From: Nematopogon swammerdamellus
Lineage: Eukaryota; Arthropoda; Insecta; Lepidoptera; Adelidae
Length of the DNA: 64,000 nt
Assembly (NCBI GenBank): GCA_946902875.1
Contig: OX336355.1
Span: 7,957,347-8,021,346 of the forward strand
Direction of reading: 5' to 3'
This document shows, in pieces, positions 1-64,000 of this stretch; position 1 is the stretch's first letter; each line of letters starts with the position of its first letter. The notes below the pieces were generated by a model, which saw only the letters and a list, made by a program, of their open reading frames with translations, was not told where the DNA came from and made no database searches. A program made the translations under genes and the position numbers.

Positions 1-391
1 TGCTAGCGTCTATTGCCTCAATGTAGAATCTCTCGTTGAAGCGATTGGGCACCTGCGGCAATTCATCTGTTGTCGGATCTCCTTTGATCCATGTTTGGCT
101 GCCTTTCAGTCTGAAAACAAATAGTTTACAGACGTAAAAAGTCAAAACTACACTACAGTTTGCAACTTGCTGGAAATTACATCAAGCATCAGGAAACATT
201 CATATAAATAGGATCAGATCGCAGAGTGACTGCGAAAGAGTTGCACCATACTTGTGCAAAGAGGTCAGAATGATCACTCAGAATGAAAATAAAAGTAATA
301 ATTTTTTTTATTTTATTGAGCATGGCCTCCACGTTTCGCGGTACGTCACAAGGCTAGTGGGAGGTCAGTACGGGGTTCCTCTTCCGTATAG
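1..391. other. No gene seen; left edge
   Basis: I see no convincing coding region or repeat boundary here. The retroelement reading frame that follows is closed by an in-frame TAG at 389-391, so this stretch may hold decayed upstream retroelement sequence, but I cannot support a frame in it. Confidence 0.4.
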
Positions 392-1612
392 GGAATTCAA
401 TTCCGTAATAGGACGAGTCACCCGGCTGACTCGTCAACGCTGTACAGATCTAACAATAACTTTGGACTGAACATTAAGAAACCGTCGATATTTTATCAAA
501 AGGCGAGAATAGCCAAACGATGTATACTCAAAGACTCCAATGAGAGCGCTATTCAAGCCTTACCCAACACATCACTATCAGATGAACTGGAATCGAGACT
601 CGACTTCTACAAATCATTCCAAGTTGGTACACGCACCAATAGATCTGGATTGGGCATAGAAACAGCAAAGTCTGATAAAGAAATACAGAAAGGTTTTGCT
701 CAGGAGGACATGGAACAAGGCTTCAAACTTCACGCCTTAAACCTAGAAATGCAGAATGATTGGCTAACAGTGGGCGACTTCTGCATCCCTCCTGCATTGA
801 AGTGGAAATCCATAATATACAACTGGTCCCCTGAGCTGCTTAAGTTCTACTTAAATGCATTCCAGCTTACTCTCCCCGACCCGAGTAACCTAGTTAGATG
901 GGGGAAATCTACAAATAGACTATGCCCGTCATGTAAGGAGTTCGTAGGTACGGCCAAACATTTGTTATGCGGATGCAAAATACTACTTGAGCGAGGCCAG
1001 TATTCCTACCGTCATGATAAAGTCCTCCAAATCATCAGAGAGGCCATCAACCTGTCAATTGCACGGACCAGGAAAGGGCAAACCAGTAGCGGCTTCCAGA
1101 AGGTCAACTTCGTGAAAGCTGGAGCCAATAAGCTGCCCAAAGATAGGACTAAACCTTCTTCAATTTTGGGAGCAGCAAAGGATTGGGAATTGTTGATGGA
1201 CACACATGAGAAGCATTACCAAATGCCTTCGGAAATCTGTACCACAGCATTAAGACTGGATATACTCATATTCTCAAAAGCGACAAAGCATGTAGTACTT
1301 GTTGAACTTACAGTTCCATGGGAAAGTAACATAACGAAGGACCACAACGTCAAACTTAACAAGTACTGCAACTTAGTAGACCGGATTGTGAGAAACGGAT
1401 TCAAGACTGATCTCTTCGCTGTGGAAGTCGGAGCAAGAGGACTACCAGCGAAATCGCTCTACAGTCTCTTCAAGAATCTAGGGCTCCCAAGATCGACGCT
1501 AAGCTCATATACGGAGAGAGCTTCGAAAACGTCACTGGAAGCATCCTACAGAATATGGATAGGTAGAGAGAGGGAGGTCGAGAGCGGGACTGGTGGTTTC
1601 CCCGCGTCCTAG
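392..1612 (+). CDS. C-terminal part of RT/restriction-like-endonuclease retroelement polyprotein
   Basis: The frame is open from just after the TAG at 389 to the TAG ending at 1612, about 406 codons, with no ATG at its beginning, so it is a 5'-truncated element rather than a complete gene. It shows the usual order for the C-terminus of this retroelement class. First comes a Cys/His zinc-binding cluster beginning CPSCKEF with the ligands C-x2-C, then H and C, near codons 180-200 of the open frame. It is followed by a PD-(D/E)XK-like restriction endonuclease core in which LRLDILIF supplies the Asp and VELTVPWES the Glu/Thr-Val-Pro-Trp-Glu signature. A basic, Trp-containing tail (RIWIGRE) ends it. 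In living elements this region nicks target DNA to prime reverse transcription. The reverse transcriptase itself is missing or decayed to the left. The element probably sits in an intron of the minus-strand gene at 2127-2560. Confidence 0.75.
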   Translation, partial: GIQFRNRTSHPADSSTLYRSNNNFGLNIKKPSIFYQKARIAKRCILKDSNESAIQALPNTSLSDELESRLDFYKSFQVGTRTNRSGLGIETAKSDKEIQKGFAQEDMEQGFKLHALNLEMQNDWLTVGDFCIPPALKWKSIIYNWSPELLKFYLNAFQLTLPDPSNLVRWGKSTNRLCPSCKEFVGTAKHLLCGCKILLERGQYSYRHDKVLQIIREAINLSIARTRKGQTSSGFQKVNFVKAGANKLPKDRTKPSSILGAAKDWELLMDTHEKHYQMPSEICTTALRLDILIFSKATKHVVLVELTVPWESNITKDHNVKLNKYCNLVDRIVRNGFKTDLFAVEVGARGLPAKSLYSLFKNLGLPRSTLSSYTERASKTSLEASYRIWIGREREVESGTGGFPAS

Positions 1613-2126
1613 TCAATGCAGACTAGCTGACGAGGGCTTGAAGCGAGCCGAAGCGTGAAGCATGCGCGGGAAATTTAGAGTGGCCACTCGCTAGTCCCGG
1701 CCTCGATTAATACCCTCCTCTACTGCCGATGGGCCCCGATATGTTCGGTGAAGCCATCGCAAGCTTAGATCCACACCTTCCTTCTCTATATGTATAGACT
1801 TTATAACGTACGCACAAGTCTACGTGAAATCGAGGCGGCGCATTTTGCTTTGGCTAGAAAGTCATCTTGAATAATTTATTTTTAGTATGAAGAAATATTT
1901 GATATTTTTTTTATACAAAGGCGTGATTTCACAGTCCAAAAATACACCTATGAGTTCCTAAAAAGTAAATCCATTATACCAGCTAGCTGCTAGCAAATAG
2001 TTCCTCTTGGTACCCCCACCGAAAAGCTGTGTTCTCGGCATTATGAATTAACAGATTTCTCTCAAATTTCAACATGCATTATTACTCAAAATAATTTTTG
2101 CTATTATTATATTTTTGTCTCATTAC
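1613..2126. other. Retroelement 3' UTR and intron-like DNA
   Basis: The first 200 bases after the retroelement stop codon are GC-richer and are probably its 3' UTR. Beyond about 1860 the DNA is AT-rich and holds no gene I can support. It lies just downstream of the splice donor of the minus-strand exon, so it is probably intronic. Confidence 0.35.
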
Positions 2127-2560
2127 CTGATGGACGCTTTCCTGTACAAGAAGAAATGAGCCGCTCCGATGTTGGCACCCAAAATCCCCACTCGCTCGCT
2201 CATGAACCTCTGGTTCATGACTTCATTCTTCTCCTTCATCTCTTTCCACCAATTCTTGATTTTTTCGACGCTGAGTTCTGGAATTGCCTGCATGCCGGCG
2301 AGCACGTCGGGGTGAGGGTTTTTCTCGGAGGAGAAAAGCTTCAATTTGGAGTACCACTCGCCCTTGCGATCGCCCCATTTGTTGCGCCAGTCCGGGTAGG
2401 GCTCGCCGTGGACCATGCGCGGCTTCTGGCCTTCCTCATCCTTCTGGTAGCGCGACTTGTCATCTTCATCTTCGCGGTACACGGAGCGACGGCTGTAGAG
2501 GCGCGAGCTACACAACAGACCGCAGTCGCGGGGAAGACGCCTCATGACGTTCAGCGCCAT
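2127..2560 (-). CDS. First exon of a mitochondrial-type protein (possible DMAC2/ATP5SL-like)
   Basis: The minus-strand frame starts at the ATG whose A is at 2560 and runs 144 codons to a splice donor: the exon ends ATCAG and is followed by GTAATG (GT at 2126-2125). Without splicing the frame stops at the next codon. The upstream codons in the same frame lack features, so I prefer the ATG at 2560. The N-terminus (MALNVMRRLPRDCGLLCSSR) is basic, amphipathic and lacks acidic residues, as in a mitochondrial presequence. A charged stretch with WRNKWGDRKGEWY and KNWWKEM follows. The C-terminus of the exon (RFMSERVGILGANIGAAHFF) loosely recalls the start of the leucine-rich region in the DMAC2/ATP5SL family, which helps assemble complex I. 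That assignment is an inference from remembered family pattern. The next exon is not visible and may lie left of the window. This is one of only two candidate host exons here. Confidence 0.5.
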
Positions 2561-3321
2561 GATTATGTCTACTTGGCTGTGCCGACTGCCGATTACTACC
2601 TCAGTCAGCGAGAGAAGTTGTAAACATAACCACAAAATTCAAAACTATTTTTGTTTGAAGTGACATTTTTTATTTTTGGGCTTTTTTCATCTTTACGGAA
2701 AGGCGAAGGTCGTTTGACAGTGCAGCCAAGTATTTTTGAAGTGATAGAACGTGAGACGTTTTGTTTTTTTTTTCTAAGGAAATGAAAGCTAAGGTGTCGG
2801 CGCCAAACGGCTTTCGTTGACTTGAAAGTGTAGGCAGTTGCAGTCTCTTTTCGTTGGCAGCACAGAATATTTATCATTTTTTATGGTTCCAAGCATTGAC
2901 TTCACTAAGGAGCGAGAAAAATTGGCCCTACAACTAGATAGGCAGCGTCAATTTTTCTACACACGCGCTGCCGCGAACCAGTATACAGTTCGTTCACACA
3001 CAGGTTATTTTACCTCTGACACATGTCAATGTATCTTCCGCTAGGTTGGCACCACTTGCTGTCACTAGTAGGTCCTAAAAAGGTTTGTTTAAGGTAAGAT
3101 TTTACGTTGTACCTGTAGTGATAAGTCACCTTTGCGCAATCCTGCATTTCTTGTTTCTTGTCGTGTACTGTTCTTCTTTCAATTTGTGTGCAATAAAGAG
3201 TTTCTATTCTATTCTAAAAATATATTTAAATATTTCGTACAGGGAAATAGGACGAACCAATTATGGCAACTCAGAGCTCAGGTTAGCCAACTTGATGGCT
3301 AGAGGTAAAATAACTCTGAAC
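2561..3321. other. 5' flank of the minus-strand gene; non-LTR 3' tail at about 3090-3215
   Basis: The first part is the putative 5' UTR and promoter side of the minus-strand gene. From about 3090 to 3215 the sequence ends GTGCAATAAAGAG followed by TTTCTATTCTATTCT. A polyadenylation signal leading into an ATTCT microsatellite is typical of CR1-type non-LTR retroelement 3' ends. I see no coding part of such an element. Confidence 0.4.
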
Positions 3322-3481
3322 GGTCTATACACGAGTCAGTAAGCCTGGATACGCTATACATAGGAGGACAGGGGTAGCCGCGCGCCAGCGCAAACGCGCC
3401 AGCGCGTCAGTCTAGCGCCGGCGACCGATTTTAGTCTTCGTCCGCCGCTCAGGCGGAGCGAACGTGCGCGTCTGTCACAAA

Positions 3482-3561
3482 ATGCCTCATTGTGCAGTGC
3501 TTTGGTGCAAAAAGTCGTCGAAAAATTCAAACTTGAACACAGATGGAGTCACCTTTCACGA
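3482..3561 (+). pseudogene. THAP-domain first exon of P-type transposase, copy 1
   Basis: An ATG at 3482 opens MPHCAVLWCKKSS and ends with TFH, followed by a strong splice donor (GA then GTAAGTA at 3562). The first two cysteines (C-x4-C) and the FH element near residue 26 match the beginning of a THAP zinc finger, the DNA-binding module at the N-terminus of P-element transposases. The later Cys and His ligands would lie in a downstream exon that I cannot find. A TTTCAG acceptor occurs only 47 bases on (intron 3562-3608), but the peptide after it lacks the expected Phe-Pro and zinc ligands. The rest of the transposase therefore appears to be lost. Confidence 0.65.
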
Positions 3562-3935
3562 GTAAGTACTTTCATTCAATTTGATAGCATTTTTCGCTTG
3601 AATTTCAGTAACAAACATCGGCGTAAATATGTATGGAGAGCTCTATTCTGCTTACCCACCATAGGTAGACTATCGTGTTGGATGCAGTTAGATCTTGTAA
3701 TTTTTTTTGTTTATTGATAATAAATATGTATGTTAAATGTATACAGATATTTCATGCATTCTGCCTTATTGCCAAAGGACATTTCTTCTAGTCAACCTCA
3801 GCAGGTTTCCTCGTTCAATATTCGTTTATCGCGCTTTTTTCATTCAACCAGTACCTACCGGTTTTTACTTTTGAGCGACTATAGGGAGAAAGGAATTAAT
3901 TTCTTTAGGTCATGCGTCTACCGGGAATATCAGAT

Positions 3936-4366
3936 TTTTTTTTTTTTTATGGAAACTGACACGGTTGGCTACATCACCTACAACATCCGTGATGTCAGCC
4001 CATAACACCGGGTGAACTAGGTGCTATGTCAGTGCTTCCCTTCATTTCGCGTCGGCTACACTGAACTGGACGGAAAACACGAACTATTTACATAGCCGTT
4101 TCGACCGACGTTTCGCTCAGTGCGGTGGTACCAACCCGGCCGGGATAAACCCTACCACCCAGTAAGGTAAGAAGGGAAGGGACCTACAGTTTAACGTGGA
4201 ATCCGAACCACGGTCAGCCTCCAACGGTCGGGCGGTCACCCATCCAATAACTGACCGCACCACTGAGCTGCCGAGGCTGACGATCCCTTAGTCGACTTTT
4301 ACGACATGCGACGGGGAGAGATGCAGTGGGGCTATTCCTTTTAAGTACCGACCCCACACGGTACAA
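3936..4366 (-). mobile_element. Full-length modular SINE inserted in P copy 1
   Basis: Read on the minus strand it starts CCGTGTGGGGTCGG, passes through a tRNA-like A box (CAGCTCAGTGG), then a 5S rRNA-like piece (TTGGATGGGTGACCGCC, 4231-4258), a B-box-like GGTTCGGATTCC, an approximately 200-bp body, and an A tail (the T run at 3936-3948). P copy 2 has the uninterrupted sequence CAGATCGCGG at the matching point, so the insertion site is known, with AGAT repeated at 3932-3935 and 4367-4370. It is the most complete copy of this SINE in the window. Confidence 0.8.
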
Positions 4367-4483
4367 AGATCGCGGATATTTAGGAGAATTAAAAATAATT
4401 GACGTAATAGTTTAAACGTTTGCCTTTAATGTCAGAGATTCAGAATGTATAGAACGTATATAAATGTACAGGATGTATATGTA

Positions 4484-4640
4484 GATGGTAGGGTTCAACC
4501 CGCCCGTGTTGGTACCACTGCACTAAATAAACGTCGGTCGAAGTCACTATGAAAAGTAGTAACTACGTGTTTTCCATCCAATTCAGTATAGCCGGATCGA
4601 TTAGGGGGAATCGGTGACAAGGCACGTACCTAATTCACCT
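4484..4640 (+). mobile_element. SINE body fragment
   Basis: The GGTAGGGTTCAACCCGCCCG...GGTACCACTGCACT...CAGTATAGCCGG stretch is the body module of the SINE seen in full at 3936-4366, on the opposite strand. The head and A tail are absent. It lies in the middle of P copy 1, a segment with no counterpart in copy 2. Confidence 0.65.
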
Positions 4641-7214
4641 AGGTATATTTATTTATTTTAGACAGGCAGCCTTGGCTGATGTGTCTAAATCCGGTTTTTC
4701 TTCATATTTTTTATTTTATTTGGTTTGTTTGTTTATTTATTTTTTTATGTATTTATCGATCTTGATTATTTTTATTATTTTAGTTTATTGTAGTTTTATT
4801 TTATTATTTATATATTGGGCTCCCATCATCGCTGGTACCAAACTGAAGCATTATTACGATGATGGAGCCATCCGTATCAGTTTCCTAAAAAAAGTTAATC
4901 TTTATGCTTAACTATTTTCGCATACATTTTGATAATTTTTATTGTGGAATACACAATTGTAGATTTATAATAAAGTATCCGAGGTATCTCAGAACTTAGA
5001 TAGAACTATGATCGTGTTTATGCGAAAATCTGCAAATTCGCAAAATTGTGAAAGGGGCGTTGCCTTTGTTCATTTAAGAGAAAGTTATATTATTCCCTTG
5101 ATGTAAAGAAAGGTTAAATATTGTTAAATCCGTTTCATCTTTTCATCGCGAATCGACACAATGAGCGACTTATTGTATGAATCCCGTTCAAATGTATGGA
5201 AGACTGGCTTCACTTGGCTACCTACTCGCTCGGCCAATCACGGCGTTCCATGCGCCGCTCCCGCCTCAGACTTCACACCCCTTTGGCGGCTACCTCGGTT
5301 CTCATACAAACGATGCCGTATTTCGTATCCAGGCTTACTGACTCGTGGGTCTATAGTACCACTTTTAGGGTTCCGTAGCGAAATGGCAAACACGGAACCC
5401 TTATAAGTTCGTCCTGTCCGTCTGTCCGCCCCGCGCCGCCGTACTCGGAGACTATTAGCACTTTATAGATGAAATTTGAAAGGAAGGTGTAAATCGCTAT
5501 AGTACAATAGTACAATGGTGCGGTGCGGTGAGTTTTAGGGGGGAAAAAAGGGGTGGCACAGCATATTAACTCACTAACTATAACTAAGGAATAACCTACT
5601 ATAAATAAGGGGGTAATTGAGGGATGAAAAATAAAATTTCAATGATAAGCGTGTAAGGGTATCGTTGGTTGGACAGATATTTTAACTAAAGCCTGACCAC
5701 GAATATATGAGGGGCCGCCATATTGCCGCAATATTATTGCGGAATTTCGTTGGAATTAATTTCTTACACTGGCCACAATTATGTTTGATGCTTGATAATC
5801 TGTTGTCAATGTCAAAATTGCTTCTGAACTGACATTTAGGTAAAACGTTATGTCATTGTAGTGAGATTGTCATGAATTGGCCGCCGTAATGTACAATTAG
5901 GTAATTATTTTTTGTTCTATCTAGGTGTATCTCAAGCATCTATTTACCGAATAACAAACCAAAGAGGGACGTAAATATTATTCGTTCTGAACAAAAAAAA
6001 AACCTTTTTGACTTTACAAAAATATGAAACGTTCGAATAAAAATAGCTTAGGTTAAGTTTTTTCTGAATTAGAATTTTTATTAAAAAGTTTAGTGTTTCA
6101 GCAAGGTCGATTAATATTTTTTTAAATAATTTGTACACTTTGCTTCAGGACATATCTGCAGATACATGGAAAAAATCTTGTGAACATGTAAATGTCAAGG
6201 CTAGTTCTTTTTAGATTGACATCAAAATATATATAAAAGATGCATTAAATTAAAATACATTTTGTATATCTTATTGTGTATTTCAGTGCAAAAGTACATT
6301 TTGAATAAAAACATCGGCCAATTCAATATGTGCGTACAAGACTGATATTTTATTGTATTTTATTTATTATTTTTTTTTTTTATGGTCTGTCCTAATTCTG
6401 TTTGGTTTGGGTTCCGCCTCGATAGGCTGCTTCATGGTCATAATAGGTCTATGTAAGAGATGATAACTATTATGTTTTCCGTGCTTGGTGTGGCACAGTA
6501 TGCATAAGGTGAGGTGTCTGCTTTCGTGGTGCTGTTATATTTTTTTATATTATGTATTCATTCATAAGCGCTATGTGAATTACATATATTGTGTGTACGC
6601 TTTAAATTTAATTATTTAATTAGTAAGCAAAGCATTTGTGAAAAACGTCGGTGGTTACATACCCAATTGTTTATTGTTTCTACTGTCTCCATAACCTACA
6701 TATGTATGTAATTGTTTGTTTTTCCTATAAATAAAAAATATACTGAATGTTGCTATATAAATCTAAAAAGTGGCTCCCTCTTGACAGCTCTCATATATTC
6801 GGTCAGGCTTTAATTATAAACAAGCTTCAAAATGACGTTTAAACACTGCGTTTAAGTCAATATTTGGTGAGATATGCGCTTCTAAAGTTGTAAAAAGTGT
6901 GCAGCCCCCACCCCCCCCCCCCGGCCCTTCCTTTTAATTTTTCAACTATATGGTGGAACATTCTGAAAAAGTTTATGGTGGTACCTACTTATACCTTGAA
7001 AAAAACTTTCGTTTGAATAAGAAAAAAAATTAGGGGTGGTACAAGATACACGTAACTGAGGGATAAAAAAAATCAGTGCACATAAGCGTGTTGGATAGAA
7101 CTTTGGGATAGAGGTCAAAATGACTCTTAGGTTTAATTCAATATTTGGCGAGATATGCGCTTCTAAAGTCGTAAAAAAAATTGGTTGTCTGTAAAATCGG
7201 TTTACGGACGATAG

Positions 7215-7634
7215 TTTTACGTGATAACGTCATAAAGTGGTCGCATGTCCTTTATATTAACCCTTACCTCATGTTGAGGCGGCGCAAGTCGTTTTTGTTA
7301 CGTTTGTATTTCCGAAAATAATTCTTAGGTGATTATAAAACTAAACACCCTAAAAAAATTTAAACACCGTAACATTCCTTTAAAAGAAAAAAAAAATTGA
7401 GCGATGGCCAAAAAATACAATTCCTACACTCTTACCACTGAGCCACGAAATCACATAAACGACCAAACGAATATCGGATTCCCTTGGTTCGCTTTCGGCT
7501 TGGGCCGATTGTGCCTCTCTATCGCTTGTTACGCGCTCTCGCTTGCACACACAGGCTCAGATGAAACGTGACACTTTTTCGTGCGTGCAGCCGGTGTTCA
7601 TGAATTTATAAGACGTGACGTTATCACGTCAAAA
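7215..7634. mobile_element. Candidate nested MITE with TTTTACGTGATAACGTC ends
   Basis: The left end TTTTACGTGATAACGTC is matched inversely by GACGTTATCACGTCAAAA at 7617-7634, with one mismatch and one offset. It lies inside the larger GGTTCCGTA repeat. No target duplication was found and the interior is non-coding. Confidence 0.4.
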
Positions 7635-8107
7635 GTGTGTGTTTCTGACACGTTGCAAAATTACTGGCACGTTGTAAAATTCAAATTTAGAATGTTGAAT
7701 AAATTTGAAAGTGAGTAGAGATGGTGTTTTGTTTTTTCGAAAGACACAAAATGGCTGCCATGCCTGAAAGTGGGTGAAAAATGATGATTATAAAAAACCA
7801 TTGACTTTAAAAAAACTTTGTAAAAAACATAATTTAATATTAGATTGTCAGTAACGTATGCTCTACTAGATATATATATATAGCAGTAGCGAAGACATGA
7901 ATCTTAAGACCTATCCAACGATACCCCACATGCTTATAGAATACATGATACGTCATTGCTTATGTGCGTTGAATTTTTTTTTTCATCCCTCAGTACATGT
8001 ATGTATGGTTTGCCACCCACCCCTACTATTTCTCCTAATTTTACCGCACCATTGCATAGCGGTTCATAGAATACTCCTTCCAAATTTCTTCAATATAGTG
8101 CCAAGCC

Positions 8108-8357
8108 CTTAGATTATTGATAGGTCTCCGCGCGCTCCGACTAGATACCGCCCGTGTACGTGTAAAATGCGGCAACAAATACTACGCCGAAGTCGGCGTA
8201 CTCGAGCCGACCGTCTCAATAGGAAAGACTATCATACACATACTACAACATTTTCTTACACACACTACAATATTGAGTTGCCGCATTCACGGAGTTGTTT
8301 GTTCTAAGGTAGCGCGGTATCTAGTCGGAGCGCGCGGAGACCAATTAATAATCTAAG
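8108..8357. mobile_element. 250-bp MITE with 8-bp target duplication
   Basis: The ends are CTTAGATTATT...GGTCTCCGCGCGCTCCGAC and its inverse, about 45 bp with few mismatches. The flanking direct repeat GCCAAGCC is perfect (8100-8107 and 8358-8365). The other arm of the enclosing repeat (about 5440-5475) shows a site without it. An 8-bp duplication would suit hAT or P families, but the termini do not match the usual hAT start, so I leave the superfamily open. Confidence 0.8.
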
Positions 8358-8477
8358 GCCAAGCCAATAGTTTCCGAGTAAAATGGCTGTGACATACGGA
8401 CGAACGGATGGACGGACAGACGGACAGGACGAAATTATAAGGGTCCCGTTTTTGCTATTTGGATACGGAACCTTAAA

Positions 8478-8881
8478 AACCAATAGAATTAATCATTTCC
8501 AATGCTTGAGTAATGCTTGAGTAGAACTCCCGGCCGCCAAATGTGCTTAGTTAAAGGGAAGAAAAATATTTTATAAATTTTAGTCGGGACAAAGTTAGAA
8601 AATCTAAAAGTGATACAAATTAATGACATATAGTTCAAAAGTTCCGAAGCCTAATAAATAAAGCATGCGGCATAATCGTTGAAGAGAGCACTTTGATAAT
8701 AAAAAGGAAATATTTTTTTAGATTAAGGTTCCCTATCCGTCGTACAGGCACAGATTACTAAATAGTTACTTCGTGTACAGGGCCCTATTACTAATCGCAG
8801 GTTACGTCCTGCTTGGAGTACTGCTCGCACTTGTGGGATGGCTCAGCCAAATACCAGCTTGCGCCTTTGGTTGGACTCGAG
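8478..8881. other. No gene seen
   Basis: AT-rich DNA followed from about 8770 by a GC-richer stretch that continues on the far side of P copy 2 (from 10143), because P copy 2 interrupts it. That joined stretch looks like a decayed repeat or retroelement 3' region, but I cannot assign it. Confidence 0.3.
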
Positions 8882-10134
8882 CACGAGTCAGTAAGCCTGG
8901 AGGCGCTATACATAGGAGGACAGGGGTAGCCGCGCGTCGGCGCACACGCGCCAGCGCGTCAGTCTAGCGCCGGCGACCGATCTTAGTCTCCGTCCGCCGC
9001 TCAGGCGGAGCGAACGTGCGCGTCTGTCACAAAATGCCTCATTGTGCAGTGCTTTGGTGCAAAAAGTCGTCGAAAAATTCAAACTTGAACACAGATGGAG
9101 TCACCTTTCACGAGTAAGTACTTTCATTCAATTTGATAGCATTTTTCGCTTGAATTTCAGTAACAAACATCGGCGTAAATATGTATGGAGAGCTCTTTTC
9201 TGCTTACCCACCATAGGTCGACTATCGTGTTGGATGCAGTTAGCTCTTGTAATTTTTTTTGTTTATTGATAAATATGTATGTTAAATGTATACAGATATT
9301 TCATGCATTCTGCCTTATTGCCAAAGGACATTTCTTCTAGTCAACCTCAGCAGGTTTCCTCGTTCAATATTCGTTTATCGCGCTTTTTTCATTCAACCAG
9401 TACCTACCGGTTTTTACTTTTGAGCGACTCTAAAGGAATTAATTACTTTAGGTCATGCGTCTACCGGGAAACGGGAATATCAGATCGCGGATATTTAGGA
9501 GAATTAAAAATAATTGACATGGTAGGGTAGATTTTCGCGAATTTTTCGCGAAGTCATATTGCAATATAATTTGTCATATCGTTGGCTAAGTAATTAGCAA
9601 ATAGTTGTTAATAATATAATTATATTTTTTTTGGTTACAAAACTTTTCGACTTTCTAACATTATTTTTTTAATTTTGGAAAATTCCAATAACAAATACTC
9701 CAATAAGATAATACCAATGTACGAGGTCTTACATATCATTGTTTTGGAAATTTTATGTAGATTTATAATAAAGTATCCGAGGTATCTCAGAACTTTTATC
9801 GTGTTTATGCGAAAATCTGCAAATTCGCAAAATTGTGAAAGGGGCGTTGCCTTTGTTCATTTAAGAGAAAGTTATATTATTCCCTTTATGTAAAGAAGGG
9901 TTAAATATTGTTAAATCCGTTTCATCTTTTCATCGCGAATCGACACAATGAGCGACTTATTGTATGAATCCCGTTCAAACGTATGGAAGACTGGCGTCAC
10001 TTGGCTACCTACTCGCTCGGCCAATCACGGCGTTCCATGCGCCGCTCCCGCCTCAGACTTCACACCCCTTTGGCGGCTACCTCGGTTCTCATACAAACGA
10101 TGCCGTATTTCGTATCCAGGCTTACTGACTCGTG
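8882..10134 (+). mobile_element. Non-autonomous P-superfamily element, copy 2
   Basis: The same terminal sequence as copy 1 opens at 8882 and closes inversely at 10115-10134. A perfect 8-bp target duplication GACTCGAG lies at 8874-8881 and 10135-10142. It is 1,253 bp long and lacks the SINEs of copy 1, so it gives the empty-site sequence for the copy 1 SINE at about 9481-9487. Its middle (about 9515-9756) is unrelated to that of copy 1, so the two are separate deletion derivatives of one ancestor. Confidence 0.85.
9034..9113 (+). pseudogene. THAP-domain first exon of P-type transposase, copy 2
   Basis: This is the same exon as in copy 1: ATG at 9034, MPHCAVLWCKKSS, a final TFH, and the GTAAGTA donor at 9114. 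I see no difference in the encoded peptide. Conservation of start, zinc ligands and donor in both copies implies that the ancestral element used this exon, but neither copy retains the remainder of a transposase. Confidence 0.65.
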
Positions 10135-10142
10135 GACTCGAG

Positions 10143-10566
10143 CCAGCGTCGAGTCGTGCGACTAGCGGGTACCCCGACGTGTCCCGAGATCTAGGACCAC
10201 TGCAACTTCGTAGGGATATCGGCGCCGTGTCTATCGCTTATTCCACGGGGAGTACTCGGAGTAGCTTGTTCAACGCGATCTCGCCATCCCCTTTCCACCT
10301 CCGCACAACGCGCACTGGGCGGGCGGGAACTGCATCCCCACCAGAGCTGCGCTTCGTACACACGAAATGAATGAAAGCGGTCGTCTCGGCCGGCGGAGCA
10401 CGCCGCGCCGTGCGATGGACTAGCTTGGACACCATGTGCAGAGTCGTGCGGCATGGACATTTCGTACAAGTCGGCGCCGACTTGCACGAGTGCACGAAAT
10501 CGGTGAATGGGTGTTGTAATGTAATGCGCTGCATTCGTTCGTCCTTGTCGCGCGCGGAGCACTCGC
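10143..10566. other. GC-rich decayed sequence between P copy 2 and the Transib-type element
   Basis: GC-rich, with reading frames on both strands and no family signature. It joins 8770-8881 on the left of P copy 2 and 14466 onward on the right of the Transib-type element. It is the older DNA into which both elements jumped. Confidence 0.35.
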
Positions 10567-10571
10567 CGCCG

Positions 10572-13500
10572 CACTATGGATCGAGAAACGGCCTCCATAG
10601 TATTAGGAGATTTTTTTCGCAAACTTGATTTTTTTTTTAAAACTGTTTTTGTTATATTTAGGGTTACATAATATAATACCAAATATATAGTTGTAGTGAT
10701 ATCAGTCAAGTAGATATTTTATTAAAAATACTTGAAGTTTTCAGTTGTATGGGACGGAGAATGTTTAGTCGATTTTTTCAAAAGTCTTTCGAGGTGTCGC
10801 AGATCTTATAATACATCATGAAGTAGACCACGAGTGTAATAAGACCACATAAAAACTGTAACCCAATTCGACCCGGTATAGAAAATATCTAAGTCCGAAT
10901 TTATAAATTTTCGTCTATTTTCTTTATACATTATTTATGGTTTAACTTTACAATTAATTACATTTTCTTATGTTTTGTGATTGCCAAGTGTGTAAGTTAT
11001 ACTAATTGGTACATTATGTAACAACTATACCTACCACTGTGGTCGAAAATACCCTCCAATATTTGTAGCGATTTAAATGTTTATTCGTTATTCATAATTG
11101 ATTTGAGGACATATTAAATAAACAAATATGTGAACGCGTAGCTTGACAGTACGTATGTATGTTAGGTTCAAATATATAAAGTATATATATATTTTTTTAT
11201 ATTTTAAAATTTGCAATGTATGTGACGGAGAACATTATATTTATTTTGCCGTACTACCAAGATGTGTCAAACTCTTATTAGCAAGGTTGTGTAGCACAAC
11301 ATAAAAATAAACACAATCAGTAAAAAAAAAATTTGAAAGGTGCAGCCTTCCGAGTATCGACAGGTCAAAGTATAGCATTTTTTACCTTTTTTCTTTAACA
11401 GTAATTTTTGGTTACATTATGATTGTACAATTATTAAGCAGGTATGCAAATATGTGAGGCATATAATTCTATATCAGATATGTACAGACCATTCTGATTA
11501 ACAGTGTAAAAAAATAGCAATATTTTTATTTAATAAAACTGAAAACATTATAGTACATTATTCGAAACTGTTAAGAACTAACAAAGTCTTAACAGTAACG
11601 TGATGTTGAACGTGAAGGAAAAGAGGCTGTAAAAAAAAAATTGTGAACGCACTTTCTCAAGATGTTAAAAAAATTTCTATTCAAAATTATTCACCAAAAT
11701 AAATTTTATAAAAAAATTGTTTTATGTAAAATTTGAGCCGGTATAGAAAATATTTAAGTCTGAATTTGTAGATTTTTGTTTTCTTTCCTTTAAATATAAT
11801 TTACAGTTTTAGAATAGAACATAAATACAAGGTTTTGCAGCTCATTCATTATGACGACGCATTAGATACTAATTACCATTCGGTAGACGAAAACATTCCC
11901 ACATCCCTGTTTGTGAAACCCCACTATATTGGTAAAAACCGGTTTAGTACATCAGGTGGTGTCCTTTGGTCGCGAATTTCAGTTTAGTATTTGTTCAACG
12001 CGTAAGGGACGGATCTCTCCTTTCGAAACGAGTTATCGCTGTTTTCAAATACTTTCCTTCCTGCATTATTACTTGAAAACTAGGTACATTTTCGGTTCCA
12101 ACTCTAACATTTTACAAAATGAAAGAGTTTAAATCAAATCTGAAACTTTTTGTTATCTTAAAAAACGAGCAAGGCCTCTCCGACCCAAACATACTATTTG
12201 TCAAGTTTTCCGTTCATATATCTGATGAAAACCGTGATCAATTCAAGTGTTTTTGTAAAACCTACTTGTCTAATATGTACAAAAAGTGGAAGTTTCTTCA
12301 AATGAAAATTTGAAACATGGTTGACGTCAGACATAAAGTGGCCCGAATATGTTCAAAACATACCTCAAGAACCAAGACATGAGGAAGCGGAACCATTCGT
12401 ACCGCAATCACCAGCGAAACAGCATTCAGAAGCTTCAACATCTCCTAAACCAGAGTTCAGTCCTCGAAAACAATTCCACGAACTTCACTACCAGCCAAAA
12501 AGGCGCAGAACCGCACATCTGTGTACGGAAAATGACTTCGACGAGCTCGCATTCGCTGCGGTGAGTAAAGGTATTAATACGGAAAGACATGATGTTGCTG
12601 AGGTGCTTAAGTTTCTTCTGGAAAATTCAGATGAGGTTGGTAGAATAAAGGAATACATTCAAGTTAAAAAAAACACAATACTCGCCGGAGAAAGCCCTCA
12701 GCCTCTTCAGTTCCCAGCAACTCTCCAAATCGCAATACGGGCAACGGCAATTGAAGCAGGAGTTGAACTGTATCCCTTATACTATCAGCTCCAAAAAAAA
12801 GGTCGAGTGTTACCGTCCGAAAGAAAGTGTCAAGGTCACGGAAGTGGAAGCACGTATTTTTGCAGCATACAATAATGCAGGAAGGAAAGTATTTGAAAAC
12901 AGCGATAACTCGTGTCGAAAGGAGAGATCCGTCACTTACGCGCGTTGAACAGATAATAAACTGAAATTTGCGACCAAAGGACACTAATTACCGGTTTTTA
13001 CAAATATAGTGGGGTTTCACAAACAGGGATGTGGGAATGTTTTCGTCTTACCGAATGATAATTAGTATCTCATGCCTAGTCATAATGAATGAGCTGCAAA
13101 GCCTTGTATGTATGTTCTATTCTAAGATTGTAAATTATATTTAAAGGAAAGAAAACAAAAATCTACAAATTCAGACTTACATATTTTCTATACCGGCTCG
13201 AATTTTATATAAAACCATTTTTTTATAACATTAATTTTGGTGAATCTTTTATTTATAAGTTCGGTTTATTAATTTGTTCTGTTTTTATTCAACCTTGTAT
13301 TTATTTTGGTGAATAATTTTGAATAGAAATTGTTTTTAACATCTTAAGAAAGTGCAACTGTTCACGATTTTTTTTTGTACAGCCTCTTTTCCATCACGTT
13401 CAACATCACGTTACTGTTAAGACTTTGTTAGTTCTTAACAGTTTCGAATAATGTACTATAATGTTTTCAGTTTTATTAAATAAAAATATTGCTATTTTTT

Positions 13501-14460
13501 ACACTGTTAATCGGAATGGTGTGTACATATCTGATATAGAATTATATGCCTCACATATTTGCATACCTGCTTAATAATTGTACAATCATAATGTAACCAA
13601 ACATTACTGTTAAAGAAAAAAGGTAAAAAATGCTATACTTTGACCTGTTGATACTTGGAAGACTGCACCTTTCTAACATTTTTTTTACTGAGTGTGTTTA
13701 TTTTTATGTTGTGCTACACAACCTTGCTAATAAGAGTTTGACACATCTTGTAGTCCGGCAAAATAAATATAATGTTCTCCGTAACATACATTGCAAATTT
13801 TAAAATATAAAAAAAATATATATATACTTTATATATTTGAACCTAACATACATACGTACTGTCAAGCTACGCGTCTTCACATATTTGTTTATTTAATGTG
13901 TCCTTAAATCAATTATGAATACCAAATAAACATTTAAAACGCTACAAATATTGGAGGGTATTTTCGACCACCGAGTCATGCACTACTGCATGACTCGGTT
14001 GTACAGTTGTTACATAATGTACAAATTAGTATAACTTACACACTTGGCAATCACAAAACACAAGAAAATATAATTAATTGTAAAGTTAAACCATAAATAA
14101 TATATAAAGAAAATAGACGAAAATTTATAAATTCGGACTTAGATATTTTCTATACCGGGTCGAATTGGGTTACAGTTTTTATGTGGTCTTATTACACTCG
14201 TGGTCTACTTCATGATGTATTAAAAGATCTGCGACACCTCGAAAGAGTTTTGAAAAAATCGACTAAACATTCTCCGTCCCATACAACTGAAAACTTCAAG
14301 TATTTTTAATAAAATATCTACTTGACTGATATCACTACAACTATATATTTGGTATTATCTTATGTAACCCTAAATATAACAAAAACAGTTAAAAAAAAAA
14401 AAATCAAGTTTGCGAAAAAAATCTCCTAATACTATGGAGGCCGATTCTCGATCCATAGTG
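10572..14460 (+). mobile_element. Transib-type element rebuilt as a 1.5-kb-armed foldback
   Basis: The ends are CACTATGGATCGAGA and its inverse. A 5-bp direct repeat CGCCG flanks it exactly (10567-10571 and 14461-14465). CAC-initial termini and 5-bp CGNCG-type duplications are the hallmark of Transib elements, the relatives of RAG1. About 1.5 kb on the left (10572 to about 12076) is repeated in inverse orientation on the right (about 12869 to 14460), with scattered substitutions and small indels. Between them is only the first part of a transposase frame. Ordinary Transib ends are short, so the right arm seems to be an inverted copy of the left end that replaced the catalytic half. Confidence 0.8.
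12119..12875 (+). pseudogene. N-terminal remnant of Transib-type transposase
   Basis: An ATG at 12119 opens a Lys- and Phe-rich frame that stops at 12313. Coding then appears to continue one frame over from about 12306 (KFETWLTSDIKWPEYV) to about 12790. A second shift occurs in an A8 run at 12788-12795, after which another frame reads VECYRPKESVKVTEVEARI. That frame is cut off at about 12869, where the inverted right arm begins. The middle has a basic patch (PKRRRT) and a helical, acidic region. The position inside CACTATG termini and the KVTE pattern support a Transib/RAG-like N-terminus, but the assignment rests mainly on the ends. No catalytic Asp/Asp/Glu region is left, and two frameshifts make it non-functional. 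Confidence 0.55.
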
Positions 14461-14465
14461 CGCCG

Positions 14466-14872
14466 CGCGCGTGCCGCGTGTCGGCTCGACTGTCGGCACG
14501 GCTTTCATGTCTCTTTGTTCATACCGCCAAGCCGCGCCGCCGCCCGCTACCGAAGTGTGCGCTGCTTGCTTATATGAATATTTTGCCAGGCAATTTTTAA
14601 TTTTACATTTTGAACATAAGGTTAAAATTTGAACCTTACAATCTCTACTGTGCTGTGCTGTGCATTGTGAGTGCTGCATGCTTCACTCGTCCTTGGCGCG
14701 TGTCGGCAAAGTCCGCCTTCTGCATCGCAGTAAAGTCTATAATATTTATTTACCTAGGTACTTATTCATTTAAAATGTCTGGCAAAGATTATTTAATCTT
14801 AGACATTGAGGGATACATACATACTTTAGTTGAAGATCTTATAAAATAATAAAGTGAAATATACATAAATGT
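14466..14872. other. No gene seen
   Basis: GC-rich next to the Transib-type insertion, AT-rich afterwards. Short frames exist but none has a recognisable motif. Confidence 0.3.
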
Positions 14873-15208
14873 ACCGTGTGGGGCCGGTACTTTAAAATAA
14901 TAGCCCCACTGCATCTCTCCCCGTGTATGTCGTAAAAGGCGACTAAGGGATATGACTCCCTTCTTATATTACTAGGTGGTAGGGTGTAACCCGCCCGGGT
15001 TGGTACCACCGCACTGAATGAAAGGTCGGTCGAAACGGCTATGTAAATAGTTTGTGTTTTCCGTCCAGTTCAGTGTAGCCGGCACGACCGAAGGGAAGCA
15101 CTGACGTGGCACCAATTTCACTCGGTGTTATGGGCTGACATCACGGATGTTGTAGGTGATGTAGGCAACCGTGTCAGTTTCCATAAAAAAAAAATAAAAA
15201 AAATACAA
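14873..15208 (+). mobile_element. SINE lacking the tRNA/5S middle module
   Basis: It begins CCGTGTGGGGCCGG, passes directly from GGCGACTAAGGGATATG to the GGTGGTAGGGTGTAACCC body, and ends CAGTTTCCAT plus an A-rich tail. Compared with 3936-4366 the tRNA/5S-like middle is missing. Confidence 0.8.
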
Positions 15209-15636
15209 TCACGCTGAATTAAAACCAAGACAGTTTGCTTATTGCAGTCAAAACGTGCAAGTTTGTGCTACTTCGTGCGCGTTGGACAATCGTGACACGA
15301 ACTGCACGAGACTGTCCATTGTGCGAGCACAGCACAGCAGTACAGAGATGTGCGCTGTACGAAATCGTGACACAAACCGGCACAAAAGCGCACCTCTGAT
15401 CCCCACACGCTGGACTTACCGCGAATGCGAACCAACCGGTTCTGCAGATCAGAAACGGTAAAATCTGGAACGCTCTCCCTCCCTGCCCATATATATATTT
15501 CCCCCAAGTACAGTCTTGGGTTCTTCAAGCCGTGAATAGGCACCTGTCATACGACTGAATGTCCGTGGTTGTCGTTAGACACCTTATGGGTGGTTCGGCG
15601 CCACACTCAGGCGCCACATGTCGCGCCTTCAATAAA
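15209..15636. other. No gene seen
   Basis: Mixed composition with repeated CGTGACAC and GCACGA motifs around 15250-15380. I cannot assign a family or gene. Confidence 0.3.
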
Positions 15637-16083
15637 AAAAAGTGGCCATGTGTGAGTCGAACTCGCGCACCGAGGGTTCCGTATCGTCATGTCATGGCTA
15701 GCGCCACTCACGCCATCTGGATGGCGTGTTATGAAATGCTTCATATTAGTAAAATTTTATGATTAGTTAAAATGCTTCATAAATCATAATGTATTCGGTA
15801 GATGGCGGGCGCGCATACCCTTTTTGGTTTCTTCTATCGGAACCCCCGTGAATTTTGTACTTTTTATTATTTTTATTATTTGTTGTTATATCGGCCATAA
15901 TAAATAACACATAATATAATTCTGTGAAAATTTCAACGGGCTACCTATTACGGTTCAAGAGATACAGCCCTCGGACGGACGGACAGACAGACGGACGGAC
16001 GGACGGACGGACAGACGGACAGACAGACAGACAGACGGCATAGGCTTAGTAATAGGGTCCCGTACCGGACACGGAACCCTAAA
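15637..16083 (+). repeat. Lepidopteran GAGGGTTCCGTA interspersed repeat
   Basis: It starts near GTGAGTCGAACTCGCGCACC, continues into GAGGGTTCCGTATCG, and ends in the ACGGAACCCTAAA terminus. An ACGG/ACAG microsatellite fills 15973-16036. The copy at 60405-60740 is the same family on the other strand, and a partial one is at 39967. Confidence 0.65.
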
Positions 16084-16945
16084 GGCCTAAAAAGCGAAAC
16101 CTAATAATAATAAATAAGTAACTAAGTTAATTTCGTGCAGAGCGGTGAGTGAGGAGGCTGCAGGGCTAGGTAGGCTTCGCATGCATGCATCTATCCATCC
16201 CAACCCAACGCGTGTGCCAACGCGCTGTGTTCCAGTCCAGCAGACCAAACTAGTTATAAAATTTTTGCGCGAAAATAACCGGTTCCAATCCAACTCAGAC
16301 CAGTGAGATGCCATGCCAGTGAGTGTGAGTGAGTGAGCATTATTTTATTTATCTGTGGAGTGAGCGAGCATTGTTCAAAGGTACGTGAAGATAGATGCGG
16401 GTCGCGCATGCTCGCTCGGGCGCGCCGCCCCTCCGCCGCTCCAACCCCTCCGCCCGCTCCAGCAACTACTTGTTGATCGCTCACTCACTTCACTTCGCTG
16501 TACTTTTCAGTTGGCCGCGAACGATGCGCTGGGTGGTCGTTTATTTCGTATCCCCGCGCGCTCGCCGAACTCAACTTCGGACGCGTTCCGCGAAAATGTG
16601 CCAAGTTTTCGACAGTTTCGCCCAGTCGAACCTCGTTTGATTCGCTCCGCCTAGAAGATCTCGCGTAGGTTTAGGAGTTTCTAGCCGGTCCGTGCGGTGG
16701 AGCCGGAGTTCGCCGCACTTACCTGCGCGTCCCACGGTGCGGCGCGGTGTCGGTTACCTCGCCTCACCTTGCTTATCGGATAAACGAACATTTTTCAAAT
16801 GATGTTCGATCTGTGATAGTGGTGGTGTCGCGGTGTCGGTGTGTGTGTGATCGTGTACCTGTGACGGGAAGCCGTGCTCGAGTGGTCGGTCGGAGTAAGG
16901 TTCGCGGTTGCGCGGGAGTGCCGGAGCGGAGGAGGCGGCTGCAAC
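16084..16945 (+). promoter_or_regulatory. CpG-rich promoter and 5' UTR region
   Basis: From about 16390 composition changes sharply to GC- and CpG-rich (for example GGTCGCGCATGCTCGCTCGG). The change persists up to the signal-peptide exon at 16946 and ends soon after its splice donor. This fits the promoter and 5' UTR of a host gene. I cannot place the transcription start. The many short frames here change with every strand and are composition effects. Confidence 0.45.
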
Positions 16946-17048
16946 ATGTGGAGCGCCGTGGAGGTGGCGGGAGGCTGGCGCCTTCTGGTCACCTGCTCAC
17001 TGCTGCTCGGCGCGCTGGCAGCGTCAGCGTCAGCGCAGATCACTAAAG
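16946..17048 (+). CDS. First coding exon with signal peptide of a secreted or membrane protein
   Basis: The ATG at 16946 opens a 34-residue peptide. It has a short acidic start, the hydrophobic core WRLLVTCSLLLGALA, and an Ala-Ser run ending ASASA before QITK: a textbook signal peptide with cleavage expected after the last Ala. The exon ends AAAG followed by the donor GTACAG (intron from 17049, phase 1). Unspliced, the frame runs into low-complexity Arg/Ala sequence. Downstream exons are not recognisable in the 47 kb to the right, so the first intron is either very long or the remaining exons are too short or diverged to see. The protein family cannot be named from 34 residues. This is the best-supported host exon in the window. 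Confidence 0.6.
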
Positions 17049-18137
17049 GTACAGGAACAGACCCACACGTAACTATTATTTATTACCGTGGCCGCGCCGC
17101 CGATGGTGCATTCTTTACCTGGCGCAGCGAGTGCGGCGCGGTGCGAGCGAACGCTCACTCCCCCCGCCTCCGTCGTTGCCGCGCCCGCGCCGCCCCCGCA
17201 CCGCGACAAGACGGGACACTCGCTCTTTGTTCCTTCGTTGCCTTCTGAATAGTAGGTAGGTAGGTAGGTACCTCGTTTGTTAAAGTTTTGCACGTATTCA
17301 AGAGGAGGTTCTCAATTCGACAGGTAGGTAGGTATATCTATGTATGTTTTTTTTTAATTCAACTTTTCTCTATTCCCAGTACGCTTTTGTATTGCAACAT
17401 TAGAGTCTCACTCAGAAATGTAGGTGTACGCATCGAGTTGTCGATGGGTGTACGTTCGTTCGCGGGTAATTGCAGAGGTGGTAGGTACCTAACCTACGTT
17501 TGCTGAGGTAATAAAAGGCCTAGGCAGGTAGGGAAGGACTTCGTGGAGTCCGGTTTCGTAATAACGGCTGGCTGCGGCCGAGACGAGAGGTTTTGTCGTT
17601 CACATCGCGTGCGCACGACACGATCCTCTCGTGTTCACGCACGTAGGTATATTACGCGTCTTACTTTGCCGGTTAGAGGGCAGGCAGGCTGGAATATAAA
17701 GAAAATAACGCATCCATCATCATAACATTATGGTAGGAGGTAGATAATAAATAGCTACTGATATTAAAATTAAAGTAATGGGTTATTTTATAGATACTTT
17801 CAATTGTACTTTTAAGTTACAAAACTTTGAAAATACTCAAGTACCTACCTACCAGTTAATGTGTAAATTTGAAAGGTGCAAGATAAACAAAATTAAGTGG
17901 GTGGTGGGAACCTACCTACTACCTTACCTACCTAGTAATAAAATTATTAATCCACTTATTAATACTATAATATTAATTCATACAATTATACATGTAGGTA
18001 GGTACCTACTACACACACCACACACCAAATTATGAATACCTACTACTTTTAAGATAATAACGAAATAAAACTGACCCATTAATCAAAACAAACAAAATAA
18101 ACCTACAATACAATGCACTACGCACACATACCGGCAT
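17049..18137. other. Presumed first intron with TACC microsatellites
   Basis: The GC-rich skirt of the promoter ends by about 17220. From there runs of GGTA/TACC repeats dominate (17251-17270, 17322-17334, 17842-17855, 17995-18010), as is common in Lepidoptera. No exon was identified. Confidence 0.4.
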
Positions 18138-18720
18138 TTAGTAGAGAGGCCACTTTAAATAAAGTCGTCAAATAACGATTTTCGTAGGACTGAACAGGTT
18201 TATACCGACTACTGGTATCGTTGGAATCAGCTTGATCTCCTGAGTACGAAACTGCCGGTAGTCGCTCTCTAAAGTGGTGGAATAAGTAGTTATGACGTCA
18301 CAAAGATGGCGGCCCGAAAAAACAAATTTGTCCATTATCTCAGTAAGTACTTAACCGATTTAAATAAATCTGGTATCATGCGATAGCTATTTAAATGCTT
18401 CACAAAATGTGTATTACATGTAAGTTTGTATGTGTGAATTTTAAGCTATATTTTCAAAAAAAACTTTTTTTTCGAGCGTGCATATTTTACTTTTTTACTA
18501 AATAATATTATTAATTACAACAATTAAAATAACACAAAATTTTTACAATATTCCGTACTTTTTCAGCTATACTACAAAATTTGAAAATTGGAAATCGCAC
18601 GAAAACTTATTAAATTGTAGCCGTTTATGTACATGCGGGTGCGCGATGACATCGCCCGGCGCGCGCGTCGAGAATTACGCGAATTACGGGAATAAACGAA
18701 AAAAATGTCTGGACTGTGTA

Positions 18721-19050
18721 CCGTGTGGGGCCGGTACTTTAAAAGAATAGCCCCACTGCATCTCTCCCCGTGTATGTCGTAAAAGGCGACTAAGGGATAT
18801 GACTCCCCCTTCTTATATTACTAGGTGGTAGGGTTTAACCCGCCCGGGTTGGTACCACCGCACTGAATGAAAGGTCGGTCGAAACGGCTATGTAAATAGT
18901 TTGTGTTTTCCGTCCAGTTCAGTGTAGCCGGCACGATCGAAGGGAAGCACTGACGTGGCACCAAGTTCACCCGGTGTTGTGGGCTGACATCATGGATGTT
19001 GCGGGTGATGTAGCCAACCGTGTCAGTTTCCATAAAAAAAAAAAAAAAAA
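18721..19050 (+). mobile_element. SINE lacking the tRNA/5S middle module
   Basis: Same structure as 14873-15208: CCGTGTGGGG head, direct join to the GGTGGTAGGGTTTAACCC body, CAGTTTCCAT and an 18-base A tail at 19033-19050. It sits right at the inner edge of the left arm of the 3.7-kb DNA element. Confidence 0.8.
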
Positions 19051-19112
19051 CTGATTTTCTGACTTATTTGCAAGACTTGGCGGTGAGTTTGAGTTTCTAT
19101 TTTATTAACGAC

Positions 19113-19260
19113 TAGCCTTTGCCCGCGGCTTCGCTCGCGTGAAATTCGTATTTAAAAAGAAGATAATAAGTAATGCCGCTACCGTACCTTTATTTCGGCG
19201 TGCGGAACAATTCGGTTTGTATGAGAGCCACATATTAGCGTAAGTGGCATAGGACTTATT
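19113..19260 (+). repeat. Lepidopteran GCCCGCGGCTTCG repeat fragment
   Basis: CTAGCCTTTGCCCGCGGCTT begins a segment that is clearly the same family as 57890-58145 on the minus strand. Both continue through GTGAAATTCGTATTTAAAAA and TATGAGAGCCACAT. This copy is truncated. Confidence 0.6.
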
Positions 19261-20049
19261 AAATAAAACTTATTAAAAATTCCTCTGGCTAGACAAAAGA
19301 TGCATGATCCAATTATTAATATTGTTCAGTAAATAAAATTGGTACTGCGTATAATATTAATAATTATTAAACATGAGTATTATGAAAAACGTAAAATGGA
19401 TGCAAAATTTATTTTTTAATTGAGTTGTATTTAATTTATTAATTTTGAATTTTATTTAATGGTTCAGTAAAAAGCGTAAACGTAATGAAGGCAAACACTG
19501 GTTTTTGTTCTGTTTTAATGCTTACCACGCATGTCAATATAGTATGATATGTTCCTGTCTGTCTGTCTAAATCTCTGTGCTGTCTATTTATAAGTTTGGA
19601 TATAAAAAATTACTAATTTTTTTTTTTAATTATTCAGGACACAAAATTGATGATCTTGTAGAAAAAGCGAAATGGCAGTTGGCACACAATGTGTTATGCT
19701 TCATTTACAAGCAACGCAAATATCAAACGTATTGAAAAACGGTTTCTCCAACATGGAAAATCCTTTGTTGGAGATGAAAATACTATGTAGTATTCAATTA
19801 TAAACCACAACAAAAGTTATTTAGTCGGATGTTGTGTTCCTCGTCAAGTTCGTCTATTACCTACCTACCTAAACCACACCAATGCTAAAACATTCGAGGT
19901 TCTTCAAACATTAATTAAATACTTTCTTACAGGATGGTCAAGAGTCTAATAAACGGTTATCGAGGAGTAATGTTGGCGTGATGATGAACGTGGACATGTG
20001 TATGTGTATGTCAAAAAATAGAGAAATCAAATAAGAAAACAGAAGAAAA

Positions 20050-20524
20050 AATTTTTCAAGTCCAATCTCAGAACGTAGCGGAGCAAATTCGTGGAATTAA
20101 CCTAAGCAATAGCGAGATTAATTGTCGACTAGGCACTGCAGATCCTACTGCTGCCGATATAAAATACCATTATTAATATTTGAAGAAGGAACTAACAGAT
20201 ACACAAAACGGACAATCGCGATGAAAGCTCTTTGTACGACAAGGCTTTTGATGAGTTATTAAAACAAGCGGATGCAGGCTTTGGAAAAGGTCACAAATAT
20301 GAACTGACGTCACTTGTAACACACAGATATGACAACATTATAATGTTTTCAATGGGCGTGGGAGATCATTGAACGATCCTACAAGGCATAAGGACGTGTA
20401 GCTAATATCCTGCAGTTGCAAGACTGGTTGTAGGACATCACGTTGTGTTTGCGCTGACCGAAATCAGAAGTGTATGGAAGACGTTTGCCATGTTGGTGTG
20501 AAATGCTTTAATGAGTTTAATTCT
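20050..20524 (+). pseudogene. Decayed ORF ending in a CXC-like cysteine-rich motif
   Basis: Three coherent peptide stretches survive in shifting frames. The first is near 20062-20170 (QNVAEQIRGINLSNSEINCR), the second near 20220-20340 (LYDKAFDELLKQADAGFG), and the third, at 20414-20524, is a cysteine-rich tail reading SCKTGCRTSRCVCADRNQKC and later C-x5-C. Repeated C-x3-C-x4-C-x-C spacing recalls the tesmin/TSO1-like CXC motif, which also occurs at the C-termini of some transposon-encoded proteins. Stops and frameshifts separate the blocks, so this is a dead gene. It probably belonged to the element that carries the 575-bp ends. Confidence 0.45.
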
Positions 20525-20694
20525 GACAGATACTAATTTGCCGCGAAACAGACCTTTGATTTTTTTCTAATTCAGTATGCTTATAATAGGTATAAATATG
20601 TATGTATTAATAAGACAATAAATATACTTATCCCCAGATTTGGTGCTAAATTTTATTTAGGTATGTTTAAGGATATACCTATAAGGGGATAGAC

Positions 20695-20895
20695 CGTTGG
20701 AGTAACCGTGTCCTACACTGACGGCCGTGGACAGAAAAACGGAGTGTGGGAAAACCACCCGCCAGGTGGAACGACGACATCAAGTACGTCGGCGGAAAGC
20801 AGTGGTTCCGTATCGTTAAAGGCCGGGAGGACTGGAGGAAAATTAGAGATGCGTATGTCCAGCAGTTGACGCTTACACGCTGACTGACTGACTGA
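20695..20895 (+). mobile_element. 3' end of an RTE-type non-LTR retroelement
   Basis: The frame from 20695 to the TGA at 20881-20883 reads PPARWNDDIKYVGGKQW and then RDAYVQQLTLTR, the characteristic C-terminal tail of lepidopteran RTE-like reverse transcriptases. A TGAC microsatellite (20881-20895) follows at once, as expected for an RTE 3' end. One in-frame TGA near 20719 breaks the frame. Only about 190 coding bases remain. Confidence 0.7.
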
Positions 20896-21804
20896 AGGAT
20901 ATACCTCGGGATATATTATGTACATGAATCAGATAAAATATTTTTAAGAAGTAAATTTAGTGGCCGTGTTTGTTGCGACACTCGGCGCGGCGCCTCTCAG
21001 TAAAATAGCGATAACTTTCTTGTTTTTCACGAGAATTCTATAATTTTAAATATAGCTGAAGATCACAGCAATATTTTGTTTATTTATGTGGTGAATAATT
21101 ATTTCGTAACTTTAAAAATAATAAAAACAATCAATGTATATATTTTTTTGTAAATACCTTTTTAAGGTAATTAATTTACACACTTATATGTATACACATT
21201 TTGTGAATCATTTAAATAGCTATCCAGACATTTTTTTTCGTTTATTCCCGTAATTCGCGTAATTCTCGACGCGCGCGCCGGGCGATGTCATCGCGCACCC
21301 GCATTTACAAAAAGGGCTACAATTTAATAAGTTTTCATGCGATTTCCAATTTTCAAATTTTGTAGTATAGCTGAAAAACTATGGAGTATTTTAAAAGTTT
21401 AGTATTATTTTAATTCTTGTAATTAATAATATTATTTAGCAAAAAAGTAAAATATCCATGCTCGAAAAAAAAGTTTTTTTGAAAATATAGCTTGAAGTTC
21501 ACACATACAAACTTACATGTAAGACACATTTAGTGAATCATTTAAATAGCTATCGGATGATACCAGATTTATTTAAATCGGTTAAGTACTTACTGAGATA
21601 ATGGACAAATTTGGTTTTTGGGCCGCCATCTTTGTGACGTCATAACTACTTATTCCACCACTTTAGAGAGCGACTACCGGCAGTTCCGTACTCAGTACTC
21701 ACTCCCAAGTAGGAGATCAAGCTGATTCCAACGATACCAGTAGTCGGTATAAACCTGTTCAGTCCTACGAAAATATTTTTTTATTCACTTGGCCTCCCTA
21801 CTAA

Positions 21805-22447
21805 TTCGCGCCTACAGAATACCGCAGAACAACGCACGTATGCATACCTACCTACCTACATTATGACATCATGTGACAAACATTCGAATACGCTCTCTGT
21901 CGACTCATTCATGATGTGATGAGCTGCTTGCTGATTGGTGCGTTTGAATTTCGAATGACCCATTGAACTTAGAAATATTTCTAATATCAATTCATACGTA
22001 GAATTACCATATCATCACTAGGTGTGTATAATAATATAATTGTGCCTACTACGTAAGCAGGTATCCCAAGCAAGCTAGCGGCATTTCTAGCGGCTAGGAG
22101 AAATGCCCTTATTTAAACGAAATCTACCTAACATACAAGATTTAGGATGTAACCAATAGCAAATTCTAAATTCGCGGATATTCCTTGTTGAATTTTATGT
22201 AATATTTCGGTGTTTGTTCAAGCTAAATTAAAATTTTGATTAATTACAACATTAATTAGGTAACATTTTGATACATTACAGCAACAAAATAATGTTTGTG
22301 TAAGTAGTAAAGCGAATGAAACGTCAAAATGAATTGCCACTTTACGATTTTTTTTCGAATAGGTACCTACTTTTTTTTTGAAATACAACTAAATTTATTT
22401 AATAAATAACAAAAAAGTAATACTAATAACTAAAGAAATAAACCTAC
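21805..22447. other. No gene seen; retroelement 3' flank
   Basis: AT-rich with short TACC runs (21845-21860). The last 100 bases, with T runs at 22349-22379 and A-rich stretches, probably belong to the 3' UTR of the minus-strand retroelement. Confidence 0.35.
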
Positions 22448-23175
22448 CTAACAAACATTAAAATAACTATCAAAAGGGGCATTTTCAAATGTTCCTAGAA
22501 CACTTGCTGCATTACCCCGCTGGATGGCAAGGCTTACCCTTTGAATGAAGTAGGCCCTAGATTGCGGGACGCCAGTTGCGTCCACCAGCAGAGGCCCAAG
22601 CCTCTTCAAGAAGCTTTTGGCTTCACTGCTCCACGGACCGAGCGTTTCAACCGCAAACGCAACAAATTCGAAATCTTGAATAATATTTGAATATTTGTTG
22701 CGTTTGAGGCTCTCCGCTCCGGCCGCGGCCGCGCCAGCCGCTCTTGAAGAGGCCCGAACGTGACTTGGAGCCAATGTGTCGACACAAGTGGCGTCCCACA
22801 TCAATGACCTACCCTTAGCCCATGGCACCAGGGTGATACCATCGGGCCTCTTGCCATCCAGCCGGGAATAACCGCAAGGTTCTAGGATGCACGGTATGTT
22901 TGCTGTCAGAAGCGTGGACTTTATAATAAAATTTAAATTTTGATGCCTGGAGTTTCTACCTGCACTTTTGATACATGATAGTCCGTGGTGGCCATATATG
23001 TCGACTGGTGACCCACACACACAAATATGACTTTCACAAATTTTGAGGCCTAAACGAAGTGCAACCGAAATTTTGGTGGTTTTCTGATCTAATAAAGTCC
23101 CTAGGTGACTCGATGGGTAAGCTTCAAGCCACGCTCCAGATTCTTTTTCTGAAACCGCCAAAATACGTGCACGAT
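22448..23175 (-). CDS. C-terminal part of a second RT-associated retroelement polyprotein
   Basis: The minus-strand frame runs 242 codons to the TAG at 22450-22448. It contains a Cys/His cluster ([18 protein letters not shown], followed by KSAGRNSRH) and a restriction-endonuclease-like core with [13 protein letters not shown] and LMWDAT. Downstream are conserved FAVETLGPW and [16 protein letters not shown] blocks. This arrangement follows the reverse transcriptase in a class of invertebrate retroelements. The frame is broken at 23175 by the 15.4-kb palindromic element. Its upstream 58 codons lie at 38536-38710, and the two parts are in the same phase if the insertion and one CACGAT are discounted. 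The reverse transcriptase core is not present. The codons right of 23176 belong to the inserted element and should not be counted. Confidence 0.75.
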
Positions 23176-23626
23176 AGTAGTATACATATAGGGCTCCGAG
23201 CACACACTCGTGATTTTTCTAAGTCCGAGAATCAGGGGGCGTGGCCTAATTTGGGGTGTACGTAGGGCTTCGAAGTCAGGGTTCAGCTCCAGGGTGTCAG
23301 GTCAGGGTGCTGCGCCCCATCAATTTGGAGGGTGTACGTAGGCCTTCGGATTCAGGGTTCAGACTTTCGGATTCAGGATTCAGGCCTTAGGATTCAGGAT
23401 TCAGGGTTCCAGATTCAGGGTTCAGGTCCAGGGTGCTGCGCCCCATCCATTTGAGGCGTACGTAGGCCTTCGGAGTCATGGTTCAGCTCCAGGGTGCTGC
23501 ACCCCACCAGCATGGTTCCACATGCACCGAGGCTTCGCCCCTGCCCCCTACCCCACCCCGCCCCTACCACCATCCGCCGCCTCTGCCCGCGCTTCCCCGC
23601 CCCCTGCCTCACCGCCCGTTCTCCGC

Positions 23627-24087
23627 GGCTGACTCAGTATCTTTGGAATTTTACCTGTAGAGACGTGACGCCATTTGTCGTGACGTGACATCGGTGGCAG
23701 GTTTTAACCTGTAGCAACCTGCAGGAATGACTTACCCCCCTACCCATTAATATAAAGATAACGTAACAATGTTCTGTGAAATGTATTCATACTCAGCATG
23801 ACTGAGGCATCGTCAGTCAGGTAGGTTGGAGCCTAATGGTGTAGGAATGCAGACATGGCTGACTCAATATCTTTGGAATTTTACCTGTAGAGACGTGACG
23901 CCATTTGTCGTGACGTGACATCGGGTGGCAGGTTTTATCCTGTAGCAACCTGCAGGAACGACTTACCCCCCTACCCATTAATATAAAGATAACGTAACAA
24001 TGTTCTGTGAAATGTATTCATACTCAGCATGACTAAGGCATCGTTAGTCAGGTAGGTTGGAGCCTAATGGTGTAGGAATGCAGACAT
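23627..24087 (+). repeat. Two tandem copies of the BIR gene promoter and start
   Basis: Units 23627-23856 and 23857-24087 (230 and 231 bp) each hold the first codons of the BIR frame, a TAG directly after the leucine codon of MADSISLEFYL, a TATAAAG box and the leader up to the next ATG. The third start is the intact gene at 24086. A further partial unit lies at 25462-25552. The mirror copy is 37618-38078. The TATAAAG at 23982-23988 with CAGCA about 40 bp on resembles an arthropod core promoter for the BIR gene. Confidence 0.8.
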
Positions 24088-24454
24088 GGCTGACTCAATA
24101 TCTTTAGAATTTTACCTGCGCTATTCGTCCGAGTCGGCAGGTCTTCAAACATTCAACGATTGGCCACGCGCCCTCCGGCAGAAGCCTGAAGAAATTGTTA
24201 AGGCTGGGTTTTTCTACACTGGTTTTGGTGACAAAGTGGTGTGCTTTTACTGCGGAGGAACACTCAACCAGTGGCGACCGGAAGACACACCGTGGGAGGA
24301 GCACACGAGGCTAGACCGCTGCGCTTTCGTCTACATAATGAAGGGAGCTGACTTCGCCACAGTCAAAGCAAAAGGATTGGACGAGATCGACATTCCGAGC
24401 TATTCGCCATACTTGTATGCGCCATCAGACGATGGAGCCTTTAACTTGAAATGA
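24086..24454 (+). CDS. Single-BIR inhibitor-of-apoptosis-like protein, left arm
   Basis: 122 codons from the ATG at 24086 to TGA, followed by AATAAA at 24464. After a short leader the whole protein is one BIR fold: FNDWPRALRQKPEEIVKAGF, then YTGFGDKVVCFYCGG, then a Trp-containing segment and PWEEHTRLDRCAF. The zinc ligands are C-x2-C-x16-H followed by C after only five residues, one fewer than the usual six. There is no RING or second BIR, so it could bind caspases or IAP antagonists but not act as a ubiquitin ligase. BIR proteins are often carried by large insect DNA viruses and some virus-derived elements. It lies inside a Polinton-like arm with its own TATA box, and probably acts in the cytoplasm against host cell death. 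That role is inferred from the family. Confidence 0.8.
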   Translation: MADSISLEFYLRYSSESAGLQTFNDWPRALRQKPEEIVKAGFFYTGFGDKVVCFYCGGTLNQWRPEDTPWEEHTRLDRCAFVYIMKGADFATVKAKGLDEIDIPSYSPYLYAPSDDGAFNLK

Positions 24455-24663
24455 TTAATTTTCAATAAATATTTTTACATTTAACAGTGAATACATTTAT
24501 TTCAACCCACCCACACCCATAAATGAAACAAAAGTTAGCAGAAATGTTTATTTATTTTCACAAATCTTAATGCTAAAGTGTACATGATATATGTTTTAGA
24601 AAAGCCACTTAAACCCATTATTTACATAAATGGGGCAACCTAAGTTTCGTCAGCAAATATTTA

Positions 24664-24750
24664 TTTCTTGGTCAGGTCTATGATGGTTGTTTTAAAGATG
24701 ATGATGATGGCGTGGTAGATAGGTTAGAAATCAGCTTGCTGTCGCGCTGG
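24664..24750 (-). pseudogene. Relic of the 5' region and start of the 101-codon gene (left arm)
   Basis: On the minus strand this reads AGCTGATTTCTAA, CATCATCATC and then ATAGACCTGACCAAGAA. It matches the 5' leader and first five codons of the gene at 26649, with ATG changed to ATA and no frame after it. It shows that the cargo gene was once also present downstream of the BIR gene in the other orientation. Mirror copy: 36955-37041. Confidence 0.55.
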
Positions 24751-24878
24751 TTAATGGTGATATGTATGATGGCCCATTACCTCTGAGAAAAAATTGTATT
24801 GGATGTTGTCAGAATATTTTAATTTTTCATGACATATTTTATTATTTAATTTACGTACAAAGTGGAAATCTTATACTC

Positions 24879-25200
24879 TTAATATATTTGTATAACATTT
24901 TGCTGCGCATCTAACATTTGCGTAACGATATTGGCTATAGCGGAAATTATCCTTCGCTCATATTGGTTTAGCTCTGGGGTCTGCTGCACAATGCCTAACG
25001 TTGGCGATTGATGCTGCTGAGTGATCCAATCTGAAGATTGCAATGTGCACACGTTTGATGTTGGATCTTGCTTGTGCGATGTCAGCGGTGATGGCGGCTG
25101 CTGTTGATGTGTAGGCGAATAGTATGCAGATGAGTATCGTGGTGGAGATGTCGCTGGTAGAGGTGGCGATGGTGAATAATTCATCAGGGTATACGTAGGT
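24879..25200 (-). CDS. Tyr/Ser/Pro-rich frame with YSPT motifs, left arm
   Basis: The annotated ATG gives 101 codons. The same frame is open slightly further upstream to a TGA, and proline-rich coding of the same style continues beyond that TGA, so the frame may be a longer gene with a nonsense mutation. The N-terminal half repeats YSPT, YGSPT, YSPSPP and PPRYSS, recalling the low-complexity C-terminal tail of RNA polymerase II, then becomes Gln/Thr-rich. The last 30 residues (ERRIISAIANIVTQMLDAQQ) look like one amphipathic helix. I do not recognise a family. The pattern suggests an intrinsically disordered protein with a short helical anchor. The overlapping 128-codon frame at 24958-25344 is probably a shadow. 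Confidence 0.4.
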
Positions 25201-25718
25201 GAGCCGTAGGTGGGTGAGTATCACGTTGGATATATCGTTGGTGGAGATGTAGGTGGTGAATTGAGCAGCGGTGAGTCTTGCGCAAGCGAACCCACCCAAC
25301 TTATGAGTGGTGGTGCGGAAATGTATTAGGACAGTGTATTTCAAACTGCGGATAGGGAAGCCAGTGCTAGGTCAGGGTGCTGCGCCCCACCAGCGTGCTT
25401 CCACTGGCACCGAGGCTTCGCCCCTTCCCCCTACCCCGCCCCGCCCCTGCCACCCCCCTCCGCCAGTCAGGTAGGTTGGAGCCTAATGGTGTAGGAATGC
25501 AGACATGGCTGACTCAATATCTTTGGAATTTTACCTGTAGAGACGTGACGTAATGAAGTACCACTCCAACCTATCGTCCTGTGAGTTACACCGAGTCGAG
25601 ATCGAGGAGGTGAAAGCTCATGCCACTCGGTGTGCGAGTTGGACTCGCACTTGGTCGGGAAACTGGCTCGGTTGACTATATCAACTACAACCTACAGTTA
25701 TACGTTTATCCTACAGTT

Positions 25719-26030
25719 GGTGAAAGCTGCAAGTTGAAATCAAACTTATTACAATGGCTCAAGGTACATTATTTATGTTTGATTCCTGCCTACGTGCCGG
25801 ATTACCTAGCGCGTTAATACTTGCTTACAGTGTGACTCATTTAGGGATGAACAATTAGAAATTGTGGTGTGAAGGGTGGTTGGTGAAAGCTGCAAGTTGA
25901 AATCAAACTTATTACAATGGCTCAAGGTACATTATTTATGTTTGATTCCTGCCTACGTGCCGGAGTACCTAGCGTGTTAATACTTGCTTACAGTGTGACT
26001 CATTTAGCGATGAACAATTAGAAATTGTGA
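25719..26030 (+). repeat. Tandem pair of about 150-bp units, left arm
   Basis: Two direct copies of a unit starting GGTGAAAGCTGCAAGTTGAA and ending near GAACAATTAGAAATTGTG, at about 25719-25862 and 25881-26028. They differ by a few bases. No coding function is visible. Mirror copy: 35675-35986. Confidence 0.65.
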
Positions 26031-26034
26031 ACTG

Positions 26035-26475
26035 GGGTTGACAAAAGAGCTCATTAGTGGTAGATACCAAGGGATCGCTCACATGCAACGTAGATTGAGA
26101 CTTGTTGAAACATACCAATTGTTGTGGAGATATTTTTAAATGTAAAATTTTCTTAGTGCAACTATTGTGAAAGATAACTGATGTCTGGGGATGAACAAAA
26201 GAGCTCATTACTGGAAGGTATCAGCGGGTCGCTCACAGGTGACGCAGCGCAGGTTGAGACTTGCAGAAACATGAAAATGTTTGGTGAAATTATTTAAAAG
26301 TAATATCGCGCTGTGATAAAGTGTAGGTAAGTCGACCCTTCCCACAACAGCCATTATTAAAGATAATAGACGTCTTTGGGGGTTGAACAAAAGAGCTCTG
26401 TACTGGGAAAAACCAACGGGTCCATCTCGTTCGACGCAGATTGAGACTTGTAGAAACATGAAAATGTTTGACAAA
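26035..26475 (+). repeat. Three diverged tandem units upstream of the 101-codon gene
   Basis: Units begin with ACAAAAGAGCTC at 26040, 26194 and 26387. Each contains a GATTGAGACTTG-like motif and then GAAACAT, and ends in AT-rich DNA. Spacing is about 155-195 bp. Their position just before the promoter region of the gene at 26649 suggests decayed gene copies or reiterated upstream elements. Mirror copy: 35230-35670. Confidence 0.5.
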
Positions 26476-26648
26476 TTTTTAAAGTAAAATATTTTTATTT
26501 ATCTATATAGCTCATGTTTATAAGACTGAGCGCACAATTTTAGTAAAACAGTTCGATCGCAGCAGCACGCCGACTTGTATCTCTACACACCACAGTGAGC
26601 TGATTTCTAAATATCGACCACACCCGCATCATCTTCACACCAACCATC

Positions 26649-26954
26649 ATGGACCTAACCAAGATCAACGAAGCGGGCAAGCGAGCCTTCCTGGAGACGC
26701 GGAAACTCGCCATCTTGGAGATTGGAAAACTCTACCGAGTGACCGACTTGCGCAAAGTTGCAACCAAATACGGAGATCGCATTGTAGCTGACATCGATGA
26801 GACTTTCTGCGTCTTCCTACCCAAGCGGATGATCGACGCCTTCAACAAGGATGGGAAGATGTTCGAAGATATGGTTGAAGCTAGCAGAGAAAACGTGCTT
26901 GGGCTGAAATACCTTGGTGGGACGTACAATGCTATCGAGTTCGATAGTATGTAA
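26649..26954 (+). CDS. 101-codon protein of unknown function, left arm
   Basis: ATG at 26649 in a good context (CATCATGG) and TAA after 101 codons. AATAAA-type signals lie at 27011 and 27066. The predicted protein has a charged helix (RAFLETRKLAILEIGKLYRV), then a segment rich in alternating hydrophobics (TDLRKVATKYGDRIVADID) leading to FCVFLPKRM, a second helix, and LGLKYLGGTYNAIEF at the end. No membrane segment or signal is visible. The central part could form a small beta barrel of OB type, which would suit nucleic-acid binding, but that is only an inference. I do not recognise the family. Perfect preservation in both arms and a relic start at 24664 suggest it is a stable part of the element's cargo. 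Confidence 0.65.
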   Translation: MDLTKINEAGKRAFLETRKLAILEIGKLYRVTDLRKVATKYGDRIVADIDETFCVFLPKRMIDAFNKDGKMFEDMVEASRENVLGLKYLGGTYNAIEFDSM

Positions 26955-27419
26955 GAAGAGGGCGTGGAAATGTATGTGGAATACCAACGTTTTAGCTGTA
27001 CGATTTTAGAAATAAAAAATTTTGTCTAAGATATGTACTGTGTATTAAGGAAAATAACCTTATGTAATAAAGCTTATAATTGAACAATATTTTTTAATTT
27101 TCATACCCAACCGCACTAGATAATACCAAGGTATATAGTTATTAGTTCCTTAGTAAGAAACTCTAACAATTTTGTGAATCATCAAAATTTATTTCACTAA
27201 GGTTGGAAACAAAAGATTAAAAATTGTGGGAATTCTTTTCATAGCTTCAGCCCACAACTTTACCTGCGCACATGTAGGCACTTCTGGCATGAGGGGGCTG
27301 CTTCTAGATAATTCCGGATTAGGAAAGGTGGGTTGACGCTTGAGTTTAAATAATATTATTTCGAGGCATCATTTAAAATTGAAACGTCGTGCAAGCAAGT
27401 TCTCAAAGAAATCAACATC

Positions 27420-27546
27420 ATGGGAGTGACCGCCAAATGGCGAATTAACAGCGCCGCGCAACTGCAGGGGGCCATCTTGCGGCACAACAGTGGAAAATTC
27501 AATGATGGCGAGCTGTATCGCTGTATTCAGCTAACCTATTCTTCAG
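27420..27546 (+). CDS. Exon-like segment with splice donor, left arm
   Basis: ATG at 27420 opens GVTAKWRINSAAQLQGAILR and continues NSGKFNDGELYRCIQL to TCAG followed by the donor GTGAGATA at 27547. The frame is also open upstream of the ATG to a TAA about 60 bases back. Shortened, frame-broken copies of the end of this exon plus the donor occur at about 28930-29000 and 31219-31289. The peptide family is unknown. It may be an exon of host origin or part of a spliced element gene. Confidence 0.35.
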
Positions 27547-27658
27547 GTGAGATATATTTGTCATTATAATATATATTTTATACACACCACTTTTTTACAG
27601 AATCACAATGTTTACTCGATGTGAACCTATTATACCTTATTACTATTTGATCATTATC

Positions 27659-27900
27659 AGCCTCGGTAGCTCAGTGGTGTGTCAACAGCTCTAAAGCAAC
27701 CCTGGGTGCGGATAGTGCTGAGATGGGTGATTGATCACTCATCCGTTGGAGGCTGACCGTGGTTCGGATCCTACGTTAAACTGTAGTATAAACGTATAAC
27801 TGTAGGTTGTAGTTGATATAGTCAACCGAGCCAGTTTCCCGACCAAGTGCGAGTCCAACTCGCACACCGAGGGTTCCGTATCACCATATCATGGTCAGCA
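27659..27900 (+). mobile_element. tRNA/5S-headed SINE joined to GAGGGTTCCGTA repeat, left arm
   Basis: CCTCGGTAGCTCAGTGGTGT supplies a tRNA-like A box, GATGGGTGATTG is the decayed 5S-like piece, and GGTTCGGATCC the B box. The tail leads directly into CCAAGTGCGAGTCCAACTCG and GAGGGTTCCGTATCACC, the beginning of another repeat family. Further copies lie at 29103-29340 and 31392-31630, and an inverse copy at 33805-34046. An inverse fragment is at 25620-25718. Confidence 0.6.
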
Positions 27901-28814
27901 CCACTCACGCCATTAGTTATAATGCTTCATACACTACTATTTTGGCACCTATATTTATTATTAAGACCTGTACTCAGGGCATTGAGGTGTACCAATGGGT
28001 TAATTAAAAAAAAGCTGAAATCGGCACTCTTGTTAGCACAAAAGGGCCATTGACGATTTAAAAAAAAAATAATGTTTTGTCGTTTTATGTATCTCTTTTC
28101 TAATTTTATTTATTGCTGCGTTGTATTTAGTTATATTATTTTATTGTGTTGTTACTTTTTGTATTATTCTGTTTTTGCTATCCTTTGTGTTATTATAAGG
28201 TATTATTTTAAAGAGTTGTTATTTGTAGTGTTAGTCATTTGTTTGTTTATTGATAGAAAAAGGTACTGTGCTTATGTTAGGTTAGCACCATTGTTACATT
28301 ATCATATCTACCTAAGGGTAGACCGGGCAGGATCTACCTGAGATGGGGCCTGGCGGCGAAGCTTTACAAGCGCAATTGTTCAGCCGGAAGCCGGAGCCGG
28401 TGGGGTAGCACGTTAAATTTATTAACATTTTATTAGGTAATAATTACTCCAATTAACTACTCTATTAAACTGATATGAAACTTAGGCGGTAATATTTCTA
28501 AAAATTATTTTGATTGCTCCAATTAAAACAAGAATTACATTTATTGAAGTTTTATTAGGTACCTATTAATTATCCCCATTAACCTGATAAGACCCTTAGC
28601 CTACAGAAAACGTTCAACGAGCCAACATTTCCGAGAGTTGGTGGATGACTCAAGATTCGGGAAGCATGATACCGGATTCGGGAATCATGAATTGGAGCCC
28701 AGGAGGTGGCGAGGGTAGCGGAGCGGGGGTAGCGGGGGTGGGGTGGCACGCTAAATTAATAATTTTTTTTTATTAGGTATTAATTACCCCAATTAACTAC
28801 TCTATTAAACTGAT

Positions 28815-31103
28815 ATGAAGCTTAGGCGGTAACATTTTTAAAATTATTTTAATTACTCCAATTAAAACGAGAATTACATTTATTGACGTTTTATTAGGTA
28901 TTAATTACCCCAATTAACTGACAAATAGTGCAGGGGTCCATCGTGCGGCACAAGAGCTGTATCGCTGTATTCAGCTAACCTATTCTTCAGGTGAGATATA
29001 TTTGTCATTATAATATATATTTTATACACACCACTTTTTTTACAGAATCACAATGTTTACTCGATGTGAACCTATTATACCTTATCACTATTTGATCATT
29101 GTCAGCCTCGGTAGCTCAGTGGTGTGCCAACAGCTGTAAAGCAACCGTGGGTGCGGATAGTGCTGAGATGGGTGATTGATCACTCATCCGTTGGAGGCTG
29201 ACCGTGGTTCTGATCCTACATTAAACTGTAGGATAAACGTATAACTGTAGGTTGTAGTTGATATAGTCAACCGAGCCAGTTTCCCGACCAAGTGCGAGTC
29301 CAACTCGCACACCGAGGGTTCCGTATCACCATATCATGGTCAGCACCACTCACGCCATTAGTTATAATGCTTCATACACTACTATTTTGGCACCTATATT
29401 TATTATTAAGACCTATACTCAGGGCAATGAGGTGTACCAATGTGTTAAAAAAAAAAAAACTAAAATCGGCACTCTTGTTAGCACAAAAGGGTCATTGATG
29501 ATTTAAAAAAATATTAATGTTTTGTCGTTTTATGTATCTCTTTTCAAATTTGATTTATTGCTGCGTTGTATTTAGTTATATTATTTTTTTGTGTTGTTAC
29601 TTTATGTATTATTCTGTTTTTGCTATCCTTTGTGTTATTATAAGGTATTATTTTAAAGTTGTTATTTATAGTGTTAGTCATTTGTTTGTTTATTGATAGA
29701 AAAAGGTACTGTGCTTATGTTAGGTTAGCACCATTGTTACATTATCATATCTACCTAAGGGTAGACCGGGCAGGATCTACCTGAGATGGGGCCTGGCGGC
29801 GAAGCTTTACAAGCGCAATTGTTCAGCCGGAAGCCGGAGCCAGTGGGGTAGCACGTTAAATTTATTAACATTTTATTAGGTAATAATTACTCCAATTAAC
29901 TACTCTATTAAACTGATATGAAACTTTGGCGGTAATATTTCTAAAAATTATTTTGATTGCGCCAATTAAAACAAGAATTACATTTATTGAAGTTTTATTA
30001 GGTACCTATTAATTATCCCCATTAACCTGATAAGACCCTTAGCCTACAGAAAACGTTCAACGAGCCAACATTTCCGCAGGGTTCAGGTCCAGGGTGCTAG
30101 GTCAGGGTGCTGCGCCCCACCAGCGTGGTTCCAACGAGCAACGGCAACGAGGCTTCGCCCCTTCCCCCTACCCCGCCCCGCCCCTGCCACTTCCCTCCGC
30201 CCCAGCCTTCACCCCTCCGCAGTATCCCTGCCACCCGATCGGAGTCAGGGTTCAGCTCCAGGGTGCCAGGTCAAGTGCTGCGCCCCATCAATTTGTCAGT
30301 TAATTGGGGTAATTAATACCTAATAAAACGTCAATAAATGTAATTCTCGTTTTAATTGGAGTAATTAAAATAATTATAAAAATGTTACCGCCTAAGCGCA
30401 GGGGGCGCAGCACCCTGACCTAGCACCCTGGACCTGAACCCTGCGGAAATGTTGGCTCGTTGAACGTTTTCTGTAGGCTAAGGGTCTTATCAGGTTAATG
30501 GGGATAATTAATAGGTACCTAATAAAACTTCAATAAATGTAATTCTCGTTTTAATTGGAGTAATTAAAATAATTTTAAAAATGTTACCGCCTAAGCTTCA
30601 TATCAGTTTAATAGAGTAGTTAATTGGGGTAATTAATACCTAATAAAAAAAAATTATTAATTTAGCGTGCCACCCCACCCCCGCTACCCCCGCTCCGCTA
30701 CCCTCGCCACCTCCTGGGCTCCAATTCATGATTCCCGAATCCGGTATCATGCTTCCCGAATCTTGAGTCATCCACCAACTCTCGGAAATGTTGGCTCGTT
30801 GAACGTTTTCTGTAGGCTAAGGGTCTTATCAGGTTAATGGGGATAATTAATAGGTACCTAATAAAACTTCAATAAATGTAATTCTTGTTTTAATTGGAGC
30901 AATCAAAATAATTTTTAGAAATATTACCGCCTAAGTTTCATATCAGTTTAATAGAGTAGTTAATTGGAGTAATTATTACCTAATAAAATGTTAATAAATT
31001 TAACGTGCTACCCCACCGGCTCCGGCTTCCGGCTGAACAATTGCGCTTGTAAAGCTTCGCCGCCAGGCCCCATCTCAGGTAGATCCTGCCCGGTCTACCC
31101 TTA
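28815..31103 (+). repeat. Core direct repeat, unit 1 (2,289 bp)
   Basis: This unit is repeated head-to-tail at 31104-33392. Its first two thirds are an older, slightly diverged copy of about 27480-28620. Its last 570 bp are the inverse of 28313-28886, and around 30061-30460 it contains a smaller palindrome of CAGGGTTCAGGTCCAGGGTG units. The content is otherwise AT-rich, with repeated TTAATTGGAGTAATTA blocks. Confidence 0.75.
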
Positions 31104-33392
31104 ATGAAGCTTAGGCGGTAACATTTTTAAAATTATTTTAATTACTCCAATTAAAACGAGAATTACATTTATTGACGTTTTATTAGGTATTAATTACCCC
31201 AATTAACTGACAAATAGTGCAGGGGTCCATCGTGCGGCACAAGAGCTGTATCGCTGTATTCAGCTAACCTATTCTTCAGGTGAGATATATTTGTCATTAT
31301 AATATATATTTTATACACACCACTTTTTTTACAGAATCACAATGTTTACTCGATGTGAACCTATTATACCTTATCACTATTTGATCATTGTCAGCCTCGG
31401 TAGCTCAGTGGTGTGCCAACAGCTGTAAAGCAACCGTGGGTGCGGATAGTGCTGAGATGGGTGATTGATCACTCATCCGTTGGAGGCTGACCGTGGTTCT
31501 GATCCTACATTAAACTGTAGGATAAACGTATAACTGTAGGTTGTAGTTGATATAGTCAACCGAGCCAGTTTCCCGACCAAGTGCGAGTCCAACTCGCACA
31601 CCGAGGGTTCCGTATCACCATATCATGGTCAGCACCACTCACGCCATTAGTTATAATGCTTCATACACTACTATTTTGGCACCTATATTTATTATTAAGA
31701 CCTATACTCAGGGCAATGAGGTGTACCAATGTGTTAAAAAAAAAAAAACTAAAATCGGCACTCTTGTTAGCACAAAAGGGTCATTGATGATTTAAAAAAA
31801 TATTAATGTTTTGTCGTTTTATGTATCTCTTTTCAAATTTGATTTATTGCTGCGTTGTATTTAGTTATATTATTTTTTTGTGTTGTTACTTTATGTATTA
31901 TTCTGTTTTTGCTATCCTTTGTGTTATTATAAGGTATTATTTTAAAGTTGTTATTTATAGTGTTAGTCATTTGTTTGTTTATTGATAGAAAAAGGTACTG
32001 TGCTTATGTTAGGTTAGCACCATTGTTACATTATCATATCTACCTAAGGGTAGACCGGGCAGGATCTACCTGAGATGGGGCCTGGCGGCGAAGCTTTACA
32101 AGCGCAATTGTTCAGCCGGAAGCCGGAGCCAGTGGGGTAGCACGTTAAATTTATTAACATTTTATTAGGTAATAATTACTCCAATTAACTACTCTATTAA
32201 ACTGATATGAAACTTTGGCGGTAATATTTCTAAAAATTATTTTGATTGCGCCAATTAAAACAAGAATTACATTTATTGAAGTTTTATTAGGTACCTATTA
32301 ATTATCCCCATTAACCTGATAAGACCCTTAGCCTACAGAAAACGTTCAACGAGCCAACATTTCCGCAGGGTTCAGGTCCAGGGTGCTAGGTCAGGGTGCT
32401 GCGCCCCACCAGCGTGGTTCCAACGAGCAACGGCAACGAGGCTTCGCCCCTTCCCCCTACCCCGCCCCGCCCCTGCCACTTCCCTCCGCCCCAGCCTTCA
32501 CCCCTCCGCAGTATCCCTGCCACCCGATCGGAGTCAGGGTTCAGCTCCAGGGTGCCAGGTCAAGTGCTGCGCCCCATCAATTTGTCAGTTAATTGGGGTA
32601 ATTAATACCTAATAAAACGTCAATAAATGTAATTCTCGTTTTAATTGGAGTAATTAAAATAATTATAAAAATGTTACCGCCTAAGCGCAGGGGGCGCAGC
32701 ACCCTGACCTAGCACCCTGGACCTGAACCCTGCGGAAATGTTGGCTCGTTGAACGTTTTCTGTAGGCTAAGGGTCTTATCAGGTTAATGGGGATAATTAA
32801 TAGGTACCTAATAAAACTTCAATAAATGTAATTCTCGTTTTAATTGGAGTAATTAAAATAATTTTAAAAATGTTACCGCCTAAGCTTCATATCAGTTTAA
32901 TAGAGTAGTTAATTGGGGTAATTAATACCTAATAAAAAAAAATTATTAATTTAGCGTGCCACCCCACCCCCGCTACCCCCGCTCCGCTACCCTCGCCACC
33001 TCCTGGGCTCCAATTCATGATTCCCGAATCCGGTATCATGCTTCCCGAATCTTGAGTCATCCACCAACTCTCGGAAATGTTGGCTCGTTGAACGTTTTCT
33101 GTAGGCTAAGGGTCTTATCAGGTTAATGGGGATAATTAATAGGTACCTAATAAAACTTCAATAAATGTAATTCTTGTTTTAATTGGAGCAATCAAAATAA
33201 TTTTTAGAAATATTACCGCCTAAGTTTCATATCAGTTTAATAGAGTAGTTAATTGGAGTAATTATTACCTAATAAAATGTTAATAAATTTAACGTGCTAC
33301 CCCACCGGCTCCGGCTTCCGGCTGAACAATTGCGCTTGTAAAGCTTCGCCGCCAGGCCCCATCTCAGGTAGATCCTGCCCGGTCTACCCTTA
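31104..33392 (+). repeat. Core direct repeat, unit 2 (2,289 bp)
   Basis: Direct copy of 28815-31103. I saw no difference in the stretches compared. Its last 574 bp overlap the inner end of the right inverted arm. The seam at 31103/31104 is a clean join of CTACCCTTA to ATGAAGCTT. Confidence 0.75.
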
Positions 33393-34158
33393 GGTAGATA
33401 TGATAATGTAACAATGGTGCTAACCTAACATAAGCACAGTACCTTTTTCTATCAATAAACAAACAAATGACTAACACTACAAATAACAACTCTTTAAAAT
33501 AATACCTTATAATAACACAAAGGATAGCAAAAACAGAATAATACAAAAAGTAACAACACAATAAAATAATATAACTAAATACAACGCAGCAATAAATAAA
33601 ATTAGAAAAGAGATACATAAAACGACAAAACATTATTTTTTTTTTAAATCGTCAATGGCCCTTTTGTGCTAACAAGAGTGCCGATTTCAGCTTTTTTTTA
33701 ATTAACCCATTGGTACACCTCAATGCCCTGAGTACAGGTCTTAATAATAAATATAGGTGCCAAAATAGTAGTGTATGAAGCATTATAACTAATGGCGTGA
33801 GTGGTGCTGACCATGATATGGTGATACGGAACCCTCGGTGTGCGAGTTGGACTCGCACTTGGTCGGGAAACTGGCTCGGTTGACTATATCAACTACAACC
33901 TACAGTTATACGTTTATACTACAGTTTAACGTAGGATCCGAACCACGGTCAGCCTCCAACGGATGAGTGATCAATCACCCATCTCAGCACTATCCGCACC
34001 CAGGGTTGCTTTAGAGCTGTTGACACACCACTGAGCTACCGAGGCTGATAATGATCAAATAGTAATAAGGTATAATAGGTTCACATCGAGTAAACATTGT
34101 GATTCTGTAAAAAAGTGGTGTGTATAAAATATATATTATAATGACAAATATATCTCAC

Positions 34159-34285
34159 CTGAAGAATAGGTTAGCTGAATACAGCGATACAGCTCGCCAT
34201 CATTGAATTTTCCACTGTTGTGCCGCAAGATGGCCCCCTGCAGTTGCGCGGCGCTGTTAATTCGCCATTTGGCGGTCACTCCCAT
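34159..34285 (-). CDS. Exon-like segment with splice donor, right arm
   Basis: Inverse copy of 27420-27546 with the same donor. The same uncertainty applies. Confidence 0.35.
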
Positions 34286-34750
34286 GATGTTGATTTCTTT
34301 GAGAACTTGCTTGCACGACGTTTCAATTTTAAATGATGCCTCGAAATAATATTATTTAAACTCAAGCGTCAACCCACCTTTCCTAATCCGGAATTATCTA
34401 GAAGCAGCCCCCTCATGCCAGAAGTGCCTACATGTGCGCAGGTAAAGTTGTGGGCTGAAGCTATGAAAAGAATTCCCACAATTTTTAATCTTTTGTTTCC
34501 AACCTTAGTGAAATAAATTTTGATGATTCACAAAATTGTTAGAGTTTCTTACTAAGGAACTAATAACTATATACCTTGGTATTATCTAGTGCGGTTGGGT
34601 ATGAAAATTAAAAAATATTGTTCAATTATAAGCTTTATTACATAAGGTTATTTTCCTTAATACACAGTACATATCTTAGACAAAATTTTTTATTTCTAAA
34701 ATCGTACAGCTAAAACGTTGGTATTCCACATACATTTCCACGCCCTCTTC

Positions 34751-35056
34751 TTACATACTATCGAACTCGATAGCATTGTACGTCCCACCAAGGTATTTCA
34801 GCCCAAGCACGTTTTCTCTGCTAGCTTCAACCATATCTTCGAACATCTTCCCATCCTTGTTGAAGGCGTCGATCATCCGCTTGGGTAGGAAGACGCAGAA
34901 AGTCTCATCGATGTCAGCTACAATGCGATCTCCGTATTTGGTTGCAACTTTGCGCAAGTCGGTCACTCGGTAGAGTTTTCCAATCTCCAAGATGGCGAGT
35001 TTCCGCGTCTCCAGGAAGGCTCGCTTGCCCGCTTCGTTGATCTTGGTTAGGTCCAT
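34751..35056 (-). CDS. 101-codon protein of unknown function, right arm
   Basis: Inverse copy of 26649-26954, with the same start, stop and polyadenylation signals, reading toward the element centre. It encodes the same predicted protein, ending GGTYNAIEFDSM. Confidence 0.65.
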   Translation of the reverse strand: MDLTKINEAGKRAFLETRKLAILEIGKLYRVTDLRKVATKYGDRIVADIDETFCVFLPKRMIDAFNKDGKMFEDMVEASRENVLGLKYLGGTYNAIEFDSM

Positions 35057-36504
35057 GATGGTTGGTGTGAAGATGATGCGGGTGTGGTCGATATTTAGAA
35101 ATCAGCTCACTGTGGTGTGTAGAGATACAAGTCGGCGTGCTGCTGCGATCGAACTGTTTTACTAAAATTGTGCGCTCAGTCTTATAAACATGAGCTATAT
35201 AGATAAATAAAAATATTTTACTTTAAAAATTTGTCAAACATTTTCATGTTTCTACAAGTCTCAATCTGCGTCGAACGAGATGGACCCGTTGGTTTTTCCC
35301 AGTACAGAGCTCTTTTGTTCAACCCCCAAAGACGTCTATTATCTTTAATAATGGCTGTTGTGGGAAGGGTCGACTTACCTACACTTTATCACAGCGCGAT
35401 ATTACTTTTAAATAATTTCACCAAACATTTTCATGTTTCTGCAAGTCTCAACCTGCGCTGCGTCACCTGTGAGCGACCCGCTGATACCTTCCAGTAATGA
35501 GCTCTTTTGTTCATCCCCAGACATCAGTTATCTTTCACAATAGTTGCACTAAGAAAATTTTACATTTAAAAATATCTCCACAACAATTGGTATGTTTCAA
35601 CAAGTCTCAATCTACGTTGCATGTGAGCGATCCCTTGGTATCTACCACTAATGAGCTCTTTTGTCAACCCCAGTTCACAATTTCTAATTGTTCATCGCTA
35701 AATGAGTCACACTGTAAGCAAGTATTAACACGCTAGGTACTCCGGCACGTAGGCAGGAATCAAACATAAATAATGTACCTTGAGCCATTGTAATAAGTTT
35801 GATTTCAACTTGCAGCTTTCACCAACCACCCTTCACACCACAATTTCTAATTGTTCATCCCTAAATGAGTCACACTGTAAGCAAGTATTAACGCGCTAGG
35901 TAATCCGGCACGTAGGCAGGAATCAAACATAAATAATGTACCTTGAGCCATTGTAATAAGTTTGATTTCAACTTGCAGCTTTCACCAACTGTAGGATAAA
36001 CGTATAACTGTAGGTTGTAGTTGATATAGTCAACCGAGCCAGTTTCCCGACCAAGTGCGAGTCCAACTCGCACACCGAGTGGCATGAGCTTTCACCTCCT
36101 CGATCTCGACTCGGTGTAACTCACAGGACGATAGGTTGGAGTGGTACTTCATTACGTCACGTCTCTACAGGTAAAATTCCAAAGATATTGAGTCAGCCAT
36201 GTCTGCATTCCTACACCATTAGGCTCCAACCTACCTGACTGGCGGAGGGGGGTGGCAGGGGCGGGGCGGGGTAGGGGGAAGGGGCGAAGCCTCGGTGCCA
36301 GTGGAAGCACGCTGGTGGGGCGCAGCACCCTGACCTAGCACTGGCTTCCCTATCCGCAGTTTGAAATACACTGTCCTAATACATTTCCGCACCACCACTC
36401 ATAAGTTGGGTGGGTTCGCTTGCGCAAGACTCACCGCTGCTCAATTCACCACCTACATCTCCACCAACGATATATCCAACGTGATACTCACCCACCTACG
36501 GCTC

Positions 36505-36826
36505 ACCTACGTATACCCTGATGAATTATTCACCATCGCCACCTCTACCAGCGACATCTCCACCACGATACTCATCTGCATACTATTCGCCTACACATCA
36601 ACAGCAGCCGCCATCACCGCTGACATCGCACAAGCAAGATCCAACATCAAACGTGTGCACATTGCAATCTTCAGATTGGATCACTCAGCAGCATCAATCG
36701 CCAACGTTAGGCATTGTGCAGCAGACCCCAGAGCTAAACCAATATGAGCGAAGGATAATTTCCGCTATAGCCAATATCGTTACGCAAATGTTAGATGCGC
36801 AGCAAAATGTTATACAAATATATTAA
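36505..36826 (+). CDS. Tyr/Ser/Pro-rich frame with YSPT motifs, right arm
   Basis: Inverse copy of the left-arm frame (annotated ATG at 36521), with the same upstream in-frame TGA and the same C-terminal helix. It lies between the BIR gene and the 101-codon gene, on the strand opposite to both. Confidence 0.4.
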
Positions 36827-37250
36827 GAGTATAAGATTTCCACTTTGTACGTAAATTAAATAATAAAATATGTCATGAAAAATTAAAATATTCTGACAAC
36901 ATCCAATACAATTTTTTCTCAGAGGTAATGGGCCATCATACATATCACCATTAACCAGCGCGACAGCAAGCTGATTTCTAACCTATCTACCACGCCATCA
37001 TCATCATCTTTAAAACAACCATCATAGACCTGACCAAGAAATAAATATTTGCTGACGAAACTTAGGTTGCCCCATTTATGTAAATAATGGGTTTAAGTGG
37101 CTTTTCTAAAACATATATCATGTACACTTTAGCATTAAGATTTGTGAAAATAAATAAACATTTCTGCTAACTTTTGTTTCATTTATGGGTGTGGGTGGGT
37201 TGAAATAAATGTATTCACTGTTAAATGTAAAAATATTTATTGAAAATTAA

Positions 37251-37619
37251 TCATTTCAAGTTAAAGGCTCCATCGTCTGATGGCGCATACAAGTATGGCG
37301 AATAGCTCGGAATGTCGATCTCGTCCAATCCTTTTGCTTTGACTGTGGCGAAGTCAGCTCCCTTCATTATGTAGACGAAAGCGCAGCGGTCTAGCCTCGT
37401 GTGCTCCTCCCACGGTGTGTCTTCCGGTCGCCACTGGTTGAGTGTTCCTCCGCAGTAAAAGCACACCACTTTGTCACCAAAACCAGTGTAGAAAAACCCA
37501 GCCTTAACAATTTCTTCAGGCTTCTGCCGGAGGGCGCGTGGCCAATCGTTGAATGTTTGAAGACCTGCCGACTCGGACGAATAGCGCAGGTAAAATTCTA
37601 AAGATATTGAGTCAGCCAT
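37251..37619 (-). CDS. Single-BIR inhibitor-of-apoptosis-like protein, right arm
   Basis: Inverse copy of 24086-24454 with an identical predicted protein of 122 residues, the same short H-x5-C spacing at the last zinc ligand, and the same upstream decoy starts. The two copies are divergent from the element centre and both read inward from the element ends. Identity between the two suggests recent duplication or conversion. Whether both are expressed cannot be told from the sequence. Confidence 0.8.
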   Translation of the reverse strand: MADSISLEFYLRYSSESAGLQTFNDWPRALRQKPEEIVKAGFFYTGFGDKVVCFYCGGTLNQWRPEDTPWEEHTRLDRCAFVYIMKGADFATVKAKGLDEIDIPSYSPYLYAPSDDGAFNLK

Positions 37620-38535
37620 GTCTGCATTCCTACACCATTAGGCTCCAACCTACCTGACTAACGATGCCTTAGTCATGCTGAGTATGAATACATTTCACAG
37701 AACATTGTTACGTTATCTTTATATTAATGGGTAGGGGGGTAAGTCGTTCCTGCAGGTTGCTACAGGATAAAACCTGCCACCCGATGTCACGTCACGACAA
37801 ATGGCGTCACGTCTCTACAGGTAAAATTCCAAAGATATTGAGTCAGCCATGTCTGCATTCCTACACCATTAGGCTCCAACCTACCTGACTGACGATGCCT
37901 CAGTCATGCTGAGTATGAATACATTTCACAGAACATTGTTACGTTATCTTTATATTAATGGGTAGGGGGGTAAGTCATTCCTGCAGGTTGCTACAGGTTA
38001 AAACCTGCCACCGATGTCACGTCACGACAAATGGCGTCACGTCTCTACAGGTAAAATTCCAAAGATACTGAGTCAGCCGCGGAGAACGGGCGGTGAGGCA
38101 GGGGGCGGGGAAGCGCGGGCAGAGGCGGCGGATGGTGGTAGGGGCGGGGTGGGGTAGGGGGCAGGGGCGAAGCCTCGGTGCATGTGGAACCATGCTGGTG
38201 GGGTGCAGCACCCTGGAGCTGAACCATGACTCCGAAGGCCTACGTACGCCTCAAATGGATGGGGCGCAGCACCCTGGACCTGAACCCTGAATCTGGAACC
38301 CTGAATCCTGAATCCTAAGGCCTGAATCCTGAATCCGAAAGTCTGAACCCTGAATCCGAAGGCCTACGTACACCCTCCAAATTGATGGGGCGCAGCACCC
38401 TGACCTGACACCCTGGAGCTGAACCCTGACTTCGAAGCCCTACGTACACCCCAAATTAGGCCACGCCCCCTGATTCTCGGACTTAGAAAAATCACGAGTG
38501 TGTGCTCGGAGCCCTATATGTATACTACTCACGAT

Positions 38536-38710
38536 TAATTTCATTACAATTTTCAAGGAGAATGTTATGTTTCATTTTGACTATTGGAATATCCCACTTG
38601 GACTGGGCGACAGCTTGGCTTGGACACGGTGGTTGTTCGTCGGGACAAAGCACCTTCCAAGCAGAAACGGCTTCTTCGAAGTACGAAATCTCAAACTCAA
38701 ACCTACTTAT
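38536..38710 (-). CDS. Upstream piece of the interrupted retroelement frame
   Basis: Open on the minus strand from just inside a TGA at 38713-38711 for 58 codons (for example YFEEAVSAWKVLCPDEQ and QSKWDIPIVKMKHN). It ends at the right CACGAT of the palindromic element and is in phase with 22448-23175. It is the linker that usually precedes the zinc cluster in this retroelement class. The upstream TGA shows that the element was already defective or is spliced there. Confidence 0.65.
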
Positions 38711-39966
38711 TCACAACAATTCGTAAAGTTAAAACAATTACGTCCATGATTGAGTTCTCGATTTGCTATGATTTTTTAAGGTAATGTATGTTTAAATTCT
38801 TATAACAAAACTAGCCTTCGAAATTTTGAACAAAATAATCGATTATTATTATGTACAGAAAATTACACAACATACCTATATCAACTAAGGTTATTTACCT
38901 TAATAAAGTAGGTATTACGTTCGTAGGTCTTTAATTTGGGTATGGCTGTAAATGAACGCACTCCATGCACCTACTGAGTCAACTATATAAGTACTTCATT
39001 TCTAACACGTAAGTCATACTAATATAACACTTGCATCGACACGTATGCTACTAGAAATGTGTTTTACCCATTTACTTTTATTATTTGCAGTTTCACACTG
39101 CCGCGCCTTCGTCCCGATACCAACTGATAGCATATTATTTATCAACTATGGAACGACACGTACCTAGAAGGGGTCATCAACTTGCCGTCGAAGTGAAAGA
39201 AAGGTGCACAAACATCATAGGTCCATCTCTTTCGCACTTGTTCACTCACCTGTCTTGCCTGCAAGGGAGGGCACGCCGACAAAATGCCAATTCCAATTCC
39301 GGCCTTTTATTTATTTATTTAAATTTTTAAGAGCTCGCAATAGCTGTACATTGTTACTCTTTACACAAATTTAATTAAAGTGTTCTAATAACAATACAAA
39401 TACATTATTAACAGGTACATTGAGTTTTAAAATTTTAACAATATAATTATTTAAACATTTGAGTTGGCCTATATTATGTATACTTTATGCCACTTAATGT
39501 ATGGCAAGAGTGGGCTTATTGCCTTAGGCAATTTCCTCCAGTCAAGCAGATGGACCTACATATTTTTTATATGGAATCCGAACCATGAAGCAGTGGGTGA
39601 AGGTGTATGCACGTTATTTTTTTCAAATCTGAATCAGACCACTCGGCCCCCCGCCATCTTCTATATTCTATAGCGTAGCTATTTACCAATTTCTGATCGT
39701 ACATGTCACACCGCGAGGTGTTACTTACTGTGAATTATACACTCATCGATAAATTGGTTCTTATCTATAAACGGATGGCACTCGATATATCTGTGAATTA
39801 GATTGAAAACCTATAGTCACTTGAATTTTCTACGAATCCCTTCGTGTTATAAAATCCGGCCTGTGTCGTCCGCCTCCGTCTGTGTGTTCGTTTGTTGTTG
39901 GCTTAATTAACCGATTAACATGCCGTTTAAAAAAAAAAACCAACTTACAACTCTAGTAAGCGTAAC
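38711..39966. other. No gene seen; SINE fragment at 39577-39660
   Basis: Mostly AT-rich. At 39577-39660 a minus-strand fragment (ATCCGAACCATGAAGCAGT...ACCACTCGGCC) matches the tRNA-headed SINE at 62215-62575. Nothing else is recognisable. Confidence 0.35.
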
Positions 39967-40235
39967 AAAAAAACCGGCCAAGTGCGAGTCGAACTTGCGC
40001 ACCGAGGGTTCCGTATTGCCATGTCATGGTCAGCGCCACTCACGCCATCTATGTATTAGTTAAAATGCTTCATACTCTTTTCGGTAGAATATAAAACTAT
40101 TTTGATTATATCTTAAACGACTGAGAAAATAATTTCTATCCCTGTGATCGCTGCGAACACTCGCTATACGTGCAAGAAGAAAATGGGTACGGAACCCTCT
40201 GTGTATGACCAAGTTCGCACTTATTATCTAGTAGG
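39967..40235 (+). repeat. GAGGGTTCCGTA repeat, two facing ends
   Basis: AACCGGCCAAGTGCGAGTCG plus GAGGGTTCCGTATTGCC at 39975-40020 is the usual 5' end of the repeat. At 40190-40225 the inverse end (GGGTACGGAACCCTCTG...GACCAAGTTCGCACTT) faces it, so this is a short head-to-head arrangement. Confidence 0.5.
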
Positions 40236-40630
40236 TCTGTATGGGGAGAGGACGTGTAAGGAAGGACATCCGGCCGCGACCGCCCCGTCCTCCCCTCGTG
40301 ATGGCTCTTCGGTTGATTTTCTTGTGAAATAAAACTCTTTATTTTATGGAACAGAGGTCTTCTTATTAAAAACATTAAATAGAAGACGTAAAAAAAATTA
40401 CCTAAAAAAATTATGATTAAGTACAAACTAACATACTTTATTATTAGACACCCGGCCGAAAACGTAAGTAACTAAGTCGTTTACTTACGCCATCTTGAAA
40501 TATCATTTCTGCTCTTAGTTTGCCTTTTTTGCAGTGAGTTAGTGGCAACCCCGGTGAGCGGTCAAGTCCTGTGTTGCCGCCAGAGAGAGAGTGAGAGAGA
40601 AGCTGCGACGGCATTGCATTTGCATTCTTA
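40236..40630. other. No gene seen
   Basis: Short GC-richer stretch to 40310, then AT-rich, ending with a GAGA run at 40583-40599 just before the mariner-type element. I see no family or gene. Confidence 0.3.
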
Positions 40631-40632
40631 TA

Positions 40633-42632
40633 CAGGGTGTCCCAAAACTCGACGTCCAAACGAAAGGAGGTCATAGAGGAGGTCATTTCCAATCAGAATC
40701 ACCCTATTTGTAGTTATCCATTTCTCAGTCGTTTAGAAGTTATAGCTCTTTTTCTGAGTTTTTCTAATTTCAACCCAAATTTTCGAATAAAAAATCATAA
40801 AAAAAATTACATGTAACTTGGGTTCATTTAATTTTTTGGGGTTTTATTGCAATTAGTGTAGCTTTGTAAAAAAAAATGTTTTATAACATTTTCTTTCTTA
40901 TTCCAATAGTAAAGCCTATTTCAATTAGAATTTTTCAGTAATTCATCAATGAAGCCTTGACTTTGATTGAAGTTTACTTTAAAAAAATGTACTAGAGGAA
41001 AGTGAACCTGCTTTGCAAAAACATGTACAGTTCATACGGATTCCAGAAAGGTACAATTCATTAGATTCATTACCATTAAACTTAATCTTTAAGACGAAGA
41101 TATGAATGAAACAACTAATCCGGTCTAACAAATTTAAAAGCGTTAGGTACTTTCTTAGAAGAGAACAATGGAGGGCCTCTCCGTTGAACCCGTGAAAACA
41201 ATGGGACCGGTCGCCAACATGTTTCACCTACCCCCTCCCCTCCCCTCCCACGCCTTTAAGCCGTTCATCACCTATCTGCGCCTGACCCACTCTTTCACTT
41301 TCAGTGACTCGCTAGCCGCTTGTAACATCGCCGTTCCGCTATTCTGTTTTCTTTTTCTTTCTTTACATACGATTTGGCTATTCTTTACGAACTTTGATCC
41401 CTATCCTGTGTGTTTAACCTGCGCTTGTGATTTGGACTGTGATTGTGCTTGTGATTTGGACTTGTGATTGAACTGAAAACTGCGTAGAGATGGCAGCCTA
41501 CACGCCCCGTGAATATGCAGAAATGCATTTTATTTACGGTTTATGTGACGGCAACGCTCGTAATGTTGCGAGGGAATACTGCAATCGGTACCCGGAACGC
41601 GAACGCTATCCCGATCATAGAGTGTTCATAAATGTACACAACACACACGTTCAAGGTGAAATTCCTGGTACCCATCGAGTAGGTGGAGCACGTCGAGCAC
41701 TTCTTCTTCGCCGTCGATCCCAACGAATTAAAAAGTATCGGGAAGTGGCATACAACGCACCGACTTGAGTGAGGCGCGCTATTTGTGAGCATTCGGCACA
41801 CACTCTTTCGCAAGCACTCAGTCCGCCGCACTGCGCCGCTCAGGCAGGTCACGTTTTTGTATCAATCCGTCCATAAAAGAGAGATACAATATCATGTATT
41901 CGCATACACAAAATATGACAGAATAGCGGAACGGCGATGTTACAAGAAGCTAGCGAGTCATTTAAACTGAAAGAGTGGGTCAGGCGCAGATAGGTGATGA
42001 ACGGCTTAAAGGCGTGGGAGGGGAGGGGAGGGGGTAGGTGAAACATGTTGGCGACCGGTCCCATTGTTTTCACGGGTTCAACGGAGAGGCCCTCCATTGT
42101 TCTCTTCTAAGAAAGTACCTAACGCTTTTAAATTTGTTAGACCGGATTAGTTGTTTCATTCATATGTTCGTCTTAAAGATTAAGTTTTATGGTAATGAAT
42201 CTAATGAATTGTACCTTTCTGGAATCCGTATGAACTGTACATGTTTTTGCAAAGCAGGTTCACTTTCCTGTAGTACATTTTTTTAAAGTAAACTTCAATC
42301 AAAGTCAAGGCTTCATTGATGAATTAATGAAAAATTCTAATTTAAATAGGCTTTCCTATTGGAATAAGAAAGAAAATGTTATAAAACAAATGTTTTCACA
42401 AAGCTACACTAATTGCAATAAAACCCCAAAAAATTTAATGAACCTAAGTTACATGTAATTTTTTTTACGATTTTTTATTCGAAAATTGGCGTTGTAATTA
42501 GAAAAACCCAGAAAAAGAGCTATAACTTCTAAACGACTGAGAAATGGATAACTACAAATAGGGTGATTCTGATTGGAAATGACCTCCTTTATGACCTCCT
42601 TTCGTTTGGACGTCGAGTTTTGGGACACCCTG
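40633..42632 (+). mobile_element. Mariner-type element rebuilt as a 720-bp-armed foldback
   Basis: The ends CAGGGTGTCCCAAAACTCGA and inverse are flanked by TA on both sides (40631-40632 and 42633-42634), as for Tc1/mariner elements. The arms 40633 to about 41353 and about 41917 to 42632 are inverse copies with scattered differences. The central 560 bp hold the N-terminal part of a transposase frame. The catalytic region is absent, so the right arm seems to be an inverted copy of the 5' end. Confidence 0.8.
41490..41768 (+). pseudogene. N-terminal helix-turn-helix of mariner-type transposase
   Basis: ATG at 41490 gives 92 codons. The first 55 (for example YAEMHFIYGLCDGNARNVAR and then YCNRYPERERYPDHRVF) fit the helix-turn-helix region catalogued as DUF4817, found at the N-terminus of many arthropod mariner-like transposases. 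After the GEIPGT motif the frame loses family resemblance, and it stops before any DDE/D residue. Its place between matching arms with TA duplications supports the call. It could still bind DNA, but cannot catalyse transposition. Confidence 0.65.
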
Positions 42633-43439
42633 TATAATATATATCGACTTGTATTGTATAATATCGGTTGGTAGATGGCTACACGTTTCAGCGCGGTCGC
42701 TCTGTCGTCGGCTTTCACAACTAAATTGTTCTGTAAATAAATATTGAAAGCGCAGACGTGCCGGTGACAAGTTGACTCGGATCGAATGGCGTCAGAAATA
42801 GACCAATCGATACTTTACAAATGAATCTCAAAGAATTCAATAGATGGGGTACCAACGCGTGACCGGGGCGGCGTGAGTAGGTAGTGTACGTGGCCGGTTG
42901 GTGGCGCCTTGTTAGCTTCCATTCTTCAACTCAAGGTTCCAGGTTCGAATCCGGCCGACGACGGTCTTGTGCTGTAATTTACCCAAGTTCTTGCAGCACA
43001 ACACCGACTACTCTTCTCACCCAGATTGTCGAGATACAGCTTGTGGTATGTATGTACATAATTTTATAATACCTAGCAGAAAAAGCTTTATAATTTGGCC
43101 GATGCAAAACAACTCCTAAAACTTTTTCGTTTTTTTTTTCGGCACGAATGGTGGAAAATGTTGCCAGTAAGCAGAAGCATTTACAGCTTTTACGGTTTTC
43201 TCAGAACGTTCCCAAGCATTTGGTCCCGACCTGTACAGACAGCAAACAAGTGAATCTAAAACCCATTCGGCCCAACGGAACGAGCTCTGCGCTCCGCCCT
43301 GACTGCACCAGAAGCACTGCTCTAAATACGCTGAAACAGCAGGACAATGCAGCTGGGAAATCTTCCTAGCAGTGGCGTATCAAGGGGCAAGGTGAATTTC
43401 AAAGAGAACTCGTGTCGGGCGACTTTTCGCCGTCTTAAG
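42633..43439. other. No gene seen; SINE tail fragment at 42964-43057
   Basis: CTTGTGCTGTAATTTACCC...TTGCAGCACAACACCGACTA at 42964-43057 is the 3' module of the second SINE family (compare 59395-59705). A 73-codon frame at 43148-43369 has no recognisable features and is probably chance. Confidence 0.4.
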
Positions 43440-43826
43440 TTTTTTTTTTTTATGAAAACTGACACTGTCGACTACATCGCTAACCTACAACATCCGTTAT
43501 GTATGTCAACCCATTATGTTATGTTATGATAAACCTTGGTGGTCAGTGCTTCCCTTTGGTCGTGCCGGCTACACTGAATTAAACGTCGGTCGAAACATAG
43601 CCGTTTCGACCGACGTTTCATTCAGTGCGGTCATATCAACGGGGGCGGGTTAAACCCTACCACCTAGTAAGCTAAGAAGGAAACGGACCTACGGTTTTAC
43701 GTGGAATCCGAAACACTGTCAGCCTCCAACGGTCGAACGGTCACCCATCTAAGTTCTGACCGCGCGCAGGTGTGCTTATGATCACAAATGACAGTCAACC
43801 GTTGGCACAACTGAGCTACTTAACAT
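43440..43826 (-). mobile_element. SINE with tRNA/5S head
   Basis: Inverse orientation: T run at 43440-43451, body, GGTTTCGGATT-like B box, and a clear 5S-like AGATGGGTGACCGTTCGACC around 43733-43765, then a decayed A box. The outermost CCGTGTGGGG module is missing. Confidence 0.7.
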
Positions 43827-46046
43827 CAGGTAAAAATAGTGTACGTAATTTTTAAAGCTTTATACTATATTTATAGTATAAAGCTTTGAAAATGAATGCG
43901 TAGATACGACACTGCTCTCTAATCGAACCTAGTCGGAGAACTTAGAACGTAAGATACCTTTGAAGTGGACCCCCGAGCACAGTCTAGAGAGTAGAGAGGC
44001 AATCGTAGTAAAAGGTACTCTCCCACCGATTAGCTCCTCATCGAACGCTACCTCTCGGTTCAAATCGAGTTGGACTCGCCGCCGCCATTTGCATTTCATG
44101 TCGGCGCGTCGCTCCACCAACCAAGGCCGCCCTCTCAAAAAGTTAAAATAAAAAAAAAACCTACACATTAAAAATCCAAAATCGATGTGTGTTAAATGTT
44201 TCTGCTTAGGTACCTAATTAAAGGCGTCGGGGGACCGAGTTCAATTTTGTTTACTTACCGCTCCCCCAACGCCTTTAATTAACTAAGCAGAAATAATGTG
44301 GTACTTTTTGAGGGTTTTTCTAGTGTCGGATGTTTTTAAAATTTGTAATTTAAATTTTATTTCACCCTCCTGTCGCTCCGCGTTGTGTCGGTGTTGCCAC
44401 TATTGTCTGCAGAGCAGAGACCGACAGATTATTGCTGGAAAATTATGTCTGCCTTGCGCACGCAGAGTATTAGTTGTGTAGTATTTTCCATCATAATTAT
44501 AACTTTTGGTTCACATAACTGCATGGCATGGGTAATGCGATCCTGCGTATTCTGAAGCCGGAGAAAAGTTAAATTAATACAGTGAAACAGCGATAGGTGT
44601 GTGCATAAATTATTCTCGAATAGCCGTGACAGAACAAACAAAGCTAGTTGTGTTGACTCAAGGGACACCCGATGGCCTAGCTCCGTATTGTGGTACTAGC
44701 ATTGCAGTTATTATAGATACAAGCGAGATAAATACAACTAAACCTGTAAGACTGGAGTGACGAACGCGGAGCGATAGAGCTTGTGCATGCTACCTTTCTC
44801 CTCTGCCACCTCGCTGTTTCTTCGTCGCTACCTCTCCGCAATCTCAAGAAATTTAAAGGGGAAAAAAAAAACTGTTTCCCTACCTACCTTTATTCAGTGC
44901 GGTATGCATAATACGTATGTATGTAGTATACATACAATGATATTTTAGGAAAGATAGGTTATCTATATGACATTCAGTGCTCACACATGGCACGTCCTTG
45001 AAAAGTTGAGAAGAACTATTAAGTGATGCGTCGACTCGAATAGTCTTATCCAATTATTAGAATTAGTGCAGAATCTCATTATTACACACGACGGCATTTT
45101 CGATGTGTTAGCGGCTCGTGGTTAGCGGTCCGAACGAGTGCGTAGTTGGTGGGCGACTAACTTCAGACAGGACTGTGGTCTTGTATTTAATGTGCCGCTT
45201 GGGAGCTCAGATAACCTATCTACCTCCTTTTAACTTATAATATCATTGTATACTTAAATATCTTTATTGCGCACAGAATTCATACAAATTAAGTACAATA
45301 GACGAGCTTAATACCATAGTCCATAAGGCTTTTTATTTTAGCGAACCTTTGGGATGTAGGAGAAGTACATGCTATTGAACAAGAATATTTTTTGCCAACT
45401 ATATAGAAATCAATATGATAAACTACAAGCGAATACTACATAAATTGATACTTTAAAACGCATATTATATGTTATTATAATATTTAATAGTTTTATTTAA
45501 GTCTATTTTTATATAATTTATCGGATGGAATTTGAATGTATCCCTTGATCACCTCGCCGCTACCTCGACCGCTTATCGCTGGTCACACTGACCGCGAACC
45601 CGAGAGATCCATTTTGAGCGAAGGCTACGATGAATCGAGCTAAGTTGATCTCGACGGACCAAGTTAGGATTGTGTGTCTGATCGCTTTCCTAGGTAGATG
45701 AATAAACCTGGGTCAATTAGGCACCCGTAGATGATTTTGTTAGGTCAAAAAAATTACTAAAAGTTAATTTTTCCTATAGCTTTCATAGTCATCTCTTGAT
45801 GAATGGCCGATTTGACCACCTAAGTTTATGCATAGGCTAGTTAACTAGTTATCTGTCGGCTAAAGTAACATTTCTCATAGAATTGACAGGAGTTAAACGC
45901 CAGCTACATTTTAGCAGAAGGTTGTGAAATCGGCACTTAGTCGGAGGATATCGTCAAATTGAGTGACATCTGTCAATGGCCGAGCTTCGTTTCTAGCAAA
46001 TCATAACAGTTCCAATATCGTGATATCGTGTGATTTCAAGTAGATT
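43827..46046. other. No gene seen
   Basis: Mixed AT-rich and moderately GC-rich DNA, with a 95-bp hairpin at 44199-44293 listed separately. Short frames show no motif. Nothing else could be assigned. Confidence 0.3.
44199..44293. repeat. 95-bp hairpin repeat
   Basis: TTTCTGCTTAG...TAATTAAAGGCGT is mirrored by ACGCCTTTAATTAACTAAGC and AGAAA around a 30-base loop. It looks like a very short MITE. No target duplication was found. A related piece (AAAGGAGTCGGTGGACCG) is at about 52020. Confidence 0.55.
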
Positions 46047-46146
46047 GTCGTCTCTGTCGCACAGGCGTGCGAGCTCGTGCGACAGAGACGACGCTCTACA
46101 ACCGGATTGTCTCTGTCTAAAGCTCGATGTTCATTATTTACCGCCG
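46047..46146. repeat. Truncated copy of the CTCTGTCGCAC hairpin MITE
   Basis: GTCGTCTCTGTCGCAC and GTGCGACAGAGACGAC form an inner hairpin, followed by the right terminal motif AAAGCTCGATGTTCATTATT and then TACCGCCG. Compared with the complete copy at 48181-48350 the left terminus is missing. Confidence 0.6.
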
Positions 46147-46637
46147 CGTACTGTACACAGACTGTGCCGCGTCATCAACAAAGTCGATCTCGTGTGCGAC
46201 GATATATTTCATTAAAATCTTTCTTTACCCGCTCCTATCAACAGACTATTCAATTCTAAGAAGCAAAGAGTCACCTTAGAAGGAAGTACTCGTTTATCCA
46301 AGTGCAGGTAAGGCCACGATAAAACCACAAGCGCATTTTATCGCATATCGATCGCACTGCAAATATGCACCGACATAGATACATGATAGTATAGACACGG
46401 CACACGTCAGCTGCCGTGCCGCGCACGCAACACTGCAGAGCCTAGGCAGACTTTCAACTTATAAAATATTGAAATACCTAATGCAAGACTATTTCAGTTT
46501 TCCGTATTTTAGTTCACCTCACTCCCTGTAACTGTGGATATTTTGGCAGCATATGATTGCAATAATTTGGCAATAATATTCATATAGACTAGAACTTTAT
46601 GATGACGGATAAATTAGCGTCATCACAAGTTACTATA

Positions 46638-46756
46638 CTCAAATCAAAACAAACGTGCAGCTCGCACAAGAAAATTTTATGGCTTAGTGAAGGTAGATTC
46701 CCTTCACTGAGCCATAAAACTTTATTATGCGAACTGCACGTTTGTTTTGATTTGAG
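46638..46756. repeat. 119-bp near-perfect hairpin
   Basis: CTCAAATCAAAACAAACGTG...TATGGCTTAGTGAAGG is mirrored to its inverse with a loop of only a few bases (GTAGATTC region). Likely a MITE. As RNA it would fold into one long stem. Confidence 0.65.
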
Positions 46757-47263
46757 AATAATGAAATGAATGAAACATTATAAAAAAAATATCAACTAGA
46801 ATATGTAGACAAACAAAACTGTATCTATTTCGGAAAATTCTCCAATATTGAGCAATGTTCATTGACTTCAATAAAACTATACTGACCGCCAACGCTCTTG
46901 ACACACGGGGCCATAAAACAATTAAGCGCTAGGGTTGTGCATGTTCCGTACGCACTGTCGATACTTTGAGTACCTACTAATGAATTGAGTATTGCAAAGA
47001 GAGATTAGTGTAAATAGTTCGAAGAATCGGGTATAACTCACACGTGCTTTGCACTGCAGAGTATGCAAAACAAGTGTGACGCATCTCCGACTCCATTAGA
47101 ATAAAATTTTTATTATGTGTTTTGTTTTTTAATTTTCCTTAGTTTATTAGTCTTTCTTTTCTCTTACTACTTATAGATATCTATGGCAATGTGACCTGAA
47201 AACTGCACCGACGACCGTATCAAGGAATGCCAATTTTCCGTGAAAATTTCGTTACTAAAACTT

Positions 47264-47400
47264 GGGTGGATCAACTTTTTCTTGTAACGTAAAAACCAGC
47301 TAAAAAGTACAAAATTTAAAGAATTAATGTAATTAGGTGAATTTATCAAGATAATAAGTTTTCAGACATATACCAAAAACAAGAAAAAGTTGATCCACCC
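47264..47400. repeat. 137-bp MITE with 22-bp perfect inverted ends
   Basis: GGGTGGATCAACTTTTTCTT at 47264 is matched inversely at 47379-47400. The interior is AT-rich. I see no clear target duplication. Confidence 0.6.
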
Positions 47401-48180
47401 ATTTAAAAACGAGTAAGTTTACCAGAAATTAAAGTTATTTCCCCCAAAGCCCCTATCATAGCACCTCTACCTTCACCTGGTAGTCGATTTATTACAAGTC
47501 TACCCCCATCCTATCGTCCAATGTCAAGGTATATTTATTCCGAAGTGGCCGCCCGCAAGCAGGGGCACACTTGCCAACTTGATTGACCTATACGACAATA
47601 GCCACTTAGGGCCGGATGCATTACCTACGTTGTGCGGCGGCTGGCGAGGTGGCCGGTGACGTCATCGCCCAAGTGACGAGGTGTGGAAAGTCAACTGCAT
47701 GGTTACTCTACCGTCTTAAGTTCGACTTTGCTATGGAGACAGATCTAATGGCGTATTTTTACCAATGTGAAATCAGTCTAAACTCTAAAACTTTAGACTG
47801 CTGGCGAGTTATTACACCCGTTTTTTTTCTCGCCGAGAATGGACTAATACAAAATTATTGTGACTCTCCATCCAAGTGTAATGTATCAGCAATTAGATCA
47901 ATAAAGAAATTGAAATCAATGATTTTAGAATGTAAAATAGCTATGGTCGTTCTGATACAATTTCTATAGGTGTATCGTTATGGTTATATCGAGCTACTAA
48001 TATTGTCACTTGTGGGCAGTAATAGAAATATATATTAATTATTTATGTGGTAAACAATTATTTCAAGGTGACACAAATTTCGCATTAACTAGTTAAGTAA
48101 GTGGGCTGGGCGTTGCACAACCTATTCTAACAATTTAGCGTCGTATCTATAGGTACAGTAACGCTACAAAATTAGATATA
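47401..48180. other. No gene seen
   Basis: Contains a 117-codon open frame (47616-47969) without recognisable motif, codon pattern or neighbours. I treat it as chance. Confidence 0.3.
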
Positions 48181-48350
48181 CAGTTCCCCGCAGCAAATGA
48201 TGCGTGTCGAGCTTTAGAAAGAGACCACCCGGTTGTAGAGCGTCGTCCCTGTCGCACAAGCTCGCACTTCCCTGTGCGACAGGGACGACGCTCTATAACT
48301 GAATTCTCTCTTTCTAAAGCTCGACACGCATTATTTGCTGCCGGGAACTG
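48181..48350. mobile_element. Complete 170-bp hairpin MITE
   Basis: CAGTTCCCCGCAGCAAATGA...GTCGAGCTTTAGAAAGAGA is mirrored at the right end (TTTCTAAAGCTCGACACGC...GGGAACTG). An inner stem GTCGTCCCTGTCGCAC faces GTGCGACAGGGACGAC. The whole element is one long hairpin. A truncated relative is at 46047-46146. Confidence 0.7.
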
Positions 48351-48599
48351 TGCGTACAGCTATTTTAATGCGAAACATCGGGTTGTAGAGAAGACACCCA
48401 ATGCGTACCTAAGTGGGAAGAGTAAGGACATACTCTCTCGCCGTAAGCATTGGCTGTTCTTCTCTAAAAGCAGGTATGCATGTGCCGAACAAATATTTAC
48501 TTGAGCACGTTACTAAACGCAACTAAATCTCAAAAAATTCTCATGTTCGAGCATCTGTACCGTGCGCGAAAAAGACGTCCGCGCGTGAAACAGCTACAG

Positions 48600-48765
48600 C
48601 TGTGAAAATAATGTATATGGGCCGAAGCTATAACAACATTAATAAACCGGCTTTCTAATAAAAAAAACCGCATCCAAATCGGCCCATCCGTTTGGGAGCT
48701 ACGATCCCACAGGCAGATACACAGACTTATAACACCCCTCCCTTTGCGTCAGGGGTTAAAAAGGG
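48600..48765 (+). repeat. Repeat with AAATCGGCCCATCCG motif
   Basis: AACCGCATCCAAATCGGCCC, then GTTTGGGAGCTACGATCCC and ACACCCCTCCCTTTGCGTCA, ending GGGGTTAAAAAG, is the conserved 3' portion of a repeat common in Lepidoptera. I cannot name its class from this fragment. Confidence 0.45.
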
Positions 48766-48837
48766 CGAGGCGCGTGTTTTCAAAAAGTCTCGCTCTTTTG
48801 CGATGGTTATTCATCTGTGCGGCAACTGTACCTTTGT

Positions 48838-48894
48838 AACAATTGCGCAATGCACTCACAACCCCTTCGTTTGTGCGTGCATTGCGCAATTGTT
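48838..48894. repeat. 57-bp perfect-stem hairpin
   Basis: AACAATTGCGCAATGCAC and its inverse GTGCATTGCGCAATTGTT enclose a short loop with a further TCACAA/TTGTG pairing. Size and shape resemble a pre-microRNA or a tiny MITE, but nothing else supports a microRNA. Confidence 0.45.
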
Positions 48895-51800
48895 CGCGTA
48901 TTTAACTTCACACTGGCAAAAATGAGGTGGCGTCTGATCGGTTTCTCATATCCTATTTAGATGCTCATCATTGTTCCCATAATAATTGAATGTCATTTCA
49001 TTTTCGCACGTATCCCCATCATAACAGCGGCCAGGCAGCCAGGGTGATCCATTAATGTTGTCATTAATCAAATTCCAGGGCTGATGGATGTGGAACTCAG
49101 CGCTTGTGTCACGGTGTGCACCGCTCACATAGACAGACGCCCTGCCAACCTAAGATAACTCTTATTTATATAACTATAAGAGCCATTTTTGCTTACTGAT
49201 ACTGGACAATATGTATAGGTATACGCTTTCAGTGCAACATTTATATGCTGACTGAATTATATATTCGGACGCCTACGGGACTTTATCGTTAATCATACCT
49301 ACGGATGCTGTATTCTATCTAATCAGCTCTTATGTAATAGGTCGGTACAACAGAATTAACTCTAACCACTTGAAGCTAAATAAAAGCTCGTAATGAAATC
49401 CAGTCAATGTTATAATCGATCGCGTTTCATTGAAAATTCTACTGAACCAATTTCAAAAGAACTTTATCTGGTTGTATTTTCCATATCTCTTAGGTTATTT
49501 ACTATAACGCTTCATAAGAGCTTAAATATTGTAAAGATAGATCAAATCTCAAATCAAGAGATGTTGGAGAATAATCTCTGCCAAACTTTGAATCTAAATC
49601 TACCATTCCCGTAAGCCCAACTTAAAAGCGGGAAAACCCATAAAGAATGTGTCATCAAAAACAATATATTAATATATTAATTAATTGAAACGGCCTTCTT
49701 GATTTATTCTATTAAAATCGGCAAAATGAAACGATCCTCAATATTTTGGAAAGAATTTCTGCTGTAAATCGTAAATCTAAATGCATGTTTAACATTCATC
49801 CCATCAAGAAATAAATATTAACCGGAAGCAAACAAGAAAAGGGCAAAGCACTAAGAAGTCGCATACCCATTTCTAATAAACTCATTCCTTTGAAGTTATA
49901 AATAGGCAGCAGTCTAGTCCAGGGCAAATGCCTTTCAATAAAATATCGGATTCTGTTTGGGACGACAACGTCGAAGGGAAATTGAAGGAAAGGACTTTAT
50001 AGCGCACTATCGCTCGCTAAAAGTTAGCTCATTTCCTCAGCAACCTCCGATCCACTAGTCCAGGAAATAGTAAGAACTTCTGTCAAGTGTTTAGGCCGTT
50101 TCTTAGTCGGCCGTAGTCGTTATAGGCCGTTTATAGTAATATGAACGACATAGAAATCCATTATTGTCTGTTTCTGAAACCTTTATAGGTCCGACTAAAT
50201 GTACTGCGTAAGGTCAAAATGGTAAACCAACGAAGTACCTTATATTAATATAAAATAGCTCCATTATCTCTTGTAAAATGTCATTGAAATGCCTGTCCCA
50301 ATTACTGCGTCGTCGTGTGGATTTGCGACGTTGTTACTCTTCCCCCAGTTTAGTTTAACAGTAGGCCCAATTCTCTCAGATTTCTATCCCAGCTATATCT
50401 TACCGCGCGTTCAGTGATAGTGAAGGGCGGAATCCAACATGCTCTCAAGCATTAGTATTGCGAAGACGTCTAGGGCCCTCCACAGGGTGTTTATAAGGAA
50501 GGCTCTTCCTCCCAAAGGCTCCACTACGAGTATAAACGCCGTCATTAAGACGAGTGCCCAGGAAGAGCCCCCTTAAGCATTCAACCCACGGATACCAAAA
50601 TCGCTGCTCAAGATACCTTCATTACATAAAATACCTTATTTAGTTGGTCGTAAGGTGCAATTTTGGGTTCTGATTTTTTTTTCGAAACAGGAAGATGGTT
50701 GCTTTCTAGATACCCATTCAATACAGTATTTATTTTATAGAGAGACTATGTAGAAACTGGCATGAATGTTTTAAGGTCCAGTCTGCCTGCTCCCCACAAT
50801 ATCAGAATATTTTCTTAGACTCGTGATGTGTTTGGTTATACAAGACATTTTTTACAGGATCGTGCTTTAGCATCAATGATATTATATGTTTAAAAATGTT
50901 ACATACGTTGTCTACACGACATTCGGTGTTTACAAATGGCACGACCTTGAGCGTCACAATATTACAAGAGCAAGTAGGATGGCATGTCTGTTGTTGAGAG
51001 CAAAAAAGAGAAAAGTATATGTTCAGGCGGGGCATTTGTCCTGGTTTTAAATTGCCACTAGCGGAGCTAGGACAACACATCGACCTATTTTAAACATATA
51101 ATATTATTGTATAGGATTATCTAAACTTCAGATTTACCTTATCAACTCATAACTCGAAAATAATCGAATTTACATTAGATACCTACATAAAAATACTTTG
51201 CTCCAAACACTTTTAAGTGCAGAATCAAGCACAATGGGCGGACTTATCTCTTACAGAGATTTGGTATTAACTTTTTGTTCGTTTTCTATACTCCGTTTGT
51301 TATCTCTTACTCTCGCTGCTGCACTTGACGCTAACGCAATGCTCTCACCATAGAAGCAAAGATCCCACCATGCTAAGTAGCAGAGTATGAATCGTGCGTG
51401 ACTGTGAGGACAACTTCTTCTTCTTCTTCTTTTAAATAGTGGCAACGGTCTCGACTGAGACACTCCTGCCAGTGTCATGTACAGTGGAAATTCATGCTGT
51501 AGTGTGGTCTATTTATCCTGAACAATAGATGCAGAGCCTGGTTGGTTACACACAACATGTACAAACATGGAACAAACATAAAGGAATCATGAAATACACA
51601 TAATAAAAACCTTATACAGGCATATGAGAGAAAAAATACAACAGAATATAGATGAATATAATATCTAGGAAATGTAGGACCACTAACTAGGTCAATTGCA
51701 TTGCACGTCCAAAAAACGTTTGAAGCAAGCAAAGAAGCATGTTTATAGAAAGGGCATTAACTCGCCCAGCAGAGGAAAAGGTGAAATCAAGATGAAATTA

Positions 51801-52149
51801 AATACAAATATATTATGTCTATCCTTGTCACACATGTGGACTCACGCTTCTTTATCAAATCAACACCCGTGCGTGTTACGAGCTATCCGATGCAAATTGT
51901 ACACGTCGTGTGTGTGTGTATGTATTATGTTGTTGGGGACGAAGTTTGTTTGTAATGTATGAAAATAAAAAAAAAAACCCGACCTCTAAAAAGTCTAAAA
52001 TAATTTCCGTTTACTTACTTAAAGGAGTCGGTGGACCGCTAAATTCCCGGGCAGCTCTGAGTTTTTTATATTTTATTTACTTAGCGGTACAAAATATTTG
52101 TATCGCTCAACAGCCATCCACTGAATGCTGGCCTCAGTTAGGGGATGCA
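48895..52149. other. 3.2 kb without recognisable gene or repeat
   Basis: AT-rich DNA with a CTT microsatellite at 51415-51433. Around 50480-50570 GGAAGGCTCTTCCTCCC and GGAAGAGCCCCC face each other, a small imperfect inverted repeat. Open frames below 95 codons show no motif. It could be intron of the gene starting at 16946. Confidence 0.35.
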
Positions 52150-52250
52150 GAACCGGTCTTTATTTAAGAACCGAAAATTTCGGTTCCGGTTCTTATGAAG
52201 AACCGGGTACCCGATTCTTTTCGGTTCTTTTCGGTTCTTCAGAATTCGGT
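52150..52250. repeat. GGTTCTT/AAGAACCG minisatellite
   Basis: Repeated AGAACCG and CGGTTCTT words (AAGAACCGAAAATTTCGGTT, CTTTTCGGTTCTTTTCGG) form a short self-complementary array. No gene. Confidence 0.5.
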
Positions 52251-52539
52251 GACAGACAGTATTAATTATGCTACGTCATAGATAATGTAAAGCAACAAGC
52301 AACAAATTAAAACGAGTTTTTATTAGAAGTAACTTTTTAATCGGTAATAAAATCTAAAACAGGTAACTTTTATTAAAGTATTTTCAAAGTAACTATCATT
52401 ATTCCTAATTAACACCACAACTGTGAGATCACACACAACACAAATCAGCTACAGTACAGTATATCCTCTTTTATTTACTACCAAATTTAAGTTCCGCAAA
52501 TTCCTTTAAAATTATCTCTCGTATAGTTGCCATTCGTAA

Positions 52540-52873
52540 TATAGATAGATATCACACACGCTGAATCCCGACAATCGGGGTAAGCAGAGTTATCGGTGTT
52601 GTGCTGCAAGAACTCTGTTAAATTACAGCACAACACCGACCACCACGTTTCGCAAAGTATTCGAACAAGATTAAATCGATCAAGCAGCAAGTAAGGCACG
52701 AAGACCCACCTGCTGGATGACTCAGTGGAAGTACCGTGCCAAGGTGAGAGGTGGCGAGCCTGTCGCCCTTTAGCATGGCATCTTGTTCTTATCCCTTAGT
52801 CGCCTTTTACGACATGCATGGGGAGAGATGCAGTGGGGTAATTCTTTTTAAGTACCGAACCCACACGGTAATA
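52540..52873 (-). mobile_element. SINE of the second family (shared head, different tail)
   Basis: On the minus strand: CCGTGTGGGTTCGGTAC head, GCATGTCGTAAAAGGCGACT, then a different 3' module (AAGAACAAGATGCCATGCTA ... GTTGTGCTGTAATTTAACAG ... GATTGTCGGGATTCAGCGTG). The head is the same as in the SINE at 3936-4366, the tail is not. Confidence 0.7.
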
Positions 52874-53357
52874 TAGATAGGCATTAATTAGGCAATTTAA
52901 GTAGGCAGAGTGGTCAGATTCTTAAGTATTCACGTTCATTCTGTAAATATTAATGCTCTTGTGAGCGGTGGTAGTGTGGGTTAATTATTTCTAAGTGACT
53001 ATAATAAATAATAATTATAAGGTACTTAAAATATTGTGACTTGGGAAGTTTGTTTGTCAGTTCTTCGCATTGAACAAAGAGATTTTATGTATAGAGTGAG
53101 CACTACGAAGAAAGAATACAGAGAAATGACGGCCAATAGCTGAGGTATGAGGTAAGGTAGCGGGGTGGCGGAACGCTGAGCCGCGCGGGGCGGGAAGCGA
53201 GCGGGAGAGGGGCTAGCTAGCGAGCGACTAGCGGCTAGCGGCCCGGCCGGCCCGGCCGGTCAGTCAACACGTGCATTGGAATACGTAGGGTTGTCACTTA
53301 GTCTACCAAAATATATTTTTCGATTTATTATTTTACGAGTAGGTATTATGGGTAATT
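52874..53357. other. CpG-rich islet at 53150-53280, otherwise no gene
   Basis: 53150-53280 is abruptly GC-rich (AGCGGGGTGGCGGAACGC, GGCCCGGCCGGCCCGGCC) in AT-rich surroundings. It could be a small promoter or first exon, but I see no start codon with a sensible frame. The rest is AT-rich without features. Confidence 0.35.
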
Positions 53358-53420
53358 GTGCCCGTAGTCTAGTGGTAACGCTTCTCAATGCAGAAGTTGC
53401 GGGTTCAAATCCCGGGCACT
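53358..53420 (+). tRNA. tRNA-like sequence, probably a pseudogene
   Basis: GTGCCCG at the start can pair with CGGGCAC at the end. TAGTCTAGTGG is a good A box, GGTTCAAATCC a good B box, and CTTCT/AGAAG could form the anticodon stem. But the whole is only 63 bases, the anticodon loop would be 6 rather than 7 bases, and the D and T stems do not pair fully. It is probably a decayed tRNA or the head of a tRNA-derived SINE rather than a working tRNA gene. I cannot assign an amino acid. Confidence 0.4.
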
Positions 53421-53895
53421 AACTAATGTACTTATTTATTTCCTTGATAAGGATTGATATACGTGCATTTCATAACGAATAGGTACGATCGCTCCGATGA
53501 AGAAAAATAAAGTTAGGTAACTAGTGCACACTGGTCTATGAAAGGTATTTTTGTGTAAACTGCTTCTGATTTCCACTGGTCACCATGTACGAGTAATCGA
53601 ACCGGCTATAACAAATTGTGACAAGTTCGAGTGCAATATGACTGCCATAAGAATACTCAATAAACAATAAAACAACAACAATAAAAACAATACCTCCTAT
53701 GTCAGTGGGCAGAGTCCGTGCCTAGCAGTGGGACGTTTTAAAGGATTATAGAAGAAAACAGATAGTGAATTTAATCGAAAAAAACGTTTTTATGTATTTA
53801 AACTTAAAATACAGAACTATAATAACTTGAAATATATACCTAAACTTGTATGGGTTTTTAAATTACCGTGGTAATTTGACATTTTAAGAAGTAAC
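53421..53895. other. No gene seen
   Basis: AT-rich. A CAATAAACAATAAAACAACA stretch near 53660 may be a repeat tail. Nothing else could be assigned. Confidence 0.3.
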
Positions 53896-54030
53896 AACGG
53901 CTTTACTCGCTATCGAAATACGAGCTGTGTGGCTCGACATTTCGGCCAGAGTGCTCATGATGATGGGCCATACGTTTGGCCCGAAACGTCGAGCCACACA
54001 GCTCGTATTTCGACCGCGAGTAAAGCCGTT
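53896..54030. repeat. 135-bp hairpin MITE
   Basis: AACGGCTTTACTCGC...GAAATACGAGCTGTGTGGCT is mirrored by the inverse with a short central loop around CTCATGATGATGGGCC. Both ends are AACGGCTTTACTCGC. Likely a MITE. No clear target duplication. Confidence 0.65.
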
Positions 54031-54054
54031 TTGTATTCTTATAATACCTATATA

Positions 54055-54312
54055 TATAATAAGGGATATGACTCCCTTCTTATATCACTAGGTGGTAGGG
54101 TTTAACCCGGCCGGGTTGGTACCACCGCACTGAATGAAAGGTCGGTCGAAACGGCTATGTAAATAGTTTGTGTTTTCCGTCCAGTTCAGTGTAGCCGGCA
54201 CGACCGAAGGGAAGCACTGACGTGGCACCAAGTTCACCCGGTGTTATGGGCTGACATCACGGATGTTGTAGGTGATGTAGCCAACCGTGTCAGTTTCCAT
54301 AAAAAAAAAAAA
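54055..54312 (+). mobile_element. 5'-truncated SINE
   Basis: Starts within AAGGGATATGACTCCCTTC and continues through the complete body to CAGTTTCCAT and an A tail at 54299-54312. The CCGTGTGGGG head is absent. Confidence 0.75.
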
Positions 54313-55015
54313 CCTACACTTAATAACTAGAATAATATCTAAAAAACTAAACTTAATAATAAAGAATTCATAACTGCGGTCTTGGCCTTGGACTAAACTT
54401 AAAATCTCCAAACCAAATATACATAAAATAAAGAGTGCAGCATTTATTAAAAAAAATATATATATATATAACTAAAAAAACCATTAGGTATACTTTGGAC
54501 TACACACACAAACACAACTAAAATAACTCTTCCTCCGTACTTAAACAAAATAATTTAAATTTCACTTTACACAAATTTCAATTTTCACTTTCCCTTAAAC
54601 AATGTATCATCTTGGACTATTTTTATCCATCTTTCTCGTATTGATCCCGTAGTAGGATGTGGAAACCTTGTAAAAAAAATTTTTTTCTTGAAAATTTCTC
54701 AATTACTTACTAATTAAAAAAAATTAAAAGAATAGCGACAACCCTAATTAGCGGTCAATTCACTCTCATATTTTAACGTGGTTTAATACATATTTATTTA
54801 CTTTCATACATTATATCCCAGAACTCTATTTCTAATCATTCATATGTGGCAGCCCTAATGAGCGCGTTCAATTTGTTTAATTAAATAATGCTTATGTTAT
54901 TGCAATGCGAGGTCAATACATAAAATGTACAAAATTTTCAAATTGAAGTAGCGTTGTGACAGCCCTAATTGGCCAGTTGAACGAAATATTTCTAAGCACA
55001 TGGAAAACAAGATAT
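54313..55015. other. AT-rich; weak repeats of a CCCTAAT-centred motif
   Basis: Three related words occur about 100-120 bp apart: GACAACCCTAATTAGCGGTC (54737), GGCAGCCCTAATGAGCGCGT (54849) and GACAGCCCTAATTGGCCAGT (54958). They may be decayed tandem units. No gene was seen. Confidence 0.35.
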
Positions 55016-55542
55016 TATATATAAGTTCTTTCAAAATTAGTTAATAGTACGCTAAGGGGGGGTTCTGTATCGTAAATAAATCACTTTTGAGGAACAAAGA
55101 TTTTTGTTTACAAAAAAAAATTTATAATAATGTAAAATGTAAAAAAAAATTCTTTTCTTAATCGTTTCAGTTTCATGCCAGGAACAAAAAAGTCTTCCAA
55201 CACATAGATCTCTTTCTTTCAGAAATTGTGAAAACCACAATTTTAGTATTATTAGTATGGAATAGAAAGAATTTGATTTTTTTTGCCAACTTACACGTGT
55301 TACATCAAAATGGTATTGAAGACTTTTTTGTTACTGTTATGAAAATGAATCGATTAGGCTATAAAAATCAACCACATATTTTTTTACATACATACATTTT
55401 CATACATAAAAAACATTTTTCATAAAAAAAGCCCAAGGTCCAAAAAATTTTATATAGGTTTTACTCCCTATATGATGCAGAACCCCCCCCCCCCCCCCCC
55501 CCCGTAGCGTACTATTAACTAATTTTGAAAGACCTTATATAT
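55016..55542. mobile_element. About 525-bp MITE with poly-C/poly-G ends
   Basis: CTTTCAAAATTAGTTAATAG followed by TACGCTAAGGGGGGG is mirrored at the right end, where the G run appears as C23 at 55481-55503. The arms differ in homopolymer length. The interior is AT-rich without a convincing frame. Confidence 0.65.
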
Positions 55543-55818
55543 TAAGATCACAATGAAGTGATACTTACCTATGAAATGAGATGCCATCACTTTTCCCAAT
55601 ATTTTTGGTATGATTTTTGCAATATCGCATCGCAACACACAACCGGGCATAATGACTGGCGCGATGCGAGCCGCAGACGGACGGCAGCGAGCGTGCGGAC
55701 GGCGCGTCCGCCGCGTTCGGTCGCTCGCGAGCTACTAGTCTCAAGAGGGTCCCTCCGCGTAATGGTTACTCCACCGCGGTGGAGCGAAGGCTGTTGCCCG
55801 GGTAAGAGGTCTAGTAGA
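55543..55818. other. CpG-rich islet at 55650-55760
   Basis: GCGCGATGCGAGCCGCAGAC...GGACGGCGCGTCCGCCGCGT is a local GC island. The 96-codon frame across it is Arg/Thr-rich and looks like composition only. Possible small regulatory region, unproven. Confidence 0.3.
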
Positions 55819-55927
55819 ATACATGATACGTCATTGGCATTGAATTAGAACTTGCGGAATTTTCGACATGTCCAAGCGGTAGGTTATATATAATAATACC
55901 TACCTATGGCAATGACGTATCATGTAT
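55819..55927. repeat. 109-bp MITE with ATACATGATACGTCATTG ends
   Basis: Perfect 18-bp inverted ends at 55819-55836 and 55910-55927. The same motif (ATACATGATACGTCATTG) appears once at 7941, inside the 3.1-kb repeat, so it is a recurring element. Confidence 0.6.
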
Positions 55928-56296
55928 ACCTATGGATGAAATTATACAATAAACAATTCGTCTGGGCCACAGAACAATCATCTGCGGCCGTCTTCATCCA
56001 GTCGGCCGCCTTTGCTCGCGGACTGAAAGTGACGTCGTATCGTATTTTCTCTGAAAGCAGGAAAATGTTTCAGAAAGATGATCCCTGATTATCGGCCCTC
56101 GTGTAGGACTCACCCCAGGGACGCTCTCGCGCGTCGTCAGTACGTCAGCGTGCTAGAGAACGTGTTTGCTCGAGTTCTCTTGATTAGTTCTTTGTGAGTT
56201 TGTGCCAGCTAACGATTGACTATTCTGTCAATGCATTGGGTGTATTGGTACACGATTGTATTATGTAGCCGTTTATCCCATTAAATAAATGCTAAG

Positions 56297-56603
56297 TGCC
56301 GTGCCGGCTACACTGAACTGGACGGAAAACACGACCTATTTACATAGCCGCTTCGACCGACCTTTCATTCAGTGCGGTGGTGGTATCAATCTGGACGAGT
56401 TATTACCACCTACTAAGGTAAGAAAGTCCATTCTTAACCTACCTACCTACATACCTAAAATTCTACGTGATATCCGAACCAGGGCCCGCCTCAACGGTCG
56501 AGCGGTCATAATCGTACATATAAGTTCTGACCGCGCCCGGGTATGCTTAATTATTTGATCGGACGTCGATTCATCGCATCACCGAGCTACCGAGGTTGGC
56601 AAT
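56297..56603 (-). mobile_element. SINE with tRNA/5S head, lacking its A tail
   Basis: On the minus strand: GCCTCGGTAGCTCGGTGATG A box, a decayed 5S-like piece, GTTCGGATATCACG B box, then the body to GTGTAGCCGGCAC. The 3' tail past the body is missing. Confidence 0.65.
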
Positions 56604-57038
56604 TTTAGAAATCTAGTTTCAATTGTATATACTTGCGCAGGTGAGACATGTGCTGGCTACAACGCAGAGTGTGTGCATATACATAGATAACTTAGATTAT
56701 GCTTGCATAATTATGGCTTGTCTTGTACAAACATCGACCCGAGTTGTGCCTTAGTAGGGCTTCCGCAGCTAGCGATAAGCCCAACGTACTTCACTCGTCG
56801 ACTATGCTCCCTATTGATTGCACTTTCCTGGAACATTGGCTAATTTCGTTGGCCCTTGTGTGGTTTCCTTGTGAAATATTAGATCTCTCTCTGGAGGCTC
56901 CGATCGTTCCAGGAAAAATCGGAAGATATTAAGAAGTTATGATTGGGAGACGAACGACTTTTTGTATGATATCGACAGCGATGATAATAATAATATGAAG
57001 TATAAACGGAACTAATTCCGTCGTGTCACTAAACATGT
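56604..57038. other. No gene seen
   Basis: No repeat or coding feature could be supported. A short frame around 56723-56932 has no motif. Confidence 0.3.
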
Positions 57039-57398
57039 CAGCCTCGGTAGCTCGGCGGTGCTATGAACGGGTGTTATATCGTCGAAGTTAAGCACACCCG
57101 GCGCGGTCGCACTTTTGATACGTGACTGTTGAAACGTGCCGTGGTTCGTATTCCCCGCAAGTCCCTTCAGTTACCTAACTATAGGTGGTACGGTTCGTTC
57201 CGTCCGGATCGGTAACATCGCACTGAATGAAGGTTGGTTGTCTTGAAAATAGGTCGTGTTTTACGTCCAGTTCAGTCTAGCCGGTACGACCGAAGCGATC
57301 AGCCATGGCGCTTCGTTCATCAGGGTGTGATGGGTTGATATCACCGGTTGTAATAGGTGATGCAGCCAAAGGTGTTAAAGTCTCCATGAAAAAATATC
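57039..57398 (+). mobile_element. SINE with tRNA/5S head and clear 5S box-A match
   Basis: GCCTCGGTAGCTCGGCGGTG is followed by GTCGAAGTTAAGCACACCC and GGCGCGGTCGC, which corresponds to the 5S rRNA internal promoter box A and the region after it. A decayed box C and B box, the usual body and a short A tail follow. Confidence 0.7.
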
Positions 57399-57889
57399 TT
57401 TGAATCATTCTGAGAGTTATTCAGGTAGACACTACTGACAAACAACATTTCAGAATACCTTAATTCGGTACACATAAATTAAAAAATTACGCACTTCCCA
57501 TACACATTTTCTTCCTTTATTTTACCCCCTTAGGGTTGATTTTTCAAAATTGTTTCTTAGTGCCACGAGTCCTTAGTGCTCATCAGTATATAAGGAACTC
57601 CTATGACAAAATGTAATTTTTAATACGAATTCTTTTGGATATTAATTGGAGTAAAATCTGCAGAGAAACGCCACTTTTGTAAGTAATTTGATTAGCATTT
57701 TTTTTTCCAAGTTCTCAATCAACGTTCGAAATTGCATTAAAAGGCACACGATTGTCAAAACCATAGACTCAAGCCTTTGATCTGGGCTAATCTAATATTA
57801 CTTATCAGGATTATCCCGAGTATCATGAGATGCTGCGTTTGGAGACTCTATGTATGATACTAAAACTAAATTGACGATTTTCAGATATC
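57399..57889. other. No gene seen
   Basis: AT-rich, with no recognisable coding or repeat structure. Confidence 0.3.
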
Positions 57890-58145
57890 TTTTCTGTATA
57901 TATGTATGTATGTATGTTCCTCTATAACTCTTAAACCGATCATACGAATTCAATGAAACTTAGTACAAGCACATTTTACTATACAAACAAACAAAATTCA
58001 GTTCCGGTTACGTTAAAATGTGGCTCTCATACAAACCTAAATTGTTCCGCGCTCCGAAATAAATGTACGGTAGCGGGCTTACTTACTTTCTTCTTTTTAA
58101 ATACGAATTTCACGCGAGCGAAGCCGCGGGCAAAAGCAAGTGGAC
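57890..58145 (-). repeat. Lepidopteran GCCCGCGGCTTCG repeat
   Basis: Minus strand: CTTGCTTTTGCCCGCGGCTT, GCTCGCGTGAAATTCG, TATGAGAGCCACATTTTAAC, then TTGAATTCGTATGATCGGTT and a TACATACA run. The family is the same as 19113-19260, and 61600-61790 is a related copy. Confidence 0.6.
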
Positions 58146-59394
58146 TAATAAAAATATGAATATGAATCCTGCTACGCGCAATCGAGCCTAAGGGGCTAGT
58201 AGTAATTACTTCGATTCTCGTAGAGGGCCAACCAACGCACTGCAGAGTGCTCGCTAACTTCAATAGTATCGTATTTATTTCGAAAGTGGGGCTCACCGCG
58301 CGCGGCACGCACGGTGCGGTGGCCCAAGTGTCAATCAGTTATTTTCGAGTGCTAACATTTTGGGGCAACACACGCCTCGCTTGGATCCCCCTGTCACTGA
58401 CACCTCGCTCGCAAACATTTGATGCCTCTCGCTGACACAACATGGCCAAAGAAATTCCCAGCCAACTATGGAGTTTTTGTACTGTACCCGTATATTAAAA
58501 TGCTCTACCTACAGATATTTGGATGTTTTATTTTGTATGAAAAAAATATTTAATAGGATAGAATAGAAATTGTTTAAACATATAAAAGAACAATAGATTG
58601 ATTAAACATACACAGATTAACAATAATACACAGGGAAGCAAAATAACAGTAGCATGACAAGGCGGATTTATCACCATAAGTGATTTCTCCTAGTCAACCT
58701 TTGGGCGATGAGAGTAAGTGAAGAAGAATATACGCAAGGGTAGTACAACATTAGGACAGGAAAATAATTCAAACAAATTTTGTATGAAAAAAATTAAGAG
58801 AAAATTAGATTTTATACTTCAAATGACTTGGGCCTGAGGAATGTATTGGTAAAATGTCCACTGTACTTTATACATTTTGTATTCAATCTGCGACTGTCTC
58901 TCTCTTTTCGCTTTAGAAAATTACTGAAACTGATTCATATTTGCATGGGTTGGTTGGTTGGCTTTTGGTACAGAGCAGAGCAGCGATCGGCGGCCACCTA
59001 CCCCCAGCCGGCCACGCGCGATTTTTCTTGCTCTGTAACCGTAAAAAATAGCCGTAACTATATATCTACGTGTGATTTCTAAATTTTTTCTTCGACTGAG
59101 TTTATAAAATAAAGTAACGCGTGCTCTTTAGATCACCTGTGAACTTCAAATATTGCACCAATGCACCGACTTATAGGTTTATAGATTTACACGCAAGTCG
59201 TGACCCGCATAAACCCTTGAATGAATGAAAATTAAATATATGTATTATGTACTTTATTGCTCACAAAAAACTTTACAATTAAGGCGGACTTTATGCCTAG
59301 AGGCTTTTAATTCTACTCTACCAGTCATGCATGGGTTTGTGGATAAGGTTGATGGATAGTGCGAAATACATTAAAGACAAAAATATACCGTACC
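58146..59394. other. No gene seen
   Basis: Moderately GC-rich to about 58440, then AT-rich. No family or coding motif was recognised. The 84- and 93-codon frames look like chance. Confidence 0.3.
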
Positions 59395-59880
59395 GTACCG
59401 TGTGGGGCCGGTACTTAAAAAGAATAGCCTCACTGCATCTCTCCCCGTGCATGTCGTAAAAGGCGACTAAGGGATAAGGACATGATGCCGTGCTAAAGGG
59501 CGAGGGCATGGTACTTCCACCGAGTCATGTAGCAGGTGGGTCTTCGTGCCTTACTTGCTGCTTGATCGATTGAATCTTGTTCGAATAATTTGCGAAACGT
59601 GGTGGTCGGTGTTGTGCTGTAATTTACCAGAGTTCTTGCAGCACAACACCGATTGCTCTGCTTACCCCGATTGTCGGGATTCAGCGTGTGTGATATGTAT
59701 GTACAAAAATATGTAATAATAACACATAAATACTTACATATATACATTTAATACATATATACTTACAGATACACATACATAGTCATATATATGTTCGTGT
59801 ATACATGTATAAATATATTCATACATAATGCAATTTATATACAAACGAAAACACACATGAAGACATTATGAGCTTGACCC
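59395..59880 (+). mobile_element. Full-length SINE of the second family with TACATA-rich tail
   Basis: CCGTGTGGGGCCGGTACTTA head and GTCGTAAAAGGCGACTAAGG, then the second-family module (GATGCCGTGCTAAAGGGCGA ... TTGTGCTGTAATTTACCAGA ... GATTGTCGGGATTCAGCGTG) to about 59705, and a long degenerate ATACATA tail to about 59880. Compare the inverse copy at 52540-52873. Confidence 0.7.
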
Positions 59881-60404
59881 AATCTATCTACCTCCTTTTT
59901 AACATACATATAATATCATTGGATTGACCGCATTATGTTTCTTTCAACGAGATTTTTTTTTATTGATACGCGAGACGCTTGGCGCCATCAGCATGGATTG
60001 TTGAGCCGACGACGCCCAAAAGCATAAAAGAAAATAAACCAAAATAGCAACAGAAAACAAAACGTTCTTAGGTCGTAGTAAGTCACTACTACCGATTACA
60101 AATAGCCCTACTACGTGAGTAATGAGGCGACTGGCGACTCTAGCACCGACTCTACTTCACGAGCGGCTTATCGCGCGGCGCGCCGGCGACAAAATGTTTG
60201 TAGTACCTACCACGTGCGATTAGATAAGCAGAGAGCGTTGCCACAAGACCTAACAACCTTTGCTCTACGATAAGCTAATTAATAAACTTCTTACAGTTAA
60301 ACTCTTTATACCTAGAGCGCATTCCTTTATACCAGGCAGTGGTGCCCATACTTCTCTCAATGAAGATCTCCCTAAAAAAAATTAAAGGTTGTGAGATCGA
60401 CACT
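59881..60404. other. No gene seen
   Basis: Short GC-richer part at 60120-60200 and AT-rich DNA elsewhere. Nothing could be assigned. Confidence 0.3.
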
Positions 60405-60740
60405 TGTACCAAATGTCATTTTTAAGTTTCCGTATCCCGTACGGAAGCCTATTACTAAGCCTACGCCGTCTGTCTCTCTGTCCGTCCGTCCGTCTGTCCG
60501 AGGGCTGTATCTCTTGAACCGTAATAGGTAGCCCGTTGAAATTTTCACAGAATATGTGAAAATTGTACATGTATAATACATGTTATTATGGCGGATATAA
60601 CAAGAAATAATAAATAATAGAAAAAGTAAAAAATTAAGGGGGTTCCCATACAAGAAACGTGTTTTTGTTTCAATGTTTTTTTTTTGTGGTGCGGAAACCT
60701 CGGTCAGCGAGTCCGACTCGCACTTGGCTGGTTTTTTTTG
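60405..60740 (-). repeat. Lepidopteran GAGGGTTCCGTA interspersed repeat
   Basis: Minus strand: AACCAGCCAAGTGCGAGTCG, a decayed CGAGGTTTCCG, the TTGAACCGTAATAGGTAGCC motif shared with 15937-15965, a GTCC microsatellite (60478-60500 on the plus strand) and the ACGGGATACGGAAAC end. Confidence 0.65.
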
Positions 60741-60947
60741 TTACTAGTCCTGTAAGGACTTGATACTAGTCCTTGTCCTCCCGGAAAATTTTAGTCGCAT
60801 CAAATATGATGAATTTCTTTGATGTTTCTACAATTCATTTCTTGCTCTACATATTTTCAGCGATCGACCTAAAAGCCTCTTGCGATCGACCGTTTGGGCA
60901 CCACTGTTTTATACAAATCTTTCGGAAGTACTCTTTTATATTATACT

Positions 60948-60986
60948 CAAAGAGTTTGTATTACGATACGTAATACAAACTCTTTG
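60948..60986. repeat. 39-bp perfect palindrome
   Basis: CAAAGAGTTTGTATTAC and its inverse flank a 5-base centre (GATAC). It lies 15 bp left of the mariner derivative at 61001 but is not part of its ends. Confidence 0.6.
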
Positions 60987-61000
60987 ATTATATGATTATA

Positions 61001-61596
61001 AAGGGGTTTTCAATAGGAACGCTTGAACTTTGACAGCGTATAGCGGCCATCTTGGAAAAGTGACAGCTGTAAAATTTGGCGGGAATACATATTTAGTCGT
61101 GACATTTCACCATGGAACGCTACACGCTTGAACAATGCGTAGAAATTGTTAAAATTTATTATCAAATTCAGTTTTCTGTTCGCCTAACATTCCGTCCTAA
61201 CATTCGTTCTTCGATAACATTTGTCATCTCGCGTGGTGGCGACATCAACTGGCCACCGAGATCGTGACTTAATACTGCTCGACTACTTTTTGTGGGGTTA
61301 CGTGAAATCTCTGGTCTATGCAGACAAGCCACAGACAATTGTCGCCCTGAAGGCCAACATAACTCGAAGAAGAAGGTCATTAAATTGAGTCCCAATTATG
61401 CATAGATGTCGTCGAAAATTGGTCCACCAGGATGCACCACCTAAAATGGGGTCGCGGCAGCCATTTGGATGAAATTATATTCCATGCATAATGTCATCGA
61501 ATGTCCTTTAAAATAAAATAAAAATTGTGGCAATATCACATAAGCAGGTTGTTTTATTTAATTTCAAAGTTCGAGCGCTCTTAATGAAAAACCCTT
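61001..61596 (+). mobile_element. 596-bp deletion derivative of a mariner-type element
   Basis: Ends AAGGGGTTTTCAATAGGAAC and inverse (right end imperfect), with TA duplications at 60999-61000 and 61597-61598. It retains the first 18 codons of a transposase (ATG at 61112, MERYTLEQCVEIVKIYYQ). After a large deletion the C-terminal block follows with DYFLWGYVKSLVYADKPQT, the region around the third catalytic acidic residue. The frame has a TGA just before the block and cannot give an active protein. Confidence 0.75.
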
Positions 61597-61599
61597 TAC

Positions 61600-61790
61600 T
61601 AGCTGTGCCCGCGGCTCCGCCCGCTCTCATATTTGATTTCTCTGCTAACCTCATAAGCCATTTAAAGTGATGAAAAGTAGCCTGTATAATTGATGGGAAG
61701 AACCAAGCTATCCGTAGAAGCAAACTGTATTAAAATCGGTTCAGTGGTTCTCAAGTTATAAGCGGACAGACAAACATACAGACAGAAAGC
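61600..61790 (+). repeat. CTAGCTGTGCCCGCGGCT repeat
   Basis: Starts ACTAGCTGTGCCCGCGGCTC, contains AAGTAGCCTGTATAATTGA and TTAAAATCGGTTCAGTGGTT, and ends in an ACAGACA-type run. A relative of the repeats at 19113 and 57890. Confidence 0.55.
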
Positions 61791-62214
61791 AGACGTTGGA
61801 TTTTATTAAAGGTAAGGAAGCATGTAATTTTTGGGTTTCCGTACCCTGTAACTGAACGTATTCGCGTTAAGTCCAGCGTATAGCGATGCATTCCATACCC
61901 AGTGCGCGTTTTGCGGAGGCGGAAAAGGTACGGCGGATTCGCGTCAAACAGCTCCTCCGAGCACTCTTCTTGTTATTGTTGAGCACCATTGTTTTATCCT
62001 ACCACCTGTCAAAGGACACATAAAGGGAAGTGACTTACAGTTTGACAAGTTATCCGTAATTCGATGAGAAAGGAACCGGTGCACACCGACGTAGGTACCT
62101 AGCTAGATCTCAATCTAACACATGTTTTGAAACACCTTTAAATGGAAGTATTTAATGGACTAATAATCCAGGCTTTAGTGGGCAAAAGTACCAGTTTTAG
62201 ATTTTTTTAAATAT
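61791..62214. other. No gene seen
   Basis: No coding or repeat feature could be supported in this stretch. Confidence 0.3.
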
Positions 62215-62575
62215 AATCCGGTATGGGTTGGCTGAGTCGGAAGTGCCAAAGCACATAGTCCGACCAGCCTATATCACCTCCGAGAAGGTAGGTGTCATAC
62301 CGGAGACTTCCCTGAATTGCTAGCTATACTGGACTAGAGGAGAACACAACCGAGGATGCTATGCGGTCATCTTACATCCAGCACGGTGGTACCAACACCC
62401 AGTCGAAGGGACCTACAGTTTTACACCGGTTCCGAACGGTGAAGCAGCAGGTGTAGGTATGCGCGTGTATTTTTTTCGTCTGAAAAACTCATTGGTACAC
62501 GCCGACCGGACTCGAACCTCGGACCTCTCGCATGAGAAGCCGATGCCCAAACCACTCGGCCCACCCCTGTGCCCT
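62215..62575 (-). mobile_element. tRNA-headed SINE
   Basis: Minus strand: GGGTGGGCCGAGTGGTTTGG (A box GGCCGAGTGG), GCTTCTCATGCGAGAGG as an anticodon-arm-like hairpin, and the B box GAGGTTCGAGTCCGG. It resembles a Ser/Leu-type tRNA. The body follows, with GTAGGTCCCTTCGACTGGG and GGTACCACCGTGCTGGA, the last part resembling the body of the 5S-headed SINEs, then a short A-rich end. A fragment is at 39577-39660. Confidence 0.7.
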
Positions 62576-64000
62576 TTAAACGCTACTCATGAAGCAGTCG
62601 ATGTCATGAAGGCCCTCCCTCAGGGTCCAGTGAGGAAATATTATGGAAATATGTATACTGGCGTAATGATAAATCTCAAAGAGGTATGGAAATAAAAGGG
62701 CTCATAACTCCTCAAGCTGTAAGTCAATTTACATAATTCTCTTTTTATTAGGATGAGGCCTAAAGATAATATTCCACTGTGAAAGCAAAATGCTAAATAA
62801 AATTGTTACTCTGTTTAATATAACTCAATAAACTTGACGTTTGTCTGTCTTCCCTCGTCTTCCTGATGGCTGTTGGTCGTCCTTGTGTCTTGTTTCACTA
62901 CTTATGTGATTACTACCTATTTGCAATTTTCAAGTTTATGGACGAATAACTACTTACTAAGGAATTCTGAAGAAATCAATGAAATGAAAATTTTATTACG
63001 ATAAACATTGTGATACAATTGTGCATACACACATGCATATTGATACAATTGACAAAAAAACTAACATTTAAAAAAATGGTTTTAAACAAACGCAAACTAA
63101 AAATAATAAAAATTATTAAATAATTGAGTTGAAGGCTTTACAAAAGCACACTTAAAATTTATAGATGAAGCCCTTTTATGCTTTTGTACAGCCTTCAACT
63201 CAATTATTTAATAATTTTTATTACCTTTATTTTTAGTTCTAAGTAGGTAGTCATTTTTTTTAAATTAAACCTGTCTTAACACTGACCGCTATATTAGTTA
63301 TCCCCGAAAACTGTATTATAATAATATAGGAAGCAGTACTTCCACACAAACACACTAAGGTGTCTTCAATACACGTGTATTCACATTTACTTGCGGTTAT
63401 GTACCTAGTAATTATTCTAATTATCTACTTTTACATTATTGCACAAAGTGGTTCTTATAAAACCCCTCTCATTTGCAATGAAAAATAATCTCTATAATTA
63501 ATATATATTGATGTTAGTAATTGACTAATCACTAATCAGATCAGTCACGCACGAACTAAAGAAATCTTGCTATTTAATGTTCTATTAATGTATTGAATGA
63601 ATGAATCTTTCAGTAACTGGCAACAGTAACATCAAATCTTCCACTTTTGTCTTCTTCTTCGCTTCTTTCACCTTCGGGAGATATGCCAGATTGTATACGT
63701 GAACATTGTATGTAAATAGGTTGATCCCTTTTATATTTATATGAACACAGGTACCTACATACATACACAAACGACAGGCTTTGCATTTTATTATATTCAG
63801 GGATCTGTTTATTTACTTTCGAAGTTTTTCCTTTTCCTCGAAGTCATACATAACAAACTACACTTGTCATTCCTCGAAGACATCTTACAACTTGTAATAC
63901 ATACCTACGCAAAATGTGATGTTTTTCATTAAAATCTTAAAAAAATTGAGGCAGGGTTATTTATAGTGTATAAAATTTTCTCGCGGAAGTGTTATTTTTA
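62576..64000. other. No gene seen; hairpin at 63104-63223
   Basis: AT-rich to the end of the window. Apart from the hairpin MITE I see only short frames without motifs. Confidence 0.35.
63104..63223. repeat. 120-bp hairpin MITE
   Basis: TAATAAAAATTATTAAATAA then TTGAGTTGAAGGCTTTACAA on the left is mirrored on the right with few mismatches. The loop is about 25-30 bases. Confidence 0.6.

What the first reader, a model, noticed from the sequence alone, without database searches (positions are those of the whole stretch)
23176..38529. A 15.4-kb giant palindrome with Polinton-type ends but none of the Polinton genes
The unit starts 5'-AG, ends with the exact inverse, has a 6-bp flanking duplication and 5.7-kb arms with zero net indel (x mirrors 61705-x). 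The end structure and size fit Polinton/Maverick elements, but I find no polymerase, integrase, ATPase, protease or capsid frame. The arms carry an apoptosis-inhibitor-like gene and unknown genes. A non-autonomous, cargo-bearing Polinton relative, possibly mobilised by a full element elsewhere in the genome, would be new to me. The termini and symmetry are seen directly; the Polinton link is inferred.
Basis: partly seen in the sequence, partly recalled or inferred. Interest (0 to 1): 0.92.

Follow-up and report, generated by a model that had tools for sequence, protein, structure and literature searches.

The report
Giant palindromic satellites of Polinton elements
A 15-kb DNA that reads almost the same on both strands is one of dozens of related jumping elements in this genome, which share their ends with virus-like Polinton transposons and seem to be parasites of them.

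Summary
23176-38529 is a palindrome with 5,711 bp of identical mirrored sequence, AG...CT termini and a 6-bp CACGAT duplication. It belongs to a family. A 116-aa arm frame marks 60 clusters in the 699-Mb genome, and 46 hold it as an inverted pair. Twenty palindromes had both ends located, and 19 have a perfect 6-bp duplication. Their terminal repeats are only about 440 bp.

The most surprising point is symmetric remodelling. C4 has the same central spacer but carries a 1258-aa polymerase frame in both arms (6.8 kb, 1 mismatch). C20 also has polymerase on both sides, one frame shortened. C22:20.97M has it in one arm only.

Best reading: non-autonomous, snapback-type Polinton satellites that replicate through self-annealing hairpins and are integrated by full Polintons. 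The family and its past mobility are well supported. Hairpin replication, help in trans, packaging and interference are inferred. I recognised no report of palindromic Polintons in the listings of ten paper searches.

The parts
23170..23175 (.). left copy of the 6-bp target-site duplication CACGAT
38530..38535 (.). right copy of the 6-bp target-site duplication CACGAT
23176..28918 (+). left arm of the palindrome
   Evidence: 5,711 bp identical to the mirrored right arm; 99.88% over 5,747 columns
32783..38529 (-). right arm of the palindrome
23176..23856 (+). terminal region shared with the full Polintons of C19 and C10 (93.7-93.9% with their left ends over 716 columns, 85.6% with their right ends over 717); mirrored at 37849-38529
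   Evidence: the TIR of the full elements is 441-442 alignment columns
24086..24454 (+). BIR-domain (IAP-like) frame, 122 aa
   Evidence: Pfam PF00653, E 2.3e-21; homologous frame in full Polintons
37251..37619 (-). mirror copy of the BIR frame
24879..25220 (-). proline-rich remnant (by eye), tail of a second BIR gene that is 253 aa in another Polinton (L031); mirrored at 36485-36826
   Evidence: frame; arm 1644-2141 is 98.4% identical to L031:5263-4765; 253-aa frame; BIR in L031 PF00653 4.2e-19
26649..26954 (+). 101-aa frame (116 aa stop to stop), predicted small beta-barrel, possibly ssDNA-binding
   Evidence: 120 genome hits; model pLDDT 85.1; no significant fold match
34751..35056 (-). mirror copy of the 101-aa frame
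28919..30493 (+). asymmetric central spacer (1,575 bp); 99.9% identical to that of C22:20.77M, 97.5-97.7% to those of C31 and C4 over 1,365-1,366 columns
28815..31103 (+). first unit of an exact 2,289-bp tandem duplication at the centre
31104..33392 (+). second unit of the tandem duplication

Best explanation
It is a non-autonomous, palindromic (snapback-type) derivative of Polinton/Maverick elements, one of about fifty in this genome (46 inverted-pair clusters plus C4 and C20). SHOWN: palindromes have inserted as whole units; their ends and some arm genes come from Polintons; a shared central spacer joins copies with different arms; arms have been exchanged and, in some copies, made symmetric. 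INFERRED: a protein-primed polymerase starts at the terminal repeat and displaces one strand. Because the strand is self-complementary, it folds into a long hairpin closed by the 1.4-1.6-kb spacer. That hairpin has a duplex terminus at its open end, so it can be primed again and copied round the loop into a full palindrome. Mismatches or inserts between the arms are repaired or copied at the hairpin stage, so a change in one arm becomes symmetric. The integrase of full Polintons recognises the shared termini and inserts the product with a 6-bp duplication. The element is therefore a satellite of full Polintons; some members keep their own polymerase. My split: mobile Polinton-derived palindrome 0.95; integrated in trans by full Polintons 0.85; hairpin (snapback) replication as the cause of symmetry 0.6.
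For: Perfect 5.7-kb mirror and TSD. 46 of 60 clusters of the arm frame hold an inverted pair; arms were aligned to each other in 10 palindromes, the window included. 19 of 20 palindromes with both ends located have a perfect 6-bp TSD, each different. Full Polintons share ends and the BIR gene. Polymerase: 26 hits at 99-100% identity to a 400-aa piece, 23 in a 1275-aa frame. Integrase: 28 full-length hits at 98-100%, all in a 303-aa frame. The two full elements measured have TIRs of about 440 bp. The spacer is 97.5-99.9% identical in four palindromes with different arms, and a spacer probe hits both polymerase palindromes. Polymerase in both arms at C4 (6,814 columns, 1 mismatch, 2 gap positions), on both sides at C20, in the left arm only at C22:20.97M with one TSD. 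The same two unequal arms occur at C16 and C6, so palindromes move whole.
Against: Arms are not always homogenised: C22:20.77M differs by 13 mismatches and 5 gap events, C3:26.0M by 18 and 3, over about 4.3 kb; C31, perfect over that stretch, has 3 mismatches and 8 gap positions over 5,750 columns. Copying between arms is therefore not obligatory in each cycle. No extrachromosomal hairpin, terminal protein, virion or mobilisation was observed. For the TIR_B class I found no gene-complete parent: none of the 131 listed integrase matches lies near its polymerase copies, but only 130 of 1,196 candidates were scored. Chromosomal gene conversion could also make arms alike. A subfamily of 28 hits in 14 clusters, each with one TAA in the 116-aa frame, has spread all the same, so that protein is not needed in cis.
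Confidence: 0.77

Rival explanations
1. The palindromes are ordinary internally deleted Polintons whose TIRs grew by chromosomal gene conversion between the two ends (the foldback/Galileo route), not by replication through hairpins.
For: TIR extension by copying internal sequence is proposed for Galileo, and that paper says inverted-repeat expansion was reported for Polintons (PMC3573991, passages only). Arms share tracts with different lineages: C22_L is near the window arm (3 mismatches), C22_R nearer to C7_R (10 mismatches, 4 gap events).
Against: The window arms have no difference over 5.7 kb, and C4 has 1 mismatch in 6.8 kb, although arms of different copies differ at up to 36 sites in 4.3 kb. 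A LINE-like insert stays in one arm only at C7, so conversion after insertion did not remove or copy it there.
Confidence: 0.25
2. The palindromes are a partly independent, long-lived replicon lineage that uses its own polymerase and needs Polintons only for integration or capsids.
For: The 76-77% polymerase class has 6 hits: two each at C4 and C20, one arm at C22:20.97M, and one whose element could not be read through. 5 of the 6 frames are 1258 aa long, the sixth (at C20) 782 aa. Between this polymerase and that of the full elements amino-acid identity is 70% over 1,248 codons and pN/pS 0.22.
Against: Few members carry it: 3 readable palindromes with polymerase against 46 arm-frame clusters. 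The polymerase copies compared are nearly identical (99.86% at C22 against C4), so selection inside palindromes could not be tested.
Confidence: 0.3
3. Assembly artefact: a haplotype or read-through error made the mirror half.
For: Long perfect palindromes are hard to assemble; I had no reads.
Against: 46 clusters with inverted pairs on many contigs, a matching TSD outside both ends in 19 of 20, arms that differ from each other in several copies, and an insert in one arm only.
Confidence: 0.02
4. Two Polinton-derived insertions in opposite orientation next to each other.
For: Two similar halves in inverted orientation.
Against: One TSD outside, terminal 10-mer absent from the centre, and the same spacer at independent sites.
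Confidence: 0.01

Closest known systems
Polinton/Maverick transposons (adintovirus/polintovirus relatives)
   Same: AG...CT ends (recalled motif), 6-bp TSD, terminal repeat sequence, BIR and accessory genes; full elements with polymerase, integrase, ATPase and capsid genes are in the same genome.
   Different: The window element lacks the core genes, and its arms are 5.7 kb rather than a TIR of about 440 bp.
Snapback (self-complementary) defective genomes of adeno-associated virus (PMC8235507, abstract and passages)
   Same: Self-complementary DNA, symmetric or with a single-stranded loop; replicates when Rep and helper functions are supplied; template switching was proposed for such genomes.
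   Different: AAV uses hairpin ITRs and Rep, not protein priming (background knowledge); those genomes were found in virions, not as a chromosomal family with TSDs.
Symmetric-recombinant defective genomes of adenovirus (recalled; nothing read)
   Same: Protein-primed linear DNA; palindrome with the same end twice.
   Different: Recalled as virion or laboratory products, not chromosomal copies; one search listed nothing I recognised on them.
Foldback elements and Galileo (PMC3573991, passages)
   Same: Long inverted repeats, chimeric arms, non-autonomous copies made only of TIRs.
   Different: Galileo is in the P-element superfamily with TIRs of about 0.3-1.2 kb; the ends and TSD here are Polinton-type.

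Membership tests
Polinton/Maverick (autonomous element) | terminal inverted repeats (several hundred bp in PMC12220804, passages), shared with gene-complete elements | tested here: met
Polinton/Maverick (autonomous element) | 6-bp target-site duplication (5-6 bp in PMC12220804, passages) | tested here: met
   CACGAT in the window; 19 of 20 palindromes and 2 of 2 full elements
Polinton/Maverick (autonomous element) | protein-primed family B polymerase gene (PMC4028283, passages) | tested here: not met
   no tblastn match in the window; present in both arms of the C4 relative, PF03175 3.2e-24
Polinton/Maverick (autonomous element) | rve-type integrase gene (PMC4028283, passages) | tested here: not met
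   no match in the window; present in the full element of C10, PF00665 4.1e-13
Polinton/Maverick (autonomous element) | packaging ATPase, protease and jelly-roll capsid genes | tested here: not met
   no match in the window; in the full element of C10 Pox_A32 4e-8 and DJR 9.8e-115; protease and minor capsid were named by eye and have no Pfam hit
Non-autonomous Polinton derivative | ends of a gene-complete Polinton of the same genome, own TSDs, multiple copies | tested here: met
Non-autonomous Polinton derivative | movement by proteins of the full element in trans | not testable with these tools
   inferred from shared ends; no mobilisation data
Snapback defective interfering genome | self-complementary DNA, with or without a loop, made from the helper's genome | tested here: met
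   structure and sequence origin only
Snapback defective interfering genome | replicated and packaged by the helper, and interfering with it | not testable with these tools
   no reads, virions or expression data at hand
Foldback/Galileo | P-superfamily transposase and its TSD type | not tested
   no P-type transposase was sought; ends and TSD are Polinton-type

The most novel reading that the evidence does not exclude
The palindromes are a self-renewing satellite lineage of Polintons: linear snapback replicons, some with their own protein-primed polymerase, whose hairpin replication copies any newly captured arm or gene to the other side, and which use the integrase and perhaps capsids of full Polintons and interfere with them, for instance through double-stranded RNA from the mirrored BIR and end sequences.
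Probability: 0.35. Interest if true: 0.92.

Novelty: new variant of a known kind. Interest (0 to 1): 0.8.

Why it matters
Polinton replication has been inferred mostly from gene content (background knowledge). A family of palindromes with symmetric, one-armed and missing polymerase states is a natural record of how Polinton-type DNA may be copied: it fits self-annealing single strands. It would give Polintons, which encode virus capsids, a satellite comparable to defective genomes of DNA viruses. It also shows that foldback-like elements can arise in a self-synthesising class and reach dozens of copies.

Tried and rejected
Rejected: assembly artefact and back-to-back insertion (see rivals). 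I tested whether the palindrome is a simple head-to-head fusion at the left Polinton end. The spacer does carry TIR-like pieces and a 354-bp piece 98-99% identical to the region left of the polymerase, but in rearranged orientation, and the terminal 10-mer is absent, so I do not claim it.

Other blanks: the whole polymerase has no PDB match by sequence; NCBIfam gave only IS-type matches below cut-off for the integrase. dN/dS of the 101-aa frame, window against L031, is 0.30 (16 synonymous, 20 non-synonymous differences). The BIR frame has too few differences. Relatives in viral contigs: none for the 101-aa alignment or the polymerase piece. Protein database: 8 hits for the 101-aa frame, unnamed apart from one 'hypothetical protein'; 1 for BIR.

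Rows dropped: one search used 115 of the 120 hits; the five left out are second pieces of split hits and add no cluster. One search used spacings from 42 of the inverted pairs, not all.

Literature: ten searches listed no paper on palindromic Polintons that I could recognise from titles and the starts of abstracts; several lists were cut (one search shows 15 of 824), most subscription papers are not held, and the founding Polinton paper was not held. Passages of PMC6431247, PMC8504770, PMC4028283 and PMC12220804 did not mention palindromic Polintons.
Full report
WHAT IS THERE. The window lies in a 699-Mb genome of 39 contigs. The element 23176-38529 is 15,354 bp. Its first 5,711 bases are identical to the reverse complement of its last 5,711. 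It begins AGTAGTATACATATAGGG, ends with the exact inverse, and CACGAT stands outside both ends. Between the arms is a spacer of 1,575 bp, and 28815-31103 is repeated exactly as 31104-33392, without microhomology at the junction. Each arm has a BIR-domain frame (PF00653, 2.3e-21), a proline-rich remnant and a 101-aa frame. Of ten full-Polinton proteins searched against the window, only BIR matched.

A FAMILY. The terminal 400 bases gave 40 scored hits (of 348 candidates), many as inverted pairs 12-19 kb apart. The 116-aa frame gave 120 hits. Of these, 115 were clustered (the other five are second pieces of split hits): 60 clusters, of which 46 contain an inverted pair; the other 14 are single hits, direct arrays or distant homologues. 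Lengths estimated from 42 of the spacings are roughly 11.4-15.8 kb, median 12.8 kb. Two more palindromes, C4:3.00M and C20:11.17M, are not among the 46. I aligned the two arms to each other in 10 palindromes (window, C34, C16, C9, C6, C31, C7, C22:20.77M, C3:26.0M, C4); for the rest the palindrome is inferred from the inverted frame pair, and for C20 from the inverted polymerase pair and its ends.

INDEPENDENT INSERTIONS. I looked for the duplications in 25 palindromes; in 20 both ends were located, and 19 of these have a perfect 6-bp duplication, all different. One of the 19, C9:23.86M, is ATATAT in an AT repeat and weak by itself. The exception is C19:6.72M. In C3:11.33M, C10:20.97M, C4:19.85M, C29 and C2:5.42M I did not locate both ends. 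Two full Polintons have AACTCT and ATCTAC. Termini of several kinds occur: AGTAGTATAC..., AGTAGGGTATG... and AGTAGGTGAGC/AGTAGGTAAGC... ('TIR_B').

THE FULL ELEMENTS. C19 (14.4 kb) and C10 (16.1 kb) share the terminal 0.7 kb and the BIR gene with the window but otherwise carry Polinton genes. The family B polymerase was tested on the C19 frame (PF03175, 1e-32; the whole-length scan had shown only an Endonuclease_7 piece and a weak viral domain). The rest was tested on the C10 frames: rve integrase (4.1e-13), A32-type ATPase (4e-8), double-jelly-roll capsid (9.8e-115), a phospholipase A2-like domain and BIR. In C19 the ATPase region falls into two overlapping frames, so not each copy need be complete. 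Protease and minor capsid are named by eye and have no Pfam match. Their TIRs are 441-442 columns at 96.4-96.6%. The genome holds 26 hits at 99-100% to a 400-aa polymerase piece, 23 in a 1275-aa frame (104 of 260 candidates scored), and 28 full-length integrase hits at 98-100%, all in a 303-aa frame (130 of 1,196 scored). A C28 locus has 99% identical TIR positions 16-400, and polymerase and integrase hits nearby.

ARMS ARE MOSAICS. Arm stretches 1644-2141 and 2541-3127 are 96.7-98.4% identical to a different Polinton (L031; its polymerase is 67% and its integrase 68% identical), which has a 253-aa BIR gene and an 83%-identical homologue of the 101-aa frame. The frame is constrained between them (dN/dS 0.30). 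Yet 28 hits in 14 clusters, all with the same score and one TAA in this frame, have spread, so the protein is not needed in cis.

SYMMETRIC REMODELLING. At C4 the arms are TIR_B, a 1258-aa polymerase frame, an internal copy of the window-type end, and the common centre; they differ by 1 mismatch and 2 gap positions in 6,814 columns. Its spacer is 97.7% identical to that of the window and 98.5% to that of C31. C20 has polymerase hits in inverted orientation, one in a 1258-aa and one in a 782-aa frame, and is hit by the spacer probe; only its ends were fetched. C22:20.97M has TIR_B plus polymerase on the left (99.86% to C4 over 3,587 columns), while its right end is TIR_B with no polymerase hit on that side, and it has one duplication GTAAAT. 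So one shared centre carries polymerase on both, one or neither side.

HOW ALIKE ARE THE ARMS? Over the first 4.3 kb, left and right arms differ by 0 in the window and in C31, 4 in C34, 2 mismatches plus one gap in C16 and C6, 7 in C9, 13 plus 5 gaps in C22:20.77M and 18 plus 3 gaps in C3:26.0M (the left arm of C7 was left out because a LINE-like insert interrupts it). Over its whole length C31 has 3 mismatches and 8 gap positions. C16 and C6 hold the same two unequal arms. C22:20.77M has one arm close to the window (3 mismatches) and one closer to C7 (10). Hence palindromes move as units, recombine, and are sometimes made perfectly symmetric, but not at every step.

MECHANISM. What is shown: insertions with 6-bp duplications, Polinton ends, a common centre, arm exchange and, in some copies, symmetry afterwards. 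What is inferred: strand-displacement synthesis from a protein primer (background knowledge for this polymerase family) yields single strands. A self-complementary strand folds to a hairpin whose open end is again a duplex terminus, and copying it round the spacer loop restores the palindrome. Repair or copying at that stage makes changes symmetric. Self-complementary AAV genomes, with or without a loop, are the nearest parallel for which I saw a paper (PMC8235507, abstract and passages). Full Polintons would supply integrase. Packaging is open; the estimated lengths are mostly somewhat below the two full elements measured.

KNOWN OR NEW. It is not an autonomous Polinton, because the core-gene tests fail; it is a derivative of one. 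Long inverted repeats are known from Galileo and foldback elements; one sentence there says that expansion of Polinton inverted repeats was reported (PMC3573991, passages), so some lengthening of TIRs is not new. The listings of ten full-text searches (named in Tried and rejected) showed no paper that I recognised as about palindromic Polintons or polymerase-bearing palindromes. I call it a new variant of a known kind.

LIMITS. One assembly, no reads, host unnamed. Counts are lower bounds because the search scores only the best candidates. Many within-genome copies are near-identical, so selection on the arm genes is hardly testable.

Noticed in passing
window 40628-42637: A second, smaller fold-back structure: 728-bp arms (96.4%) around about 550 bp, with ends TTATACAGGGTGTCCCAAAA.
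   Followed up: no
window 10559-14474: Inverted repeat of about 1.18 kb at 94%, 1.6 kb apart.
   Followed up: no
G000:C12:12540000-12548000 (L084): The arm unit also occurs head to tail: three hits of the 116-aa frame in the same orientation, 5,776 bp apart. Not explained by the palindrome model.
   Followed up: partly
L019 3956-9739 (C7:13.5M copy): A LINE-like insert (an 841-aa reverse-transcriptase-like frame, named by eye) sits in one arm only, between a 16-bp repeat of arm positions 2928-2943.
   Followed up: partly
genome-wide: A second large Polinton group with 53-54% identical polymerase (more than 50 hits, many in frames of 1167-1174 aa) and integrases about 50% identical.
   Followed up: no
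L031 4441-5199: A 253-aa BIR protein with a proline-rich tail in another Polinton, so apoptosis-inhibitor genes occur in at least two Polinton types of this host.
   Followed up: partly
G000:C2:16970054-16991048: Two inverted frame pairs in tandem, 9.6 kb between the inner frames.
   Followed up: no
L024 3028-3828: Phospholipase A2-like domain protein (PF08398, 2.1e-12) in the full Polinton.
   Followed up: no
window 22448-23218 (-): A 256-aa open frame runs from the left flank into the element; no Pfam match.
   Followed up: no
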